The notes under the pieces: generated by a model
Told to the model about the DNA's origin: nothing
The model's input: only the letters and a program-made list of their open reading frames with translations
The model's database searches: none
Position numbers and translations under genes: made by a program
Source: Gordonibacter sp. An230
GTDB taxonomy: Bacteria > Actinomycetota > Coriobacteriia > Coriobacteriales > Eggerthellaceae
NCBI RefSeq assembly: GCF_002159915.1
Contig: NZ_NFJP01000006.1
Location: forward strand, 1 to 64,000
DNA length: 64,000 nucleotides
Reading direction: 5' to 3'
Shown: piece after piece, positions 1 to 64,000 of the stretch
How the letters are laid out: every line of letters starts with the position of its first letter
Numbering within the stretch: the stretch's first letter is position 1

Positions 1-61
1 AGTTGGGTTTTAGAGACACCCCTCCTCTCTCTTCTTTTGCGCTTCTTCTAATGTGGTAAGA

Positions 62-77
62 TGTTTCACGTGAAACA
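62..77. promoter_or_regulatory. parS: parS centromere site 1
   Basis: The 16-bp palindrome TGTTTCACGTGAAACA is a perfect match to the ParB-binding parS consensus of bacterial chromosomes. ParB nucleates here and spreads; ParA and SMC then act on the origin region. A second identical copy lies about 530 bp downstream. parB is not in the window. Confidence 0.9.
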
Positions 78-1199
78 TTCGTTCGCAATAGGTGCTTTCC
101 TCGGTGTTTCCGGAGGTCTCGGCGTGCGAGTCTCGGCTGACAATGCGAGGCTGACGGCGATTCTTCGTGCGTTTCCGGAAGCTTCTTGCGCAAGCCTTGG
201 CGTCCTATTGCGCCCATGATCGAAAGCAAGGACGTCCCGATCCTGAAAGAGGGCGGCCCTGGCTTCGACTTTGCTTTGCCCTTGGCCCCGGCTTGCTCCG
301 GTTGCATCGATGGTCTCGGCGCTTTCGCTTCCGCAGGCTTGGATTCGGCTCTCGGCCTTCTGGGTTGTCTTGCGTTCCGAGCCTCGACGCGGCGCGTATC
401 CGCGTGCGGTTCGGCTCTCGGCCTTCTGGGCTGCCTTGCGTCCCGCATTTTCGCTTCGGTCGGCCATCGTTTGCATCGAAGGAAACCGATCCGAGCGATG
501 TGCCCCCGTCCTTTTCGGCGTCTGATGGTGTTGCGCTCGTGCTTGTCGTAAAAGAGGGCTGCTCGTGTTCTCGCAGACTCTTCGCGAAATTGTTTCACGT
601 GAAACATTCGTTCGCTACAGATGGTCTTGCACTCGTTCTCAGAGTTTCACCGCAGTTGCAAGCGTTGCTCCATGGGGTGTGGAATGTTTGCGTGCGGTTG
701 CCGACAAGGGGCGTCATGGGGGCAAGGGAGCCTTAGGGGAAACGGTCGGGAACGCAACCTGGGGAAAGCATCCGCGATCTAGGAGGAGCGATCCGACATG
801 CAGTTGGAAAGCGGCCCGACGCCTTGTCGGAGAGCATGGCCCAAGAAGGTGGGAGGGATGGTGGTTATCAGGGGGCGAGCACGGCTCAGAAAAGGGTCGG
901 AGGGCATGCCTCAAAAGGGGCGCGATCCGAGAGTGCTGCTCGGGGGAGCGGCTTGGGAGGACTGCTCGGGGAAATGACACGGGAGCGTGACTTGAAGATG
1001 ATCGAAAATGCGGTCTGTGGGAGGGTGGCGACGCGGAAGATGGTCTCGCAACGCGACTTCGGGACGGTTTGGGCGATGGCCCGAGAGTGCGGGCTGGGGA
1101 TGATCGGGGGCTGGCCCGAGAGCGCGGCTTCAGGGCGGCCATGGGAACGGGGGGGGGGTGCGACTGTCCCTATGGGCTTTTCTTAGGAAAGGCAGGCGG
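78..1199. other. parS-proximal stretch with no convincing gene
   Basis: About 1.1 kb with open frames on both strands, but their translations are Arg/Ser/Pro/Ala-rich low complexity, none has a good ribosome binding site, and none resembles a known family. A roughly 25-bp unit containing CGGCTCTCGGCCTTCTGGG occurs twice (near 353 and 413). Apart from the second parS site I see no defined element. Confidence 0.5.
591..606. promoter_or_regulatory. parS: parS centromere site 2
   Basis: Second exact copy of TGTTTCACGTGAAACA. The three bases before it differ from site 1, but both are followed by TTCG. Two perfect sites within 550 bp point to an origin-proximal ParB cluster rather than chance occurrence. 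Confidence 0.9.
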
Positions 1200-2834
1200 A
1201 TGCTTGCGGCTTGGGCGGGTGGCTGGCACCATGGCCGTATGGAAATCCGCCGTAGCAACTCTCCGCGCTCACGCCGTGCGTCCGCTGACGCCCCTGGCGC
1301 ATCGATCGACTCGCGCGCACGCCGCTCGCGTGCCGACGCCTCTGGCGCGCCGTCCGACTCGCGTGCTCGTCGCCAGGCTTCGACGGATCGGACGTCTCGG
1401 CCTTCCCGGTCGGATCTTTCCCCGCGTGCTTCTCGAACGGCCTCGCCGTCCCCGCGTTCGCAAGCGCAGCCTGATCGAAGCCCTACGCCGCGTCGCGTGT
1501 CGCGCGGCGAGTTCGAGCGAGCTCGCACGCGCAAGCGTCGGCGCACGGCGTTCATCGCGCTTGCTGTGGTCGTTGCGCTCGTTCTTGGCGGGGCGGGCGC
1601 TGCATTCGCTTACTATTCCGTCCTCTCCGGCAATCTGCATGACGGCGTCGATGCCGAACTGCGCGCCGCGCTCGCGGACACCGACCTCGTCAACGAGCCG
1701 TTCTACCTGCTGCTCATGGGCACCGATGGGTCGGACGAACGCGAAGCGTCCGAGGCGTTCGCCGGAGACCAGTTTCGAAGCGACAGCATCATGCTCGCTC
1801 GCATCGATCCGGTCGGCAAGAAGGTTACGCTCGTGTCCCTGCATCGCGACACGCTCGTCGACATGGGCGAATACGGCCAGAACAAGCTCAACGCCGCTCA
1901 CGCCATCGGCGGCCCGGCCATGTCCGTGAAAGTGGTTTCCGAGCTAGCAGGCGTTCCCATCTCGCATTACGCTGAGATCAACTTCGACGGTTTCAAGGAT
2001 ATCGTGGATGCGCTCGGCGGCGTTGAAGTGGACGTGCCCATGACCATCGACGATGCCGATGCGGGCGGCCATCTGGACGAAGGCCTCCAAACGCTCAACG
2101 GCGACCAAGCGCTCATCCTGTGCCGGTCGCGCCACGCCTACGACCAGTACGGCGACGGTGATTCGTTCCGAGCGGCGAACCAGCGCCTCGTGCTGTCGGC
2201 CATCGCGAAAAAGCTCCTCGCTGCCGACGTGGCCACGATGGCGGGCACCGTGCAGGCTCTCTCCCAGTACGTCACGACCGATCTCGAGATCACCGACATC
2301 ATCGGGCTCGCCCAGGCCATGCAGGGGCTCGATCCGTCCACCGACATCTATTCGGCCATGGAGCCCACCACTTCCCAGTACATAAACGGCGTGTGGTACG
2401 AGATCAACGACGTCGACGAGTGGAAGAAGATGATGGCCCGCGTCGACCAGGGGCTGCCTCCCACCGAGGAGGACATCGTGGACGAGGGATCGAACACCGT
2501 GCTGGCAACCACGGGCAATGGCGATGCGTCGGCCGTCGCCGACGCCGCTGAGGCTTCCCGGCGGCAGAACACTGTGCTCGTGCTGAACGGAAACGGTACG
2601 CCGGGGGCCGGATCGGTGGCCGCCGAGCGCATCAAGGCCCTCGGATACGAGGTGTCGTCAGACAATGCGGACAATTTCGACTATGAGCGCACGATGATCG
2701 TGTACGACGATGAAGGCCGGGCGGAAGACGCCCAGGAGGTGGCCGACGCCCTCGGCACGGGCGAGCTGGTGCTCAACGACGGCTCGTACGAGACGAACGG
2801 CGGGCTTTTGGTGATCCTCGGTTCCGACTGGTAG
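1200..2834 (+). CDS. LytR-CpsA-Psr (LCP) family cell-wall glycopolymer ligase
   Basis: LCP enzymes transfer polyprenyl-phosphate-linked glycopolymers (teichoic-acid-like polymers, capsule, arabinogalactan-like polymers) to peptidoglycan at the outer face of the membrane. The 544-residue product has a cytoplasmic N-terminus of about 115 residues rich in Ser, Arg, Ala and Asp; one membrane helix (FIALAVVVALVLGGAGAAFA); an LCP domain with conserved stretches FYLLLMGTD, RSDSIMLARIDP and VSLHRDT (metal/phosphate-binding Asp and Arg residues) and NLNAAHA-like NKLNAAHA; and a C-terminal LytR_C domain (NTVLVLNGNGTPGAG). ATG 1200 follows AGGAAAGG at a good distance; ATG 1239 is the alternative. It stands alone, with a convergent TraX-like gene downstream. 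Family assignment is firm; the glycopolymer is unknown. Confidence 0.9.
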   Translation: MLAAWAGGWHHGRMEIRRSNSPRSRRASADAPGASIDSRARRSRADASGAPSDSRARRQASTDRTSRPSRSDLSPRASRTASPSPRSQAQPDRSPTPRRVSRGEFERARTRKRRRTAFIALAVVVALVLGGAGAAFAYYSVLSGNLHDGVDAELRAALADTDLVNEPFYLLLMGTDGSDEREASEAFAGDQFRSDSIMLARIDPVGKKVTLVSLHRDTLVDMGEYGQNKLNAAHAIGGPAMSVKVVSELAGVPISHYAEINFDGFKDIVDALGGVEVDVPMTIDDADAGGHLDEGLQTLNGDQALILCRSRHAYDQYGDGDSFRAANQRLVLSAIAKKLLAADVATMAGTVQALSQYVTTDLEITDIIGLAQAMQGLDPSTDIYSAMEPTTSQYINGVWYEINDVDEWKKMMARVDQGLPPTEEDIVDEGSNTVLATTGNGDASAVADAAEASRRQNTVLVLNGNGTPGAGSVAAERIKALGYEVSSDNADNFDYERTMIVYDDEGRAEDAQEVADALGTGELVLNDGSYETNGGLLVILGSDW

Positions 2835-2963
2835 CGCGAAGGCGGTCCTGCGGGCGAAGGAGGGGCGGGCATGGTGCGCGGCTGCGGTGCGGGCCATCCG
2901 GGAGCGGTGCGCGGCTGCGAAGGCGAGCCGTGCGAGCGCTCGATGCGGTGCGGGCTGCCTTCC

Positions 2964-3731
2964 CTACAGCCCCGGCCCCCATTCTCCCAGCAGCACCCCC
3001 TTCGCTAGGCCGAGCGCGAGGATGTGCAAGGGGTAATACGCGTAGAAGAACCATTTCATCGGGCGCCCGCGCGATCCGTTGTACGCCAGCAGGAGGGGTA
3101 TGGCCGTCGTGCAGCCCACGAGTGGATAGAGCGCGAACGGCAGCAGCGCAGGGTCGAAGGAGGCCGTGTAGTCGGAGAGCGCGGGCAGGCCGGTGCCGAG
3201 GATGGGCACGAGCAAGGGCAGGACGATGCGTTGGCGGCGCTCGGGAATCTCCTGCATCATAAGGATCATGAGCGGACCGATGACTCCCCAGTCGCACAGC
3301 GCGCTCGCGGCCGTGAGCGCCGCTGCGAAAAGCCAGAACTTCGCACGGTTGCGCATGCGGTCGCGCGCATGCAGGATGGCGAGGCCTATGGACAGCGTGA
3401 ACAGCACGTTGAGGTTGTGGGCGAGGAACAACCCGTAGGGCACCTGCGCCACGAGCGCGAACACGAGCATCCGCCCTGCGTAGCGCTCGACGCTCGATGT
3501 GCGACGATAGCCTTCCACCAGCAGAAACGCCATGATGGGGAAGGTCAGCCCTCCCACTCCGAACAGCACGCAGCGCGCTTCGACGGGCAGGTGGGGGTAG
3601 AAGAGGTAGCATGCGTGGTTGAGCGTCATCCCCACGATGGCTGCGATTTTGAGCGCGAACGAGGAAAGCCCTCTGCGAGAGGGGGCGACGGAGGATGCCG
3701 AAGCGGCCGAGGTGTCCGTGCGGGTGTCCAT
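2964..3731 (-). CDS. TraX-family integral membrane acyltransferase-like protein
   Basis: A 255-residue multi-pass membrane protein matching the TraX family, named after the F-plasmid protein that N-acetylates pilin; most chromosomal members have unknown substrates. Visible family marks are ALKIAAIVGMTLNHACYLF near the N-terminus (Asn-His pair), GGLTFPIMAFLLVEGYRRT, and the C-terminal FYAYYPLHILALGL. About eight hydrophobic segments can be seen. It is convergent with the LCP gene and divergent from the CPBP protease gene (68 bp between starts). There is no conjugation gene nearby, so the chromosomal role is probably in acylating an envelope component (inference). Confidence 0.85.
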   Translation of the reverse strand: MDTRTDTSAASASSVAPSRRGLSSFALKIAAIVGMTLNHACYLFYPHLPVEARCVLFGVGGLTFPIMAFLLVEGYRRTSSVERYAGRMLVFALVAQVPYGLFLAHNLNVLFTLSIGLAILHARDRMRNRAKFWLFAAALTAASALCDWGVIGPLMILMMQEIPERRQRIVLPLLVPILGTGLPALSDYTASFDPALLPFALYPLVGCTTAIPLLLAYNGSRGRPMKWFFYAYYPLHILALGLAKGVLLGEWGPGL

Positions 3732-3799
3732 TGCTTTCCAGTATACTGCCAGTGCAGGATGCGTTCGAGTCGGATGGGCGGCGAGGTCGTGCAGTGCGC

Positions 3800-4954
3800 A
3801 TGAATTCTACGACGGAAACTGAGGCGAGAGGCGAGCGTGCGCCGCATGGCGCCGTCGTCGCGTTCGTCGCCGCCCTTGTGGCGTCGGCGGCGTGCTTCTC
3901 GCTGCTGCCGGGCGACACGTTTTCGGGTTCGCTCGTGCAGGGGGCCGTTCTTGCTGCAATCGCGCTCGTGGGGGTGGGGGCTGCCCATCCCCACACGCTG
4001 AGGGCGCCGAGGCTCGTTCGGGCGCTCCGCCGAATTCGCCCGACCCGTTCCGCCCGTTCGACCTGCCCAAATTGGGCCGCCCGCCCGATCTGTCCGAATC
4101 GCTGTGCTGCGTCGGACGAGTCGGGAGCGGCGCGGGCATCGCGGGGCTCGGGCGCGAAGGGTGCGCCGTTCGCAGCCGAAGGGTCGCGATCGGCCGCGTC
4201 GATGGCGCCGGAGAGTCCGAATGCGCTTGATGAGCTGGATTCGCCGGGGAGGTTGGACGAGTCGGGTGCGTCGGGAGCGGCAAGGGCGTCGGGTGCGCCG
4301 GGATCGTCCGCTATGGAAAAGGGCTCGGGCACGCTGCGTTCATGGGGAGGTTTGGGGGCGTGGACGGCGTACGTGCTGGCGGTGGCCGCCGCAGCGGGCT
4401 TCGCGTCGGTCGTCTCGCTGGCGCAGGGGGCGGTCGTTGCGCCCGGTTCTGAGGAGGCCGTTGCGACGCAGACGGTGGGAGCGGCGGGTGCCTTTGCGCT
4501 CGTGGCGTTGCTGTGCCTGCTCACCGGCGTGTTCGAAGAGGGCGTGTTCCGCGTGCTCGCGCTCGACGCGCTCGGGCTTGCATGCGGCAGCGATTCGCGC
4601 GGCAGGGTGCGGGCTGCGTTCGCGTCGGCTGCCCTGTTCGGCCTGCTGCACGTGTCCGTCGGCGACGTCGCATCGGCCTCAGGTGTCGTCTCTTGCGCGC
4701 AGCTGCTTCTCAAGCCTGTGCAAGCAGGACTGTTCGGCCTGTTCATGGCTGCGATGTACCTACGGATGCGCAACTTGTGGACGCTCGCCGGGGTTCATGC
4801 CGCCTTCAATTTGCTCTCCGCAGGGCCGTTGTTGCTGGGCGGAGGCGTCCTGCAGACCTACGTGACCGGAAGCGGTTCGGATTTGGCGCTGCTCGCTGTC
4901 ACCACTGCGCTGCTCGTTCCCGCCGCCATCGCGGCCGTCGTGCGTATTCGCTAG
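3800..4954 (+). CDS. CPBP-family intramembrane glutamic/metalloprotease
   Basis: A 384-residue membrane protein. The C-terminal half has the CPBP (Rce1-like, 'abortive infection') signature: EEGVFR (paired Glu and Arg), FGLLHVSVG and HAAFNLL, whose Glu and His residues form the active site inside the membrane. The N-terminal half starts with two hydrophobic segments, then about 130 residues of Ala/Arg/Ser/Gly-rich low-complexity sequence without membrane helices before the next helix, which is unusual. ATG 3800 is the first plausible start; no strong Shine-Dalgarno is seen. CPBP proteases act in peptide maturation, immunity to bacteriocins or protein processing; the substrate here is unknown. 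The stop is 3 bp from the convergent TetR gene. Confidence 0.8.
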   Translation: MNSTTETEARGERAPHGAVVAFVAALVASAACFSLLPGDTFSGSLVQGAVLAAIALVGVGAAHPHTLRAPRLVRALRRIRPTRSARSTCPNWAARPICPNRCAASDESGAARASRGSGAKGAPFAAEGSRSAASMAPESPNALDELDSPGRLDESGASGAARASGAPGSSAMEKGSGTLRSWGGLGAWTAYVLAVAAAAGFASVVSLAQGAVVAPGSEEAVATQTVGAAGAFALVALLCLLTGVFEEGVFRVLALDALGLACGSDSRGRVRAAFASAALFGLLHVSVGDVASASGVVSCAQLLLKPVQAGLFGLFMAAMYLRMRNLWTLAGVHAAFNLLSAGPLLLGGGVLQTYVTGSGSDLALLAVTTALLVPAAIAAVVRIR

Positions 4955-4957
4955 CGA

Positions 4958-5587
4958 TCAGCGGGCATCGAGATCGGCGGTGAGGTAGGCGGCGTACATG
5001 AGGCGGATGTGCTTTGCGGTGGGTTCGCTGTCGTCTCGCACGTGCAGGATGGAGCGGGCGCGCGAGAGGCCGAGCACCACCGACGATGCCAAAACGGCCT
5101 CGTCGTCAACCGATCGATTCGGCAGCATCCGTTTTTCAGGATGGTCTGGCAAGTATGCTCGCAGCGCATCGGCGATGACGCGCTGCACCGTCAGAAAGTC
5201 GCGCTGCCCTCGGAAAAACAGCTGGGGCATGGAGGCGAGGACCTCGCGGCGCAGTTGCAGGACGTCGTCGTCGGCGTCGGGGGAGGTCTGAATCCCCAGG
5301 GCCTCGACGATCACGTCGAGATAGCAGGTTTCGGGATGCGCTTCGAGCAGCGCAAGCAAGTCGTCGACATCGGGAAACGGTTCGACGCGCCCTCTGATGG
5401 CGGCTGCTTTGGATGGGAAGTAGTTGAAGAACGTCTTTTTGGAGATTTCGGCGCGGGCGCAGATGTCCTCCACGGTGACCTCGTCGTATCCGTGTTCGAG
5501 CACGAGCTCGAGCGCCGCGCGTTCAACTGCCAGGCGCGCCTTGAGCTTCTTGCGGTAGCGCAGCCCTTCCTGCGCCGGATCTGCCAT
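4958..5587 (-). CDS. TetR-family transcriptional regulator
   Basis: A 209-residue TetR repressor-like protein. The N-terminal helix-turn-helix reads VTVEDICARAEISKKTFFNYFPSK (the canonical 'KxTFYxYFxSK' block), followed by an all-helical ligand-binding region. ATG 5587 is preceded by GGGAGG and is preferred over an upstream in-frame start. It is transcribed divergently from the MFS exporter gene, the classic arrangement in which the regulator represses the exporter and itself and is released by an effector (inference). A 13-bp palindrome in the intergenic region is a candidate operator. Confidence 0.88.
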   Translation of the reverse strand: MADPAQEGLRYRKKLKARLAVERAALELVLEHGYDEVTVEDICARAEISKKTFFNYFPSKAAAIRGRVEPFPDVDDLLALLEAHPETCYLDVIVEALGIQTSPDADDDVLQLRREVLASMPQLFFRGQRDFLTVQRVIADALRAYLPDHPEKRMLPNRSVDDEAVLASSVVLGLSRARSILHVRDDSEPTAKHIRLMYAAYLTADLDAR

Positions 5588-6250
5588 GATGGATGCAACC
5601 TCCCATCGGGTTCGAGGAGCGCCGCGCTTCGCGCACGACAAGCGGCGTTTGCGTTTGGCCACCGTGTGCAGCGACCCGAGCAACGCAGGCGGTCTTGCGT
5701 CTTCGTGCGGACGGTCCGTGCGAAACGGTCGGCGGAAGCGTCGTGTTCACCGCCGACCGATGCGAGCCATCGTCCGCGCTTCACGCCGTCTTGCTTTGCG
5801 TTCTCGCGTCTTGCGGATCGTTTGGCGTCCCTTTGTTGTGTCGTTTCCGCGAAGCGTACCACACTTTCATCCGTTATATATTTATACTGGGTGTAAATTA
5901 CACGAACTGGACGCGAGAGGCGTCGACGCGCAGACGTGTCGGGGGCGTGCTCGAGCCGAGAGTCCGGATGGCTCGGAGGTGCAGCATGCGAAGGCTCTGC
6001 GTTGATCGCGCCGACCGCCGTCTCGGGCTCGGCTGCTTTGCGGTCGTTTCCGAGAGGTTTGCGCTTTGAGGCGCTTCGGCGACGGGCTGAACGCTGCGGC
6101 TTGCGAGGACGTGGTTGTCCCGTGCGGTTGGCATGTGGCTCGGTCGCCTTACGCGGTCGGTTCGAGGCTTGCCGCTATTGCGGTTGCCGCGCAGTTCGGT
6201 CGTTTCGTGCGGCCGGTTTTACGGAGAGAGAGTCGAGGGAGCATTTGCAC
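5588..6250. other. intergenic control region between tetR and exporter
   Basis: 663 bp between divergent starts. The stretch 5870-5905 is AT-rich with TATATATTTATACT-type promoter-like sequence and the operator palindrome listed separately. 5904-6250 is GC-rich, has no supported gene and would be a long 5' leader of the exporter mRNA. Confidence 0.45.
5891..5903. promoter_or_regulatory. candidate TetR operator palindrome
   Basis: GTGTAAATTACAC is a perfect inverted repeat around one central base. It directly follows the AT-rich promoter-like stretch (TTTATACT) in the tetR/exporter intergenic region, where TetR-family operators normally lie. Binding is inferred. Confidence 0.5.
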
Positions 6251-8191
6251 ATGGGTCTTACGCGCAAGCAGATCGTTATGCTGGCCGTGCTGTTGTTCGG
6301 CACGTTCGTCACGGTTCTGAACCAAACGGTGGTGTCTCCCGCCCTGCCTTCCATCATGGGGGAGATGGGCGTAGACGCCGCCACTGCTCAGTGGCTGACG
6401 ACGGGTTTCACTTTGATGAACGCCATCATGATTCCTGTGACGGCGTATTTGACGGATCGGTTCACCACGCGCAGCCTGTTTCTCACGGCCATGATCGTGT
6501 TCACGGCGGGCACGGCGCTTGCCGGGTGGGGACCGAACTTCGTGGCGTTGCTGGCGGGGCGCCTTGTGCAGGCTGCTGGCGCCGGCATCCTCATGCCGCT
6601 TGTGATGACCGTGCTCATGTGGACGTTCCCCGTTGATCGTCGCGGCACGGCCATGGGAGTGTTCGGCCTGGTCATCGCTTTTGCTCCCGCCGTAGGCCCG
6701 ACGGTTGCCGGCATCGTCATCGATCAGGCGTCGTGGCACGACATGTTCTTCATCATCACCGCCCTGTGCGTCGTGGTGGTTCTCATTGCATGCTTCGTGC
6801 TCGAGAAAGGGGGCGAGACGAACAAGGACGCCACGCTCGACGTGCCTTCCGTCGCTCTCTCCACGGTGGGATTCGGCGCGCTGCTGTACGGTCTGTCGGC
6901 CATCGGGTCCTACGGTCTGTCGGTCGACGCCGTTGCTGGCGTGCTCGTCGGCGTGGTGGCGCTCGTGTTCTTCTTCCGTCGCCAGCTGCGCATGGAGCAT
7001 CCCATGCTGCAGGTGCGCGTGCTGGCGAACAAGAAGTTCCTCATGGCGACCATTATCGTCATGCTCGTGCAGGGCGCGCTTCTGGCCGGCGGCATTCTGG
7101 TTCCCATCTTGCTTCAGTCGTACATGGGGTATTCGGCCACGACGTCCGGCTTGGTGCTGCTGCCCGGCGCCATCATCATGGGCGCGATGGGCCCCATTGC
7201 CGGGCGCCTGTTCGACAAGCATGGTCCGCGCGTGCTGGCCATCATCGGCATGGGCGTGCTCATGCTCACCACGTTTGCCTTCGCGTTCGTGGGGGCGGGA
7301 ACGGGCCTGGTCACGCTCACGATCATCTATACGGTGCGTCTGTTCTCGCTCTCGCTGGTGAACATGCCCATCTCAACATGGGGCATGAACGCGCTGCCGA
7401 ACGATCTGGTGAACCACGGAACGTCGGTGCAGAACACCTTCCGCCAGGTTGCGGGCTCTCTCGGCACGGCCATCATCGTCTCCGCTTCGACGGCGGTGAC
7501 GAATGCGTCCGAGTCCGGCATGGGCGCTGCTGCGGCGGGCGTGTTCGGCATCAACATGGCGTTCGTCGTCGCGGGGGTGCTGTGCCTCACGGGGTTCGTC
7601 CTCGTGCTTATCTTCGTGCGCAACAAGCCTGGTGATGCCGCTCGGACGGATGCCGACGGCGCGCGCAGGACGCTGCTGGAGTCCATCATGCAGAAGGACG
7701 CCTACACCCTGCCCGACACTGCGACGGTGGCGGAGGCCATGCAGTTCCTCGTGGATCGGCGCATCAGCGCGGCTCCGCTTGTGAACGCCGAGGGCAAAGC
7801 CGTCGGATTCGTGTCGGACGGCGACATCATGCGCTACCTGTCGCGGCGCGGGCAGATGATCATGGACCCGGTCGTGATGATCGTGCAAACGGTGAACGCG
7901 TACGCCGACAACTCCGATTTCGCGCAGAAGCTGCACAAGCTCATGGGCATGCGCGCGGCTGATATCGGAGCGAAGGGCCTCATCGCCGTTGACGTGCATG
8001 CCGATCTGCCCGAGGTGTGTCGCATTTTGGGCGAGAACCACTTGAAGAAAGCCCCCGTGCTCGACGACGGGAAGCTGGTGGGCATCATCAACCGTTCGGA
8101 CGTCACGCGTTGGTCGATGGAGAAGTACCTTGCCGACCGAAGGGACGAGGGTGCCGAGCCGTTTGCGTCCGAGGGTGGAGAAGCTCGCTAG
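6251..8191 (+). CDS. DHA2-type MFS drug exporter with C-terminal CBS domain pair
   Basis: 646 residues. Residues 1-460 form a 14-helix major facilitator of the DHA2/EmrB type: NQTVVSPALPSIMGEMGV in helix 1, the antiporter motif LMNAIMIPVTAYLTDRF and GRLVQAAGAGILMPLV, expected to export drugs or toxic metabolites by proton antiport. Residues from about 478 (RRTLLESIMQKDAYTLP) to 630 are two CBS motifs (VDRRISAAPLVNAEGKAVGFVSDGDI; LGENHLKKAPVLDDGKLVGIINRSDV), a nucleotide-sensing module rarely fused to MFS exporters. ATG 6251 follows GAGGGAG. It is divergent from tetR, its likely repressor. The CBS fusion suggests gating by adenosine nucleotides (inference). Confidence 0.9.
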   Translation: MGLTRKQIVMLAVLLFGTFVTVLNQTVVSPALPSIMGEMGVDAATAQWLTTGFTLMNAIMIPVTAYLTDRFTTRSLFLTAMIVFTAGTALAGWGPNFVALLAGRLVQAAGAGILMPLVMTVLMWTFPVDRRGTAMGVFGLVIAFAPAVGPTVAGIVIDQASWHDMFFIITALCVVVVLIACFVLEKGGETNKDATLDVPSVALSTVGFGALLYGLSAIGSYGLSVDAVAGVLVGVVALVFFFRRQLRMEHPMLQVRVLANKKFLMATIIVMLVQGALLAGGILVPILLQSYMGYSATTSGLVLLPGAIIMGAMGPIAGRLFDKHGPRVLAIIGMGVLMLTTFAFAFVGAGTGLVTLTIIYTVRLFSLSLVNMPISTWGMNALPNDLVNHGTSVQNTFRQVAGSLGTAIIVSASTAVTNASESGMGAAAAGVFGINMAFVVAGVLCLTGFVLVLIFVRNKPGDAARTDADGARRTLLESIMQKDAYTLPDTATVAEAMQFLVDRRISAAPLVNAEGKAVGFVSDGDIMRYLSRRGQMIMDPVVMIVQTVNAYADNSDFAQKLHKLMGMRAADIGAKGLIAVDVHADLPEVCRILGENHLKKAPVLDDGKLVGIINRSDVTRWSMEKYLADRRDEGAEPFASEGGEAR

Positions 8192-8533
8192 CTGCGGCGG
8201 CGTGCGTGCAGCGGGATGGCGACCTCGCTCTTTACCCTCGCGACCCGCTTCGCGAGCTGCGAAGTGCGCGTCGAAGCGATGGCGAGAACGCGGCGTGCGT
8301 GCAGCGGGACGTGTGGCGCGACGGAGGCTTCCGCGATGCGCGCGGCATCGTCTTTGGCTGCTGCGCATGCGCCACAGGATGTAGGAAGCGCTGACCCCGT
8401 GCGGGTCGCGCATGGTGCGATGCGGGACATGCGCGCGGGGCGCATGAGGGGGCAAGGCGATGTTCCGGCGAGGGGCGAACGAAGGGTGCCGTGCGCTTTG
8501 GATCGTGGGGCGTAGGGCGGGAGAAAAAGGCCC
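8192..8533. other. gene-free GC-rich stretch
   Basis: About 340 bp with a repeated phrase GCGTGCGTGCAGCGGGA (near 8200 and 8292). No open frame with a ribosome binding site or recognisable product, and no hairpin followed by T residues that I can defend. Confidence 0.4.
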
Positions 8534-8562
8534 TTGCGTCTGATGTGCGGCTGAGGTATCAT
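8534..8562 (+). promoter_or_regulatory. promoter of the truncated tRNA-Leu copy
   Basis: TTGCGT (8534-8539), a 17-bp spacer and TATCAT (8557-8562), 36 bp upstream of the tRNA-like start. The intact tRNA copy has the same two boxes with the same spacing, which supports both. Confidence 0.65.
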
Positions 8563-8597
8563 ATCATCCGCTTTCGGCATTTCCGAGAGCAAGGACT

Positions 8598-8665
8598 GCG
8601 GGCGTGGCGGAATTGGCAGACGCGTACGGTTCAGGTCCGTATGGGGGCAACCCCATGGAGGTTCA
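8598..8665 (+). pseudogene. 3'-truncated tRNA-Leu(CAG) copy
   Basis: Bases 8598-8665 match the intact tRNA-Leu downstream through the acceptor 5' strand, D arm, anticodon arm (loop TTCAGGT, anticodon CAG), long variable arm and the first T-arm strand; only the variable arm differs (GGGGGCAACCCC versus GAGAGCAATCTC). After GGAGGTTCA the sequence departs completely, so the 3' acceptor strand and CCA are missing. Loss of exactly the 3' end is what a tRNA-targeting integration or excision event would leave (inference). Confidence 0.75.
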
Positions 8666-9070
8666 GGCAGTCGAACCGCAATCCTCCTTTCTTGAGTTCA
8701 TAAATCCAGGTCAAATGGAAATCTCTTCTTCATATCGCACCCCAAGTGCGCCTTTTCGAGAGGCGGTTGGGGTGTGGTTGGGGTGCCACGGGGTCATTCC
8801 CATGCATATCCAATAATCTGCGATCATTCTGGAGGCTTTCTGTCGTTGCCACGTCGCTCCTGATAGGAAGTGGTTTTCGCGTGATTGGGCGGTGTCGGGC
8901 ATGATGGCGTGCCGTTTTCCCTCGATGTTTCGGCACCCCAATAAACGGCATCGTTCACCTGCGAAGACGATTATCCAAGTTTTCTCATCGGCGGGTATTG
9001 GCCCGATCGGGGGGAATGAATAGAAACTGCATAATCGAGAGGGCTCGCGGGGGCGAGCGAAAAAAGGCTC
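8666..9070. other. gene-free stretch between the tRNA copies
   Basis: About 400 bp of lower GC than its surroundings. It includes GCACCCCAAGTGCGC and several short GGTTGGGGTG repeats near 8764-8787. No supported gene. It is probably scar sequence left by an old integration next to the truncated tRNA. Confidence 0.4.
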
Positions 9071-9099
9071 TTGCGTCGGACGCCCGGCTAGAGTATCAT
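9071..9099 (+). promoter_or_regulatory. promoter of tRNA-Leu
   Basis: TTGCGT (9071-9076), a 17-bp spacer and TATCAT (9094-9099), 37 bp upstream of the mature tRNA 5' end. Identical boxes and spacing precede the truncated copy. Confidence 0.7.
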
Positions 9100-9136
9100 G
9101 TCATCCGCTGTCGGGATTTTCCGGGAGCGAAGAGTC

Positions 9137-9223
9137 GCGGGCGTGGCGGAATTGGCAGACGCGTACGGTTCAGGTCCGTATGAGAGCAATCTCATGGAGG
9201 TTCAAGTCCTCTCGCCCGCACCA
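9137..9223 (+). tRNA. tRNA-Leu(CAG)
   Basis: An 87-nt class II tRNA with encoded CCA. Acceptor stem GCGGGCG/CGCCCGC, D arm GGCGGAATTGGCAGAC, anticodon stem TACGG/CCGTA with loop TTCAGGT (anticodon CAG, reading CUG), long variable arm TGAGAGCAATCTCA, and T arm GGAGG-TTCAAGT-CCTCT. The gene is complete, and DNA downstream is typical element DNA, so its 3' end is the probable attachment site of the mobile element (inference). Confidence 0.95.
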
Positions 9224-9237
9224 TCGAAGAGTTTTGC

Positions 9238-9266
9238 AAATCCCCAGGTCACAGGCTTGGGGATTT
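9238..9266 (+). terminator. rho-independent terminator after tRNA-Leu
   Basis: Perfect 8-bp stem AAATCCCC / GGGGATTT with a 13-base loop, followed by TCGTTTTC, 15 bp after the tRNA CCA end. Confidence 0.75.
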
Positions 9267-9473
9267 TCGTTTTCCAGGCTCTCGCCCCCCGGTTCCGGGC
9301 CCCGCACCCCAAGCTCCGCGGTTCGTTCGGTGCCTCGTACCCCAGCCTCTCATCAGGTGCTTCCTTGACGGCCCTACCTCGCTCGCACCCCGAATCCCCC
9401 TTCTGGCCGCGCGCCTTCCGGGCCGGCCCTCCGAGGTTCCCTCCGGCGCACGGGCCGTCAAGGGCGCCCAAAA

Positions 9474-9512
9474 TCCCTCCACAGCTTCCGCTGCGCGGAA
9501 CCGGTGGAGGGA
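9474..9512. repeat. nested hairpin (stem within stem)
   Basis: Outer stem TCCCTCCAC (9474-9482) pairs with GTGGAGGGA (9504-9512); an inner stem TTCCG (9486-9490) pairs with CGGAA (9496-9500) around CTGCG. It lies in a gene-free stretch just inside the element's presumed left end. Possible roles are recombination site, small RNA or terminator; sequence alone does not decide. Confidence 0.5.
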
Positions 9513-9572
9513 CCGCCTTCGGCTTTTCGGACGCCCTTGACCGCCCGCGCGCCTCCGGGAGCGGCTCAATGA

Positions 9573-9601
9573 GCCGGTTGCAAGGCGGGCTTGCAACCGG
9601 C
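9573..9601. repeat. 12-bp perfect inverted repeat
   Basis: GCCGGTTGCAAG (9573-9584) and CTTGCAACCGGC (9590-9601) around GCGGG, 70 bp before the next gene. There is no T run, so a protein-binding or recombination site is as likely as a terminator. 9267-9671 otherwise has no supported gene. Confidence 0.5.
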
Positions 9602-9671
9602 AAGGCCGATTCGGAAAGCGACATGGTGAAGGGCCGAAGGGGCCCCGACGCCGCAAAGGAGGAGAGAGGCC

Positions 9672-10322
9672 ATGAGGAAAGAGCTTCCCAACCAAGAATC
9701 CCTGTTCGATTCGATCCCGGCGAGCGACAGGCTGTACGGCGTCGGAGACAGGCTGTACCGTCTCGTCTTGGACAGCGTGCGGCCCATCGTCGTGACGGAG
9801 GCGTTCGAGTGCAGGGACTGCGACGACCCGCTCGGAGGGAGGACGTTCCGGTACCACTCGAACCAGGAGGGCGGGGGGAACTGGACGTTCGGGAAGGGCG
9901 ACGTGGGGGTCAACGTGTTCGAGAGCCGCGCCGACGCCGAGGCGCAGGGGGTGAGGAACATCCGGGAGATGGGGGTGGACGTCGTGCCCGCCGCCTCGAT
10001 CGCCCCGAGCGAATGGCTCGCGCTCGAGGAGAACGGGGCGTCTTTCGGAAGGGCGCGGCCCCTGTACGCGTGCTGCGGCCTGGTAGGGGGCACCTTCGTC
10101 TTCCGGAAAGGTTGGCACGCCTACTGCTTCTTGGACGCCTACCCCGACGAGAAGGCGGCGCGCAGGGCTTACGGGAAGGCCCTCGCCGAGGTTCGCGGCT
10201 TCCGGGGGATGTCGGTTTCGGAGGCCGGGTTCCGCTCGGAGGACATGTACGGCCGGGGAGACGGCCGTTGGGCGTCTGCCGAATACGCCTACAACAACTG
10301 GTTCGGGGGTTTGGGCCTTTAG
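9672..10322 (+). CDS. hypothetical protein of the mobile element
   Basis: I do not recognise this 216-residue protein. It starts at an ATG after GGAGAGAGG. It is soluble in appearance, with no signal peptide or helix. A Cys pair (FECRDCDDPLGG, residues about 49-60) and a later YACC could bind metal, and the C-terminal part is rich in aromatic residues (YAYNNWFGGLGL). Codon use is typical of the high-GC element. It faces the adhesin gene tail to tail across a strong GC hairpin. Small ADP-ribosyl-like or antirestriction-like roles are conceivable for left-end cargo, but nothing visible supports a choice. Confidence 0.7.
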   Translation: MRKELPNQESLFDSIPASDRLYGVGDRLYRLVLDSVRPIVVTEAFECRDCDDPLGGRTFRYHSNQEGGGNWTFGKGDVGVNVFESRADAEAQGVRNIREMGVDVVPAASIAPSEWLALEENGASFGRARPLYACCGLVGGTFVFRKGWHAYCFLDAYPDEKAARRAYGKALAEVRGFRGMSVSEAGFRSEDMYGRGDGRWASAEYAYNNWFGGLGL

Positions 10323-10335
10323 GGCCGGGCCGCGC

Positions 10336-10360
10336 GGAGGGCGGGGGCGCCCCGCCCTCC
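10336..10360. terminator. bidirectional GC-rich terminator hairpin
   Basis: GGAGGGCGGGG (10336-10346) and CCCCGCCCTCC (10350-10360) form a perfect 11-bp stem with a 3-base loop between two convergent genes. There is no clear U-tract, as with other hairpins of this element. Confidence 0.6.
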
Positions 10361-10370
10361 AAGTCCCGCC

Positions 10371-13300
10371 CTAGGCTTCCTCGGCCCCTTCCGGGGCCTG
10401 GCCGGCGTCGGCCTTTCCTTTCCGCTCCCTGCGGAGGCGGAGCGCTCCCGAGGCGGCGGCCGCCGCCGCGCCCACGCCGCACGCGGCGGCGAGCCAGGGC
10501 AGGGCCGCCGCTGCCGCGTCGCCCGTGTCGGGGAGCGCCGGCCCCTCGGCCCCCGGCACCTGCTCGACGCGATCGGAGTCGTGGCCCTCGAGGCCATCTC
10601 CCCCTCCGTTGCGGCACAGGTCCACTCGGGCCTCGTTCTCGAGGAGGGCCCCCTCGGCGTAGGAGTCCGTCACGCGCATGTGCAGGATGGCCGCCGAAGG
10701 CGAATCCCCGTTTGCGGGCTCCGCGTCCGCGACGTCGTCGTGGGCGTCCTTGATCCCTTCGCGGTCCCATCCGTCCTCGCGGGTGGTGAACCCCGCGTCC
10801 ACGCACCCGTATTCGAAGCGCACGGCGGTGACGACCTCGCCGTCGCCCAAGCCGAGGTCGGACGCGTCGAGGTCGGTCGCGCGCGTCGCGTCCACTCCGG
10901 ACTCCCATAGGCGCCAGCCGGCGTAGTCGACCGCCCGACCGTCATCCCCCAGGATGCCGTTCAGATCCTCCGCGAGCCACGGGTTCCCGTGGCCGTCGTC
11001 CAGGGTCGCGTTCGCGCCGCTCTCGTCGACGTGGTCGGAGGGGGTGAGGTTCGTCCGGTACCATACGTTCATTCTGCCGTCGCGGTCCCCAACCGCTTGG
11101 GCGGTCGTGACCCCCTCCAGAACCGCGAGCCCCTTTTCGACGGAGGACAGGTCGTCGGTCACCGTGAACTCGTCAACCCACGTGCTCGACGTGCTGCGGT
11201 AGTCGAGGCTGTAGTCGAAGCGGCCGTCTTCCGAGACGGACACGTCGGCCTTGTTGGCTCCGTCGCCGTTCTCCACGGCCCCCGGCGCGGTCGGGTCGGC
11301 TATCTCTTGGCGCTTGTCTATCTCCCCGGACACCGATATGGGCTCGTCGTACATGACGACCCGTTGCACCTCCCCGGTCTCCTCGACCGTGAAGGAGACG
11401 CTTTGCGCCTGGTCGTAACCGTTCGGCGTCATCGTCTCGGTCAAGGTGTAGTCGCCTGGCTCGAGCCGCTCTACGCGATGAGGCTCGTCTCCGGAAACCC
11501 ATTCCTCCACCACGGTGCCGTCGGCATCTTCCAACTTCAGGTGCGCGCCGGGAATCTCGTCCTCTCCGGCGACGCTGCGCTTGCTGATATCCACCTTCGT
11601 ATAGTCGTTCTCCAAGACGGCCGCGGCGTCGCCTCCCTCGGATTCGAGCCACTCGCCGGAGATCGCGCCGTCCTCTCCCACGGTCACGCTGCGCACGGTC
11701 TCGTCGCGCACGTACCCGGGAACGGGCTCGGCCTCCTGCAGACGATAGGTTCCGGGCGCCAGCTTCTCCACATGCAGGGCCCCGTCGGCGGCGACCTCGA
11801 TGATCTGCTGCTCCTCGCCGGGCAGTATCAGGTACGGTCGGGCCTCGACGACGAGGGTCTCGGTCGCTGCGGGTCCGGCCTCGTCCTCGGCATCGGCGCC
11901 GCCGCTCAGCGCCGTCCCTTCGCCGGACGGACGCGCCTTCGCCGATGCGATTCCGAATGCAGTCCCCCCGGCGGCCACCGTAAGCGTTCCTTCGGCGCGC
12001 TCGCCGTCCGCCTCGAACTCATAATCTCCGTCGGCGAGGCCGCCGGCCCACCATACGTCCCTGTCCTCGTCGTACGACATGGGATGCTCAGTTTCGTCGG
12101 AGCCCACGGCAACCCAGCCGCCGGGGCCTTCGGCGCGCACGGCCACGACTCCGGGCTCGCTGAAGGATGCCTCCTGATCGGCGTTCCACCATAGGAACTC
12201 CGTTCCGGGCAGGGACGCCTCCGCATTCCCCAGCTCGGTTTTCGCGACTGTCAGGGTGTTGGCCCTGTTCTCAGCGTCTACGGACGTATGCGCAACGGAG
12301 GTGTTCTGGTCTTGATAGGAGACAGTGAACTCGCGCGGTGTCGGATCGAGCACGTACCCCTCGGGCGCGCGCGTCTCGACGAACGCGTAGGAAGCGCTAC
12401 CCGTGCCGAGCGGGAGCCCGTCGATGGAGGCGGTGCCGTCCGCGCCTGTCGTCACGCTTCCCACCGTCTCCCCTTCGACCAGCTGGACGGTGCCGTCCGG
12501 GCCCTTGACCAAGCCGAGCGACACGACGTCGAACTCGGCACCCGCCATGGGCTCTCCGGTGGCGGCGTCGGTTTTCCGGATGGTCGCCGACCCTTCGGCG
12601 GCCTCGTCCGCGTAACGGACGACGACCGTGGGCGTGATCGCCTCGTCGTCCGGAACAACCACGCGCACGTCCTCGCCGCCGAGCAGATAAGGGGGCTGGG
12701 CTGCGGTTTCACGTACGTAGTAGGTTCCCGGCTCGATGGGCTCGGGCAGCGTGACGCATCCGGTCTCGTCGGTTGTGAACTCGGAGAGCTCGACATGGTT
12801 CGGATACCACGACTCCTGGACGATGGGGTTTCCTCCCTCGTCGAGCAGCTGGAACGAGAATCCGGCAACGGGGACGGCTCGGCCCGTGACGGCGTCCGTC
12901 TTCACGATCTGTATGCGGGTGTGGATGGCGGCGTTGTCGACGATGTACTGCAGGAGCGCTCCGTCCTGCATGTCGTCTTCGGTTACCGTCCAATCGCCCA
13001 CGTGGTGGAATCCGTCCGGGACGGTTTCCTCGACCTCTCTCACGGTGTAACCCGCCTCGTCGTAAGGGATGGCTCCGGAGGCGCCGTCGGGCCGCGATCC
13101 TTCGCCGAACCACGCATCGGGGTTGCTTGCCGTGTTCGCGAAGCCGTACTGGTTCGTTTCGACGGTTCCCACGACTTCCTGGGTGGTGTTGGACACGATT
13201 TCGAACACCACGCCGGCGGCGGGCTGGGCGACGCCGCTCTCGAAGTCGCCGTAATCCTTGAACTTGGCGATCTCGATATCGAACGCGATCACGTCCTCGT

Positions 13301-14360
13301 CCACGGACGGTTCGAGGAGGACGTCCTCGTGCTGCCCGCTTCCCGACACGTGGAACTGGTGCGGCTCCGGATCCGGCCTGTAGCCTTTGGGCGGCTCGAT
13401 CTCCACGAGCGTCGCGTCGCCGAGCGGGATGCCGTCGAACCGGATGATCCCCTCGTCGTCGGAGGTTGCGACGTGAGAGGCTCCGTTGGCATCGACGAGC
13501 TTGTACCTCGCGCCCGACAACGTGGCTCCGGGCTGGGCCTCCCCGCCGGTCGCGGAGTCCCTCTTCCGGATGGCGAAGGCCACCGTGCAAGGCTCGTCCT
13601 CGAGCCGCACCTGGCCGTCTCCCATCCCGGTTTCGAAATAGACGCGCTCGCCGCTCGGCTTGAAGCCGTCCGGCGCCTGCCGCTCGATCGCGTAATAGCT
13701 CTTGTTCGCGGGCAGCTTGCAGCTCGCCTTCCCGTCCTCCCCGGTGACGATCTGGGCCGCGAGCGAGTCGTCGGAGGCATCGTAGATGTCGTAAGACGCT
13801 CCCGAGTAGGCGTACTCCGCGTTCCCGGTGGTGATGGAGGCGTCGGCGCTCTCCTTGGCGAAGGAGACGCTCACCTCGGGCGACCACGAGAAGTTTCCGA
13901 CGCGCTGGCAAGGGCCGGAAAGGAGGCAGTCGGGATGGGGGCTCGCGTCGCGGGTGTTCACCACGATGTCGAACGACGATCCGTTCCAGGTGCCGCTGAA
14001 AGAGTACCATCCGTCGGCGGGGTAGGCGAGGCCGTAGTCGAGGCAGTGGCCCCGCAGCACGGTTCCGTCAGGCATGGTCACGTCGAAGAGGTTGCCGTGA
14101 TCGTTGGTGTGGCCGGGGTTCACGCAGTGCACGTACGCTTGCCCGGACACCGTCTGCGCCGTGTCGGCGTGCGCCTCGCCTTGCCGAGGGGAGAGCGTGG
14201 GGAGGAGCCCGACTGCCAGGATTGCGCAGAGCAGCAGGCTCGTCGCGCGGCGCAGCCATTCCGATGGCCGGGCCGCTGGGGCGGGGGGCGCGGCTGCCGT
14301 CGAGGCACCCTCGGGGCGTCTCGGGCGCGCCTTCGCCCTTGCGAAGGTGGCGTGTTTCAT
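10371..14360 (-). CDS. Cna_B/SpaA-type cell-wall-anchored adhesin (LPxTG)
   Basis: 1329 residues. Residues 1-67 are a long signal peptide (basic N-region, core LLLCAILAVGLLP, likely cleavage after AHA). Residues about 70-165 hold Cys-containing VHCVNPGH and RGHCLDYGLAYP, consistent with a thioester-like or collagen-binding head. Then follow at least eight Cna_B/SpaA Ig-fold repeats, each with a start like AxFxIxK or SGARYKLVD and a GxxxIDGLPLG core, in which Lys-Asn isopeptide bonds are usual. A long region then leads to LPDTG, a hydrophobic segment and RLRRERKGK, a sortase signal. It should be displayed on the wall for attachment to host or partner cells. No sortase gene is in the window, so a housekeeping sortase must act. 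ATG 14360 follows GAAAGGACAG. Confidence 0.9.
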   Translation of the reverse strand: MKHATFARAKARPRRPEGASTAAAPPAPAARPSEWLRRATSLLLCAILAVGLLPTLSPRQGEAHADTAQTVSGQAYVHCVNPGHTNDHGNLFDVTMPDGTVLRGHCLDYGLAYPADGWYSFSGTWNGSSFDIVVNTRDASPHPDCLLSGPCQRVGNFSWSPEVSVSFAKESADASITTGNAEYAYSGASYDIYDASDDSLAAQIVTGEDGKASCKLPANKSYYAIERQAPDGFKPSGERVYFETGMGDGQVRLEDEPCTVAFAIRKRDSATGGEAQPGATLSGARYKLVDANGASHVATSDDEGIIRFDGIPLGDATLVEIEPPKGYRPDPEPHQFHVSGSGQHEDVLLEPSVDEDVIAFDIEIAKFKDYGDFESGVAQPAAGVVFEIVSNTTQEVVGTVETNQYGFANTASNPDAWFGEGSRPDGASGAIPYDEAGYTVREVEETVPDGFHHVGDWTVTEDDMQDGALLQYIVDNAAIHTRIQIVKTDAVTGRAVPVAGFSFQLLDEGGNPIVQESWYPNHVELSEFTTDETGCVTLPEPIEPGTYYVRETAAQPPYLLGGEDVRVVVPDDEAITPTVVVRYADEAAEGSATIRKTDAATGEPMAGAEFDVVSLGLVKGPDGTVQLVEGETVGSVTTGADGTASIDGLPLGTGSASYAFVETRAPEGYVLDPTPREFTVSYQDQNTSVAHTSVDAENRANTLTVAKTELGNAEASLPGTEFLWWNADQEASFSEPGVVAVRAEGPGGWVAVGSDETEHPMSYDEDRDVWWAGGLADGDYEFEADGERAEGTLTVAAGGTAFGIASAKARPSGEGTALSGGADAEDEAGPAATETLVVEARPYLILPGEEQQIIEVAADGALHVEKLAPGTYRLQEAEPVPGYVRDETVRSVTVGEDGAISGEWLESEGGDAAAVLENDYTKVDISKRSVAGEDEIPGAHLKLEDADGTVVEEWVSGDEPHRVERLEPGDYTLTETMTPNGYDQAQSVSFTVEETGEVQRVVMYDEPISVSGEIDKRQEIADPTAPGAVENGDGANKADVSVSEDGRFDYSLDYRSTSSTWVDEFTVTDDLSSVEKGLAVLEGVTTAQAVGDRDGRMNVWYRTNLTPSDHVDESGANATLDDGHGNPWLAEDLNGILGDDGRAVDYAGWRLWESGVDATRATDLDASDLGLGDGEVVTAVRFEYGCVDAGFTTREDGWDREGIKDAHDDVADAEPANGDSPSAAILHMRVTDSYAEGALLENEARVDLCRNGGGDGLEGHDSDRVEQVPGAEGPALPDTGDAAAAALPWLAAACGVGAAAAAASGALRLRRERKGKADAGQAPEGAEEA

Positions 14361-14488
14361 GGTCTGTCCTTTCGTCGCGCCCGCCGGGCTGTTCGGTAGG
14401 AGTGGCGGGCTCGACGAAAAGTATAGGATACGGAGAATGTTCAGGTATCCCCTGATGAAACGCTATTTTCGTTATAAAGATACCAAGA
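14361..14488. promoter_or_regulatory. adhesin promoter region
   Basis: AT-rich 128 bp in a GC-rich neighbourhood, between the adhesin start and the stop of the next minus-strand gene. On the minus strand TATACT near 14418-14423 is a plausible -10 box about 60 bp from the adhesin ATG. The -35 box is not convincing. Confidence 0.4.
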
Positions 14489-16189
14489 TCACGAAAGTAT
14501 ACCGCCTGAAGCGTTCGGCATTGCGGCCTCATCTTCGCCAAAGCAGCCCGGTTTTTCCTGCTCCAAGAAGAACAGGGTGCTCATGGTCATGGCCGCCAAG
14601 AGGAGATACGCGGCTTCGAGCGCCGCCCAGCAGCCTATCTCTTCGTCGGAGGGATCGTTCCAATGGGCGAGCCTGTTCCTCCTGTTCATTCCGACCATCG
14701 TGTTAGGATTGCAGCTGAGTACGAATTCCACAGCCGAGCATAACTCGCCGGTCAAAGCCCTCCTCACCTTTTCATTTTCAGTCAGTCGGCCCATGGTCGT
14801 CTTTCCCATCTCGGCAAGGGATGAGTCGCCGAGCAAGCAACTCGCCATATGTCTCATTGCCTTTTCAAGAAACCCGTAGATGAACGACATCGCCCCGATG
14901 GACTGGGTTCTCAAGAAAAGATCGCCTTGCTCGAGATCGTCCTGCCCCATCGCGTCGGACAGATTGGAGAGGAATTGTAGAAGCAGGAGGAAATCCCGCT
15001 CCCATGAAGGCGATCCCGTCCTAGTTTGCACTAGGTTGAAAGTGATTTCCAGCCAGCGGAAAAGATCGTCGCGCAGATCGTCGTCGTCCAAAATGCCGCC
15101 AACAATATGGCTTCCCATCGACAAAGCGAGCCTAAGCCTCATTTGGTACGACCTTGTAAACCGTTCGTCCGACTTCGGCTCCGTCTGGGTGACGAAACCC
15201 AAGGGGCCCTCCCTCAGCCCCTCGCTGGGAAAGGCGGATAGAGGGAAAAGGATTGCGGTGACCATTCTAGATTCGAAGGGAGCGCTTTCGTCCTTGAGGG
15301 TTTCAAAGACGGGACTCAAGTCCACTTTCGTCGAGGACGGGTGTCCGCCTTTGCCCATCTCTAATCGGAGGGATCCTTCCAATTCGGAGACTAGGGCCTC
15401 GAAGTCACCCGCATGTCCATCGTGCGCCGCCTTAAGAGTGCATACCGCATCCCTTGCCGCGATGATTCGAGGAAGAGCGCTGGCCCCGAACGCGCCACCG
15501 GTTCTACAAATGCTAAGAAGCTCCCCGAAAGCCCAATCTGCTTTTTCCTTGAACTCGCCATCCCTGCCCAAAACTATCGCGATTCGAAGTGCGGACTCGA
15601 ATCTAGGAGGGCACGTACGAGCATCCTCCACCACCGCCTCAAGAAACCTTTCCGCAAGGCGGTTATTTCTGAGCAAGGGAAGGAACTTGTCATGATGCAA
15701 GATGAGTATGAAGCACCTTTTCTCGATAAGTTCCTGAAGTGTCTCTGCTCGAATTCCCTTTTTGAATTCAAGAAGCACCTCGACGACGGCCGGAAGCATG
15801 TCTTCCGGGCTATCATCGCTCGCAGGATCCAGGAGGGCAGGGAGATTCTCGTTTAGAAAAGCCACGACAGCGCCCTTGTTCGACTCCTCGCATATGTCTT
15901 TAGCGCGGTCGCAGCATTCCGCTGCGGCATCGCACAACGGCTCCGGGATGTCGCCTCGCTCCTTGTACACGTCGATGGCATCCCGCAGCTTTGACAGCTT
16001 GCGGGCCTCCATCCACCTCACGAAATCAGCGTGCCCCTTCACGTCGACGGCGGCATCGGCATCGCCCAACGCGTCAAGCACGGCATCCTTCAGCCGCCCC
16101 ACATCAGCCACCTCGCCTACGGTGGCGAAATCGCCCGGCCCGCGATACCTGAATGAGAATCGGGGCACTATTTCATGAACGAAGCCCAT
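14489..16189 (-). CDS. unknown protein with C-terminal HEPN-type RNxxxH motif
   Basis: 566 residues, no signal peptide, largely alpha-helical in appearance. I do not recognise the full length. Near the C-terminus (about residues 504-509) is RNRLAH within NRRNRLAHWND, the RNxxxH catalytic motif of HEPN ribonuclease-type domains, flanked by helices and followed by a hydrophobic helix (AALEAAYLLLAAMTMSTLFF). HEPN proteins are common in abortive-infection and toxin systems on mobile elements, so a defence role is an inference. ATG 16189 follows AAGGGACGGA and is preferred; an in-frame GTG at 16255 lacks a ribosome binding site. GC (about 55%) is lower than its neighbours. No partner gene is adjacent. 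Confidence 0.65.
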   Translation of the reverse strand: MGFVHEIVPRFSFRYRGPGDFATVGEVADVGRLKDAVLDALGDADAAVDVKGHADFVRWMEARKLSKLRDAIDVYKERGDIPEPLCDAAAECCDRAKDICEESNKGAVVAFLNENLPALLDPASDDSPEDMLPAVVEVLLEFKKGIRAETLQELIEKRCFILILHHDKFLPLLRNNRLAERFLEAVVEDARTCPPRFESALRIAIVLGRDGEFKEKADWAFGELLSICRTGGAFGASALPRIIAARDAVCTLKAAHDGHAGDFEALVSELEGSLRLEMGKGGHPSSTKVDLSPVFETLKDESAPFESRMVTAILFPLSAFPSEGLREGPLGFVTQTEPKSDERFTRSYQMRLRLALSMGSHIVGGILDDDDLRDDLFRWLEITFNLVQTRTGSPSWERDFLLLLQFLSNLSDAMGQDDLEQGDLFLRTQSIGAMSFIYGFLEKAMRHMASCLLGDSSLAEMGKTTMGRLTENEKVRRALTGELCSAVEFVLSCNPNTMVGMNRRNRLAHWNDPSDEEIGCWAALEAAYLLLAAMTMSTLFFLEQEKPGCFGEDEAAMPNASGGILS

Positions 16190-16378
16190 TCCGTCCCTTT
16201 CCGCTGCGGCAGCCCTCGGCGCTCGCAGCTTCGCTATCTGCGTTACCTGCGCCACTTTAGTAAGAACATTATCCCATTATCCATCTCATCATGGTACAAA
16301 GGTGATGCGGGGCATCTCCTACCGAACATAACGCCCCGCGAGGACAGGCCGATATGATTCGAAGAAGGTGACGGAGAC

Positions 16379-17212
16379 GTGCCGAGCATTCCTATTCCCA
16401 AAGACGCGGCGACCCAACGCATGGTCGTAGTGGCGGTGGCGAACCAAAAGGGCGGCGTCGGGAAGACCACGATGGCCGCCCTGCTGGCGCAAGAGGCCGC
16501 CGCGCGCGGGCTGCGCGCCATGGCGATCGACCTTGACCCCCAAGGCAACCTGACGAGGCACCTGCATCCCGCCCCCGTCCGGACCGGCGTGGCCCGCATG
16601 CTCTACGAGAAGGCTGCGCTCGAAAGCGTCCTGTGCGATGCCGGCGGCGTCTCGCTCGCCGCCGCGACCCCCGACCTCTCCGCGGCCGACCTCGCCTTGT
16701 CGTCGAAACCGGGGAGGGACGGGCTGCTTCGCCGCGCGCTCGGGCCGTGCGCGCACGCATACGATCTTGCGGTGATCGACACCCCTCCCGGCCTCGGCTG
16801 CCTCGCGTTCAACGCGCTTGTGGCCGCGGACTTCGTGCTGATCCCCACTGCTGCGGAGAAGTTCGCGTTCGACGAGACGGCAGAGGTGGTGGACACGGTT
16901 GGCCAGGTGCGCGAATGCGCCAACACCTGTCTCTCCGTCCTGGGCGTCGTCGTTACCCGCTGGCAGGGCCGCACGATAGTCCAACAGGACTTCGACGAAG
17001 CGCTGAGAAGATGGGCGGAGGCGAAAGGGGTTCCTGTCATTGGTCGCGTCCGTCAGTCGGTCGTGGTGCAGGAGGCCCAAGCTTTGGGTGCTCATCTGCC
17101 GGACTACAAGCCCGACAGCCCTGCGGCTGCGGACGCGTTGGCGGTCGCCGACGCGGCGTTTCGTCTGCTAGGGCTCGCGGATAGGAAGGGGGCTTCCGAT
17201 GGCGCGGCGTAG
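16379..17212 (+). CDS. parA: ParA-family partition ATPase
   Basis: 277 residues. The deviant Walker A NQKGGVGKTTMAALLAQ lies at about residues 20-36; IDLDPQGNLTRHL and VIDTPPGLG supply the switch and Walker B positions, and FVLIPTAAEKFAFDETAEV follows the usual ParA/MinD/Soj pattern. Such ATPases move DNA by gradient formation on the nucleoid and are used by plasmids and conjugative elements for stable inheritance of the excised circle. GTG 16379 has AAGGTGACGGAG upstream, whereas the internal ATG at 16421 has none. It overlaps the next gene by 14 bp, indicating an operon running towards mobC and the relaxase gene. Confidence 0.9.
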   Translation: MPSIPIPKDAATQRMVVVAVANQKGGVGKTTMAALLAQEAAARGLRAMAIDLDPQGNLTRHLHPAPVRTGVARMLYEKAALESVLCDAGGVSLAAATPDLSAADLALSSKPGRDGLLRRALGPCAHAYDLAVIDTPPGLGCLAFNALVAADFVLIPTAAEKFAFDETAEVVDTVGQVRECANTCLSVLGVVVTRWQGRTIVQQDFDEALRRWAEAKGVPVIGRVRQSVVVQEAQALGAHLPDYKPDSPAAADALAVADAAFRLLGLADRKGASDGAA

Positions 17213-17513
17213 GAGCTTCGCAGGGAGCACCGTGCGCGACATGCTGTCCGCAGCAGAGGCGTGCGCAGAGCGTCCAAGCGACCTTCCCGGCTACGAGGCC
17301 CGTCACAGCTCCTCGGTCGAGCCGGACGCATACACCAAGCCCATCAACGTCCTGCTCACGCCCTCGCAGCATTTCACCCTCTCCCTGGTTGCCCAAAAGA
17401 TGTCGAAGGACGCCCCGAAGCCCACACAGGATGAGCTCGTGCGCCATGCCATCGTCGCCACCTGGCCAGACGAGTACGAGACGGCCAAAGCGGCGCTTGG
17501 ATGCGAGGAGTGA
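17199..17513 (+). CDS. small partition-associated protein (probable ParB-like partner)
   Basis: 104 residues, overlapping parA by 14 bp. Basic N-terminus (MARRRSFAGSTVRDML) and a C-terminal half, KPINVLLTPSQHFTLSLVAQKMSKDAPKPTQDELVRHAIVA in overall pattern, that resembles the ribbon-helix-helix domains of small plasmid partition or antitoxin proteins. It probably binds the element's centromere and stimulates ParA. I see no signature that would name the family. It is followed after 4 bp by another small gene, so translation is likely coupled. Confidence 0.65.
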   Translation: MARRRSFAGSTVRDMLSAAEACAERPSDLPGYEARHSSSVEPDAYTKPINVLLTPSQHFTLSLVAQKMSKDAPKPTQDELVRHAIVATWPDEYETAKAALGCEE

Positions 17514-17517
17514 CGCC

Positions 17518-17823
17518 ATGGAGTTCGTGGAAGAGGCTCATGGGCATAGGTTGTACCTTGCGAGCGCTGAAGACGGGTATTCGGAAGGAAGGGTGCTGGT
17601 GTTTCGCCGGGACGCGTTCGGAGGGGCGTGCAGACTCGGTGGAGAGGTGGCGTCGGCCCCCGATCTGGATGCCGCCCGGCGCGTGGCGATGATGCTCTTG
17701 TCGGGAACCCGGACGGCCGACCTATCGGCCCAGGAGAGAAGCGCCGAGGACGAGGCGAGGTCGAGGGAGGCCTCGCGCGAGGCGAGCCGCAAGCGAGGGG
17801 AGGGAGGAACGCGTGGGGCGTGA
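17518..17823 (+). CDS. small hypothetical protein in the parA-mob cluster
   Basis: 101 residues. ATG 17518 lies 4 bp after the previous stop with GAGGAG overlapping that gene's end. The N-terminal two thirds look like a small mixed alpha/beta fold (MEFVEEAHGHRLYLASAEDGYSEGRVLVF broken into short strands), the last third is a charged Glu/Arg/Ala/Ser helix with repeated EAREAS-type phrases. Function not recognised; position between partition genes and the transfer origin suggests a role in element maintenance or transfer. Confidence 0.6.
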   Translation: MEFVEEAHGHRLYLASAEDGYSEGRVLVFRRDAFGGACRLGGEVASAPDLDAARRVAMMLLSGTRTADLSAQERSAEDEARSREASREASRKRGEGGTRGA

Positions 17824-17890
17824 GGTTCTGCCGTCGGGGCTCGGTCGCCCCGCCCCCGCGCCGGGGCGCGGGGGTCCACTAGCCAGAGCC

Positions 17891-17922
17891 GTATTTGTGC
17901 GCACGTTCGTGCGCACAAATAC
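17891..17922. other. oriT: candidate origin of transfer (oriT) hairpin
   Basis: GTATTTGTGCGCAC (17891-17904) and GTGCGCACAAATAC (17909-17922) form a perfect 14-bp inverted repeat around GTTC. It sits in the 225-bp gap between the small gene and mobC, just upstream of mobC and the relaxase gene, the usual place for an oriT of a MOBP system, whose nic site lies beside an inverted repeat. A terminator role is less likely because there is no T run. Inference from position and structure. Confidence 0.6.
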
Positions 17923-18048
17923 CGGTCGCCTCCGGCGCCCGCTGGCGCGCCGCCGCTTCGCGCGTCGCGGTTTTCCCGTCATTCCCTTCTTTCCCATCAT
18001 GTCCCGTGCGAGCTCTCTTCGCCGCGGCTGCGGAGACGGGAGGGGGCT

Positions 18049-18414
18049 ATGACGGCAGACGAGCGCAAGGATGCCCGCCTGCACATCCGGCTCACACCCT
18101 CGCAGGACCGGGCTCTCTCCGAGAGGGCGCGGGCTGCGGGGGTCACCAAAACGGATTACGTGACGGCGGCGCTTGAGAGAACCGTGCTGCTTCCGGCGGC
18201 CGACCGCGACCTTTTGCGCGCTCTGCTTCTCGAGCTGGCGCGGCAGGGCAACAACCTCAACCAGGTGGCCCATCGCCTCAACGCGCTCTCGCGCGTCGAC
18301 CCGCTCGGGTGCGCCGATGCCATCGCCTCCGTCTCCGAGAGCCAGGCGGCGCGCGTCGAGGCGTACCGTGCGGTCCGGGACGCGCTGTCGTCCGAGAGGA
18401 GGGCGCGCACGTGA
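18049..18414 (+). CDS. mobC: MobC-like relaxosome accessory protein
   Basis: 121 residues. An N-terminal ribbon-helix-helix (ARLHIRLTPSQDRALSERARAAGVTKTDYV) and the C-terminal phrase QGNNLNQVAHRLNAL identify the bacterial mobilisation protein family MobC, which binds oriT and helps the relaxase open the nic site. ATG 18049 follows GGAGGGGG. The stop overlaps the relaxase GTG (GTGA), so the two are translationally coupled. The candidate oriT is about 130 bp upstream. Confidence 0.88.
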   Translation: MTADERKDARLHIRLTPSQDRALSERARAAGVTKTDYVTAALERTVLLPAADRDLLRALLLELARQGNNLNQVAHRLNALSRVDPLGCADAIASVSESQAARVEAYRAVRDALSSERRART

Positions 18415-19667
18415 CCATGCTCAAAACCATAGATGGGCACAACTCCGTGCGAGCGCTGAAGAGGTACCTCGAACGAAACGGGCGCGCGGCGGCCACCCTG
18501 TGCCTGAACCTCGGAGACGAGCGTGAGTGGGCGGCCGACATGGACGCCACGCGCCGCGCCCGCGGGCACGACCGGAAGCGCGGCGGGCGCGGTCGCACGC
18601 GGTTCTACGAGCATTTCGTCGTGTCTCCCAATCCGAAGGACGAGGCGGCCCTCGACAAGGACAGGGTGATGGGGCTCGCTGCGAGGTGGGCTCGGGAGAT
18701 GTTCCCCGACCACGAGATCGCTGTCGTGCTGCACGACGATGCGGCCCGTGCGGGATACCATGCCCACGTCGTGGTTAACTGCACCAACCTTGCGACGGGC
18801 CTGAAGCTTCAGATGGGCGACAAGGACCAGCGTCGGCAGGCGAACCGCCTCCAGCGCATCTCCGAGGAGCTGGGGTTCTCCGCCTTGCCCGACTTGCCCG
18901 CCCGACGCGCCGACCGCGATGCGCGCACCTCTGCCGAGCGGGGGATGGCCTCGCGGGGAGAGGCATCGTGGAAAGAGGACATCCGGAGGGCGGTCACTGC
19001 GGCCGGGGCGGTTTCTGAGGACTTCGCATCCCTTGAGCGAGCCCTCGGCTCGGCAGGGTACTCCATGCGGTTGACTAGGCGCGGCATCACCTACTTCCAT
19101 CCGGATGGAGAGCACAAGGCCACTGACGAGAGCCTGGGGCGGGCGTTCTCCCCTTCCGGTATCGAGGCCCTTGCTCCGGATGCTCGCTGGGAGGACTTCC
19201 CTTCGGAAGTGGAGGGGAAGGGGGCGCTGTCCCATTTCTCGGCCGACGATCTGGCCCGGTGCCTGCTCACCATAAGGAGGGAGGGGGTCGGGTCGCTGCG
19301 GGGCTTCGATGCCCTCAAGGAGTCGGCCGAGGGGAGGCTTGCCGCTGCGAGGGCCGAGATGCGCGAGATAGCGGTGAGGCTCGCTTCGGGAGGTCCCGAG
19401 GAGCTGCAGGTGGACCTGTTGGGAAGGGAGGAGGCGCTTGTGTCGGAACTCGACGAGCAGACTGCGCGTCTGAGCAACCTCTCGTTCTCTCGCCACGTGG
19501 CTGCGACGGTGCTGAGGGAGGCCGAGGAAGCGCGGTCGGCGGCTCTCAGAGGCACCGGGCGGGAAGGGTTTCGCGGAGTCGGAAGCCGGGCTCGCGCCTC
19601 CAATGGCGAGCGGGAAGGGCGGGCTGAGAGGGGCTGCTCTGAAGGAGAAAGAGAATCGGCCAGATGA
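18411..19667 (+). CDS. MOBP-type relaxase (MobA/VirD2 family)
   Basis: 418 residues. The N-terminal relaxase domain carries the metal-binding histidine motif in VVLHDDAARAGYHAHVVVN (motif III, HxDx...HxH type) preceded by YEHFVVSPNP; the catalytic Tyr is probably among the N-terminal or FYEHF tyrosines, which I cannot fix. It nicks oriT and stays bound to the transferred strand. GTG 18411 overlaps the mobC stop and has GAGGAGG upstream. The C-terminal half is helical and charged. It is short for an ICE relaxase, and the sequence after the stop drops sharply in GC, so the 3' end may have been trimmed when the siderophore island arrived (inference). Confidence 0.85.
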   Translation: MTMLKTIDGHNSVRALKRYLERNGRAAATLCLNLGDEREWAADMDATRRARGHDRKRGGRGRTRFYEHFVVSPNPKDEAALDKDRVMGLAARWAREMFPDHEIAVVLHDDAARAGYHAHVVVNCTNLATGLKLQMGDKDQRRQANRLQRISEELGFSALPDLPARRADRDARTSAERGMASRGEASWKEDIRRAVTAAGAVSEDFASLERALGSAGYSMRLTRRGITYFHPDGEHKATDESLGRAFSPSGIEALAPDARWEDFPSEVEGKGALSHFSADDLARCLLTIRREGVGSLRGFDALKESAEGRLAAARAEMREIAVRLASGGPEELQVDLLGREEALVSELDEQTARLSNLSFSRHVAATVLREAEEARSAALRGTGREGFRGVGSRARASNGEREGRAERGCSEGERESAR

Positions 19668-19944
19668 TGCCCCTTCGAGGAGCGTGCCTTTTCCCATTGC
19701 CGTCATTCGTTCGATTGCGATTGTGGGAATGTTGCCGCCCTGTCTGCTTGCAAAGGAATTCATATTTGAGTCTTGATGGGCTTACTTCATCGTGCTGCGA
19801 GTTTTTCGACGAAACGAACCGTAGAGTCTAAGTTCCACCTTGTTTGCTGGAATCTAGTAGAAGGCGCTATCGTTTCAAGGGGGTATAGAGTATTCAAAGA
19901 GAAAAGAGGGAGGGCGGGTGCGCCGGTTGTCCACAAGCTTCTTG
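19668..19944. other. junction between mobilisation genes and siderophore island
   Basis: 277 bp in which GC falls from about 67% to about 48%. One open frame (19773-19979) has no ribosome binding site and no similarity I can see. No inverted repeats or transposase remnants are obvious. Confidence 0.4.
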
Positions 19945-20637
19945 TTAACGAGCTTCAACGTATGCGCAGGTGGTTATGATCCCGTCTCTGCATTGCCATT
20001 TTCCGCGCATCGAAGGGAAGAATCCGGTGCGATCCTCGCTTTTGTTTTCGAACTCTCTTGATGGGCGGGCATGGAAAGCGCCGCGCGAGGACGAAGGAGT
20101 TGAGTGGGGTTCGGCTGTTAGCGATATATGCGCGTCCTCAAATCCCAACCATTCTTTTGTAATGGGATACCATGCCTTGAAAAGAGCCTCCTTTGAGCAA
20201 AATAAAAGCGTGTCCCATTGCACTGGAAATGGGGACTCGCGTAATTGCCGCAGTAAAGCCTCTTCATGCCGGGTTATTACAAGAGGCGTTACTTCATCAG
20301 GTAGTTTCACATTGCGCTCGGCGTCGATTCCGATAGAGGAGTAATCGCTTGAAAAGGCGGTGGCCGCTGCTCTATACCGAACGCAGTGGGTCATGCTCCC
20401 TACGACTCCCCAGGGCCATCTGGGTGCGCCCCCAATGCCTTTCGGCAAAGGGGATGGAGGGAGTCCCATCCGATGCAGCGCGATTCGGGCGCAACACCGA
20501 ACGCTGATGTATTCGTTTCTCCTTTTCGGCACGGCTTCGCGAATCTGCTCCTCCTCTTCTTCGAAAATGAGTTTCGAGGTCGCATCCCCGAACATGTCAA
20601 CGCCTGTTGCCTTGCTCGGAAGAATTCCTTCTATCAT
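19945..20637 (-). CDS. 4'-phosphopantetheinyl transferase (EntD/Sfp type)
   Basis: 230 residues. It attaches the phosphopantetheine arm of CoA to the carrier-protein serines of the NRPS. Family motifs are visible: GSMTHC (residues 80-85, the GS(I/M)SH block), GIDAE (103-107, Mg-binding Asp and Glu) and FCSKEALFKAWYP (146-157, the W(A)xKEAxxKA block). Its start overlaps the stop of the reductase gene (ATGA, 20634-20637), so both come from one minus-strand transcript reading away from the aryl-AMP ligase gene. A PPTase dedicated to a siderophore NRPS is usual in yersiniabactin- and equibactin-type loci. Confidence 0.9.
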   Translation of the reverse strand: MIEGILPSKATGVDMFGDATSKLIFEEEEEQIREAVPKRRNEYISVRCCARIALHRMGLPPSPLPKGIGGAPRWPWGVVGSMTHCVRYRAAATAFSSDYSSIGIDAERNVKLPDEVTPLVITRHEEALLRQLRESPFPVQWDTLLFCSKEALFKAWYPITKEWLGFEDAHISLTAEPHSTPSSSRGAFHARPSREFENKSEDRTGFFPSMRGKWQCRDGIITTCAYVEAR

Positions 20638-21746
20638 ATTACCCCCTCTTCAATGGCGTTCTCCCCATAGCGCCGGTCTGCTATTTCGAATGCGTCAAGT
20701 GAAGGAGACTGTCGAAGTACGGAAACGGCCCAATCGGGATCGACCATTTCGGCTGCGAACCCTATCCCTTCGGTTGCTTTTCCTTCGACGAGAGCGAGAG
20801 CCGTTAGCGCGGTCATGGTCGCAATAAGGCGGTATGCGTCGTGCGTGCGTAAGGCCACGGTTCTTGAGACGGCTTCTCCATTTGCGACGCCATCCATTTG
20901 GAACACGAGCATGTAATAGGGTTTCCGTCCAAGTAGGTCAAGTGTGGCTGCTTGGTTTAAATCTTCCAGCGCTTGTCCCAAATGATCTTCCGAGAAATCT
21001 CCACCCATCTGTTGAATGAAAGTGTCTATGAGCTTTTCCCCGGCAAAAATGTTCCAAAAATCACAGTTGTTAAGCCTGAGATCGCACGCAAGCCTTTCTG
21101 ATTCAATGCTAAAGAACGGATATGCATTGACGCGGTCGGGAACAAAAGGGACTTCTAGATTCTTCGCAGGGCGAAGGGCTTTGGATGCCTTGCGTCCAGA
21201 TCTCCAGCCAGCTAATGGCTCTCCATGAGGCTCTCTTTTGCCGTCCATGCTGAGAAGCATGTCGATTGTGCTTGCGGTGCTGCATCTTTCTAAACCCCCA
21301 ACGTAGGTAGAGAGGTTATTGGGATGGTCGAATCCTTTTGCCATCCATCGAGGTACAAGGCCTGATAATCCAGGCAAGACACCTGCGGATAACAATGCGC
21401 TACATGAGGTTTGGCGAGCGAGAAGTAGCTTGTAAACCGGGTAATCGCCGGAAGCATCAACATAAGGCGCTGATGCAACGCTTGCGGCGTGGGCCAGTCG
21501 ATCAAGTATGATATACGAAGGTCCGGCGCAATTGACTACGACAGAGCTTCCTTCGCAGAAGCGCACGGAGTCTCTTTCGCAAGTCAAATCGAACGGGAAG
21601 ATGTCAGCGTAAGGGACTTCTTCTGCAATTTCAAACAACGCATGCTGGTTTCGCCCGCCAAGGCGAATATGAGCAAGGCCCATGCGCACCAGTTCTTTAA
21701 CTACGAGGCGGCCGACATTGCCGCTGGCACCAGCCACGCTAATCAT
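20634..21746 (-). CDS. saccharopine-dehydrogenase-like NAD(P) oxidoreductase (candidate thiazolinyl imide reductase)
   Basis: 370 residues. The N-terminal Rossmann motif VAGASGNVGRLVV is followed by a saccharopine-dehydrogenase-like fold (GLAHIRLGGRN, VNCAGP, YVDASGDYPVY). Siderophores of the yersiniabactin type need a reductase to turn one thiazoline into thiazolidine (YbtU, PchG); those enzymes belong to a different Rossmann family, so the equivalence here rests on gene context, not sequence. ATG 21746 follows AGGAGGGA. It is divergent from the aryl-AMP ligase gene and coupled to the PPTase gene. An alternative is tailoring of another siderophore intermediate. Confidence 0.7.
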   Translation of the reverse strand: MISVAGASGNVGRLVVKELVRMGLAHIRLGGRNQHALFEIAEEVPYADIFPFDLTCERDSVRFCEGSSVVVNCAGPSYIILDRLAHAASVASAPYVDASGDYPVYKLLLARQTSCSALLSAGVLPGLSGLVPRWMAKGFDHPNNLSTYVGGLERCSTASTIDMLLSMDGKREPHGEPLAGWRSGRKASKALRPAKNLEVPFVPDRVNAYPFFSIESERLACDLRLNNCDFWNIFAGEKLIDTFIQQMGGDFSEDHLGQALEDLNQAATLDLLGRKPYYMLVFQMDGVANGEAVSRTVALRTHDAYRLIATMTALTALALVEGKATEGIGFAAEMVDPDWAVSVLRQSPSLDAFEIADRRYGENAIEEGVI

Positions 21747-21900
21747 TCATTCCCTCCTGCCATGTACGATTTACATCCGAAAACCTAAAAGCGAGTTAAC
21801 TTAATCTAATATTATATACACCAAGCAATGACAGTGATATGCTACATCTCTCTTTACAAAGCATATGCAATTCGCTCAGGCGCTATCGACGGGAGAGAGT
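21747..21900. promoter_or_regulatory. divergent promoter region reductase / aryl-AMP ligase
   Basis: 154 bp between divergent starts with an AT-rich core (21797-21822: TTAACTTAATCTAATATTAT). It must hold both promoters. No perfect palindrome is seen; GTTAACTTAATCTAAT resembles half-sites of the TTAG/CTAA type found at other island promoters. Confidence 0.4.
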
Positions 21901-23496
21901 ATGCTGGAGGGGTTTACGCCGTGGTCCCAGAAAATATCCAATTCGTATAAACAGAAGGGGTACTGGCTCGAGGAAACGATATACGGTTTTTTACAAAAAG
22001 CTGCTAGAGGGCATCGGGAGAAAACGGCTGTCGCTGATTCTTTTAGAGAGCTAACATACGCTGAGCTTGAATGCGAGGCAGAGTCGATGGCCGCGTCTTT
22101 TTTCGAGAAGGGCGTTAGGTCGGGTCAAACCGTGGTGATGCATCTGTCGAACTCCGTGACTTTTGCCATTGCGTTTTTGGGTTTGCAAAGGCTGGGGGCC
22201 ATTCCTGTATTAGCGCTCTCTTCTCATAGGGAGAGGGAGATACTGCATTTTTGCCGTATCTCGCAAGCGTCTTTTTACATTCTCTCGAGAGATGTTCGGA
22301 CGGACGGTTGTTCGAGCATGGTTTCGGCCATTCTTGAGGGAATGCCTGGTCTTGAGGTGATTTACGTAGAGGATATGAAACGAGGAAGCGTTTCCTGCCC
22401 CAGACCGAATCCCGATCCTTCGGATGTTGCGCTTTTGCTGACCTCTGGGGGAACTACGGGTCTTCCGAAGTTGATCCCTCGAACTCATAATGATTATTTG
22501 TGTTTCGCTCGCGAAAGCGCACGAAGTGTGAGGCTTTCCAAAGACGATGTATACTTGGTTGCGCTACCCGCGGCGCACAATTTCCCGCTTGCAAGTCCTG
22601 GCATATTGGGGGCATTGGCTTCTGCAGCGACGGTCGTTTTTTCGAAAAGTGTTGCGCCCGACGATGCGTTTGAGCTCATTCAAAAATATCGTGTAACTGT
22701 AACATCCCTTGTCCCAGCCGTTGCCCGGCTTTGGGCAGATGCAAAGGACTGGATGCCTGAGGATTTGTCGAGTTTGCGTCTTATTCAAGTGGGCGGCTCT
22801 CGCTTGATGCCGGAGCATTCTCGACAATTACGCTCGGCTTTTGGGTCTATAGTTCAGCAAGTGTACGGAATGGCTGAGGGGTTGATGCATCTTACGGAAA
22901 TAGGGGCTCCTGATGAAGTGGTTGACAATACCCAGGGGCGTTCATTGAGCGTCGATGACGAAACCAGGGTTGTTGGCGATGACGGACGCGATGTGCCTGT
23001 CGGGTCTGTCGGTCAGCTTCTCGTTCGTGGACCTTATACTGTCCGTGGATACTTCCGAGCTCCCGAGCAGAATAAAAGATCTTTTACGGGCGATGGTTTC
23101 TATTGCACGGGGGATCTTGTGAGGTTTACTCCCGATGGCTATATTGTTGTGGAAGGACGGGTAAAAGACCAGATCAACAGGGCTGGTGAAAGTGTATCTG
23201 CGGTAGAGATAGAAGAGCTTCTCATAACTCACTCTTCGATCGAAGACGCCGCCGTCATCGCTGTTCCTGATGAGATGCTGGATGAACGTATTTGTGCATT
23301 TGTCATAATTGCGGATGGGTACGATCCTGTTGATCGTTTGGAGATTCGACACTTCTTAATCAGTGAAGGACTCGCTTCTTTCAAGGTTCCTGACGATGTA
23401 AGAGTGTTGAAGAGGTTTCCGGCTACTGCCGCGGGAAAAACAGATAAAAAAGCTCTTCTGGATATCTACGAAAAGACGAAAAATGCTGTCGAGTAA
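21901..23496 (+). CDS. aryl-AMP ligase (2,3-dihydroxybenzoate or salicylate activating, EntE/DhbE/YbtE family)
   Basis: 531 residues. It adenylates an aryl acid and loads it on the aryl carrier protein that starts a siderophore. The N-terminal GFTPWSQ and KGYW and the phrase PVLALSSHRE are typical of EntE/DhbE. Adenylation motifs: LLTSGGTTGLPK (about 179-190), YGMAEG, YCTGDL, GRVKDQINRAGE and C-terminal AAGKTDKKAL (catalytic Lys). The substrate loop is AAHNFPLASPG; Ser at the DhbE-240 position favours dihydroxybenzoate, but Met follows GL where DhbE has Val and salicylate enzymes Leu, so specificity is open. No salicylate or dihydroxybenzoate synthase is in the window. ATG 21901 follows GGGAGAGAG. 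Confidence 0.92.
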   Translation: MLEGFTPWSQKISNSYKQKGYWLEETIYGFLQKAARGHREKTAVADSFRELTYAELECEAESMAASFFEKGVRSGQTVVMHLSNSVTFAIAFLGLQRLGAIPVLALSSHREREILHFCRISQASFYILSRDVRTDGCSSMVSAILEGMPGLEVIYVEDMKRGSVSCPRPNPDPSDVALLLTSGGTTGLPKLIPRTHNDYLCFARESARSVRLSKDDVYLVALPAAHNFPLASPGILGALASAATVVFSKSVAPDDAFELIQKYRVTVTSLVPAVARLWADAKDWMPEDLSSLRLIQVGGSRLMPEHSRQLRSAFGSIVQQVYGMAEGLMHLTEIGAPDEVVDNTQGRSLSVDDETRVVGDDGRDVPVGSVGQLLVRGPYTVRGYFRAPEQNKRSFTGDGFYCTGDLVRFTPDGYIVVEGRVKDQINRAGESVSAVEIEELLITHSSIEDAAVIAVPDEMLDERICAFVIIADGYDPVDRLEIRHFLISEGLASFKVPDDVRVLKRFPATAAGKTDKKALLDIYEKTKNAVE

Positions 23497-23574
23497 GCGC
23501 TTTCGACTTGAGGTTTTGCGGGAATGTGGCGAGGGCCGATGGCGATCGCTTGCCGGTTCCTGGTTTGATGGCTG

Positions 23575-24579
23575 CTAAGAATCGGGATACATGATTTGAT
23601 TGGCGGTGTCGCTTGGGGGTAACGTTCTGGCGCGGGATGCCTTCCTCCATTCGGAAGGGCTTTTGCCCGAGGCCCGTCTGAAAAAAGTTGTGAAGTATGC
23701 TGGAGATCGAATTCCGATTTGCTCGGAAACGGTCTTGATGGGTTGCCCACAGAGAAGGAGCTCTTTCGCGCGTTCCATTCGACGATCGGCAATGTAGTCG
23801 CTCATGCTTCGGCCTACAATCTGCTTGAAAAGCTTTTTGAACTTGCTGGCGCTCATGCCCGCAAGGGCGAGCATATCTTCTTGGCGAAGGGGCTTGTCAA
23901 GGTTCTGGTCGATATAGCGGACGACGCAGGCGATGGCATCTTTGTCATCGCGGTTGAGCGTGAGGGTGTTTTTCATCCCCAGGATGGCGCCCATGATCAT
24001 GTCTGCGGATCCCGAAAATACGAGCTTTGCCGCAGGACCTGAAAAAGCGCAGTTTTTGATGGCGTCGAAGGAGCGCGCGATTTCGAGGGACCAAGACACC
24101 TTTCGCTTTAGGCTCAGAAGGTCCGTGGCGAGCTCGTGCAAGGACACCTCGTCGTCTCGAAGCCTGCTTTCAAAGTAAGCTTCTAGATACTGCACCTCAA
24201 CGTAGTTGTAGCGAGCGCCCTTTTTGAGAAGGGTGAACGCGTTGCGTTCGGCCACCTCTGCGAAACTGGCGATAGCGTTTTCGCCGGGGCGGCTTCGCGC
24301 ATCGTGTCTCACGGAAACGAATTCAGGAAACTTCATCGAAAAAGGTCGGTTCTCTAAAACTCGAAAGTCGGCTATGTAGACGAACAATCCGAGGGCGTCG
24401 GTCCACGCAAAATAGGTTCCGCTTGACAAGACGGAGTCTCCTTGAAAGAGCATCCCGCAGTTTTTTGAATTGCTCCTTGCGGGGAGCATTCCGATGGATT
24501 CCAAAGGTTTCCCGATGTAGCGCAGAATGACCTCATCTGGATTCTCTTGCCGGTTTCTTTCTTGGTCTGGCGTTTCCAT
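23575..24579 (-). CDS. AraC-family regulator of the siderophore island (copy A)
   Basis: 334 residues. The C-terminal 100 residues carry the two AraC helix-turn-helix motifs (RQEDMLALAGMSASKFKKLFK and IKTVSEQIGIRSPAYFTTFFRRASGKSPSEWR). The N-terminal part, with NCGMLFQGDS-type sequence, resembles YbtA/PchR-like regulators that bind a ferric siderophore and activate its transport and synthesis genes. ATG 24579 follows TCCGGAGAAGCG. It is divergent from the first ECF operon, which it probably activates when siderophore is present (inference). The inverted repeat at 24701-24718 lies between them. Confidence 0.85.
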   Translation of the reverse strand: METPDQERNRQENPDEVILRYIGKPLESIGMLPARSNSKNCGMLFQGDSVLSSGTYFAWTDALGLFVYIADFRVLENRPFSMKFPEFVSVRHDARSRPGENAIASFAEVAERNAFTLLKKGARYNYVEVQYLEAYFESRLRDDEVSLHELATDLLSLKRKVSWSLEIARSFDAIKNCAFSGPAAKLVFSGSADMIMGAILGMKNTLTLNRDDKDAIACVVRYIDQNLDKPLRQEDMLALAGMSASKFKKLFKQIVGRSMSDYIADRRMERAKELLLCGQPIKTVSEQIGIRSPAYFTTFFRRASGKSPSEWRKASRARTLPPSDTANQIMYPDS

Positions 24580-24700
24580 TCGCTTCTCCGGACTCATTTG
24601 CTCTCTCGTATTGAGCTCAATTATAAAAATCGGCCTGTATTTTTTCAATTTGAGACAATTTGTCATGAAACCGGAATTTGCGCGCTGTTGTCATACTAGG

Positions 24701-24718
24701 CTAACTTTGAGCAGTTAG
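24701..24718. promoter_or_regulatory. inverted repeat upstream of ECF operon A
   Basis: CTAACT-TTGAGC-AGTTAG, a 6-bp perfect inverted repeat 21 bp before the ecfT start, preceded by ACTAGG. TTAG/CTAA half-sites are typical of DtxR-family boxes, and a DtxR-like gene lies at the island's right end. Candidate iron-dependent operator. Confidence 0.4.
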
Positions 24719-24739
24719 TTTGGTGAAACATGCGGAAGG

Positions 24740-25480
24740 GTGAACGTGTCGGATAAGGCTGATTCTCGGTTGGCGCTACGGCTCGATCCAAGGACGAAGA
24801 TTATCCTGTTGGTCGTTTTCGGCATCTGCGCCTGCTTTTGCCGCGATGCGGCGTGGGGTTCCGTTTTGTTTGCTCTCGCGCTGCTGTTCTCCTGCATAAC
24901 GGGAGAGGCCCGTTTGGCGGTGAAGTTTCTCGTCGGCTATGTTGCCGTGCTCGTCTTCGTTACTTTGGCCGTGACGGTTAATCCGGAGATTGGCACGCGC
25001 ATCGCTCTGATCTTCCAGTCGTTTCGAGCGGCCTTCCCTCCTTTTTTGATGGCCGCCATCCTTATCATGACGACCAAGACGGGCGATCTCGTGGCCGCGC
25101 TTTACGCCTTTCGTGTTCCGCGCCTCCTCGTCATACCCTTGGCAGTTGGCATCAGATTCTTTCCGACGCTTGTCGAGGAGTTTCGTTGCGTCGTCGATGC
25201 GGCAAGGCTGCAAGGCGTGAGTTTTTCTCCCGCCGGGGTGGTCCGCCATCCTTCGACGATCTGCGAATCTTTGATAGTTCCCACTGTCTTGAGGTCGGCC
25301 AAAATCGCCGAAGAGCTTGCGGCGGCTGCGGTCACGCGCGGCATCGAGAAGCCAGGCGAGCGCACGTCGTTCAACGAGCTCGCGCTCTCAAGGGCCGATA
25401 TAGCCCTGCTCCTTTGCTTTTCCGCCGCCTGCGTAGCTGTTTCCGTTGCTTGCTCCATTGCGAAAGGGGGCTGGGCGTGA
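24740..25480 (+). CDS. ECF transporter transmembrane component (EcfT), set A
   Basis: 246 residues, about five to six membrane helices. It opens with the family phrase LRLDPRTKIILLVVF and carries the two coupling-helix motifs that contact the ATPases (AARLQGVSF and AVTRGIEKPG, the Ala-Arg-Gly type signature). EcfT links the ATPases to the substrate-binding S component. The GTG start 24740 (or GTG 24746) follows GGAAGGG. Its stop overlaps the ATPase start (TGATG), and the S component follows, giving a complete T-A-S operon before the two ABC exporter-fold genes. Confidence 0.88.
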   Translation: MNVSDKADSRLALRLDPRTKIILLVVFGICACFCRDAAWGSVLFALALLFSCITGEARLAVKFLVGYVAVLVFVTLAVTVNPEIGTRIALIFQSFRAAFPPFLMAAILIMTTKTGDLVAALYAFRVPRLLVIPLAVGIRFFPTLVEEFRCVVDAARLQGVSFSPAGVVRHPSTICESLIVPTVLRSAKIAEELAAAAVTRGIEKPGERTSFNELALSRADIALLLCFSAACVAVSVACSIAKGGWA

Positions 25481-26883
25481 TGGAACGTCTGGCGATAGAC
25501 CTGAAGGGCGTTACGTTCAAGTACAAAAACGCTGACGAGCCGAGCGTTTGCGACGTCTCCTTGGAGGTTTCGGCTGGCGAATGCGTTGTCCTCACGGGTG
25601 CTTCGGGATGCGGAAAGACGACCCTCACGCGCATTGTAAACGGACTCGCCTATGACTTCTACGAAGGCGATCTGTCGGGATCGGCACGTGTGTGCGGGCG
25701 CGATGTGACAGAGATGCCTTCGTGGGAGCGCGCCCGTGTCGTCGGGTCTGTGTTTCAGAATCCGCGTACGCAGTTCTTCAATCTCGACACTACCGGCGAG
25801 GTGGTGTTCGGGATGGAAAACTTAGGCGTGAGCCACGACGACATGCATAGCCGCTATGACCGCGTGGTGGAAGAGCTGGGAATACGGGGCCTTATGGATC
25901 GTGGCATTTTCCAGCTTTCGGGCGGGCAAAAGCAAGCTGTGGCCTTTGCGAGCGCATGGGCGAACACCCCCGCTGCGTATGTCTTAGACGAGCCGTCCTC
26001 CAACCTCGACATCCCCTCGATGAGGCGTTTGGCGAGTTTCGTCGCCAAGGCGAAGAAGGAGGGCGCTGCGGTTCTGGTTGCCGAGCATCGACTGTTCTGG
26101 CTGGCCGATGTGGCCGACCGCTTCGTATGCATACGCGATGGCCGCGTTGCGGGCTCTTGGTCGGCCGACGAGTTCGCTCGGCTCGGGGCAGATTTCAGGG
26201 AGAGGTTGGGGATGCGCTCTCTCGAGCAACCGAGCTGCGCCCACCTCGATAAGGCTTCGACCGCTTCGGCTTCTTGCGCGTGCGAGGTGAGAGGATTGAG
26301 CGCAGGATACGGAGGCGGCTTGGCGCTCGATCAGGTTAACTTTTCCTTCGACAAAGGCGAGGTCGTCGGCATCGTCGGCGAGAACGGGCGCGGAAAGTCC
26401 ACGCTCCTGCGCTGCATATGCGGGCTCCATAGGGAGGTTTCGGGGCAGGTGCTGTTCGAGAACTCTCCCGTCGATGCGAAGAGGCGGCCGGAGAAGGCTT
26501 TTCTTGTCATGCAGGACGTCGACTACCAGCTGTTCCGCACGAGCGTTATGGCGGAGCTGGCGGCGGCCGCGCGCCGCGGGAATCGCGAGCTGGAGGAGGC
26601 TCGGGCACTGCTCGAAGAGCTTGGTTTGGAGCGCTTTTCCGACAGGCACCCCGCATCTTTGTCGGGGGGCCAGAAGCAGAGGGTCGTCTGCGCCATGGCG
26701 GCTCTCAGCCCTTGCGACGTGGTGCTGCTGGACGAGCCTACGAGTGGGCTCGACTTCGTCAACATGGTTCGCCTCGCCTCATTGGTCAGGAGATTCGCTT
26801 CGGAGGGGAGGGCTGTCGTCGTGGTTTCGCACGATGCCGAGTTCCTTTCGAGGGCTTGCGACCGAGTGGTGCGATTCGAATAG
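25480..26883 (+). CDS. fused ECF energy-coupling ATPase (EcfA-EcfA'), set A
   Basis: 467 residues containing two complete ABC ATPase domains. Domain 1 (about 1-225): GASGCGKTT, LSGGQKQAV, VLDEPSSNLD. Domain 2 (about 260-467): GENGRGKST, LSGGQKQRV, LLDEPTSGLD. In most ECF systems these are separate proteins; fused forms are known for dedicated (group I-like) transporters. It powers the EcfT-S complex. ATG 25480 overlaps the ecfT stop. Domain 1 has Ala after GGQKQ, slightly atypical but compatible with activity. Confidence 0.92.
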   Translation: MERLAIDLKGVTFKYKNADEPSVCDVSLEVSAGECVVLTGASGCGKTTLTRIVNGLAYDFYEGDLSGSARVCGRDVTEMPSWERARVVGSVFQNPRTQFFNLDTTGEVVFGMENLGVSHDDMHSRYDRVVEELGIRGLMDRGIFQLSGGQKQAVAFASAWANTPAAYVLDEPSSNLDIPSMRRLASFVAKAKKEGAAVLVAEHRLFWLADVADRFVCIRDGRVAGSWSADEFARLGADFRERLGMRSLEQPSCAHLDKASTASASCACEVRGLSAGYGGGLALDQVNFSFDKGEVVGIVGENGRGKSTLLRCICGLHREVSGQVLFENSPVDAKRRPEKAFLVMQDVDYQLFRTSVMAELAAAARRGNRELEEARALLEELGLERFSDRHPASLSGGQKQRVVCAMAALSPCDVVLLDEPTSGLDFVNMVRLASLVRRFASEGRAVVVVSHDAEFLSRACDRVVRFE

Positions 26884-26944
26884 AGGCATTGTGGAAAGGG
26901 GTCGGCATCGGGCCGATCCTATCCGGAATCGAGAAAGGACTTCC

Positions 26945-27577
26945 ATGGAAAACAGCGTAAAAAATGTCGCGGCAGGAGCCTCTTCCCCGTCGAAGCAGGG
27001 GCTGCGAGCCAAGGATCTTATTGCCCTCGGCGTGTTCGGACTGATCTACTTTGTTGCAACCATGCTGGTTATGGGAGTGCTCTCAATGTCGGTGGCCGGA
27101 TTCCTTGTCGCTCCTGCCGTGTCGAGCATTTTGGCCGGCATAGTTTGGACCTACCTTCGCGTTCGCGTCCCCAAACCGTGGGCTATGCTTATCCCCGGGT
27201 TCCTGTGCGGCATCGTCATGTTCCTCATCGGAACCGGCTGGCCTGTCGCAGTTTCCTACTTTGTCGGGGCTTTGCTCGCCGAGGGGTGCAGCGCTATCGG
27301 CAAGTATAAGAGCTTTCTTTGGAACTCCATCGGATACGCCTTTGTGAGCGCGTGCTTCATGGTCGGCTCGCACCTTCCCCTGATCGCCATGCCCCAATAT
27401 TACCTCGACATGCTCAGCGCGAGCGGCGGCGTGGAGTACGGCCAGCAGATCATGAACACCATCACGCCGGCTATGCTGTGCGGTCTTGTCGTGCTGGCCT
27501 TCGTGACGGGCATCGTGGGCTCTCTGCTCGGTCGTTTGCTCCTCAAGCGCCACTTCGAGCGCGCTGGCATCGCCTAG
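26945..27577 (+). CDS. ECF substrate-specificity component (Trep_Strep/MptD-like), set A
   Basis: 210 residues, about six hydrophobic helices, short polar N-terminus ending in LRAKDLIALGVFGLIYFVAT. This is the style of the Trep_Strep/MptD family of putative S components, which occur beside YbtPQ-type transporters in siderophore loci of Firmicutes. ATG 26945 follows GAAAGGAC. It lies between the fused ATPase and the ABC pair. The ligand is probably the siderophore or a degradation product (inference); no family ligand is established that I can cite. Confidence 0.82.
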   Translation: MENSVKNVAAGASSPSKQGLRAKDLIALGVFGLIYFVATMLVMGVLSMSVAGFLVAPAVSSILAGIVWTYLRVRVPKPWAMLIPGFLCGIVMFLIGTGWPVAVSYFVGALLAEGCSAIGKYKSFLWNSIGYAFVSACFMVGSHLPLIAMPQYYLDMLSASGGVEYGQQIMNTITPAMLCGLVVLAFVTGIVGSLLGRLLLKRHFERAGIA

Positions 27578-27586
27578 GCGGTTGTC

Positions 27587-29407
27587 ATGAAGGAAGCAGG
27601 CAAGCAGCCCGGATGGCTTTCACGTGCGTTCGCGGCGGCGGGATCGGAGAGATTCCTTCTTGTTGCGGCCATAGTGTTGGCGGCTTTGTCGCAAATCGCC
27701 TTGTTTCTGCCTTATGTGGCGATTTACTTTGTCGTCTCTGACGCCATCCACGTTTACCCGAACTTCGCCGATCTCGATTCCGCTCGCGTAATGACGTATG
27801 GCTTTATCGCTGTTGGAGGCGCAGTGGGAAACATCGTGCTCTACATGGCCGCTTTGCTGTGCTCGCACGCCGCTGCGTTTGATACCGAGTACAGGTTGCG
27901 CCTCTCTGTGGTGAGCCATATTGCACGCATCCCGCTCGGACGCTTTCTGTCTATTGGCAGCGGGCGCGTCGGGAAGATCATGGACGCAAACGTGAACAAG
28001 GTAAGTGAGTTCATCGCTCATTCTCTGCCTGATTTAGCGGCATCGACCATGGCGCCAGTCTGCTTGCTTGCAGTCCTCATTATCTTTGATTGGAGGCTCG
28101 GCTTGGCGGCGCTGGCATGCGTCGTTGCGGGCTATGCGGTGCAGATGTCGTCTGCGTTCAACAATAGGATGCGCGACGTCATGCCCCGTTATCAGCAAGC
28201 GACTGAAAAGATGGCGAATGCCACCGTTGAGTATGTGCGAGGTATGCCCGTCGTCAAAACCTTCGGGCAGACGGCCTCGTCTTTCACCCGTCTTTCCGAT
28301 TCCGTCAAAGAGTATACGGGAGTGGCGATAGACGTGGCCTTGTTCTGGCAGAACCTCATGCCGGCTTTCACCGCAATCGTGAACAACGCCTGGCTGTTCG
28401 TCCTTCCTGTCGGCATTGTTATCGCCACGGGCGTGGACGATTGGCTGACGTTTGCGCTCAACCTCATTTTCTACCTCCTCTTTGTGCCGTCTATCGCGGC
28501 GGTGCTCAACAAGCTCATGTACATCTCCCAGGATAGCGCCAACCTCGTGTCGAACCTTGATGCGGTGGAGGCGGTCACGGGCATCTCCTCTCTGCCAGAG
28601 CCGGCCGAAGGATGCTCCAAGATTCCCGCCGACGCCTCCATCGAGTTCGACAAGGTGTCGTTTCGCTATGAAGAGGACGGGCATCTCGCTCTCGACGAGG
28701 TGAGCTTCTCGGTGCCGTCAGGGAGCACCTGCGCCATAGTGGGGCCATCGGGGTCTGGCAAATCGACCGTAGCGAGCCTGATGGCGCGATTTTGGGACGT
28801 CTCGTCGGGCAGCGTGCGCGTTGGCGGGGTCGATGTGCGGGAGATAGCCTCCGATACCCTCATGTCGCAGATGAGCCTCGTGTTCCAAGACGTCAGTTTG
28901 TTCAAGGCGTCCCTGCTCGACAATATTCGCATGGCTCGTCCCGATGCGACAAGCGAAGAGGTGATGGCTGCGGCGAAGGCCGCCCAGGCAGATGAGTTTA
29001 TCAGGGCGCTTCCGCAGGGTTACGAGACGGTGTACGGGAGCGATGGGGTGCACCTCTCGGGTGGAGAGAAGCAGAGGGTGTCGATCGCCCGTGCGATTTT
29101 AGCCGATCGCCCTATCGTCGTGCTCGACGAGGCAACCGCCTTCGCCGATCCCGAAAACGAGCATCTCATACAAAAGGCATTCGCAGAGCTTATGGCCGGG
29201 AAAACCGTCGTTATGATCGCGCATCGGCTGTCTACCGTGGTGGGCGCCGATCAAATTCTCGTGATTGATGACGGCCGCATAATGGAGCGAGGCCGCCACG
29301 AGGATCTCCTTGCCGCCAAGGGCGCGTACGCACGCTTGTGGGACCTGTACACCCGTGCGGTGACGTGGAAGGTGTCTTCGGCGAGGAAGGAGGTCCTCGA
29401 TGCCTAG
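27587..29407 (+). CDS. ABC transporter, permease-ATPase fusion (YbtP/IrtA-like), set A subunit 1
   Basis: 606 residues: a six-helix exporter-fold membrane domain (about 1-330) followed by an ATPase with GPSGSGKST, LSGGEKQRVS and VVLDEATAFADPENE. The ATAFADPENE phrase is characteristic of the YbtPQ/IrtAB subfamily, exporter-fold proteins that work as importers of ferric siderophores. ATG 27587 is 9 bp after the ecfS stop, and the stop overlaps the next gene by 8 bp; the two should form a heterodimer in the membrane. GC is about 58%, higher than the matching genes of set B. Confidence 0.9.
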   Translation: MKEAGKQPGWLSRAFAAAGSERFLLVAAIVLAALSQIALFLPYVAIYFVVSDAIHVYPNFADLDSARVMTYGFIAVGGAVGNIVLYMAALLCSHAAAFDTEYRLRLSVVSHIARIPLGRFLSIGSGRVGKIMDANVNKVSEFIAHSLPDLAASTMAPVCLLAVLIIFDWRLGLAALACVVAGYAVQMSSAFNNRMRDVMPRYQQATEKMANATVEYVRGMPVVKTFGQTASSFTRLSDSVKEYTGVAIDVALFWQNLMPAFTAIVNNAWLFVLPVGIVIATGVDDWLTFALNLIFYLLFVPSIAAVLNKLMYISQDSANLVSNLDAVEAVTGISSLPEPAEGCSKIPADASIEFDKVSFRYEEDGHLALDEVSFSVPSGSTCAIVGPSGSGKSTVASLMARFWDVSSGSVRVGGVDVREIASDTLMSQMSLVFQDVSLFKASLLDNIRMARPDATSEEVMAAAKAAQADEFIRALPQGYETVYGSDGVHLSGGEKQRVSIARAILADRPIVVLDEATAFADPENEHLIQKAFAELMAGKTVVMIAHRLSTVVGADQILVIDDGRIMERGRHEDLLAAKGAYARLWDLYTRAVTWKVSSARKEVLDA

Positions 29408-31181
29408 CGAGAAGTCCGTTGCGCGGCAGCCGCGTTTGCAGCGCGCGCTCGCCCTCACGGATGGGGGCTACCGGAATTTTAAGAGGGCCGTTGCTGCTTG
29501 CACGGTCACAAATCTCACGCTCATGATCCCGTTCTCCCTAACGATTGGGGCTTTTTGGACGACGCTTCGAGTGTTAACGGGGGATGTCTCCGCGTGGGAT
29601 TCCATTTGGATGCTCGTCCCCTTGGGCATTGTCGGCGCGATCATCGTGTTCGCCTCTGCTCGCAACGATTACCGGAAAACCTACATAGCAGCCTATAGGG
29701 AATCCGAGGCCACTCGGTTAAACCTCGCCGAGCATCTACGCAAGCTCCCCATGAGCTTTTTCAACAGACGCGATCTGAGCGAGCTGTCTGAAAACCTCAT
29801 GGGTGATGTAACGAGTCAGGAAGCCATGCTCACGGGCGTGCTCCCGCAGCTTTTGTCGAATTGCTTCTCGGTGACCATCACCTGCGCTGCCTTGGCGATC
29901 TTCGATTGGCGGCTGGCCCTGTGCATCTTCTGCACGCTCCCCGTCGCTCTCGTTGTGGTTCTCGTGTGTCGCAGACATGAGCACAAGCTGTTTGTCCGTC
30001 AAAACGAGGTTCGTTTTGCCGCTTCTGCGTATGTCCAAGAGTACGTTGAGGGGATCAAGGATATTCGCGCATGCCGCCAAGTTGGCGCGCGGTCGAAACC
30101 TCTCGAGCAAGCGTTGAGGGAGATGCGCGACATTGCATTCAAGGCAGAGGTATTCGGGGATGTGAGTACCGGAATAGCGCAGTCCATCTTGCAGTTTGGC
30201 GTTGGGCTTGTGGTGTTTGTGGGGACATGGCTACTCGTCGGCGGCCAGGTGGACTTCCTCGTGCTGCTCGCCTTCCTCCTGATCGCATCGCGTATTTATG
30301 GGCCGATGGTGTCCGTCATGTCTTATCTTGTGAGCGTTCTGTACATGCACACCAGAACTTCCAGGATGCGCGCCTTGCGCGACGAGCCGATCGCCTCGGG
30401 CTCGCGCCAGATCGAAGTGGGGCCTCATCGCGTCGAATTCCGTGATGTGCGTTTCTCCTATGGCGACGAGGAGGTTCTCAAGGGAGTGTCGTTTTCGATG
30501 GAGCCCGGAACGGTTACGGCGCTCGTGGGGCCCTCCGGATCGGGCAAGTCGACGTGCGCTCAGCTTGTCGCTCGATTTTGGATTCCTCAAAGCGGCGTTG
30601 TGGCGGTGGACGGGACCGGAACTGCGGATCTCGACGAGGAATCGTGGCTTAAGAGTGTCTCCGTCGTTTTTCAAGATGTGGTTTTGTTCGACGATACGGT
30701 TGCCAACAATATACGTATGGGGCGGGCTAATGCTACCGACGAAGAAGTGCGAGCGGCTGCTCAAGCAGCCCATTGCGAGGAGTTTATTGATCGGTTGCCA
30801 AATGGCTGGGACACCATGCTTGGCGAGAACGGGGCAAAGCTTTCCGGTGGAGAACGGCAGCGCATATCCATTGCCCGTGCGCTGTTGAAGGACGCTCCCA
30901 TCATATTGCTCGACGAGGCCACAAGTTCTTTGGATCCCGAAAATGAGACGCTTGTGCAAGAGGCGATAAGCCATCTGGTAGAGAGCAAAACCGTGCTCAT
31001 CATTGCTCATCGTCTGCGAACGGTTGCCGACGCCGACAACATCGTCGTGTTGGATGAGGGGCGAGTTGTCGAACAAGGAACCCACGAGGAGCTTATGAGC
31101 AGAAACGGAGTGTATGCCAATCTTTTCGATCTTCAACGGGGCAGTGCCGACTGGCACATAGGGGCGGTGCGAACCTCCTGA
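29400..31181 (+). CDS. ABC transporter, permease-ATPase fusion (YbtQ/IrtB-like), set A subunit 2
   Basis: 593 residues, same architecture as its partner: six-helix membrane domain, then ATPase with GPSGSGKST, LSGGERQRIS and ILLDEATSSLDPENE. ATG 29400 overlaps the upstream stop. Heterodimer partner of the preceding protein in ferric-siderophore uptake, with iron release by reduction inside the cell as for IrtAB (family knowledge). This is the last gene of the set A operon; 185 bp separate it from the NRPS fragment on the same strand. Confidence 0.9.
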   Translation: MPSEKSVARQPRLQRALALTDGGYRNFKRAVAACTVTNLTLMIPFSLTIGAFWTTLRVLTGDVSAWDSIWMLVPLGIVGAIIVFASARNDYRKTYIAAYRESEATRLNLAEHLRKLPMSFFNRRDLSELSENLMGDVTSQEAMLTGVLPQLLSNCFSVTITCAALAIFDWRLALCIFCTLPVALVVVLVCRRHEHKLFVRQNEVRFAASAYVQEYVEGIKDIRACRQVGARSKPLEQALREMRDIAFKAEVFGDVSTGIAQSILQFGVGLVVFVGTWLLVGGQVDFLVLLAFLLIASRIYGPMVSVMSYLVSVLYMHTRTSRMRALRDEPIASGSRQIEVGPHRVEFRDVRFSYGDEEVLKGVSFSMEPGTVTALVGPSGSGKSTCAQLVARFWIPQSGVVAVDGTGTADLDEESWLKSVSVVFQDVVLFDDTVANNIRMGRANATDEEVRAAAQAAHCEEFIDRLPNGWDTMLGENGAKLSGGERQRISIARALLKDAPIILLDEATSSLDPENETLVQEAISHLVESKTVLIIAHRLRTVADADNIVVLDEGRVVEQGTHEELMSRNGVYANLFDLQRGSADWHIGAVRTS

Positions 31182-31366
31182 TGGGTCATCGACTTCATTT
31201 GGAGCGTCGCCTCCCCGGTCAAGGAACAGGCTTCGCCAATAGCGAAATACCAAGGGTTCCCATATCGAAGGGAGAGGATTTCGGTTTTTCGATGCCTGAT
31301 CAAGTCTTTCGATTCTAGTTTGTTTGCGTGTCGCTAATCCTACTGACAGGTGTTTTTGGAGGGCGT

Positions 31367-32620
31367 ATGGACAACCAGGGAAGTTCCTCATGTTTGACCT
31401 TTGAGAATTTTCGTCGAGCTGTGAGCGAGATTTCAGGCGTTTCTTCGAATCGGATCGAGCGAAATTCCGATCTGATTGGTCTTGGTATTGATTCCATTCG
31501 TCTTATGAGGCTTGCCGGTTGGCTGCGCAAGCAGGGGTTGCCGATTCGATTCTCGGAACTTTCCAGCAAACAAACCGTTGGCGAATGGTGGAGCCTTGTG
31601 CAAAGTGCGCAGCGAGAACTTGCTTCTTCGAAAAGAGAATGCCCTCTCGAATCCATTCAAATGGACGAAGGCCAACCATTTGACCTTGCCGTAATGCAGC
31701 ATGCCTTTTGGGTTGGTCGGGTTAAAGGTCAGGAACTTAGTGGCGTCTCCGCTCATTTTTATAACGAATTTGATGCCGACAACAAAGACGTGCCGGGCGT
31801 TGATCCTCAGCGTTTGGAGAACGCTATTCGAGAACTCTTCGAACGGCATGGAATGCTGCGAATGAGGGTAACCGAAGATGGACGGCAATACATAGATCGC
31901 AAACCTGCTTGGAACGGCCTTTGCATTCACGATCTAAGAGGCTTTTCTGCCGAGGAAAGGGTCGAGCGCTTGCAAAGCATCCGAGATGAGCTGTCGCATC
32001 GAATCATGGATGTTTCTGCGGGAGAAGTGTTTGATATCCAGTTGAGCTTGCTCGACGAAGGTGCCACGAGAATGCATGTCAGCCTTGACATGATGGCTGC
32101 CGACGCAATGAGTTTGCGGAGACTGCTAAATGACTTGTCAATTCTGTACCTTTGGGAGCACCTTGAACTTCCAAGTTTGACGTATTCGTATCCAATGTAT
32201 CTTGCAGAGCGGGCGAAGAGTCGTCAAATTGCTCGGGAGCAAGCAGCTGGATGGTGGAGGGGAAAGTTATCCTCTCTTTCAGGGCCGCCTAGCCTGCCTC
32301 TTCTTCGCGAAGAAGAGGCAGGGGGTCGTCCGACTGTCACACGAAGGCATTTTTGGTTGTCTCCCGAACAGAAAGAGACTGCATTCGCTTTGTCTCATCG
32401 GCATGGCGTCACTCCGGCTGTAATGTTTGCTACCGCATTTGCGGAAGTGGTAGATCGTTGGAGCGAAACCGATCGCTTTTTCTTGAATTTACCCGTGTTC
32501 GATAGGGAACCGCTTCACGATGACGTTGAGTATCTTGTAGGAGATTTTTCCAGTTCCGTTTTAGTAGATATCGATATGTCTGGTAGCCCTGCGTTTTCTT
32601 TCCCCGCTTGTAGCGTCTAG
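31367..32620 (+). CDS. NRPS fragment: aryl carrier protein + truncated heterocyclisation domain
   Basis: 417 residues, 3'-truncated. Residues 10-80 are an aryl carrier protein with LIGLGIDSIRLMRL (Ser43 is the phosphopantetheine site). From about residue 105 (FDLAVMQHAFWVGRVKG) a heterocyclisation (Cy) domain begins, with the diagnostic DxxxxDxxS as DMMAADAMS. It stops inside Cy: after GDFSSSVLVDIDMSGSPAF the frame runs into unrelated DNA and ends. The intact parent would be an Irp2/HMWP2-like ArCP-Cy-A-PCP protein. ATG 31367 follows GGAGG. The missing adenylation domain and downstream modules mean this protein alone cannot make a siderophore, although it could still be loaded with aryl acid. 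Confidence 0.88.
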   Translation: MDNQGSSSCLTFENFRRAVSEISGVSSNRIERNSDLIGLGIDSIRLMRLAGWLRKQGLPIRFSELSSKQTVGEWWSLVQSAQRELASSKRECPLESIQMDEGQPFDLAVMQHAFWVGRVKGQELSGVSAHFYNEFDADNKDVPGVDPQRLENAIRELFERHGMLRMRVTEDGRQYIDRKPAWNGLCIHDLRGFSAEERVERLQSIRDELSHRIMDVSAGEVFDIQLSLLDEGATRMHVSLDMMAADAMSLRRLLNDLSILYLWEHLELPSLTYSYPMYLAERAKSRQIAREQAAGWWRGKLSSLSGPPSLPLLREEEAGGRPTVTRRHFWLSPEQKETAFALSHRHGVTPAVMFATAFAEVVDRWSETDRFFLNLPVFDREPLHDDVEYLVGDFSSSVLVDIDMSGSPAFSFPACSV

Positions 32621-34906
32621 CATCATTGACATTTGGGCCGGTGCCGAATTCCAGAAGGTAATTTTGTTCGAACATGCCGCTTGCGCCCACAGGGTGGGAT
32701 TAGCAAAGGCTCCCTGCTCTACGAGCACCAATGTGCCTCCCGAACCAATAACACCAAAGATATCGAATACGGAGAGGTCGAAATCGAGGTTCGACACCCC
32801 CAATGCCACCGTGTCGCTTCCTACATCAAATCGCGCACAGATATCCTGGATGGTGTTCAAGGCTGCTTTGTGGCTTACTAACACGCCCTTAGGCTCTCCA
32901 GTGGATCCGGAAGTGAAGATGGCGTACGCATTGTTGCTAGGGTTGTTTGGCGGGCTCGGGAGATCAAATCTTGAAGTTTGACAAAGTGAAGTCTCCGGGG
33001 ACAATACTGCTCCTCGGAACCATCGGGCGTCCGAATTCGACAGCAAAGCCTTTAATCCCGCGCGTGCAGCGACGGCTTCCTTTCGGGCATCTGGATGTGA
33101 AGGGTTTATTGGGACGTACGTGCATCCGGCCAAGAGGGTTCCATAGACGCATGCAATTTGCTCCGCTCCCTTTGTCATGCAGATGCCCACGTGGTCTTTG
33201 GGGCCGATGCCAGCTTCTGATAGCTGAAAGGCTATCGCGTCAGCTCTCTTTCGAAGCTGCAGAAAAGTAAGACAGTTGTGCGAATCGACGACTGCAATCC
33301 GGTCGGGATGTTCTTTTGCCTGACGAAGAAGTCCGTCGAATAGCATCTCTTCCGCATAGCTACGACCGGCCGCTTGTTGGTCTAAATCTTGCTGCACGTG
33401 CGATCTGGTTAACGCTTGGTCTTTCGGAACTTCGAAGATTATCGGATCTTCCGGGCGAATTTTTCCGAGAGATACGCGAGTTAGGGTCGAGCAGAACGAT
33501 TCAAACATCGTCTCGATCATTCCGTCGGGGAATACCCCTTGCCGAACATCCCAGTTTATGCAGAGATCGGTGCCTATGATTGCCGCTTGAAAATCTACCC
33601 CAACTTGAGGAGTTTGCGTTATGGCATATGAGATACTCCAATTGTGGCTAAACTCCTCTTTCCGGTCGGAAGAGAGGGCAGATGTGAAAACGAAAGGATA
33701 GGAAGCGCCTTTGTTGCCTCCATTTTTGCGGGTTATGTCTCGCATGATCGCAACGCCCGAATACGAATTGTGCTCGACTATTCCCATTAATTCCATGAAG
33801 GATTCTTTGGCAAGATCGCCCAGCGATTGTCCTCGTTGCTCCAAGACGGCATAACCAGTGGAGGTGAAATCACCGGTAAGTTTTTTGACATCGGGATGTA
33901 AAGGCTTTCGATCGAATAACGTTACAACAATGGCATTGCGTTTCTGGGCAGACCAATTTGCGATAGATGCACCGTACAGCGCAAGCAACAAAGCGCTGAG
34001 GCTTACGCCAACTCGTTTCGCAAAGTTGAGAAACCCATCTTTCAATTCCTTCGATAGCTTCACGTCAAGTCGCTTGAATTGATTCTTCCATGCGCTGCCT
34101 AGCATGGGGACATCGACCCCTATCGCAATGTCTTGGTATCGATCCTCCCAGTATTTTCTGTCTTTATCGGAGTTGATCTTCTGAGCCGCTATTACGTAGT
34201 CGCGAAAAGTGATCCTCGCATCGTTTTCGGGAAGTGCCTTTCCCTTGGCTGCTTCGAAAAATGTGTCAAGAATGACCATCATGCTTGTCCAGTCTGCGAC
34301 AAGGAAATCGATGGAGACGTGTACGGTGTCAACGCCTTTAGCGTGGCTCAATCCAACGCCCATGAGAGGAGGCTTGTGAATCTCGTGGATGGCATGCGAC
34401 ATCGTGCCTCTTAGCTCGACGCAAGACGATTCGTCGTCGCTCGATAGGTTGGCGATTTTCGGAACATCGATTTCATCGAAAGGAAGTACTTGCTGAAAAC
34501 CCGATTCGTCGTACATCGTCCGCAGGGAATCGTAGCGACGGATGATCGCTTCGAAGGCTCGTTGTAGGCTCTCGAGGGTTATTCCCGGCATTTCCACCTC
34601 AAAGTATGCATGGCAGGATACCCCTCCTCCTTGGACGGATTCTCGCCTTCCCAGCAGGTAAGCCGACTGTACGTCGGTTAGGGGAAATGGCATGTGGGCT
34701 TCTTCGGGGCTTGGCTCAATGAGAGAGTCCCCTTCCTTGCTTTTCAACGTGTCGATAATTTGCTGCCGATGGGCCTTGAGACTCGATCTTAAGGAGTCGG
34801 AAAGTGGGCCTTGGGTAGTGCGAAAATGCAGGGCTCCTTCTTCTACCCACAAGTCTACGCCTTCATTGCTCGCTTGCTTCATTATCTCAGACAGCAGGCT
34901 TTCCAT
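32561..34906 (-). CDS. NRPS fragment: docking + heterocyclisation + truncated cysteine-like adenylation domain
   Basis: 781 residues, 3'-truncated. Residues 1-60 are a TubC_N-type docking domain (VDLWVEEGALHFR). Residues about 70-490 form a heterocyclisation domain (FPLTDVQSAYLLGR; DFLVADWTS is the DxxxxDxxS motif). From about 540 an adenylation domain begins (YAIFTSGSTGEPKG, FDLSVFDIFG, FWNSAPAQM). My reading of the first specificity positions is Asp, Leu, Phe, Asn, close to the DLYN of cysteine-activating domains. It breaks off after MLDATSGERKR, before the later A motifs, thiolation and release domains. It begins 7 bp after the ecfA stop, so it is the last gene of operon B. Confidence 0.88.
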   Translation of the reverse strand: MESLLSEIMKQASNEGVDLWVEEGALHFRTTQGPLSDSLRSSLKAHRQQIIDTLKSKEGDSLIEPSPEEAHMPFPLTDVQSAYLLGRRESVQGGGVSCHAYFEVEMPGITLESLQRAFEAIIRRYDSLRTMYDESGFQQVLPFDEIDVPKIANLSSDDESSCVELRGTMSHAIHEIHKPPLMGVGLSHAKGVDTVHVSIDFLVADWTSMMVILDTFFEAAKGKALPENDARITFRDYVIAAQKINSDKDRKYWEDRYQDIAIGVDVPMLGSAWKNQFKRLDVKLSKELKDGFLNFAKRVGVSLSALLLALYGASIANWSAQKRNAIVVTLFDRKPLHPDVKKLTGDFTSTGYAVLEQRGQSLGDLAKESFMELMGIVEHNSYSGVAIMRDITRKNGGNKGASYPFVFTSALSSDRKEEFSHNWSISYAITQTPQVGVDFQAAIIGTDLCINWDVRQGVFPDGMIETMFESFCSTLTRVSLGKIRPEDPIIFEVPKDQALTRSHVQQDLDQQAAGRSYAEEMLFDGLLRQAKEHPDRIAVVDSHNCLTFLQLRKRADAIAFQLSEAGIGPKDHVGICMTKGAEQIACVYGTLLAGCTYVPINPSHPDARKEAVAARAGLKALLSNSDARWFRGAVLSPETSLCQTSRFDLPSPPNNPSNNAYAIFTSGSTGEPKGVLVSHKAALNTIQDICARFDVGSDTVALGVSNLDFDLSVFDIFGVIGSGGTLVLVEQGAFANPTLWAQAACSNKITFWNSAPAQMSMMLDATSGERKRRATRHIDIY

Positions 34907-34913
34907 AAGGTGC

Positions 34914-36431
34914 TCACTTTCTCTGTTCTTGCGCAATGGCGTTCTGGCTGTTGAAAAAATCAAAGACCCTTTTTATTCCTTTATCGTCGAGGGGATATGG
35001 CGCACCCAAGCGCCCTTTGTCCATTTCGACGACGTGAGTGCAGCATGACTCTATTAGTTCGAGATCGTGCGTTACGATGATTTGCGCTAGTCCTTCTCGC
35101 TGCATACGCTTCATGACGCTGGCGACTTCCTCCATATGACGCAAGTCCAAGCCGCTTGTGGGCTCATCGTATATGAGAACCCTTCTTTTGGCGGCAAGAG
35201 CTGCCGCGATGGCGATGCGTTGCTTTTGGCCGCCGGAAAGAGACATGGGATGCCTATCTTCAAACCCCTTCAAACCGAGCCCTCCCAGCAGATTGTATGC
35301 GTATTCTTTTTCGGGGTTTTTCATTCCTAGAAGGACTTCTTCGAGCGCATCCTCGGCGAAAAGCTGATGGTTAACATCCTGCATCACTAAATACGAGAGA
35401 GAAGAGAGGCCTTTCCCCGTTATGATTTCACCATCAATGGCGACTCGTGCCCTATTGTGGCGCGATAGGCCAGAGAGGCTAAGGGAGAACGTCGACTTTC
35501 CCGCCCCGTTACGCCCTACGAGTGCGGTAATTCCATGCCGGGGGAGTTTTACATTCTCAATGGTTAGCGCGCGAGGGTCGGTGTCGTTTTTGGAGCGTCG
35601 GGCAATTTCGACCGTGAAAGTTTCATCGGAGTGAAGTGCTTTCGGCTGAAACCGCGAATGCCTTGCCTTTGCCTTGAGCGTTCCGCATCGTAGGCCCATG
35701 CTACGCAAATCTTCGTTGCTCATCTCCCGCAGATGATCTCCGCTGATTTCTTGAACGATGCGACCTTCGCGCATCAAAACCGCATGATCGACCAGATCCC
35801 GTATGTAGAAGATTCGGTGTTCGGCCACTACTACCGTTTTGCCTTCGGCTTTCCAGAGGGAAATTGCATTTTTCAGGTGGCAGATTCCCTCCATATCAAG
35901 GTTCGAAGAAGGTTCGTCCAATACGTAAAGTTGCGGATTGATGGTGGAGGCGGATGCGCAGGCGATGCGCTGTTTTTCTCCTCCAGATAGGCTGAAGATG
36001 TTTCTGCCCAGAAGGGAGTTGATGCCGAGCTGGTCGGCGACATGGCTAATTCTCCGGCGAATCTCGTCGGGTTCTATTCCTTGATTTTCGCAAGAGAACG
36101 CTAGTTCGCTTGTCGTGTCGGTGGTAAAAAACTGGCTTCGCGGATTTTGGAACACCGATCCGACTTTTTGAGATATTTCATAAAGTGGGGTAGTGGAGAC
36201 ATCAAGTCCGCAGACGATTGCTCTGCCCGATAATTCGCCTTCGTCGTAATGGGGGATAAGGCCATTGAGCATTTTCGTAATCGTGGTTTTACCGCTGCCC
36301 GACTCTCCCATAAGGAGAATTACTTTTCCTGCGGCTCCGGCAATGGATATTCCGCGAACCCCTTCTCGGGCATCGGTGGAGTCGTATGAAAAAGATACGT
36401 CTTCCAGCTGAAACGTCGGGGTTTTCGTCAT
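34914..36431 (-). CDS. fused ECF energy-coupling ATPase (EcfA-EcfA'), set B
   Basis: 505 residues with two ABC ATPase domains: domain 1 GESGSGKTT, LSGGEKQRI, VLDEPSSNLD; domain 2 GRNGAGKST, LSGGQKQRI, IYDEPTSGLD. It has the same architecture as the set A protein but is clearly divergent (lower GC, longer linker), so the two sets are not a recent duplication. The ATG at 36431 overlaps the ecfT stop (ATGA). It powers the second ECF importer. Confidence 0.92.
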   Translation of the reverse strand: MTKTPTFQLEDVSFSYDSTDAREGVRGISIAGAAGKVILLMGESGSGKTTITKMLNGLIPHYDEGELSGRAIVCGLDVSTTPLYEISQKVGSVFQNPRSQFFTTDTTSELAFSCENQGIEPDEIRRRISHVADQLGINSLLGRNIFSLSGGEKQRIACASASTINPQLYVLDEPSSNLDMEGICHLKNAISLWKAEGKTVVVAEHRIFYIRDLVDHAVLMREGRIVQEISGDHLREMSNEDLRSMGLRCGTLKAKARHSRFQPKALHSDETFTVEIARRSKNDTDPRALTIENVKLPRHGITALVGRNGAGKSTFSLSLSGLSRHNRARVAIDGEIITGKGLSSLSYLVMQDVNHQLFAEDALEEVLLGMKNPEKEYAYNLLGGLGLKGFEDRHPMSLSGGQKQRIAIAAALAAKRRVLIYDEPTSGLDLRHMEEVASVMKRMQREGLAQIIVTHDLELIESCCTHVVEMDKGRLGAPYPLDDKGIKRVFDFFNSQNAIAQEQRK

Positions 36432-37162
36432 AGGGCGCCTCCGAATCCCTGCAAAGCGAAGATCGCTAAGCATCCGATGCAGATGGCGCCTACGACGCCA
36501 TCTGCCAAGTGAAACCCTATTGTGCTAATAGAGGTGCGTTTGCAGGGCGCGCCCAATCCCCGCGTAAGTGCGGATGCCGATAGCTCTTCCCCGATGCGTA
36601 TCGAGCACATCATAAGGGGAACGAGGCGATACTCTAAAAACGACAGGCCCCTATTATTGCCGGTGCCGCGCATTCTCACTGCGCGACCAATAGCGGAGGC
36701 CTCTTCTAAAAGTGTGGGGACAAATCGAAACATGACGGCAAGGGGTATAACGATAGTCTGCGGGATATGCATCCGTTCGAGGCCGGCGACGAGTTCATTG
36801 ACCGTCGTAGTCGTGACCATGTAGTACCCCGTGGCAATTCCCGGAGCCAATCGAAGGGCAAACCCGCACATCAAAAGCAACAATATTGTCACCAGTCCAA
36901 ACGAAGGCATGTATGCTGTAATGACATATTGGAGAGCTGTGGCAAAAGCAACGAGGCTTGCGTATCCGATTGCTAAAACAAATTTGCGTTCCATTAGCAA
37001 CAAGACGAATGGAAGCAGTGAGAGGATAGGGCGAACAACGAGCAGCGCCCCGTCGTACCCTCCAGTGAGAAGCACGGTCGAAATACTCGCAAGAACCAAC
37101 AGTTTTGTTCGTGGATCGAGGATGGTGCTCCTCTGGGCGGTGGGAGTGCCTTGCGCTGACAT
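36428..37162 (-). CDS. ECF transporter transmembrane component (EcfT), set B
   Basis: 244 residues, about six membrane helices. Family phrase STILDPRTKLLVL near the N-terminus; coupling motifs AVRMRGTGN and ALTRGLGAP. It begins 3 bp after the S-component stop and overlaps the ATPase start, so S-T-A are translated as a unit. The gene order (S-T-A) differs from set A (T-A-S). Confidence 0.88.
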   Translation of the reverse strand: MSAQGTPTAQRSTILDPRTKLLVLASISTVLLTGGYDGALLVVRPILSLLPFVLLLMERKFVLAIGYASLVAFATALQYVITAYMPSFGLVTILLLLMCGFALRLAPGIATGYYMVTTTTVNELVAGLERMHIPQTIVIPLAVMFRFVPTLLEEASAIGRAVRMRGTGNNRGLSFLEYRLVPLMMCSIRIGEELSASALTRGLGAPCKRTSISTIGFHLADGVVGAICIGCLAIFALQGFGGAL

Positions 37163-37165
37163 GGC

Positions 37166-37807
37166 CTAACGAATTCCTGACCTCTCAAAATGCTTGCGGT
37201 ACAAACGCTTTCCGATGAACGCTCCTACAAGGCCGGAGAGAAATGCCACTACGAGGAGTATGGGAACGATCCATTCGGGCATCAAGGTTGATAGCTGGGA
37301 GGCATATTCGGCTCCAAGATTCTGTTCTTGCTGAGCCAAGAAGGCGTCTCTCGTGAACACAAACGGAAGGAAGTTGCCTACAATCCACATGCTTTGCACG
37401 GCGTATGCCAGAACGACGTTGCGTGCGTTCTGATAGTTTCCCGCTTTGAGAATGCATTCAGCGGCTAAGCCGAATACAAGCGTTGTAAAGATCGAGAAAT
37501 ATCCCATTCCACCCATGAACATAATCAAGCCAACCAGTAGGCTGAGAACGACGACCATCCCGAACTTCTTCACTTTGGTGAGGAAATACATCATGGGGAT
37601 TCCGCCCAAGATCGGCACAAGCACGGCCGCCAAGGGCACAAACACGGGGATCGCGGCGAGGGAGCCGGCGATGCCTATGACGACAATGTATATTGCGGCG
37701 AAAACGCCGATCTTGATCAACTCTTTTGCCTGCAGCCGTTTCCCGTCGGGTTTACTTGCTCCCACTTCTTTCTCCTTCGAATCGGTTCTCGATGATGTTA
37801 GAATCAT
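37166..37807 (-). CDS. ECF substrate-specificity component (Trep_Strep/MptD-like), set B
   Basis: 213 residues, about six helices, with RLQAKELIKIGVFAAIYIVV near the start and a C-terminal KRLYRKHFERSGIR that matches the set A protein's LLLKRHFERAGIA. The shared C-terminal phrase supports one family for both S components. The ATG lies inside an 18-bp palindrome, so repressor binding there would block this operon. Divergent from the AraC copy B gene. Confidence 0.82.
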   Translation of the reverse strand: MILTSSRTDSKEKEVGASKPDGKRLQAKELIKIGVFAAIYIVVIGIAGSLAAIPVFVPLAAVLVPILGGIPMMYFLTKVKKFGMVVVLSLLVGLIMFMGGMGYFSIFTTLVFGLAAECILKAGNYQNARNVVLAYAVQSMWIVGNFLPFVFTRDAFLAQQEQNLGAEYASQLSTLMPEWIVPILLVVAFLSGLVGAFIGKRLYRKHFERSGIR

Positions 37808-37813
37808 CTAACA
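37796..37813. promoter_or_regulatory. palindrome overlapping the start of operon B
   Basis: TGTTAGA-ATCA-TCTAACA, a perfect 7-bp inverted repeat spanning the ecfS-B ATG. The TTAG/CTAA halves resemble DtxR-family boxes and the repeat at 24701-24718. Candidate iron-dependent operator; it might alternatively be an AraC site. Confidence 0.45.
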
Positions 37814-37893
37814 CTAATTGATCATCGGATTGCTCCGCAACTCCAAACGGACGGCAATCCCCCAATTGGCTAAAACAGGAGGTTCTTTCTTTG

Positions 37894-38901
37894 ATGGGAG
37901 GGAGAATGGAAACCTGCGGAATATCGCCCTATGCGGCCATTGAGGGTGTAGAAAAATTTGGTATCAGTTTTGACAGAAAAGAAGGTAATGACTATTACTA
38001 TACGTTCTACGGAGAAAGCGGCCGTGGCTTCCTGCGGGTAAGAGAGGCATCTCCTGGTGTTACGATCATGTACAACGAATACTGCCTCTCGTGGTGCAAG
38101 AGTGGGTTCGACGCTCAAGACGATCTGCTCGTTTTGGATTTCTGCCGAAAAGGGCGTATGAACTATGTGAGCAAACTGGGCACTGGTCGCTACGACGCGG
38201 GGGATATGTGTATCAACAGCAGGAGCGATCATTCCGGGACGTACTATTTTCCTTTCGGGCACTATGTCGGAGTGACTGTAAGTTTTGACCTCTGTTTCTT
38301 AAGAAACAATCGCGAAGCTCTGAGCGCATACCCCGTTGATATCCAGGAGCTTCACCAAAAACTCTTGAGCCATAATGAGCGCTCTATCGTGCGTGGAGAT
38401 AAATTCGCGGAGCATCTGTTCTCGGGATTCTATGATGTTCCCGCCGGTATAAGAGATGACTATTACTATCATTTGGTGTGCGAGCTCTTGCTGTATCTTG
38501 AATCGCTTGAGCCTCTTAAACACGCTTACCTCAAGCCTTTTATTGATCGAGATAACATCAATAAGATAGTTGCAATCAGGGACTATCTTGTCAAAGATGT
38601 GGAAAGGCACCACACGATCAACGATTTGGCGAAGCGCTTCGATATTCCGTCTACCACTTTAAAAACTTGCTTTCGTGCCGTTTACGGCGATCCTGTATTT
38701 TCATACATGCGCACGTATCGAGCAAACAAAGCTGCGGCATTGCTCATAAGATGCCCTTCTTTAAGCATAGCTGATATTGCCGTCCGAGTGGGATACGCTA
38801 ATCCGAGCAAGTTTTCTGAAGCGTTCAAGAGCATCATGGGCTGCCTTCCGAGCGCTTACCGAAAAAAGCATCATGTCGAAACAGGCAGTCTTCCTGATTG
38901 A
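37894..38901 (+). CDS. AraC-family regulator of the siderophore island (copy B)
   Basis: 335 residues. A sensory N-terminal domain is followed by the two-helix-turn-helix AraC domain (INDLAKRFDIPSTTLKTCFRAVYG; IADIAVRVGYANPSKFSEAFKSIMG), very like YbtA/PchR-type siderophore regulators. ATG 37894 has AGGAGG upstream; a TTG three bases earlier is an alternative. It is divergent from the ecfS-T-A-NRPS operon and upstream of the second ABC pair, both of which it probably controls (inference). Confidence 0.87.
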   Translation: MGGRMETCGISPYAAIEGVEKFGISFDRKEGNDYYYTFYGESGRGFLRVREASPGVTIMYNEYCLSWCKSGFDAQDDLLVLDFCRKGRMNYVSKLGTGRYDAGDMCINSRSDHSGTYYFPFGHYVGVTVSFDLCFLRNNREALSAYPVDIQELHQKLLSHNERSIVRGDKFAEHLFSGFYDVPAGIRDDYYYHLVCELLLYLESLEPLKHAYLKPFIDRDNINKIVAIRDYLVKDVERHHTINDLAKRFDIPSTTLKTCFRAVYGDPVFSYMRTYRANKAAALLIRCPSLSIADIAVRVGYANPSKFSEAFKSIMGCLPSAYRKKHHVETGSLPD

Positions 38902-39079
38902 CGTCATCCCGCCGAAGCAGAAGCATTCATTCCAAATATTTTCGTCCAAATGGATTGATTGCGTCCATATGGGTTTGGACAACTCGCCCCTTCGCTTCAT
39001 ACTCTCAAATATTAGATAAGAGTAACTTTCTCCAGGGTGGGACTTGGGAAGTCGTTGCATTTTAGTTGGGAGAGCAAAG

Positions 39080-40966
39080 ATGAAGAGAGAATCTGCGAAG
39101 GGGCCAGCCAAGGACGAAGCTCATAGGGATACACGCGGATGGCTCGGGATTCTTTTAGGATATGCGAGCAAATGCCGAGGTCGTATGATCCTGGCCGAAG
39201 TTCTGTCTGTTGCCAGCGTGTTCTTGGGACTGGTTCCATTTTATGCAGTGTATCGCATCATCGAAGTCGTTGCCGCGACCACGGACGATATCTATGCAAG
39301 CTGGGATGCGATACTGTTTTGGAGCGTTGTTTCCATCGCTTCCTATGTGCTGCAACGCGTATTCTTCGGACTCTCCACCATCAATGCGCACATCAGTGCA
39401 TACACAATTCTGGGCACCTTGCGAGAGGGGGTGGCCACAAAACTCATGAATGCCTCATTGGGCACTGCCCAAGATAAAACAATTGGGAATCTTAAAAATC
39501 TCGTAGTAGACAAGATAGAAAAGATCGAGATCCCCCTCGCTCACATGATTCCAGAACTTTCGGCCAATCTTCTTCTGGCTCTAGCCATTGCAATATGGCT
39601 TGCAATTATAGATTGGAGAATTGCTCTCTCCTGCCTTCTTACCGTCCCCATCGGCCTTCTTGTCATGGGGCTGGGAATGCAGAATTATTACAAGATGTAT
39701 GACGGTTACCTAAAAGAACAGGATCGCGTTAACTCTGTCGTCGTCGAATACATAGAGGGAATCCGTGTAGTAAAAGCATTTAACCAGGCAACTAACTCAT
39801 ACAAGAAATTTTCCGATGCCGTGTCCAGTTTTTTGAAGTTTACCCTCAGCTGGATGAAGTCATCCTGGATTCCGCAGCATCTCGCCATGTCGATAATCCC
39901 CACCACATTACTGGGGGTCGCTCCCGTGGGGATATTGCTGTTCGAAATGGGAGATATAACTGCTCCCGAGTTCGGTCTTTCTTGCGTGCTTGCACTTGCT
40001 GTAGTTACACCGGTAACTTATCTAGGGGCAAGCTTCAATGAGATCAACCTTATATCTTATGCAATTGCGGATGCGAGGGAGTTCCTTGATTTGCCCGAAT
40101 TGCCTCAGCCTGCGGAGCGAGCTGTGCCGAGTGGGGCAGAAGTAAAGTTTGATGACGTGCATTTTTCTTATCGGGAGGGCAAGGAGGCCCTTAGCGGCGT
40201 GTCTATTGAGGCATCCTCTGGCAGCTTCGTCGCATTGGTGGGTCCTTCGGGTTCAGGAAAATCTACGATCGCCCGTTTGATTGCGAGGCATTGGGACGTT
40301 GATTCTGGCTCCATAACTATTGGCGGAGTTGACGTGAGGAGCATGCCTCTTAGCCAGTTATCCGATCTTGTGAGCTACGTCTCGCAAGATGATTATTTGT
40401 TAGACGGAACTCTCTTGGACAACATCCGCATGGGTCGACCCGACGCAACCGAAGAGGAGGCCATGGCCGCCGCGCAAGCAGCAAGTTGCGAAGAATTCAT
40501 AAAAAGATTGCCGCAAGGTTGGGATACCCCTTCAGGCGAGGCGGGGAGGATGCTTTCGGGTGGTGAACGCCAAAGGGTGTGCATCGCGCGCGCCATTTTG
40601 AAAGACGCCCCCATAGTAGTATTCGACGAGGCCACCGCATTCGCAGATCCCGAAAACGAAGCTCGCATCCAACGCTCGGTAGCTCAGCTGTCGAAGGGAA
40701 AAACACTGATAGTAATTGCTCATAGGCTGTCCACAATCGTCGCGGCGAATACGATCTACGTTATCGAAGATGGTTCTGTTGTGGCGCAAGGAGGGCATGA
40801 CGATCTTCTCAGAGAGTGCAAATTGTACTCTTCAATGTGGGAAGCTCATACCGGAGCTTCCACATGGGCGGTTGGAGACGGGGGCGCTTCCAAGGCATTC
40901 GCCTCGAAGGCACAGGAGGTCGATGCCCGATGGTGCGCGCATACAATAAGATTGTCACTTGGATAG
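39080..40966 (+). CDS. ABC transporter, permease-ATPase fusion (YbtP/IrtA-like), set B subunit 1
   Basis: 628 residues: six-helix exporter-fold membrane domain and ATPase with GPSGSGKST, LSGGERQRVC and VFDEATAFADPENE, again the siderophore-importer subfamily phrase. ATG 39080 follows GGGAGAG. The last 12 codons overlap the start of the partner gene by 37 bp. The C-terminal tail (STWAVGDGG and beyond) has a higher GC content than the body. Partner of the next protein in a heterodimeric ferric-siderophore importer. Confidence 0.9.
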   Translation: MKRESAKGPAKDEAHRDTRGWLGILLGYASKCRGRMILAEVLSVASVFLGLVPFYAVYRIIEVVAATTDDIYASWDAILFWSVVSIASYVLQRVFFGLSTINAHISAYTILGTLREGVATKLMNASLGTAQDKTIGNLKNLVVDKIEKIEIPLAHMIPELSANLLLALAIAIWLAIIDWRIALSCLLTVPIGLLVMGLGMQNYYKMYDGYLKEQDRVNSVVVEYIEGIRVVKAFNQATNSYKKFSDAVSSFLKFTLSWMKSSWIPQHLAMSIIPTTLLGVAPVGILLFEMGDITAPEFGLSCVLALAVVTPVTYLGASFNEINLISYAIADAREFLDLPELPQPAERAVPSGAEVKFDDVHFSYREGKEALSGVSIEASSGSFVALVGPSGSGKSTIARLIARHWDVDSGSITIGGVDVRSMPLSQLSDLVSYVSQDDYLLDGTLLDNIRMGRPDATEEEAMAAAQAASCEEFIKRLPQGWDTPSGEAGRMLSGGERQRVCIARAILKDAPIVVFDEATAFADPENEARIQRSVAQLSKGKTLIVIAHRLSTIVAANTIYVIEDGSVVAQGGHDDLLRECKLYSSMWEAHTGASTWAVGDGGASKAFASKAQEVDARWCAHTIRLSLG

Positions 40967-42690
40967 GGAGCCTCAAGGGTCGTTTGTACGGAGGTTTCGT
41001 CCTTTCGATATTCACCGCCATGGCAACGGCATTGCCTACTTTTATTTCTGCCTGGATACTGGGTCAGCTCATCGACAGCGCAAGAAATGGAACTCGCATT
41101 GACGGCAATCTCGCATGGGTTTGTCTTGCGGCAATTGCCGGATGCGTTGCTGTGCGCTTTGCGCTTTCTTATGCGAAGGCTCGTATTCAAGAAAGCATCG
41201 GATACGAGCGTGCTGCAGAGACGCGGCAGGAGGTCGGCGATATTCTCAAAAGGCTTCCCTTGGGCTATTACCAACATACTTCAACAGGGGACATTCTTTC
41301 GACGGTGACAACGAATCTCAACACTTTGGAACTCGAGGGCGTTCGTCAAGTGGATGCAGCTTTGGGAAGCTATATAGCGGCGGGCGTGATCACCGCTTGG
41401 CTTTTCGTCGTGAGTCCTCTTTGCGGGATTGTGGCTCTTGTGGCAATAGGGGTTGCTATACTTACCCTCGTTGGCGTCAATAAGATGTCGGCTCGCCGCT
41501 CACCCGCCGCCAAAACCGCGACCGAGAGGCTGTCGGGAGCTACGGTGGCTCTTTACAATGGATTGGGAACTGCGAAATCTTACGGCACAAGTCAAGCTGT
41601 TCGGAGGCCATTTGACAAGGCTGTGGAGGAACTCAGGCGAGCTCGTATCGATATTGAGTTTGGCTACACCCCTCTGAACGTGTCCCATAAACTCATTTTG
41701 GAAATCGCATCGGTGATTCTCGTCTTGGTGGCAACGGCGGGGCTTGTTTCCGGCAGTCTTGAATTGTGGGTATATCTGGGAATCGCATTCTTTTCGACCA
41801 CCGTCTTTAGCGGCATTGGGCGATTGACGGATTCTGCGCATATGTTTGCGGATCTCAATGATTGCTTGGAGAGGGTTGAGGCTCTTGCAAGTGCCACTCC
41901 TATTGATCGGGATGGAAAAGATATTCGTCTCGATCGATATGACATCGAATTCGATGATGTGTCGTTTTCGTACGGGGATGGCAATGGCTGCGAACGCCAA
42001 GTAATCCATGGAGTTAGCTTCAGCGTGCCCGAAGGAAGTACGTGCGCCATAGTCGGGCCTTCTGGCTCGGGAAAAACAACATTGACGAGCCTTATGGCCC
42101 GTTTTTACGATGTCAGTTCAGGGGCGGTAAGAATCGGTGGCCGCGATGTCCGCGAATTGACTTGCGACAGTCTTCTTTGCAATTTCTCAATGGTGTTTCA
42201 AGATGTTTACCTATTTAACGACACTATTGCGGCAAACATTGCTTTTGGAGCCGAAGGCGCAACGAGGGGGGAAGTTGTTGAAGCGGCCAAACGAGCTCGT
42301 TGCCATGATTTCATTTCCGCACTTCCCAATGGCTACGATACCGTTGTAGGCAAAGGCGGCAATACTCTCTCCGGAGGAGAGCGTCAAAGAATATCGATTG
42401 CGCGCGCCCTGCTCAAGGATGCTCCCATAGTGGTGCTCGATGAGGCGACGGCGTCTATCGATCCGGAAAATGAACGCCAAATCCAGCATGCGCTTGACGA
42501 GCTTACTCGAAATAAAACGGTTGTTGTTATCGCGCATCGGCTTGCGACAATCGAGAACGCGGATCAGATTCTGGTCGTCGACGACGGGAGGATAGTCCAG
42601 AGGGGCACGCACGCGAAGCTTGCAGCCGAGCCGGGCGTCTACCAGAGGTTCGTCGCCATCCGGAAAGAGGCCGAAGGCTGGAAGATATGA
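40930..42690 (+). CDS. ABC transporter, permease-ATPase fusion (YbtQ/IrtB-like), set B subunit 2
   Basis: 586 residues, six-helix membrane domain and ATPase with GPSGSGKTT, LSGGERQRIS and VVLDEATASIDPENE. ATG 40930 follows AGGAGG inside the end of the upstream gene. The body is about 50% GC, but the last 40 codons (from about 42560) jump to about 65% GC and merge into the high-GC MFS gene, overlapping it by 4 bp. This suggests either recombination near the 3' end or long residence next to GC-rich DNA. Confidence 0.9.
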   Translation: MVRAYNKIVTWIGSLKGRLYGGFVLSIFTAMATALPTFISAWILGQLIDSARNGTRIDGNLAWVCLAAIAGCVAVRFALSYAKARIQESIGYERAAETRQEVGDILKRLPLGYYQHTSTGDILSTVTTNLNTLELEGVRQVDAALGSYIAAGVITAWLFVVSPLCGIVALVAIGVAILTLVGVNKMSARRSPAAKTATERLSGATVALYNGLGTAKSYGTSQAVRRPFDKAVEELRRARIDIEFGYTPLNVSHKLILEIASVILVLVATAGLVSGSLELWVYLGIAFFSTTVFSGIGRLTDSAHMFADLNDCLERVEALASATPIDRDGKDIRLDRYDIEFDDVSFSYGDGNGCERQVIHGVSFSVPEGSTCAIVGPSGSGKTTLTSLMARFYDVSSGAVRIGGRDVRELTCDSLLCNFSMVFQDVYLFNDTIAANIAFGAEGATRGEVVEAAKRARCHDFISALPNGYDTVVGKGGNTLSGGERQRISIARALLKDAPIVVLDEATASIDPENERQIQHALDELTRNKTVVVIAHRLATIENADQILVVDDGRIVQRGTHAKLAAEPGVYQRFVAIRKEAEGWKI

Positions 42691-43940
42691 CGCGCTCCAT
42701 CAGCTGGGGCGCGGTGCTCGCGTGCTGCGCGGTCATGGTTTGCGAGGGTATCGACCTGGTCGTCTACGGCAACGTGATACCCTCGCTCCTCGAGGACGGT
42801 TCCATGTCGGTTGACAAGGCCGCAGCCGGCAACGTCGGCAGCCTCGTCTTTGCTGGCATGTTCGCGGGCGGCATCGCTGCGGGCAGGATCGGCCTCGCCC
42901 TGGGCTCGAAGCGCGTCGTCGTCTCGGGCGTGGTCTGCTTCAGCGCGGCAACCCTCTTGTCGGGCCTCTCTCCCAACCTGGCCGCGTTGGCAAGCGCCCG
43001 GTTCGTCACTGGCGTCGGACTGGGGGTCGTGCTTCCGATCGCCATTTCCATAGCGCGACGCGGCGTGGAAGACAGGGAGGCTCCTTTGGTTGTGAGCGTG
43101 GTTATGTCGGGCGTCCCGATCGGGGGGACGATTGCCGCGCTTGCCGTCTCTGGCTCCGTGGGCCTAGGGTGGCGCGCCCCCTTGGCCATTGCCTCCGTTG
43201 CCGGATTCGCTGTTTCCGGGTTGGCCCTGGCCCTCCTTCCCGCAGACGGGCGCGGGGCCGGGAAGGGCGCTCCCTCGCCGGACTCCTGGCGCGGCGCGTT
43301 CAAGGCGTTCCGCCTCCCTCTGCTCGTGGCATGCTCCCTGGCGACGTTCTTCGACCTCTTCGCCTACTACGGCGTCACGACGTGGCTCACCCAGCTCATG
43401 CGGGAGTTCGGCATTCCCCTCGAAGGCTCGCTCCAGCTTTCGCTGGTGCTGAACGCGGGGGCGGTCGCGGGATCCCTCGGGACGTCCCTCGTCTCGCTGA
43501 GGATCGATGCGAAGAAGGTCGCGGTGGCGAGCGGCATCCTCGCGGGCGCGAGCCTCTTCGCCATATCGATCAAACCCGAAAATCCTGTCGCGCTCGTGGC
43601 GCTGGTGGCCGCGACGGGGGCCTTCGCCATAAGCGCGCAGAACCACCTGAACGCGCTCGTGTCCAACGCCTTCCCGGCCGAGACGAGAAGCTCCGCGCTC
43701 GGCTTCACCCTCGGCTTCGGCAGGCTCGGGGCGGTGTTCGCGCCTATGTGCGGAGGGGCGATCCTCCAGGCGGGGCTCGGGGCGCCCGCCGTGCTCAGCT
43801 GCTTCGGGCTGGCCTCCCTCGCCGGTTGCCTGGCCTTGGCGGCGTACACCGGGAGGGCCGTCGAGAGGAGCCTGTCGGGCGATGCGGCGCGATGCGAGGG
43901 CCGGGGGCCGCGCGGCGTTCGGAGGAAGGAGGATCGATGA
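42687..43940 (+). CDS. MFS transporter, possible siderophore exporter
   Basis: 417 residues, 12 membrane helices. Family marks: CEGIDLVVYGNVIPSLL in helix 1 (as in aromatic-acid:proton symporters of the AAHS group), GRIGLALGSKRVVVSG (motif A) and GVGLGVVLPIAIS. It overlaps the ABC gene (ATGA) and the DtxR-like gene (ATGA), forming the end of the island operon. In the yersiniabactin locus an MFS gene (ybtX) also follows ybtPQ, so export or uptake of the siderophore or its aryl acid is plausible; the AAHS-like helix 1 fits an aromatic substrate. GC about 67%, unlike the island body. Confidence 0.85.
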   Translation: MTRSISWGAVLACCAVMVCEGIDLVVYGNVIPSLLEDGSMSVDKAAAGNVGSLVFAGMFAGGIAAGRIGLALGSKRVVVSGVVCFSAATLLSGLSPNLAALASARFVTGVGLGVVLPIAISIARRGVEDREAPLVVSVVMSGVPIGGTIAALAVSGSVGLGWRAPLAIASVAGFAVSGLALALLPADGRGAGKGAPSPDSWRGAFKAFRLPLLVACSLATFFDLFAYYGVTTWLTQLMREFGIPLEGSLQLSLVLNAGAVAGSLGTSLVSLRIDAKKVAVASGILAGASLFAISIKPENPVALVALVAATGAFAISAQNHLNALVSNAFPAETRSSALGFTLGFGRLGAVFAPMCGGAILQAGLGAPAVLSCFGLASLAGCLALAAYTGRAVERSLSGDAARCEGRGPRGVRRKEDR

Positions 43941-44386
43941 TGGCCTATAGCGAGTCGACGGAGGACTACCTGGAGGCCATACTCCGGCTGGGGGAGGGGC
44001 TTCCCGTCGTGAGGCAGGTGGACGTGGCAGGGTTCATGGGGTTCTCGAAGACGAGCGTGTGCAAGGCCGTCCCGCGCCTTGCGAGGGAGGGCCTTGTCGA
44101 GTGCGGGAGGCATGGCGCGCTCGTCCTGACGCCGTCGGGGCGGGCGGTGGCAGAGAGGGTCTACGAAAGGCACCGGTTCTTCTCCGGCCTCTTGGAGCGT
44201 CTCGGAGTCGACGAGGAGACGGCGCAGGCCGACGCGTGCAGGATGGAGCACGCCCTGAGCGAGGAGTCGTTCGCGGCCTTGAGGCGGATGGTCGAAGGGG
44301 CTGGCTCCGAGGGATCGGGAGGGCGTCCGGCCGCTCTTCTGCGGGAGCGCGGCGGGGGCGGCGTCGCGCGGCATGCGGCAAAGTAG
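43937..44386 (+). CDS. DtxR/MntR-family metal-dependent regulator
   Basis: 149 residues. N-terminal winged helix (STEDYLEAILRLGEGLPVVRQVDVAGFMGFSKTSVCKAVPRLAREGLVE, cut here into its DtxR pattern) followed by the metal-binding dimerisation domain (RHRFFSGLLERLGVDEETAQADACRMEHALSEES, with the His, Cys and Glu metal ligands). It lacks the C-terminal SH3-like domain, as in MntR. It should repress the island when iron (or manganese) is ample. The ATG overlaps the MFS stop. The equibactin locus also contains a DtxR-like regulator (EqbA), which supports the comparison. Confidence 0.9.
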   Translation: MMAYSESTEDYLEAILRLGEGLPVVRQVDVAGFMGFSKTSVCKAVPRLAREGLVECGRHGALVLTPSGRAVAERVYERHRFFSGLLERLGVDEETAQADACRMEHALSEESFAALRRMVEGAGSEGSGGRPAALLRERGGGGVARHAAK

Positions 44387-44438
44387 GGCATCGGCCTTTT
44401 CACCGGAGCGCGCAGGAGCCCTCCTCGCCTTCCGGCCG

Positions 44439-44630
44439 CTACGCCGCCGACGCCTCCATCCGCTTCCCGATCCACCTGATCACGGGGACGGCCATGGAGT
44501 TGCCCAGCGCCTTGTAGCGCGGGGTGTCGCAAGCGGGCTTGCCGCGGTATTCCACATCGGTCCAGCCGTCCGGGAACCCCTGCAGGCGCTCGCATTCGAG
44601 CGGCGTCAGGCGGCGCACGAAATGTGGAAC
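44439..44630 (-). pseudogene. 3' fragment of a DNA cytosine methyltransferase gene
   Basis: Reads FVRRLTPLECERLQGFPDGW and continues to GNSMAVPVIRWIGKRME, the last 56 residues of a 5-cytosine methyltransferase. 44452-44619 is the same as 58446-58613 (the 3' end of the full gene) except for three mismatches over 168 bp. Upstream of 44619 the similarity stops abruptly. It has no start signal of its own. Confidence 0.85.
44452..44619. repeat. 168-bp direct repeat, left copy
   Basis: Matches 58446-58613 without gaps, three mismatches by eye (near 44512, 44531 and 44546). Same orientation. The two copies bracket 13.8 kb of regulators, lysis genes and tet(W), so recombination between them would delete that block. 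Confidence 0.88.
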
Positions 44631-44960
44631 GGCGAGCATAGAGGCCAAGGGTTCCTTTTTGAGCAAGTTCCCGCCCCGTGACCTTCTTTTGGCAATCATC
44701 CACGACGGCCCTTTTCTTTGCAAAAGTGATGCTCTGACATTGAGCCTAAGAAGGGTCTAGGCAGGGCAGCTTCTAGAAAACCCAAATTTCTTAACCGATA
44801 GTTGAAATATTTCCATAGGTGGTCGAGAGATGATGCACGCGGAGCGAATATGAAGTCTGCCACTTAGTTGTCCGGAAGTTGGACAAGCCATCTTCGGAAT
44901 CTGGCATCAAAAGAAACAAGTTTTTTCCCAAGAGGGATCAACTTCACTCGTAATAAGCCA
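44631..44960. other. gene-free junction sequence
   Basis: 330 bp in which GC drops from about 65% to about 43%. A short inverted repeat TTGTCC...GGACAA lies at 44868-44886. No supported gene. Confidence 0.35.
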
Positions 44961-44977
44961 CTTGCCTACAAGGCAAG
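44961..44977. promoter_or_regulatory. candidate operator of the XRE regulator
   Basis: CTTGCCT-ACA-AGGCAAG, a perfect 7-bp inverted repeat with a 3-base centre, ending 14 bp before the ATG of the XRE gene. Position and symmetry fit autorepression. Confidence 0.55.
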
Positions 44978-44991
44978 TATAGGCTTTTGCA

Positions 44992-45204
44992 ATGGTCGAT
45001 AAGCGACATATGGTAGGTGCCAGAATAAGAAATCTCCGGGAATCCAACGGATTATCTCAGAGAAAGTTCTGCATGATGATCGATATGAATAGAACTTATT
45101 TCAGCGAAGTTGAAAAAGGAAAGAGAAATATATCCTTAGACAATTTAATCAAGATAGCCGACGGGCTTAATATTGGTCTTGAGGATCTATTCCGGGATAT
45201 GTAG
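44992..45204 (+). CDS. small XRE-family regulator
   Basis: 70 residues, a single Cro/C1-type helix-turn-helix (ARIRNLRESNGLSQRKFCMMIDMNRTYFSEVEKGKRNISLDNL in outline, cut to its usual pattern). ATG 44992 or 45010; neither has a clear Shine-Dalgarno, so the mRNA may be nearly leaderless. A perfect palindrome sits just upstream. Convergent with the next XRE gene, 5 bp between stops. Similar orphan XRE proteins accompany restriction-modification genes as controller proteins; here only the methyltransferase fragment is adjacent. Confidence 0.8.
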   Translation: MVDKRHMVGARIRNLRESNGLSQRKFCMMIDMNRTYFSEVEKGKRNISLDNLIKIADGLNIGLEDLFRDM

Positions 45205-45209
45205 TTGTT

Positions 45210-45464
45210 CTAAGGGGTGTCTTCGAGGTAGCCGTCTCCGAAAAGGCGCCTCGCCTCTTCGTCGGGTATGCATTCGAGAATGTCTCCTGGTTCACACTCA
45301 AGGGTTTTGCAAATTGCATCCAGCGTTGCAAGGCGAAAAGCCTTGATCTTTCCGGTTTTGATTCTGGAAATATTTGAAGGGTCGATGTTCAATCTATTTG
45401 CAAGCTCTCCTACCGACATTTTTCTATCGGCAAGCATTCTGTCCAGTCGAATAACGATAGCCAC
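45210..45464 (-). CDS. XRE-family regulator (HTH_26 type)
   Basis: 84 residues, Cro/C1 helix-turn-helix (MAIVIRLDRMLADRKMSVGE, NRLNIDPSNISRIKTGK, LDAICKTLECEPGDILE). This short type is typically paired with a DUF2975 membrane protein, as here, where it follows that gene by 9 bp on the same strand. GTG 45464 follows TAGGAG. Probably autoregulates the pair in response to a membrane signal (inference). Confidence 0.85.
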   Translation of the reverse strand: MAIVIRLDRMLADRKMSVGELANRLNIDPSNISRIKTGKIKAFRLATLDAICKTLECEPGDILECIPDEEARRLFGDGYLEDTP

Positions 45465-45473
45465 ATTCCGCTC

Positions 45474-46025
45474 CTAAACAGTTTCGTCGGAAAGTTTTTG
45501 GAGGAGGGCGCCGTATTCGAAAACCAGAGAAAAGCAGATGCAAAAAAGCCCAAAAGTCAGCAATCCTATGTTGATCGGGATGCCTTGATACTCGTTTGCC
45601 TCGCGCATGCTAGCCCCTATGGCTATATCTCCGATATCTAGGATTGCGAGAGTTTCAGGAGATAAAAGCGTTTGCAAGGCAGTGCTTGCGAGCAAGATAG
45701 CACCTAGCAGTTTTAGCCTATTCGCATGTTTTTTGGTAAAGGGGGATATCTTCAGAGACATATCTTTGAAGATAAAGTATGCCACCCATAGTGCGAATGC
45801 CATGCAGAACCACAAGAGGAACAAGGAGAGCAAGCCTAGGGTAGATGTTTGGACGGTTGTGTCGAAAGGTGCTGCCATTTGGCTCGCTATCCCAAGGCAA
45901 AGTACGGAGATCCCTATTAATGAAGTTGCGCTAGCCAAGACGGCAAGCGCAACTTTTCCGATATATCCAAATCTCGCTACTTTCGAAAGCGATCTTTCGA
46001 TTCGGCAGAATCCTTCGCCTGACAT
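45474..46025 (-). CDS. DUF2975-family membrane protein
   Basis: 183 residues, four hydrophobic helices (VALAVLASATSLIGISVLCL, LGLLSLFLLWFCMAFALWVA, LKLLGAILLASTALQTLL, IGLLTFGLFCICFSLVFEYG). This is the DUF2975 pattern including FEYGALLQKLSDETV at the C-terminus. ATG 46025 follows AAGGAGG. It is the first gene of a two-gene unit with the XRE regulator, an arrangement common in Firmicutes and Actinobacteria whose function is not established. Confidence 0.82.
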   Translation of the reverse strand: MSGEGFCRIERSLSKVARFGYIGKVALAVLASATSLIGISVLCLGIASQMAAPFDTTVQTSTLGLLSLFLLWFCMAFALWVAYFIFKDMSLKISPFTKKHANRLKLLGAILLASTALQTLLSPETLAILDIGDIAIGASMREANEYQGIPINIGLLTFGLFCICFSLVFEYGALLQKLSDETV

Positions 46026-46419
46026 CCGGCGATCCTCCTTGTTTCTAAGACGCGATGCTCTCTCAATATACCATTATCTCGCCAGCCTCTTTGCGCGAAA
46101 CGTCCGGACGTGGGCAAGAAGGCAGCGTCTTTCGGAGGTGAATACCGGTGAGGATTTAGAAGCCTAGAACGATGCATATATCCTTAAAGCCGATGTAGCT
46201 GCACGCTCCTAGTGTTTCGGGGTTTGAGTAAAAAAGCATGGCGCATCCCTTCTCTTAGGTTGGGTTTTATGAATGCTTGTTCAAGAGTATCTCGCTATCA
46301 TTGGAAACGTTCGCGTGCCTTTTTCTCAATCAGTGAGAAAAACTCATAGATTCAAAAGCGACCAAACTGCTTGAGATGTTGAGAAGAATCTCCATTCTTC
46401 TTCGCGCATTACCATGATA
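46026..46419. other. gene-free stretch upstream of the LysR gene
   Basis: About 390 bp of moderate GC. No supported gene or strong hairpin. Confidence 0.35.
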
Positions 46420-46465
46420 TTGAAATTGCGCATTTCACCTATAATATAGCGAAATACGCAATTTC
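46420..46465 (+). promoter_or_regulatory. LysR promoter with overlapping dyad
   Basis: TATAAT at 46440-46445 with a weak TTGAAA at 46420-46425 (14-bp spacer). A dyad GAAATTGCG (46422-46430) / CGCAATTTC (46458-46465) flanks the -10 box, with inner GCATTTC/GAAATAC symmetry. This layout suggests autoregulation by the LysR protein encoded 18 bp downstream. Confidence 0.5.
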
Positions 46466-46482
46466 ATTTGTATGGGACATCC

Positions 46483-47394
46483 ATGAACATATACCAACTT
46501 CAGTACTTTGTAGAAACCGTGCGTTGCGGAAGCTACGCTCGCGCGGCGAAGAATGTGTTCCTGTCCCCATCGGGTATTTTGCGGGCTGTTGGAGATCTTG
46601 AAAAAGAACTGGGGATAAAACTCGTCGAAAGGTCGGGAAGAGGGGTCCGGCCAACTTCGCAGGGCAGAATCCTGTACGAGAAAGCGCTCGAGGTTATTGA
46701 CGAGGTAGATGATTTTCGATCTCTTGCAAAGGCCGTAGCAGCAAAGCCGAACATTGCGCATCCGATATCGATCTCGATTTGCGCAACGCCTTATAGGGGA
46801 ATCGTGTTGAGCCAACACGTGCTCGATGCCGTATACAAGTTATGCCCCAAGCCATCATCTTCAATTTATAGGGGCACAAGCAGCACGTGTTTGGCCGCCT
46901 TAGAAGAGGGAGTTGTCCAGGCGGCGATCGTTTTGGGGCGAGTCGAGAAGGGATGGGTGTCTTGTTCTCGCCTCTTTTCTTTTTGTCCCCAGGTGGCCGT
47001 GTCGAAGAGTCACCCTCTGGCCCTTAAGAAGGATGTTGCCCTCTCCGATCTGCTTGATTACCCAATAGCTCGCCCTTATGATTTGCGGTACAGCTTTAAG
47101 GTGATCGCAGAGGCTTTGGAGAAAGCTGGAAGAGGGCTGCTTTACGAAGAGGTTTTCCCATCCGAGGAAAGCCATATAGATTTTATGCAGCGGGATAAGG
47201 GAGTGGTTTTTGTCGCTTACGACGCTTCTTTGGAATCGATTTATCCCGATGCGTCTTTTCTTCAACCAAGAGATTTCGGAGTCATGATCCCTGTTTGTTT
47301 TGTTTACGATCGCGAAAACGGCGGGGAGGAGATTTCCTCTGTCAAGAATCGGCTTGTCATCGCATCGAGATTCCCTCATTTAAAGCAACGCTAG
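46483..47394 (+). CDS. LysR-family transcriptional regulator
   Basis: 303 residues. N-terminal winged helix-turn-helix of the LysR type (MNIYQLQYFVETVRCGSYARAAKNVFLSPSGILRAVGDLEKELG in outline; the usual Ser-Gln after SP is replaced by Ser-Gly). A periplasmic-binding-protein-like effector domain follows, with a hinge near residue 90. ATG 46483 gives the standard MNxxQLxYF start. No divergently transcribed target gene is adjacent (the DUF2975 gene is 460 bp away), so the target is unknown. Confidence 0.88.
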   Translation: MNIYQLQYFVETVRCGSYARAAKNVFLSPSGILRAVGDLEKELGIKLVERSGRGVRPTSQGRILYEKALEVIDEVDDFRSLAKAVAAKPNIAHPISISICATPYRGIVLSQHVLDAVYKLCPKPSSSIYRGTSSTCLAALEEGVVQAAIVLGRVEKGWVSCSRLFSFCPQVAVSKSHPLALKKDVALSDLLDYPIARPYDLRYSFKVIAEALEKAGRGLLYEEVFPSEESHIDFMQRDKGVVFVAYDASLESIYPDASFLQPRDFGVMIPVCFVYDRENGGEEISSVKNRLVIASRFPHLKQR

Positions 47395-47518
47395 GATTCT
47401 AGTAATCTTTTTTGCCTTTGGTTTGCTGCGTTTTTCTTCGCTATAATGAATTAGTGGACGGAAATAAGTGATCTTTTTAAAGTCTCTTTCTCCGGGAATC
47501 AAGCGATAGGTGCTCGAT

Positions 47519-47692
47519 ATGGATGGTAAGCAGGTCACAAGCGCGGAGCTTGTTTTTCAAGCTCTGGATTTGATCAGTAGAGCGTTCTATTCTAAGAATG
47601 AGAGACGGGAAATCGATGCTCTTGAGCGCGGAGTTATAGAGCAGGTTGCTTGTCAAGCTTATGCAATTAAAGTGGAGAAGGGTTTGCTGTAG
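47519..47692 (+). CDS. small hypothetical protein
   Basis: 57 residues (MDGKQVTSAELVFQALDLIS at the start), predicted mostly helical and charged. Weak start context. It lies between the LysR gene and the convergent zinc-ribbon gene. No family recognised; low confidence that it is expressed. Confidence 0.35.
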   Translation: MDGKQVTSAELVFQALDLISRAFYSKNERREIDALERGVIEQVACQAYAIKVEKGLL

Positions 47693-47729
47693 ATAATGGA
47701 GGGGCGTTCCGAGAAGAAAAGAGTGGTTT

Positions 47730-48293
47730 CTAGGAGAGCCGAGCCCTTCCCTTTCCTTCTCTGAGCCTCGTAAGCCTTGCCTTCTTTGCGTTGATCTTTC
47801 TGCGTATGCAATCTATTTCCCATTTCTCCATTTTGACTAGGTGATCGTACTCCTCCCTTTTCGAGTTTCGCTTTCCCTTGCCTCTCGGTTGAGGCATCTC
47901 TGGTTTTGGTGGATATGTGATTCTTTCCAATGTTGAAGCGGCCAAGAGTTTTTCAATGTTGGCCGAATCTGAAATCTTGAAAACCATGTCAAGTCTCTCA
48001 TCGTATTTCTTTAGTAGCTCTTTTGCTCTGCAGACGGGGCATAATCCAGATTTGCCGTAGAGCTTGGTTCTCCATGTGGCGCATTGCGGACACCATGTCA
48101 AATTTGCTCGAGCGCTGTTAAGGTGAATGCCGGAGCCAAGCTTGTTCATTCGATAGGCTTTCGAGCGGACGGAGGCTTCGCTTCTGCCCAGGAGAGTGCA
48201 TAGTGTCGGAAAGGAAATGTTGTCGGCGTTGTTCGTTAAAAAGAGCTCTTCCGGTTTTGACCACTTTCGTTTTTCAATTCGAGCACTGGTCAT
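47730..48293 (-). CDS. zinc-ribbon/HTH DNA-binding protein, paralogue 1
   Basis: 187 residues. An N-terminal helix-turn-helix resembling SANT/Myb-like phage proteins (RKWSKPEELFLTNNADNIS, FPTLCTLLGRSEASVRSKAY), then a four-Cys zinc ribbon (WCPQCATWRTKLYGKSGLCPVC), then a charged helical tail (KMEKWEIDCIRRKINAKKARLTRLRE). The same order and motifs occur in the protein at 57047-57655. Located upstream of and divergent from the endolysin gene, it may control lysis genes (inference). No named family recognised. Confidence 0.75.
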   Translation of the reverse strand: MTSARIEKRKWSKPEELFLTNNADNISFPTLCTLLGRSEASVRSKAYRMNKLGSGIHLNSARANLTWCPQCATWRTKLYGKSGLCPVCRAKELLKKYDERLDMVFKISDSANIEKLLAASTLERITYPPKPEMPQPRGKGKRNSKREEYDHLVKMEKWEIDCIRRKINAKKARLTRLREGKGRARLS

Positions 48294-48839
48294 ATCGGGT
48301 CTCTTTCCTTAGGTTGGGTGATGCTGTCTGCCTGGGCGCTATTTGGAAGGTGGGATTGGGCGGGGTCCAAGCGAATTGAGATGGGCAACCTGCTTGTTTG
48401 AGGGCGTGCGACTCTCGGAAGCACTGCTTTCGGATTCGGGGGTTCTCGGCACCTATGGATGTTCCTTTTTCTGGGGTTCCAAGTAAACCTATTGGAAGGC
48501 AACGCTTTCTCAAGATAAGTGAGTAATTGTAATGATTGCCAGGGGGCTTGGCTTGCCGTCTCCGGACTTGTTCTATCGATGAGGTTCAGGCGCGTTCTGT
48601 CGAGAAATCGTAGAGGCGCGAATAGGAAAATAGTCCGGCATAATCTCGCCTTTCATGGTTGCCGCAATGTTGGGCGTATGCGGCAAGAGGGGTGGATCGT
48701 GGTGGGCGATTCTGCTGCAATAGGAATGGCAAACTCGTTGCGTCCTTTGAGCGCTCGTCGCGAAAAAGGTAACGCCATGCCTAGCCTTCTCTCCCAAGGG
48801 CCGCGCAGCCGGATGCTCGCGGCAGAGAAAGGAGAGATC
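48294..48839. other. intergenic region upstream of the endolysin gene
   Basis: 546 bp. Holds the shared motif at 48760-48776 and probably the promoters of both divergent genes. The endolysin frame is open through much of it, but no start before 48840 has a ribosome binding site. Confidence 0.4.
48760..48776 (+). promoter_or_regulatory. shared 17-bp motif, copy 1
   Basis: GCGAAAAAGGTAACGCC, 64 bp before the endolysin ATG. It differs by one base from 56986-57002 upstream of the second zinc-ribbon gene, within a longer similar context (CGCTCGTCGCG/CGAGCGCG before it). Candidate phage-type promoter or operator. Confidence 0.45.
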
Positions 48840-50900
48840 ATGTCAGCAGAAGTTCTCGAAGCCCAAAAGTGGCTGAACTCCACGTACGGCGGCCGGGCGG
48901 GCTACCAGCGCGTCGAGGAGACGGGCCTTCCCGGCTCGGCCACGTCCGCCGCGCTCGTCTCGGCGCTTCAGATCGAGCTCGGCATGAGCACGGTCACGGG
49001 CGTGTTCGGGGAGCAGACCGAGGCGGCGTGCGACGCGAACCGCATCTCCATCGGGGACTCGGGCAACCAGGTGAAGATCATCCAGTACGGGCTTTTTTCC
49101 AAGGGGTACAACCCCGGCGAGGTCACGGGCATCTACAACGGGACGACGGGGCTCGCTGTGCAGAGCATCATCGCTGACGCCGGCGTGTCGGTCCTCGCCG
49201 ACGCCTCGATCGGGTCCATGGCGATGAAGGCCATTCTGGGCGTTGACGAGTACAAGCTCCTCGCCGGAGGCGATCCCAAGGTCCGTTCCATCCAGCAGGA
49301 CCTCAACAGCCGTTACCGCTCCTACTCGGGCCTGTGCGCCTGCGACGGCTATTATGGCCGCTCCACCAACACGGCTCTCATCTACGCCATCCAGGCCGAG
49401 GAGGGCATGCCCACCGACATGGCGACCGGGTTCTTCGGCCCCTCCACCAAGACCTACCTGCCCGACCTGTGGCAACCCGGCCAGTGGGGGATGAACGGAA
49501 ACTACACCGACGCCCAGATCGCCAACTTCACCAGGCTCGCCCAGTACGCCCTCTACTGCGTCGGCGTGGACCGCTACACGGGCGGCTCGGGCTCCAAGTA
49601 CGATCCGGGCGCGATGAACGGCAGCCAGGGCGCCTCCACTCTGTCCGCCCTCCACGCCTTCCAGTCCGACTACGCGCTCGCCCAGCGCGACATGGTGGGC
49701 CTCGACGAATGGATGGGGCTCCTCGTGAGCACGGGCAACCCCAACCGCGACGGCCTCGCCTGCGACTGCGCGACGCAGCTCGTGACCCCCGACCTCGTGG
49801 CCGCCCTCTACAACGACGAGTACCGCATCGTGGGCCGCTACCTCACAGGAACCGTCGGCGGCGGCGCGAACAAGCGACCCAAGAACCTCACCTCCTCCGA
49901 GATCCAGACCATCTTCGCCGGAGGGATGAGCCTGTTCTGCATCTTCCAAGATGACGCCGACTGGTGGCAGGACCACGACGACCTGTCGGGTTACTTCGGC
50001 TATTCCCGCGGGTTCAGCGACGCGCAGAAGGCTGTGAACGCGGCGTATTCTCTTGGCGTCCCTCGCGGAGAGTACATCTACTTCGCGGTCGACTATGACT
50101 TCATGGAGGGCGAGGTATGGAGCAAGGTTGTGCCCCACTTCCAGGGGGTCAATGCCTATATGGCCGCCGTCGGCAGTCCCTACAGGATCGGCATCTACAG
50201 CGCCCGCAACACCTGCGGCATCGTGTCGGCCCAGGGCCTCGCGTCGAGCAGCTTCGTGTCCGACATGTCCACGGGCTACTCGGGCAACCTCGGGTACCCC
50301 CTGCCGTCCAACTGGGCGTTCGACCAGATCCAGGAGTACACGAACTCCGCCGGCTTCGGCATCGACAAGAACGTGACCTCCGGCCGCTACATGGGGTTCT
50401 CCAGCGTGACGGAGGGTCAGGTGCCACCAGGGGCTTGCTACCTAGTTGACCTTGACTACTATAGTACCCTCAAAGAAAGCACTAGCACGATGAGGGATAT
50501 CCTTTGGAGCGATGATTGGCTCGGGCGTTCTTCTGCTGATTACGGCAGTGGTTTGGCGACGGCGGCCATGGCTTTGAGCGCCCTCGCTTATTCGGATTCT
50601 GGGCTTGTTTCGGCAGGGCTGCAGAAGATCGGTTTTCCTTCCGGAAGTATTTTTTCGGGCAGCGTCGCCGGCGAAGGGCCTGTCGGTTATCATTTTGCAT
50701 CGAAACGGGTGACCGTAGGTAGTTCGACGGCCAACTTTGCAGTTGCAATTATTCGAGGGACGTCAAACCGGGCAGAATGGGAGTCTAATATGGACATGTC
50801 CGGCGGATCTGCGACTGCGAGCGAGCATCGTGGTTTCAGGCTTGCCACGGATGGCGTGTACGAGGCTTTTATCTCCTGGATGAATGCTCATGTACGGTAA
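48840..50900 (+). pseudogene. DUF1906-type endolysin fused to a lipase domain, interrupted by tet(W)
   Basis: 686 codons remain. Residues 1-100 and 115-215 are two peptidoglycan-binding-like repeats (MSAEVLEAQKWLN; GDPKVRSIQQDLN). Residues about 310-520 are a glycoside-hydrolase-like DUF1906 domain (YRIVGRYLTGT, YIYFAVDYDF, RIGIYSARNTCG, NWAFDQIQEY), as in actinophage endolysins. After VPPGACYLVDLDY (about 530) GC drops and a class-3-lipase/Mbeg1-like domain begins (ILWSDDWLG, AVAIIRGTSNRAEWESNMDM). It stops at WMNAHVR, before the GHSRG-type nucleophile, where the tet(W) cassette starts; the C-terminus continues at 53535. ATG 48840 follows AAGGAGAG. The hydrolase half may still work. Confidence 0.8.
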
Positions 50901-51222
50901 AGAAGCAAGCAACCGAAAACAATAGATAGACCGCCAGCACTACACTATTCCGAACCAAAGACCAAAAGATAAGCATTTTGAGAAAATCTAAACTTTTGGA
51001 TTTTCCTACAATGCCGACTACGGCGGAATCCCTCCCACTCCTTATATATTTCTTTCTGTATACATTGAATTTGTATTTAGTAAAATGCAGACAACACCAC
51101 GGATCGGCTTTTGGCTGGACAATTCCAACCAAACACCGCAGCAGACAGTAGAAACCATTCTGAACGTTAGGAAGCCGGTATGATTGTTACATATAAGGGG
51201 AAGAAAAATTTCTTTTAGATAC
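50901..51222. other. 5' flank of the tet(W) cassette
   Basis: About 320 bp of 42% GC, unlike anything else here. A 32-codon frame at 51084-51182 (MQTTPRIGFWLDNSNQTPQQ at its start) looks like the 3' remnant of an unrelated gene carried with the cassette; it has no ribosome binding site. Confidence 0.45.
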
Positions 51223-51251
51223 TTGTTTTCCTAAAACTGATGTGATATAAT
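51223..51251 (+). promoter_or_regulatory. tet(W) promoter
   Basis: TTGTTT (51223-51228), 17-bp spacer, TATAAT (51246-51251), followed by a 19-bp sequence ATAATTCAATTCCAGAAAA present twice in tandem. Confidence 0.65.
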
Positions 51252-51300
51252 AATTCAATTCCAGAAAATAATAATTCAATTCCAGAAAAGGAGTAAAAAA

Positions 51301-51566
51301 TATGCGGCAAGGTATTCTTAAATAAAACTATAATCAAATAGTGGGAACAAAGGATTATGATAGTCCTTTTTGTAGGGGCTTAGTTTTTTGTACCCAATTT
51401 AAGAATACTTTTGCCTTATCAATTTTGACATATCCCCAAAAACAGCACTCACAAACAGGTGTATGCTGTATATGTGTATGTCCGCAAATTATCATCCCCA
51501 GTGGTAAAAGTATTTTACTGCTGGGGATTTTTATGCCCTTCGGGGCAGTAAAGGGAGGACAATCAC
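51301..51566 (+). promoter_or_regulatory. tet(W) transcription attenuator leader
   Basis: Homologous in layout to the tet(M) leader of Tn916. A short frame starts at 51302 (MRQGILK). GTATTCTTAAAT (51312-51323) can pair with ATTTAAGAATAC (51397-51408). A 14-residue leader peptide (MLYMCMSANYHPQW, 51463-51507) overlaps a terminator stem ATCCCCAG (51494-51501) / CTGGGGAT (51521-51528) followed by TTTT. Ribosome stalling or abundance of charged tRNA in the presence of tetracycline lets polymerase read through (family knowledge). Confidence 0.8.
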
Positions 51567-53486
51567 ATGAAAATAATCAATATTGGAATTCTTGCCCATG
51601 TAGACGCTGGAAAGACGACCTTGACGGAGAGCCTGCTATATGCCAGCGGAGCCATTTCAGAACCGGGGAGCGTCGAAAAAGGGACAACGAGGACGGACAC
51701 CATGTTTTTGGAGCGGCAGCGTGGGATTACCATTCAAGCGGCAGTCACTTCCTTCCAGTGGCACAGATGTAAAGTCAACATTGTGGATACGCCCGGCCAC
51801 ATGGATTTTTTGGCGGAGGTGTACCGCTCTTTGGCTGTTTTAGATGGGGCCATCTTGGTGATCTCCGCTAAAGATGGCGTGCAGGCCCAGACCCGTATTC
51901 TGTTCCATGCCCTGCGGAAAATGAACATTCCCACCGTTATCTTTATCAACAAGATCGACCAGGCTGGCGTTGATTTGCAGAGCGTGGTTCAGTCTGTTCG
52001 GGATAAGCTCTCCGCCGATATTATCATCAAGCAGACGGTGTCGCTGTCCCCGGAAATAGTCCTGGAGGAAAATACCGACATAGAAGCATGGGATGCGGTC
52101 ATCGAAAATAACGATAAATTATTGGAAAAGTATATCGCAGGAGAACCAATCAGCCGGGAAAAACTTGTGCGGGAGGAACAGCGGCGGGTTCAAGACGCCT
52201 CCCTGTTCCCGGTCTATTATGGCAGCGCCAAAAAGGGCCTTGGCATTCAACCGTTGATGGATGCGGTGACAGGGCTGTTCCAACCGATTGGGGAACAGGG
52301 GAGCGCCGCCCTATGCGGCAGCGTTTTCAAGGTGGAGTATACAGATTGCGGCCAGCGGCGTGTCTATCTACGGCTATACAGCGGAACGCTGCGCCTGCGG
52401 GATACGGTGGCCCTGGCCGGGAGAGAAAAGCTGAAAATCACAGAGATGCGTATTCCATCCAAAGGGGAAATTGTTCGGACAGACACCGCTTATCCGGGTG
52501 AAATTGTTATCCTTCCCAGCGACAGCGTGAGGTTAAACGATGTATTAGGGGACCCAACCCGGCTCCCTCGTAAAAGGTGGCGTGAGGACCCCCTCCCCAT
52601 GCTGCGGACGTCGATTGCGCCGAAAACGGCAGCGCAAAGAGAACGGCTGCTGGACGCTCTTACGCAACTTGCGGATACTGACCCGCTTTTGCGCTGCGAG
52701 GTGGATTCCATCACCCATGAGATCATTCTTTCTTTTTTGGGCCGGGTGCAGTTGGAGGTTGTTTCCGCTTTGCTGTCGGAAAAATACAAGCTTGAAACAG
52801 TGGTAAAGGAACCCACCGTCATTTATATGGAGCGGCCGCTCAAAGCAGCCAGCCACACCATCCATATCGAGGTGCCGCCCAACCCGTTTTGGGCATCCAT
52901 CGGACTGTCTGTTACACCACTCCCGCTTGGCTCCGGTGTACAATACGAGAGCCGGGTTTCGCTGGGATACTTGAACCAGAGTTTTCAAAACGCTGTCAGG
53001 GATGGTATCCGTTACGGGCTGGAGCAGGGCTTGTTCGGCTGGAACGTAACGGACTGTAAGATTTGCTTTGAATACGGGCTTTATTACAGTCCGGTCAGCA
53101 CGCCGGCGGACTTCCGCTCATTGGCCCCGATTGTATTGGAACAGGCATTGAAGGAATCAGGGACGCAACTGCTGGAACCTTATCTCTCCTTCACCCTCTA
53201 TGCGCCCCGGGAATATCTTTCCAGGGCTTATCATGATGCACCGAAATACTGTGCCACCATCGAAACGGTCCAGGTAAAAAAGGATGAAGTTGTCTTTACT
53301 GGCGAGATTCCCGCCCGCTGTATACAGGCATACCGTACTGATCTGGCCTTTTACACCAACGGGCGGAGCGTATGCCTTACAGAGCTGAAAGGATATCAGG
53401 CCGCTGTCGGTCAGCCGGTCATCCAGCCCCGCCGTCCAAACAGCCGCCTGGACAAGGTGCGCCATATGTTTCAGAAGGTAATGTAA
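51567..53486 (+). CDS. tet(W): tetracycline resistance ribosomal protection protein Tet(W)
   Basis: 639 residues, the exact length of Tet(W), and the sequence matches my memory of it almost throughout. An EF-G-like GTPase that dislodges tetracycline from the ribosome. G motifs: AHVDAGKTT (10-18), DTPGHMDF (74-81), NKID (128-131). It opens with [20 protein letters not shown] and ends with [21 protein letters not shown] 51567 follows AAGGGAGGAC. GC about 53%, different from flanking lysis genes; it is an inserted cassette that splits the endolysin-lipase gene. A few substitutions from the common allele are likely. Confidence 0.97.
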
Positions 53487-53534
53487 AGATACATAATCGT
53501 CAAGACGGCAACAATCAGAAGTTATGGAGGGTAA

Positions 53535-53921
53535 CAATGGAACACAGAGATGAGCTCGTACGACCAATTGCATTCCCTGATGAACGATCACTTCAAGAAA
53601 TTGGTCGGAGAGGATCATCTCAACTATACTGGCGCTGCGGAAACATCCGAGTTCATCGCGAATGTCGGAAATTATGCGCCGACCGTCCAAGCCTATTATG
53701 AGACGAGGCACGGAGTTGGCCAATTGACCACGTACGAGTACTTCATGAAGCTTGCCGGTGTTGTGGGAGGTGGAGGCGATATCGCCGACTTTTCGACGGC
53801 TTCTGCAAGCTTTCCTGATTTGGCGGGGTACCTTATTGCGGGGGGTCTGCTTTCGCCTCGGATTTTCCATGCTCACGGCCCCGAAACGTACCTTTCGTGG
53901 TTGAAAGCATTCTCCTCTTAG
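53535..53921 (+). pseudogene. C-terminal fragment of the interrupted lipase
   Basis: 128 codons in frame from 53535 (QWNTEMSSYDQLHSLMNDHF at the start) to the stop at 53921. Composition and GC match the 50430-50900 lipase portion, not tet(W). The catalytic-core segment expected between WMNAHV and SSYDQLH is absent, so insertion was accompanied by a deletion. An internal ATG at 53550 could start a small peptide, but there is no good ribosome binding site. Confidence 0.65.
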
Positions 53922-53984
53922 AGGATCATTGGCAGATGCAAGATGGGAAGGTCTAGGCCGTCCGCCGCGCGGACGGCTGGGCTT

Positions 53985-54013
53985 CCGGCGCGGGGGCGGC
54001 GCCCCCGCGCCGG
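53985..54013. terminator. GC-rich hairpin
   Basis: CCGGCGCGGGGGC (53985-53997) / GCCCCCGCGCCGG (54001-54013), 13-bp perfect stem with a 3-base loop, between the lipase fragment and the next gene. Marks the return to high-GC element DNA. Confidence 0.55.
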
Positions 54014-54034
54014 GGCCGGTCGCGAGGAGGCTTC

Positions 54035-54478
54035 GTGTTCGTTCGGACTTGCACCCTGCTGGAATGGCTGGCGATCCCCTCCGGGGCGGCGCTCTGCCTG
54101 GCCCCTGCGGCGGTGTTCGCCGCGGCGTTCTGGGTCCCGATCCTGGCTGGGCGGGGGAGGAGGAGCCGTCCCGTGTCGGCGCCCCTCGGGGTGGGGGCGG
54201 CTTCCTGCGGGAACGCCCTGCTCGCTCTGGCGGCCACTGCCGCCACTCCAGGGGGGTTCCTCGCGAAAAGCCTCCTGTCCTGGGCCTTCCTGTCCCCTTA
54301 CCTGTGCGCGAGCGTCGCCCTCGCGGCGTCGTTTCTCGTCTTCCTGGCGACGTGCCGCAGGCTTTCCTACGAGCCCTACTCGTACAGCGTCGGGCGGGTG
54401 GCCGCGTCGGCCCTTGTGTTCGAGGCGGCGTTCGTGCCCGGCGTCCCCCTCGTGGTGCTCGCGATGTCCCTCTTGTGA
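54035..54478 (+). CDS. small membrane protein of the element
   Basis: 147 residues, four hydrophobic segments (LAIPSGAALCLAPAAVFAAAF, GNALLALAATAAT, FLSPYLCASVALAASFLVFL, SALVFEAAFVPGVPLVVLAM). GTG 54035 follows GAGGAGG. No family recognised. The genes that follow encode exported proteins, so this may belong to the element's envelope or transfer apparatus. Confidence 0.65.
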   Translation: MFVRTCTLLEWLAIPSGAALCLAPAAVFAAAFWVPILAGRGRRSRPVSAPLGVGAASCGNALLALAATAATPGGFLAKSLLSWAFLSPYLCASVALAASFLVFLATCRRLSYEPYSYSVGRVAASALVFEAAFVPGVPLVVLAMSLL

Positions 54479-54822
54479 GGTCTCCTCCCGTCGGGCGGGC
54501 CTTCGCCGGGGGCGTCGCGAACGCGCCCGGGGCCGGGAGGCGAAGCCGTCGGGGCCGTCGGGGCGATTGCGGCCGCCCTCTGCCTTTCTCGCGCACGGCC
54601 CTTATGCCCTCGCCCATCCCCCTCGCTTCCTTCGAGCCGGGCCCGCCGAAGGCAAGCGACGGAACGTCGAAGAGGAGGATCGCCCCGCCCACCTCTTTCC
54701 GGTCCGCGGCCCCGGGGCCTCGCCGGCCCGGGGTCCGCGGCGGGCCTCGCCATCCGCGGCGCCGCGAGGTAGAATGCCGTTGAGTTCGTCAGGCGGTCTT
54801 CGGGGAAAGCGAGGCATCGGCG
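54479..54822. other. gene-free GC-rich stretch
   Basis: 344 bp, about 70% GC. Frames here are shadows with low-complexity products. Expected to contain the promoter of the lipoprotein pair; none is recognisable. Confidence 0.35.
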
Positions 54823-55308
54823 ATGGGGAACACTTCGAAAAGGGTGCCGCTGTTCTGCGCGGCGTCGCTCGCGTGTTCGCTCGCCTTTGCGGGCGCCGGA
54901 TGCGCGGAGGGGGGCGCGGTCTCGGCAGACTCCCCCGTGGTGGCCGACGGAGTCACCACCTCCGAGCCGTTCCTGTCGCCCATGTCCTCGCGGGAGGTGC
55001 TCCTCGACGAGGTGACGAAGCCGACCCTCGTCTCCCTGGTGTTCTACCAGGCGGGGACGGCGGAGGGCGTGGTGAGGGACATGGAGGGCCAGCCCGAGCG
55101 CGAGTACTACGACGAGGACGTCCTCCGGAAGTACCAGGAGCGCGAGGAGCGGGTGACCGACCTTCTCGCGCGCGTCGTGTCCATGGAGGCGTCCGACACG
55201 GAGGCGCTCGAGGCGGCCTACGGGGAGCTCCTCGACATACTGGAGGTGGACGAGAGCCCGGGGATGTGGGAGCGCCTCGACGCCGAGGAAGGGGGCGGCC
55301 GTGCGTAG
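54823..55308 (+). CDS. exported lipoprotein-like protein, paralogue of the next gene
   Basis: 161 residues. Signal sequence RVPLFCAASLACSLAFAGAGC followed in order by EGG; the Cys at the end suggests lipidation although the lipobox is weak. The mature part is acidic and helical and contains LLARVVSMEASDTEALEAAY, which aligns with VLARVVSADEDDMEALEAAY of the next protein. The pair overlaps by 8 bp and looks like a tandem duplication. Function unknown; entry-exclusion or surface accessory proteins of conjugative elements have this form (inference). Confidence 0.7.
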   Translation: MGNTSKRVPLFCAASLACSLAFAGAGCAEGGAVSADSPVVADGVTTSEPFLSPMSSREVLLDEVTKPTLVSLVFYQAGTAEGVVRDMEGQPEREYYDEDVLRKYQEREERVTDLLARVVSMEASDTEALEAAYGELLDILEVDESPGMWERLDAEEGGGRA

Positions 55309-55747
55309 CGGCGCGAGGGCCGCGGCCCTCCTTGCGGCGGCGGCCCTCGCCGCCTTTCCGATGGCGGGCTGCTCGCAGGAGGGGTCGGTCGGCTCCGGGG
55401 AGGAGCGGGAGGATGTGTCCGACGAGTTCGGCTACGTCCCTGAATGGTTTGAGGAGGACGCCCGCGTCGAGCCGTTCTCGAAGCGCGCCCTCACGGAGAA
55501 GCTGTTCGTGTGCATGAACTGGCTCGAGATGCTGATCGAGACCGAGTACGACCAGGCCCTCGAGGAGGGCCGGGCGGACTCTCCGAAGCTGCTCGCCCTG
55601 CAGGAGGACTTCGGTCAGATGGCCAAGGTGCTGGCTCGCGTCGTCTCCGCCGATGAGGACGACATGGAGGCCCTGGAAGCCGCATATCAGGACATGAGGG
55701 CCGTCATGGGCCTCGATCAGGGCCAGGGGACGGCGGCCACCTCGTAG
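55301..55747 (+). CDS. lipoprotein, paralogue of the preceding gene
   Basis: 148 residues. A clear lipoprotein signal (RAAALLAAAALAAFPMAGCS, lipobox MAGC, Cys at about 25), then an acidic helical domain similar to the upstream protein. GTG 55301 overlaps the previous stop by 8 bp. Downstream is a GC hairpin, so the two genes form their own unit. Confidence 0.72.
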   Translation: MRSGARAAALLAAAALAAFPMAGCSQEGSVGSGEEREDVSDEFGYVPEWFEEDARVEPFSKRALTEKLFVCMNWLEMLIETEYDQALEEGRADSPKLLALQEDFGQMAKVLARVVSADEDDMEALEAAYQDMRAVMGLDQGQGTAATS

Positions 55748-55765
55748 GACGAGTGCTGGGACGGT

Positions 55766-55789
55766 CCCGGAGGGGCGGCCCCCTCCGGG
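55766..55789. terminator. bidirectional GC-rich terminator hairpin
   Basis: CCCGGAGGGG (55766-55775) / CCCCTCCGGG (55780-55789), between convergent genes. No T run. Confidence 0.55.
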
Positions 55790-55807
55790 CCGGGCGCGGG
55801 GCCCCGG

Positions 55808-56800
55808 CTAGATCGCCCTTCCGTAGCAGGCGCGGAAGCGGTCGATGCGGGCGCCGTTGCCGGCGTAGTCGTCGCCGGACCCGCTGTGGTCGTAGAGGTC
55901 GTGCATCTCGGGGAGCCAGACGCCGCCGACCGTCGCCACCTGGTAGCGCACCATGAGAACGCCGACGTCGGGGTTCGTGGAGTCGGTCCAGCACCGTATG
56001 CCCGTGATGGGGGAGCCGTCTCCGGCGCAGCCGTACATCTCGTCGTAGATGTTGTACTGGCTCACGGGGGGCAGCCATCCGGACGCCTCCGTGCGCACTT
56101 GGTAGTACCCGCAGTAAATGTCCATCGCCACGTACGTGATGGGCTGCCCGATGTTCCCCGCGAAGTCGTCGCCGACGGGGCCGGTGTCGCTCCAGTTGAC
56201 CATCTCGGGCAGCCAGCCGGCCTGGGCGGTCTTCACGCGGTAGCGGAGGTCGGGGAGGCCGCCGCTCGGCGGCTGGACCCCGCCGCCCTCGCCGACGTAG
56301 CGCAGGATGCCGTCCCATGGGGCGTCGTAGTAGTGGACGATGCGGGACTCCCATCCGGTCTGGTCGCCCAGCTGGCCGTCCACGCCGCCTCCCTCCGGGC
56401 CGTAGAACTCGGCCAGCTCGTCGGGGTACGCCGACGTGCACATGGCCGTATGGCCGTTGCCGGACATGCCCCGTCCGTGCTCGTTGAGGTAGATGTCGCC
56501 CCGCTGAGCGATGTAGGACATGGGCATCCACTCGAAGTTGCCCGTGGAGCACATGCAGTTCTTCATGTTTCCCGTGTACGTCGCGCCGCCGCAGTCCACT
56601 CCGGCGGCCTCGTAGGCCGAGATGACCGCGCTCGAGCAGTCGCGGTCCCCTCCTGCGAAGCTGTACGTGACGCCGTCTATGACTATCGACTCGGTCCCGG
56701 TCCCGTATCTGCCCGGCTGGGAGTAGCCGTGTCCGCCGCCTCCGTCGTGGGTGCACAGGTGCTCCATGATCTGCGCAGCCACTTCGCTCTTGCTCGTCAT
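55808..56800 (-). CDS. NlpC/P60-type peptidoglycan hydrolase with C-terminal wall-binding repeats
   Basis: 330 residues, no signal peptide. The N-terminal 150 residues look like a phage-type cysteine peptidase: DCSSAVISAYEAAG holds the nucleophile Cys, GNGHTAMC the His. The C-terminal half has three repeats of about 45 residues with a shared core YRVxTxxxGWLPE...GDDFAGNxGxPI, reminiscent of tryptophan-rich wall-binding repeats of endolysins. Lack of a signal implies release through a holin, one of which is encoded 1.2 kb away. ATG 56800 follows AAGGAG. Convergent with the lipoprotein pair. Confidence 0.78.
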   Translation of the reverse strand: MTSKSEVAAQIMEHLCTHDGGGGHGYSQPGRYGTGTESIVIDGVTYSFAGGDRDCSSAVISAYEAAGVDCGGATYTGNMKNCMCSTGNFEWMPMSYIAQRGDIYLNEHGRGMSGNGHTAMCTSAYPDELAEFYGPEGGGVDGQLGDQTGWESRIVHYYDAPWDGILRYVGEGGGVQPPSGGLPDLRYRVKTAQAGWLPEMVNWSDTGPVGDDFAGNIGQPITYVAMDIYCGYYQVRTEASGWLPPVSQYNIYDEMYGCAGDGSPITGIRCWTDSTNPDVGVLMVRYQVATVGGVWLPEMHDLYDHSGSGDDYAGNGARIDRFRACYGRAI

Positions 56801-56985
56801 TCTCACCACGCTCCTTGCGTCTGGGCAGACCCTTCGTCCGCCTTCGCGTCCATCCTGCTCGCGGCGTTACCCAAATCGATGGCTTGGGCGCGTGGTCGCT
56901 CTTTGCCGCGGCAACCGCAGCGAAAAACGCTCTTCCTCGCATTCCGGCTTCGAGCGCTTGTAGGGTCTTGGGCTTTCTGACGAGC

Positions 56986-57002
56986 GCGAAAAAAGTAACG
57001 CC
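56986..57002 (+). promoter_or_regulatory. shared 17-bp motif, copy 2
   Basis: GCGAAAAAAGTAACGCC, 45 bp before the zinc-ribbon gene start; one mismatch from 48760-48776. Confidence 0.45.
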
Positions 57003-57046
57003 TTGGAGATACTTCCCTCGCTTTGGTGGCGAGAAGGGAATTTCTT

Positions 57047-57655
57047 ATGGGCGGGAGCATGCCGAGAAGAAGCTGGACCACTTCGGAAGTGCGTTTCCTC
57101 AAGAAGTGGGCTGGCCGGATTTCGGCAAACGAAATCTGCGAAGCCCTTGGAAGAAGCAAGGCCTCCGTGCAAAGCAAGGTTTGCGAGCTTAGGAAGGGCG
57201 GAGAAGGCGTCTCTCTTAGGCACTACGAGTCCGTGCTTGTCTGGTGCCCGAACTGCGCAACGTGGAGGACGAAGGTGTTCAAGGGCACCGGGCTGTGCCT
57301 CGTGTGCCGTTTAAGGAGCCGGGTCGATAGGTGTCGACGCCGGTGCGAAGAGGCCCTTCTGGAGCTTCCTGACGAAGCGCGCGCGGAATTCTTGTCGAAA
57401 CAGTTCAAAAGGGGAAGCAGCATCCCTCCGAAACCCAAGATGAAAAAGGCAGACGGCTCCTCGGAATACGAGAGGCGCCGGTGCGAGGAGGAGAACGCTG
57501 TCGCCATCGAGGAATGGGAGGTCTCGTATCTCAGGAGAATGGCCAACGCGGAGAAGGCAAGGCTTTATCGCATCCGCGAGAAGGCGAAGGGCGCCGAGAA
57601 AGAGGCTGCGGCGATCGCGCAAATGGTTACGCCTGACGAGAATGGGATTCGCTAG
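57047..57655 (+). CDS. zinc-ribbon/HTH DNA-binding protein, paralogue 2
   Basis: 202 residues. Helix-turn-helix (RRSWTTSEVRFLKKWAGRIS, ANEICEALGRSKASVQSKV), four-Cys zinc ribbon (WCPNCATWRTKVFKGTGLCLVC) and charged helical C-terminus, parallel to paralogue 1 at 47730-48293, which it matches best around the zinc ribbon. It is immediately upstream of the XhlA-holin pair on the same strand and may regulate lysis or DNA packaging in the phage from which it came (inference). ATG 57047 or 57059; the preceding GAAGGGAA is the best ribosome binding site. Confidence 0.75.
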   Translation: MGGSMPRRSWTTSEVRFLKKWAGRISANEICEALGRSKASVQSKVCELRKGGEGVSLRHYESVLVWCPNCATWRTKVFKGTGLCLVCRLRSRVDRCRRRCEEALLELPDEARAEFLSKQFKRGSSIPPKPKMKKADGSSEYERRRCEEENAVAIEEWEVSYLRRMANAEKARLYRIREKAKGAEKEAAAIAQMVTPDENGIR

Positions 57656-57683
57656 CTGCTGAACCGCGGGGAAAGGGCGGATT

Positions 57684-57965
57684 GTGGGCAAATGTTCGGA
57701 ACATATTCTGCACGAGTACAGGATAAAGGCGCTTGAAGAGAAGATCGCGACCGATCATGAAACCATGGAGGGCAATTCGCGGGCCATCGATGCGAGCAAC
57801 GCGAAGATGGACTTCGTTCTCAAGGACGTGAGCGATCTTGAGCGAAAGGCGGACGACGCCGAAAGCGAGCCAAAGGAGCTTTTGGCAGCTTGGAAGCTCG
57901 CGGTTGCCGCCGCCGTCGCCTCTCTCGTTGCCAATGCCGTTTTTAGCGCTTTGTTCGAAAGGTGA
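57684..57965 (+). CDS. XhlA-type haemolysin/holin partner
   Basis: 93 residues: N-terminal coiled coil (about 1-65, with LEEKIATDHETMEGN and SDLERKADDAE), then one membrane helix (AVAAAVASLVANAVFSALF). This is the layout of XhlA-family phage proteins, which act with a holin at the membrane in host lysis. GTG 57684 follows GGGGAAAGGG. Its stop lies 5 bp before the holin ATG. Confidence 0.82.
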   Translation: MGKCSEHILHEYRIKALEEKIATDHETMEGNSRAIDASNAKMDFVLKDVSDLERKADDAESEPKELLAAWKLAVAAAVASLVANAVFSALFER

Positions 57966-57970
57966 TTAGC

Positions 57971-58231
57971 ATGTTTGGAATAGACTGGAAATCGCGGGTG
58001 TCCAACAAATCTTTCTGGATCGCCCTGATACCGGCTCTTCTCATCTTGGCCCAATTTGTGCTCAAGGTGCTTGGCGTCGAAGTCGACGTTTCGGCGATGG
58101 AGGGCGACGCGATAGACCTTGTGAACGCCGTTTTCTCCGTTCTCGCAATTTTCGGAATCGTGGTGGATACGTCGACTGAGGGCATATCGGACGAGTCCTG
58201 CCGAGCGAAAAGGGAAGGGGGCTTGAAATGA
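57971..58231 (+). CDS. phage holin, phi-LC3 family
   Basis: 86 residues, two membrane segments (FWIALIPALLILAQFVLKVL; VNAVFSVLAIFGIVVD) and the phrase GIVVDTSTEGISDE that matches the GIVxDPTTxGxSDS end of phi-LC3 holins. Holins form pores that release endolysin. ATG 57971 follows AAAGGTGA. In related prophages an endolysin gene follows; here it does not, but two endolysin-type genes lie upstream. Confidence 0.88.
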   Translation: MFGIDWKSRVSNKSFWIALIPALLILAQFVLKVLGVEVDVSAMEGDAIDLVNAVFSVLAIFGIVVDTSTEGISDESCRAKREGGLK

Positions 58232-58325
58232 TCCGGAGGGGGCTTTGCTTGATCGAGGCGTGGGGAAGCGGGGGGAATCCGCTGACGCAAAACAAATGAT
58301 GCCGCTTCCCCGATAGGCAAAAGCA

Positions 58326-58354
58326 GAAGCCCCTCGTTCCATGCGCGGGGCTTC
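58326..58354. terminator. terminator after the holin gene
   Basis: GAAGCCCC (58326-58333) / GGGGCTTC (58347-58354) with a 13-base loop, followed by TTTGG. Serves the holin unit and, in reverse (GCTTTTGCC), possibly the convergent methyltransferase gene. Confidence 0.65.
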
Positions 58355-58408
58355 TTTGGCGGTTTCGACGGTTTCGGCATGGCTGATCGGTCATGCCGAA
58401 CCGTTTTC

Positions 58409-59746
58409 CTATTCAGGGACGGAGAAATGCCCGCAGGCCCAATTGGCCTCCATCCGCTTCCCGATCCACCTGATCACGGGGACGGCCATGGAGTTGCCCA
58501 GCGCCCTGTAGCGCGGGGTGTCGCAAGCTGGCTTGCCGCGGTACTCCACATCGGTCCAGCCGTCCGGGAACCCCTGCAGGCGCTCGCATTCGAGCGGCGT
58601 CAGGCGGCGCACGCAGAGCTCTTCGAGCACGTGGCTCGCCTGCTTCGCGCCGGGGCTCGCGGCGAGCGCCCCGACGTGGTCGCCCTTCCCGCCGACGAGG
58701 CGGAGCTCGTCTCGGACGTTCTGGGCGAACGCGACGGGGCCGCCGCCCGGGCAGACCATGGGCCCGCCCTTTGCTGCGCTTGCGGTGAGGCTCCCGCACA
58801 ACTCCTCGCCGATCGACGCGTTGGGGTTCGTGGGGGCGACGCACAGCGCGTCTGCAGGGCGCCCTCCGGCGGGTGCCGCCACGGCGTGCCGGTCGGCCGC
58901 AGTGAGCGTGTACATGCCGGCCTCGTCTGGGTCGCAGAAGCCTTGCCCGTTGCCCCCGTTCCCCGGCGCGCGCCCCACGGTGTTGCCCGCTATTCCGTAG
59001 CACACGGCGGGGCAGCGCCCGGCCGTCATCGTGGGCGAGCCCTCCTCGACGTACCCTATCCCTTTTGCGGCGGGAGGGGCGTTGAACCGGAAGCCTGCAG
59101 AACGAGGGCCGCCCTGAGCCTTGTCGGCAAGGGCCGCCCTCTTTTCTCTGCTCGTCGGAGCATCCCAAGGCATGCTTTCGGACTCAAATAGTACTTCGCA
59201 GGCACGGGCGGCGCTTCCAAGCACGCCGACAAGGTAGACACGCTCGCGTCTTTGGGGTACGCCGAAAAACTGCGCGTCCAGCACTCTCCATGCCAAACCG
59301 TACCCGAGTTCATCCATCTTCCCGAGCAGCAGCTCGAAAGCCTTCCCGTCCTCGCACGAGAGCGCCCCCGGGACGTTTTCCCACAAGAAGCATCGAGGCA
59401 TGATCTCGCGTACCGCTCGAATGTACTCGAGCATGAGCCCGGATTCCCCTTCGAGCCCTGTTCGGTTCCCGGCAACCGAGAAGCTTTGGCACGGGCTCCC
59501 TCCGACGACGATGTCCGCCTCTCCACCCAGATCCCTCCAATCGACGTCTCGTATGTCGCCCAAGTTAGGCACGCCCGGGAAGCGCGCGGACAGGACGGCG
59601 TTGCAGAAGGGGTCGATCTCGCTGAACGCGACCGCGTCCCATCCGAGAGGCCTCCATGCGCAACCCGCCGCCTCGATCCCCGAGAAGAGGCTGACGTATC
59701 TGATGGCCGCTTTCTTTTTGCGGCTGGCCGGCGCGACGCTGTCCAT
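58409..59746 (-). CDS. C5-cytosine DNA methyltransferase
   Basis: 445 residues. Motif I YVSLFSGIEAAGCAWRPLGW (residues about 17-36), motif IV GGSPCQSFSVAGNR (catalytic Cys), motif VI FLWENVPG, motif VIII QRRERVYLVG, a variable target-recognition region, and motifs IX-X (RRLTPLECERLQGFPDGW; GNSMAVPVIRWIGKR). It methylates cytosine in an unknown site; no cognate endonuclease is visible, so it may be a solitary antirestriction methylase of the element. ATG 59746 follows AAGGAG. The last 168 coding bp are duplicated at 44452-44619. Confidence 0.93.
   Translation of the reverse strand: MDSVAPASRKKKAAIRYVSLFSGIEAAGCAWRPLGWDAVAFSEIDPFCNAVLSARFPGVPNLGDIRDVDWRDLGGEADIVVGGSPCQSFSVAGNRTGLEGESGLMLEYIRAVREIMPRCFLWENVPGALSCEDGKAFELLLGKMDELGYGLAWRVLDAQFFGVPQRRERVYLVGVLGSAARACEVLFESESMPWDAPTSREKRAALADKAQGGPRSAGFRFNAPPAAKGIGYVEEGSPTMTAGRCPAVCYGIAGNTVGRAPGNGGNGQGFCDPDEAGMYTLTAADRHAVAAPAGGRPADALCVAPTNPNASIGEELCGSLTASAAKGGPMVCPGGGPVAFAQNVRDELRLVGGKGDHVGALAASPGAKQASHVLEELCVRRLTPLECERLQGFPDGWTDVEYRGKPACDTPRYRALGNSMAVPVIRWIGKRMEANWACGHFSVPE
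58446..58613. repeat. 168-bp direct repeat, right copy
   Basis: Resident copy inside the intact methyltransferase gene; see the left copy at 44452-44619. Confidence 0.88.
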
Positions 59747-59948
59747 GGGCCCCTGCTCCTTCCTCCCGTCCCTTCGGCGAAGGAGGATGCCGCCGAGCCG
59801 TGTGCGCCGTTTCTCGCTTCCCTTCGGTGGTTGTGCGCCGTTCTGCGCGGCACCTTCCTTCCTGGCCCATTGTCCCTCGTGGCGGGGATCGGGTCGGGAA
59901 GTGCCCATATGGACATCGCTCGGCTGCGGGGCCGCGCGCATGCGAAAA

Positions 59949-59977
59949 CGGGGCCCCGGGCGTCGCCCGGGGCCCCG
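59949..59977 (-). terminator. terminator of the topB-antitoxin-toxin operon
   Basis: CGGGGCCCCGGGCG (59949-59962) / CGCCCGGGGCCCCG (59964-59977), nearly perfect symmetry; on the minus strand it is followed by TTTTC. It separates the toxin gene from the methyltransferase gene. 59747-60030 otherwise has no gene. Confidence 0.65.
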
Positions 59978-60030
59978 CGCGGATTGCCCGGTTTGGTGCG
60001 GCCCTTCGTCCGGGCGCGGATGCCGGTCGG

Positions 60031-60378
60031 CTAGGCGTCGCGGGCGATGCCGGCCTCCCTGATGCCGTCGGCCAGCTTGGCGGCGTCGGCGGGCGCGAGC
60101 TCCCCGATGCGCCTTATGAGGTCGTTGAAAGGCATCTCTATGGCTTGCGAGCACCGCACGGTGGACCGCCTCAGCAGTCCGGCGCGGACGAGGTCGGCCA
60201 CCTCGAACTCCCCGGGCTCGTCCCGGGGCGCGTGGCTCGTCACCTTGACGGCGACGGCGACGAGCGCCCCTTCGTCCGCCTCGAGGATCACCGCCGGCCG
60301 CACCTTCTTCACCTCGGGTGCGTCCAAGAACCTGAAGCGGCAGAGCCACACCTCAAGGGGCTCAGGCGAGGCTGTCAT
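60031..60378 (-). CDS. MazF/PemK-like toxin
   Basis: 115 residues. The start PLEVWLCRFRFLDAPEVKKVRPAVIL follows the PemK/MazF beta-barrel pattern (strand, loop with Lys/Arg, RPAVIL), and VAVAVKVTSHAPRD fits the second strand pair. Members cleave RNA and stabilise mobile elements. It overlaps the antitoxin gene by 17 bp. The match is recognisable but not strong, and the C-terminal helix is longer than usual. Confidence 0.65.
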   Translation of the reverse strand: MTASPEPLEVWLCRFRFLDAPEVKKVRPAVILEADEGALVAVAVKVTSHAPRDEPGEFEVADLVRAGLLRRSTVRCSQAIEMPFNDLIRRIGELAPADAAKLADGIREAGIARDA

Positions 60379-60649
60379 AGACGTCCCCTTCCGGGTCGAG
60401 CCATTCGCTCGGCAGGACGGGGGAGCCGTCCTGCGTCTTCTGGGGTCGGTAGAGCCTCTCCCTGTCTATCGCGGGGAGCGCCGCGGCCTTCGGCGCCTTC
60501 ACCTCGAAGGGGAACCCTCCGGCGGCCACGAACTGGCGGGCGAATATGTTCATCGCCGTGGCGCTCGTGATCCCGATGGCGCTCGCGGTCGCGTCCATCA
60601 TCCTCTTCACGTCCTCGTCCATCCTCAGGCTCATCTGAGTGGTGGCCAT
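60362..60649 (-). CDS. RelB/DinJ-like antitoxin
   Basis: 95 residues. N-terminal ribbon-helix-helix MATTQMSLRMDEDVKRMMDA and ASAIGITSATAMNIFARQFV are the RelB/DinJ pattern; the C-terminal part (RPQKTQDGSPVLPSEWLDPE) would wrap the toxin. ATG 60649 follows AAGGAGG. It probably represses its own operon. A RelB-type antitoxin with a MazF-type toxin is a hybrid pairing. Confidence 0.82.
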   Translation of the reverse strand: MATTQMSLRMDEDVKRMMDATASAIGITSATAMNIFARQFVAAGGFPFEVKAPKAAALPAIDRERLYRPQKTQDGSPVLPSEWLDPEGDVYDSLA

Positions 60650-60716
60650 GCGGACCGCCTCCTTCCTCTTGGCAGGTGCGTGTCCTAAAAGTATAGCAAA
60701 TGGTATGTAGATCGCT

Positions 60717-62924
60717 TCATTTGATATCATTTTGACAACTCCTGATTCTCTGCTTGGAGGGGGCGGGGCCGTCCTTTCGCCGCCTTTCGCCGAACACGAG
60801 CTCCACCTCCCCTCCGGGGGACAGCCTCAGCCCCGCCTCGAAGGAGGACCCCTTCCTCGACCTGAGCCCCTTGGCGCGCACGGTCTCTCCGGAAAGCAGC
60901 TTTTCGACCTGGGACCCCGTGAGCTTCTTGCCGGCCACCGTCGGGAACAGCTTGAACCCGCATCCTGCCGTCAGGGTCCACGAGCCGTCCTCCTCCCTTC
61001 GGGAGCGGTTGCTGCTGCATTGGTAGACGCCCCCGGTTCTGACGACGGGGCTGCCGCACCGCGGGCACGCGCCCGCTTCCTCCGCTCGCCGACGGACTGT
61101 CCTTGCCGGATCGAACGACTCCTTGGCCGCGGCGACCACCTCCCGCGTATAGCACTCGATCCGGCTCATGAAGTCGCCGAGGGGCATCTCGCCGCGCTCG
61201 ACGAGGGAGAGCGCCCGCTCCCAGCGGGCGGTGAGCTCGGGGGACTTGAGGCCCTCGTCCACGAGGTCGACGAGGGCCTCGCCGTCGGGGGTCGACACGA
61301 TGGCGCGGCCCTTGCGCTCGGCGTACCCGCGGCCTATGATCTTCTCGATGATCGACGCCCGCGTGGCGGGCGTCCCCAGCCCTCCCGAGTGGGACGAGTC
61401 GTCGTCGATGGCGGCGCGCAAGTCGGCGTCGCCGATGAGCCTTCCGGCGTGCTGCATAGCCTCGAGCAGCCCGTCCTCGGTGTAGGGCTTCGGCGGGGAG
61501 GTCTCGCCCCTCTTCACTTCCACGCCTCCCAGCCCGAGGGCGCCCCCTCGCGCGACGTCCTCGGGGATGGGCGCGCCGCCCCTACCGGCGCCGCGCGCCG
61601 ATTCTCCTCCGAGCATCGCCGCGCAGGCGTCCTCGACGGCCTCCCACGAGGCCTCCAGCGTCTCGCACGACGAGGCGCGCAGTTCGACGCCCCCGGCCCT
61701 CGCGACGATCTTGGTCCGGCGCCGCGCCGCCGGGGGCATGGTGGCCGAGAGCAGCCGGCAGCACACGAGGAGGGCGACCCTCCTCTCCCGGCCCTCCAGG
61801 CGCCCGAACGCCTGCGCGTCCATCATCCTCGTGGGGACTATCGCCCCGTGCCCGGACACCTCGGAGTCGCCGATGATCGCGCGGACGCTCGCCCTCCCCA
61901 TGTCGAATGCCTCGGCGGCGGCCCCGGCCACCTCGGGCCGCGCGATTTGGGCGAGCGCGCGGGAGGCGTCCTCGGCGTCGCTTTCCAAGATGCGGCGCGA
62001 TTCCGTGCGCGGGTAAGTGACCAGGCCGCGCTCGTAGAGGGACTGGAGGGCCTTGAGCGTCTCGTCGGCGGTCAGCCCGCAGCGTTTGGCGGCGTCGCGC
62101 TGGAGCGCCGTGAGGTCGTAGGGCGGCGGCGCCTTGGGCCGCTCCTCCCTCCTCTCCGCCGCTTCCACGGCCGCCGTCCCGGCCGCGCGCACCTTCTCGG
62201 CCGCGGCCTCGGCCTCCTCGCGCGAGCCGAACCTGCCGGACTCGGCCGCGAAGCCGCCGAGATCGGCTTCGACCAGCCAGAACGGAACGGCCTCGAACGA
62301 CCGGGCCGCCCGGGTCCTCTCGACGACGAGGGAGAGCACCGCCGTCTGCACGCGCCCCGCCGTGAGTTGCGCACCGTAGAGGGACGCGTAGGCGCGCGTG
62401 GCGTTGAGCCCGACGAGCCAGTCGGCCTTCGCCCTGCCTTCGGCCGCGTCGGCCAGCCCGTCGTAGTCCGACAGAGGGCGCATGGCGGCAAGGTCCCTCT
62501 CCACGGCCTCCGGAGTGAGCGCCGTGCTCCAGAACCGGAGGGCGGGCTTCGGGCACCCCGCATGGGAGAGCACACGCCGGAAGATGCCCTCCCCCTCGCG
62601 GTCGGCGTCGCAGGCGTTCACCAGCTCCGCGACGTCGCCCCTTCCCATGAGCGACGTCACGATGCCGAGCTGGCGCGCGGCGCCGTCCTCCTCCGAAGGC
62701 TCCCAAAGCCACTCCTCCGGCACCATGGGCAGGTCGTCGGGGTTCCAGCGCCCCGCCCACTCGGGGTACCTGTCCGGAGGGGAGAGCTCGACCAGGTGCC
62801 CGCGGCACCAAGTGACCACGTCGCGCTCGCCCTCGAGGAACCCGTCCTCCTCCCTGTCCGCTCCGACCGCCCGCGCTATGGCCCTCGCGACGCTCGGCTT
62901 TTCTGCGACTATGAGCCTCTTCAA
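60717..62924 (-). CDS. topB: DNA topoisomerase III
   Basis: 735 residues, type IA topoisomerase. Toprim domain begins RLIVAEKPSVARAIARA and has NACDADREGEGIF (about 103-115); active-site Tyr304 in GLVTYPRTESRRI; C-terminal Topo_C_Rpt-like zinc-binding part (CPRCGSP...CSSN). Conjugative elements of Gram-positive bacteria often carry their own TopB, thought to help resolve transfer or replication intermediates. TTG 62924 follows GAGGAGGAG. 18 bp after the stop of the upstream gene. At 735 residues it is of the usual length. Confidence 0.93.
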   Translation of the reverse strand: MKRLIVAEKPSVARAIARAVGADREEDGFLEGERDVVTWCRGHLVELSPPDRYPEWAGRWNPDDLPMVPEEWLWEPSEEDGAARQLGIVTSLMGRGDVAELVNACDADREGEGIFRRVLSHAGCPKPALRFWSTALTPEAVERDLAAMRPLSDYDGLADAAEGRAKADWLVGLNATRAYASLYGAQLTAGRVQTAVLSLVVERTRAARSFEAVPFWLVEADLGGFAAESGRFGSREEAEAAAEKVRAAGTAAVEAAERREERPKAPPPYDLTALQRDAAKRCGLTADETLKALQSLYERGLVTYPRTESRRILESDAEDASRALAQIARPEVAGAAAEAFDMGRASVRAIIGDSEVSGHGAIVPTRMMDAQAFGRLEGRERRVALLVCCRLLSATMPPAARRRTKIVARAGGVELRASSCETLEASWEAVEDACAAMLGGESARGAGRGGAPIPEDVARGGALGLGGVEVKRGETSPPKPYTEDGLLEAMQHAGRLIGDADLRAAIDDDSSHSGGLGTPATRASIIEKIIGRGYAERKGRAIVSTPDGEALVDLVDEGLKSPELTARWERALSLVERGEMPLGDFMSRIECYTREVVAAAKESFDPARTVRRRAEEAGACPRCGSPVVRTGGVYQCSSNRSRREEDGSWTLTAGCGFKLFPTVAGKKLTGSQVEKLLSGETVRAKGLRSRKGSSFEAGLRLSPGGEVELVFGERRRKDGPAPSKQRIRSCQNDIK

Positions 62925-62942
62925 CGGCTCCTCCTCTCTCGA

Positions 62943-64000
62943 CTATCTGGCCTCCCGGCCTTCCGTCCCTTTCGGCGCGGAGCCCCTTTGGTCCGCCTCG
63001 CGCCTCGCGTCGTCCATCCGCTCGCCCAGCCCGCGCCTCCCGGCGCCGCGCGCGGGAGGCGCCAGGTCCGAGGAGGTCGGCTTCCCCGGATGGGCGAAGG
63101 CGACGGACGGGCAGCCGAGGACGTACTCGGCGCACTCCTCGAAGCTCCCGTACCCGGACGAGACGCCCTCCTCCTTCGCTCCGAGCGCTCCCGTCTCGGG
63201 GTCCGCCTCGTAGAGCGCCCACCGCATGCGGCCGGGATGGGCCTCGGACAGGGACACCTCCGCGAGGAGCCCCTCCTTGCCCGGCCCTCCCGGCCTCCAC
63301 GTTCCCGCCGTTCCGGCCCGTTCGGGATGGGCGGCGATTTCGAGGATCGCGAGGTCGCATTCGTCGAGAAGGCGCCCCTCGCCCCCTTCCAGGGCCTCGC
63401 GGAGGATCCTCGCGAGCTCGTCTTCGGGCAGTCGGGGCGCGTCGGCGAAGGAGAGCCGGCCCTCCGTCTCGGCCAAGGCGTCCGCCAAGATGCTCGCGAT
63501 CCAGTCGAGGGGGCGGGAGGCTCCGAGCATGCGCCAGGCCCTCTCGGCCGCGTCGATGACCCCGTGCACTTCCTCCCCGCGTATGCCCCAGGGGCCGTCG
63601 AGGAGCGATTGCGCGGCGCTGCCTCGGCGCAGGGCCTCCCTGTCGGCCGCGCGCCAGGCCGCCATGTCGGCGCGGAGGGGGAGGCCCACCCCGCGCGCGA
63701 AGAGGGCCGCCTCGCCGCGGCTGTCGAACGTGCCGAGCGAGGGCCCTCCCGGGGCCGGGGCTCCGTTGTAGCCGAGCCACGACCCGGTTCCGTCCGCCGC
63801 GTCCGCGACGAGCATGGGGCCGTCCTCCCTGGGGCCGCGGGCCGCCTCCGCCTCGAGATGGGCGCGGGAGACGAGCTCGGCCACCCTCTCCCCGTCCGCA
63901 GCCGCGCGCCACTCTCCGGACTCCGCGTCGCGGTAGGGCCTGAAGGCGATCGACGCCTCGGAGGCGGCCCCCTCGAAGTCGACGCGGCAGCGCCCCTCGC
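62943..64000 (-). CDS. unknown protein, 5' end outside the window
   Basis: At least 352 codons, frame open to the window edge (CRVDFEGAASEASIAFRPYR is visible before the first GTG at 63884), so the start is off-window. Acidic, Ala/Gly/Glu-rich, no membrane segment. YNGAPAPGGPSLGTFDSRGEA and WALYEADPETGALG suggest beta-rich modules like the LPD-type domains of large element proteins, but I cannot name it. Cotranscribed with topB. Confidence 0.65.
   Translation of the reverse strand, partial: EGRCRVDFEGAASEASIAFRPYRDAESGEWRAAADGERVAELVSRAHLEAEAARGPREDGPMLVADAADGTGSWLGYNGAPAPGGPSLGTFDSRGEAALFARGVGLPLRADMAAWRAADREALRRGSAAQSLLDGPWGIRGEEVHGVIDAAERAWRMLGASRPLDWIASILADALAETEGRLSFADAPRLPEDELARILREALEGGEGRLLDECDLAILEIAAHPERAGTAGTWRPGGPGKEGLLAEVSLSEAHPGRMRWALYEADPETGALGAKEEGVSSGYGSFEECAEYVLGCPSVAFAHPGKPTSSDLAPPARGAGRRGLGERMDDARREADQRGSAPKGTEGREAR

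Follow-up and report, generated by a model that had tools for sequence, protein, structure and literature searches.

At positions 32598/32599 of the window (the whole stretch of 64,000 nucleotides analyzed here), two cut NRPS genes, one on the + strand (31367-32598) and one on the - strand (34906-32599), meet tail to tail, and this joint is probably the scar of a deletion in which two neighboring metallophore-type clusters, hereafter designated A (left) and B (right), lost their synthetase core. The change is ordinary decay of a gene cluster, in which A and B have each retained their transport and regulatory genes; the transporter genes on either side of the joint are still open. An ambiguous tail-to-tail oddity is thereby turned into a located, probably polarized loss. 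The features around the joint are as follows.

31367..32598, + strand: 5' stub of NRPS gene X, coding for a carrier domain in the ArCP position and then a Cy domain of which roughly the first two thirds are left (Pfam, G066 comparison)
32293..32322, no strand: perfect 30-nt palindrome within the stub of X, 276 nt short of the joint; the G066 version is imperfect
32598..32599, no strand: joint, last base of cluster A and first base of cluster B (end of G066 identity)
32599..34906, - strand: 5' part of NRPS gene Y', with a TubC_N docking domain, a Cy domain and about 70% of an A domain (Pfam, G030 comparison)

The first-pass annotation had placed the break of the + strand gene in its Cy domain, that of the - strand gene in its A domain and the joint near 32590-32610. 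All three placements agree with the profile searches, in which the Condensation/Cy match of X ends at 310 of 456 and the AMP-binding match of Y' at 276 of 384, and with the end of DNA identity to the relative G066, which sets the joint at 32598/32599. The stub ORF of X spans 31328-32620(+) with a probable start at ATG 31367, and that of Y' spans 34963-32561(-) with a probable start at ATG 34906; the two overlap by 60 nt (32561-32620), each reading junk codons in the antisense of the other gene. After its carrier domain, the X stub has the motif DMMAADAMS, fitting DxxxxDxxS, which we take to be the Cy domain motif and used to class the stub, while the Cy (Condensation-family) match of Y' spans 30-433 of 456 (Pfam). 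A pattern search for YxTGD, QVKxRG and NGKxD, with which we scored the presumably missing synthetase parts, found none of them in either truncated product. All three are present in the X gene of G066, whose counterpart of X has 2,856 aa, and YxTGD and QVKxRG are present, with NGKxD unmatched, in the G030 relative of Y', a 1,658-aa gene to whose N-terminal part Y' is 52% identical. The G+C content of the window is 48-62% across 20 to 43 kb and mostly 59-73% left of there.

The joint was located by comparison with G066, a single-contig chromosome from another genus of the same family. When window 32000-33200 was compared with 149 genomes (own included), matches of any kind were limited to six, and the only strong foreign one was G066 (92%); this search and that of 138 family genomes scored two candidate places per genome, so that weak or additional matches may have escaped them. 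Window 19906-32598 corresponds to G066 28620-41308 with 91.3% DNA identity over 12.7 kb, and the identity ends at 32598 in three comparisons, made with a 1,201-base query, with the whole window and base by base. In the last of these, the left identity runs up to ...GCGTTTTC and then ends. The comparison with a relative's locus that had been called for showed that gene X of G066, a predicted gene whose function is not proven, continues uninterrupted past the position corresponding to 32598. Identity is back at 42670, where window 42670-43774 corresponds to G066 57335-58439 (87.8%), and the flanks on both sides of 32599-42669 match one G066 locus. The G066 interval between the two matches (16,026 bases) begins with the remainder of X, which codes for A, Cy and PCP domains, and goes on with an ORF of 437 aa (most of Cy + PCP), a TubC-Cy-A-MT-PCP-TE gene of 1,823 aa, an Irp3-like reductase and a thioesterase; its counterpart in the window (10,071 bases) contains the Y' stub, an ECF-type module, an AraC regulator and two ABC transporter genes. 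Gene X of G066 is itself interrupted farther along, where a frameshift (48605-48647) that may be real or a sequencing error falls in the fourth Cy domain. Decay can be separated from assembly error in this manner, by finding where the identity with an uninterrupted relative ends and returns.

To the left of the joint, cluster A consists of the following genes, of which the ECF-type proteins owe their names to their G066 orthologues, which resemble the proteins of cluster B.

19945..20637, - strand: phosphopantetheinyl transferase (profile search; 92% to G066)
20634..21746, - strand: NAD(P)-binding reductase-like protein (94% to G066), with weak Sacchrp_dh_NADP and NAD_binding_10 matches, both under the curated cut-off
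21865..23496, + strand: aryl acid-AMP ligase (profile search; 91% to G066), best model 2,3-dihydroxybenzoyl-adenylate synthase at 542 bits, under its cut-off of 723.55
23575..24666, - strand: putative AraC-type regulator (read from the sequence alone; 85% to G066)
24740..27577, + strand: ECF-type module of CbiQ-like protein, double ABC ATPase and Trep_Strep-like membrane protein
27587..31181, + strand: ABC transporter pair of exporter fold (27587-29407 and 29400-31181; 96% to G066)

To the right of Y', cluster B continues as far as the border with an MFS gene.

34914..37807, - strand: second ECF-type module (Pfam / profile search), comprising a double ABC ATPase (34914-36473), CbiQ (36428-37162) and a Trep_Strep S component (37166-37807)
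37891..38901, + strand: AraC-type regulator (Pfam)
39044..42690, + strand: ABC transporter pair of exporter fold (39044-40966 and 40816-42690; Pfam)
42670..43774, + strand: renewed G066 identity (87.8%), with the MFS gene at 42687-43940

The remaining halves of X and Y' had been reported as absent from the window, and searching the other contigs of the assembly, a draft of 73 contigs listed as 96.66% complete, did not bring them to light either. The genome search proposed for the Cy and A-PCP-TE parts was made with two queries. The 16,026-base interval of G066 gave only three weak matches in the own assembly (66-89% identity, at most 194 bases), and the tail of Y', represented by the C-terminal part of the G030 protein whose N-terminal part is 52% identical to Y', gave only distant proteins of at most 49% identity, the best of them (44% and 49%) on contig C73. 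Condensation domains occur at four places in the own genome, namely the two stubs, contig C1 and C73. C1 and C73 were considered as the missing halves and rejected, since their contig ends overlap and form a separate cluster: the overlap is exactly 77 nt long, and G066 carries both ends without a break, at 99.99% identity across the 20 kb that were aligned. Joined, the two contigs read ArCP-Cy-A-PCP, then TubC-Cy-A-MT-PCP-TE, a pyochelin-like cluster that is the third in this genome and apparently whole.

Presumably, clusters A and B lay side by side in an ancestor with their synthetase genes convergent, and a single illegitimate deletion without long homology would have taken out the whole span between a point in the first Cy domain of X and a point in the A domain of Y'. 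The loss would amount to at least the 16 kb of G066 plus the remainder of Y', stripping both assembly lines of their catalytic cores; the accessory and transport genes that A and B retain may still function in metallophore uptake. No long homology and no recognized insertion sequence were found at the joint. It had been suggested that an inversion plus a deletion destroyed biosynthesis; the evidence supports the destruction, whereas the inversion is not needed, because convergent genes with a deleted middle give the joint directly.

Traces of the ancestral order may survive at the MFS border of G066. Here, the sequence GCCGAAGGCTGGAAAATATGA, at the start of the MFS gene, equals the 3' end of the window's second cluster B ABC gene in 20 of 21 letters and ends with a TGA overlapping the MFS start. 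Among the stretches compared, the three proteins closest to the product of this ABC gene (53-65% identical) end in EAEGWRLG, AAEGWRIAG and EAEGWSFRQ, sharing an EGW motif. From this near-identity and the similar C-termini, G066 probably carries the remnant of an ABC gene that formerly stood ahead of its MFS gene and has since been lost, although GCCGAAGGCTGGAAAATATGA also holds the MFS start and a probable ribosome-binding site and could be conserved for that reason. Since the last codons of the ABC gene seem to be kept in G066, the simplest history is that the ancestor probably carried both clusters, A then B, and that the two lineages would have lost opposite parts: B in G066, and the A synthetase core and the Y' tail in the lineage of the window. 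The two related genomes thus seem to keep opposite parts of one ancestral metallophore-type locus. No relative with A and B complete side by side was found here, and the original layout of cluster B is uncertain, because the G030 relative of Y' is only 52% identical and is oriented opposite to its adjoining ECF module.

A different history, which we regard as unlikely, is that an incoming cluster B overwrote the middle of cluster A by recombination, through a clean crossover near the ABC/MFS border and an illegitimate joint at 32598. Such a replacement is consistent with the lack of any close DNA relative of the left end of cluster B among the matches listed for 138 family genomes, and with the lower similarity of the MFS match (87.8%) than of cluster A (91.3%). 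By itself, however, it leaves unexplained the apparent ABC remnant at the MFS start of G066, according to which an ABC gene was there earlier.

The left cluster has probably moved horizontally, since its identity with G066 is 91%, as compared with 68-74% in the three longest G066 matches of the first 20 kb of the window. No match above 70% to the stretch is among those listed for the other two genomes of the same genus. In the listed matches from the 138 family genomes, the left cluster occurs at 90% or more in the own genome, G066 and G073, where contig C63 starts inside the cluster and departs from it after 10 nt of X, which may be real or an assembly effect. X is disrupted in all three carriers (3/3): by the cut in its first Cy domain in the window, by the fourth-Cy frameshift in G066 and by the 10-nt exit in G073. 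A search for relatives of Y' in 396 genomes drawn from the class gave seven at E <=1e-60, own included, and of the foreign ones none is closer than that of G030 (52%). The plasmid search gave nothing useful (one Streptomyces record, 2% of the query covered), nor did the viral contig scan, and no publication that could be tied to the locus was found in the literature searched.

It seems doubtful, but deserves mention, that the joint is one outcome of recombination that is unusually active among a family of metallophore NRPS clusters spreading horizontally. There is likewise little likelihood that, as the same reading would have it, synthetase genes repeatedly break and re-pair while transport is kept, so that producers become uptake-only users. 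Copies of A domains that are 98-100% identical are inverted in G030 and in tandem in G151, and the palindrome 276 nt from the joint could, within this active-recombination reading, be a template-switch site.

As compared with the deletion, an assembly or library chimera, in which the contig would join two non-neighboring places of the chromosome, is quite improbable. NRPS genes are hard to assemble, the draft has 73 contigs and another contig break falls inside an NRPS gene. However, a chimera should leave the true continuations elsewhere, and neither was found in the 96.66% complete assembly. Moreover, the far side of cluster B enters the MFS gene that in G066 comes after cluster A, which places the two sides in a single locus. 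Comparison of the X stub with the 2.4 kb just past the joint, on either strand, gave three exact shared words of 10 and none of 11 or longer, and the window is without any N. The 77-nt contig overlap also suggests a k of 77, in which case the joint would be carried by real k-mers.

The idea that the other half of the joint lies elsewhere, as in an invertible switch with the joint as one of the states of a programmed inversion, did not hold up and is extremely improbable: in the related G030 locus, two divergent NRPS genes do carry A-domain repeats in inverted orientation (1,452 bp, 98.4% identical), but no inverted repeat pair spans the window joint (none in 31800-33400), the other halves were not found in the genome and Pfam scans of 39 distinct ORFs, a subset of the window ORFs, gave no recombinase. 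The self-comparison of the whole window gave no separated inverted pair at E 0.01, and the sole window repeat of at least 60 bases and at least 90% identity is direct (168 bases, at 44452 and 58446).

We take the synthetases to be of the yersiniabactin/pyochelin thiazoline metallophore type (HMWP2/PchE and PchF type). G066 resembles this type in having ArCP first, Cy domains, an embedded methyltransferase, an Irp3-like reductase and a thioesterase. In contrast, both window synthetases are truncated, a remnant without the modules through PCP and thioesterase, and the window further differs in its TubC-type docking domain and ECF-type transport modules. A warning follows for annotation, in that two products should not be predicted from the region. 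Losses of this kind are known in Planktothrix, where NRPS clusters were lost through gene loss and rearrangement (PMC9366434). The likeness lies in ancestral peptide synthetase clusters later lost in part; the window differs in that its joint lacks a recognized insertion sequence and two clusters were struck at once.

With the transport genes of both clusters kept after the deletion, the strain may import A- or B-type metallophores that it no longer makes. In Pseudomonas, a siderophore is reported to help or harm depending on the presence of the matching uptake receptor (PMC11734721), and transport kept after the loss of synthesis would fit such sharing; the window differs in that transport is deduced from the ABC and ECF genes beside the cluster.

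Compared with the divergence from G066, the break seems to be recent, since both stubs are open as far as the joint and the X stub has a dN/dS in the range of its neighbors, but these values do not date it, since most of the changes may predate it. Against G066, dN/dS is 0.06-0.26 over 11 genes; the X stub, with 0.18, falls within the range of the 10 neighbors (0.06-0.26), among which the ABC pair has 0.06, Trep_Strep, the double ATPase and CbiQ have 0.075-0.11, and the MFS gene has 0.26.

The third, separate pyochelin-like NRPS cluster of the An230 assembly (G000) lies on two contigs, and its pieces were compared with a stretch (L050) of G066, a single-contig chromosome from another genus of the same family, that carries a cluster of this type.

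C73 1-11641 (L001), piece of the pyochelin-like cluster in G000
C1 1-8436 (L002), piece of the pyochelin-like cluster in G000

The G000 cluster was 99.99% identical to that of the other genus across the whole 20 kb compared, whereas the longest matches in the window's first 20 kb were only 68-74% identical. This difference in sequence identity indicates very recent horizontal transfer of the pyochelin-like cluster between the two genera. Most of it is also present in another compared genome, G151, at 99.8-99.9% identity. G151 moreover contains an NRPS gene, a single open frame of 3,550 aa, in which an A-PCP segment is copied in tandem.

G151 C1 261495-270214 (L083), NRPS with tandem A-PCP segment copies

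The repeat pairs within this gene span 1,664 bp and 1,333 bp (each 100% identical) and 2,161 bp (99.95%), and the 77-nt overlap at which the G000 contigs C1 and C73 are broken falls at the start of the segment shared by all three G151 copies.

Copied A-domain sequence was likewise observed in G030, the genome with a 52%-identical relative of the window's truncated - strand NRPS gene, as an inverted pair of 1,452-bp copies, 98.4% identical and spaced by about 2.9 kb, in two divergent NRPS genes, the - strand member of which is apparently split over two frames.

G030 C1 931237-932688 and 935633-937083 (L047/L048), A-domain copies in inverted orientation

Inversion between these copies could swap the N-terminal halves of both genes.

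Within the window, a perfect, spacerless 30-nt palindrome, the only one with arms of at least 11, was located in coding sequence. Its G066 counterpart differs at three letters of one arm, and the palindrome is possibly the trace of a template switch. Two pairs of similar stretches were also found.

32293-32322, palindrome
44452-44619 and 58446-58613, copies of a 168-bp direct repeat
8515-8665 and 9051-9204, stretches 85% similar to each other

The direct repeat copies, 98.2% identical and 14 kb apart, are both related to a single G066 sequence near 72 kb, and possibly represent the trace of an element duplication or insertion. The second of the 85%-similar stretches includes most of a tRNA-Leu gene; this pair may be a degenerate tRNA copy or an attachment site. 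Finally, a gene at 51567-53486 encodes a Tet(M)/Tet(W)-family ribosomal protection protein (1,284 bits with the family model; cut-off, 1,100), and near it are a C-5 cytosine methylase gene and a topoisomerase gene that resemble mobile-element components.
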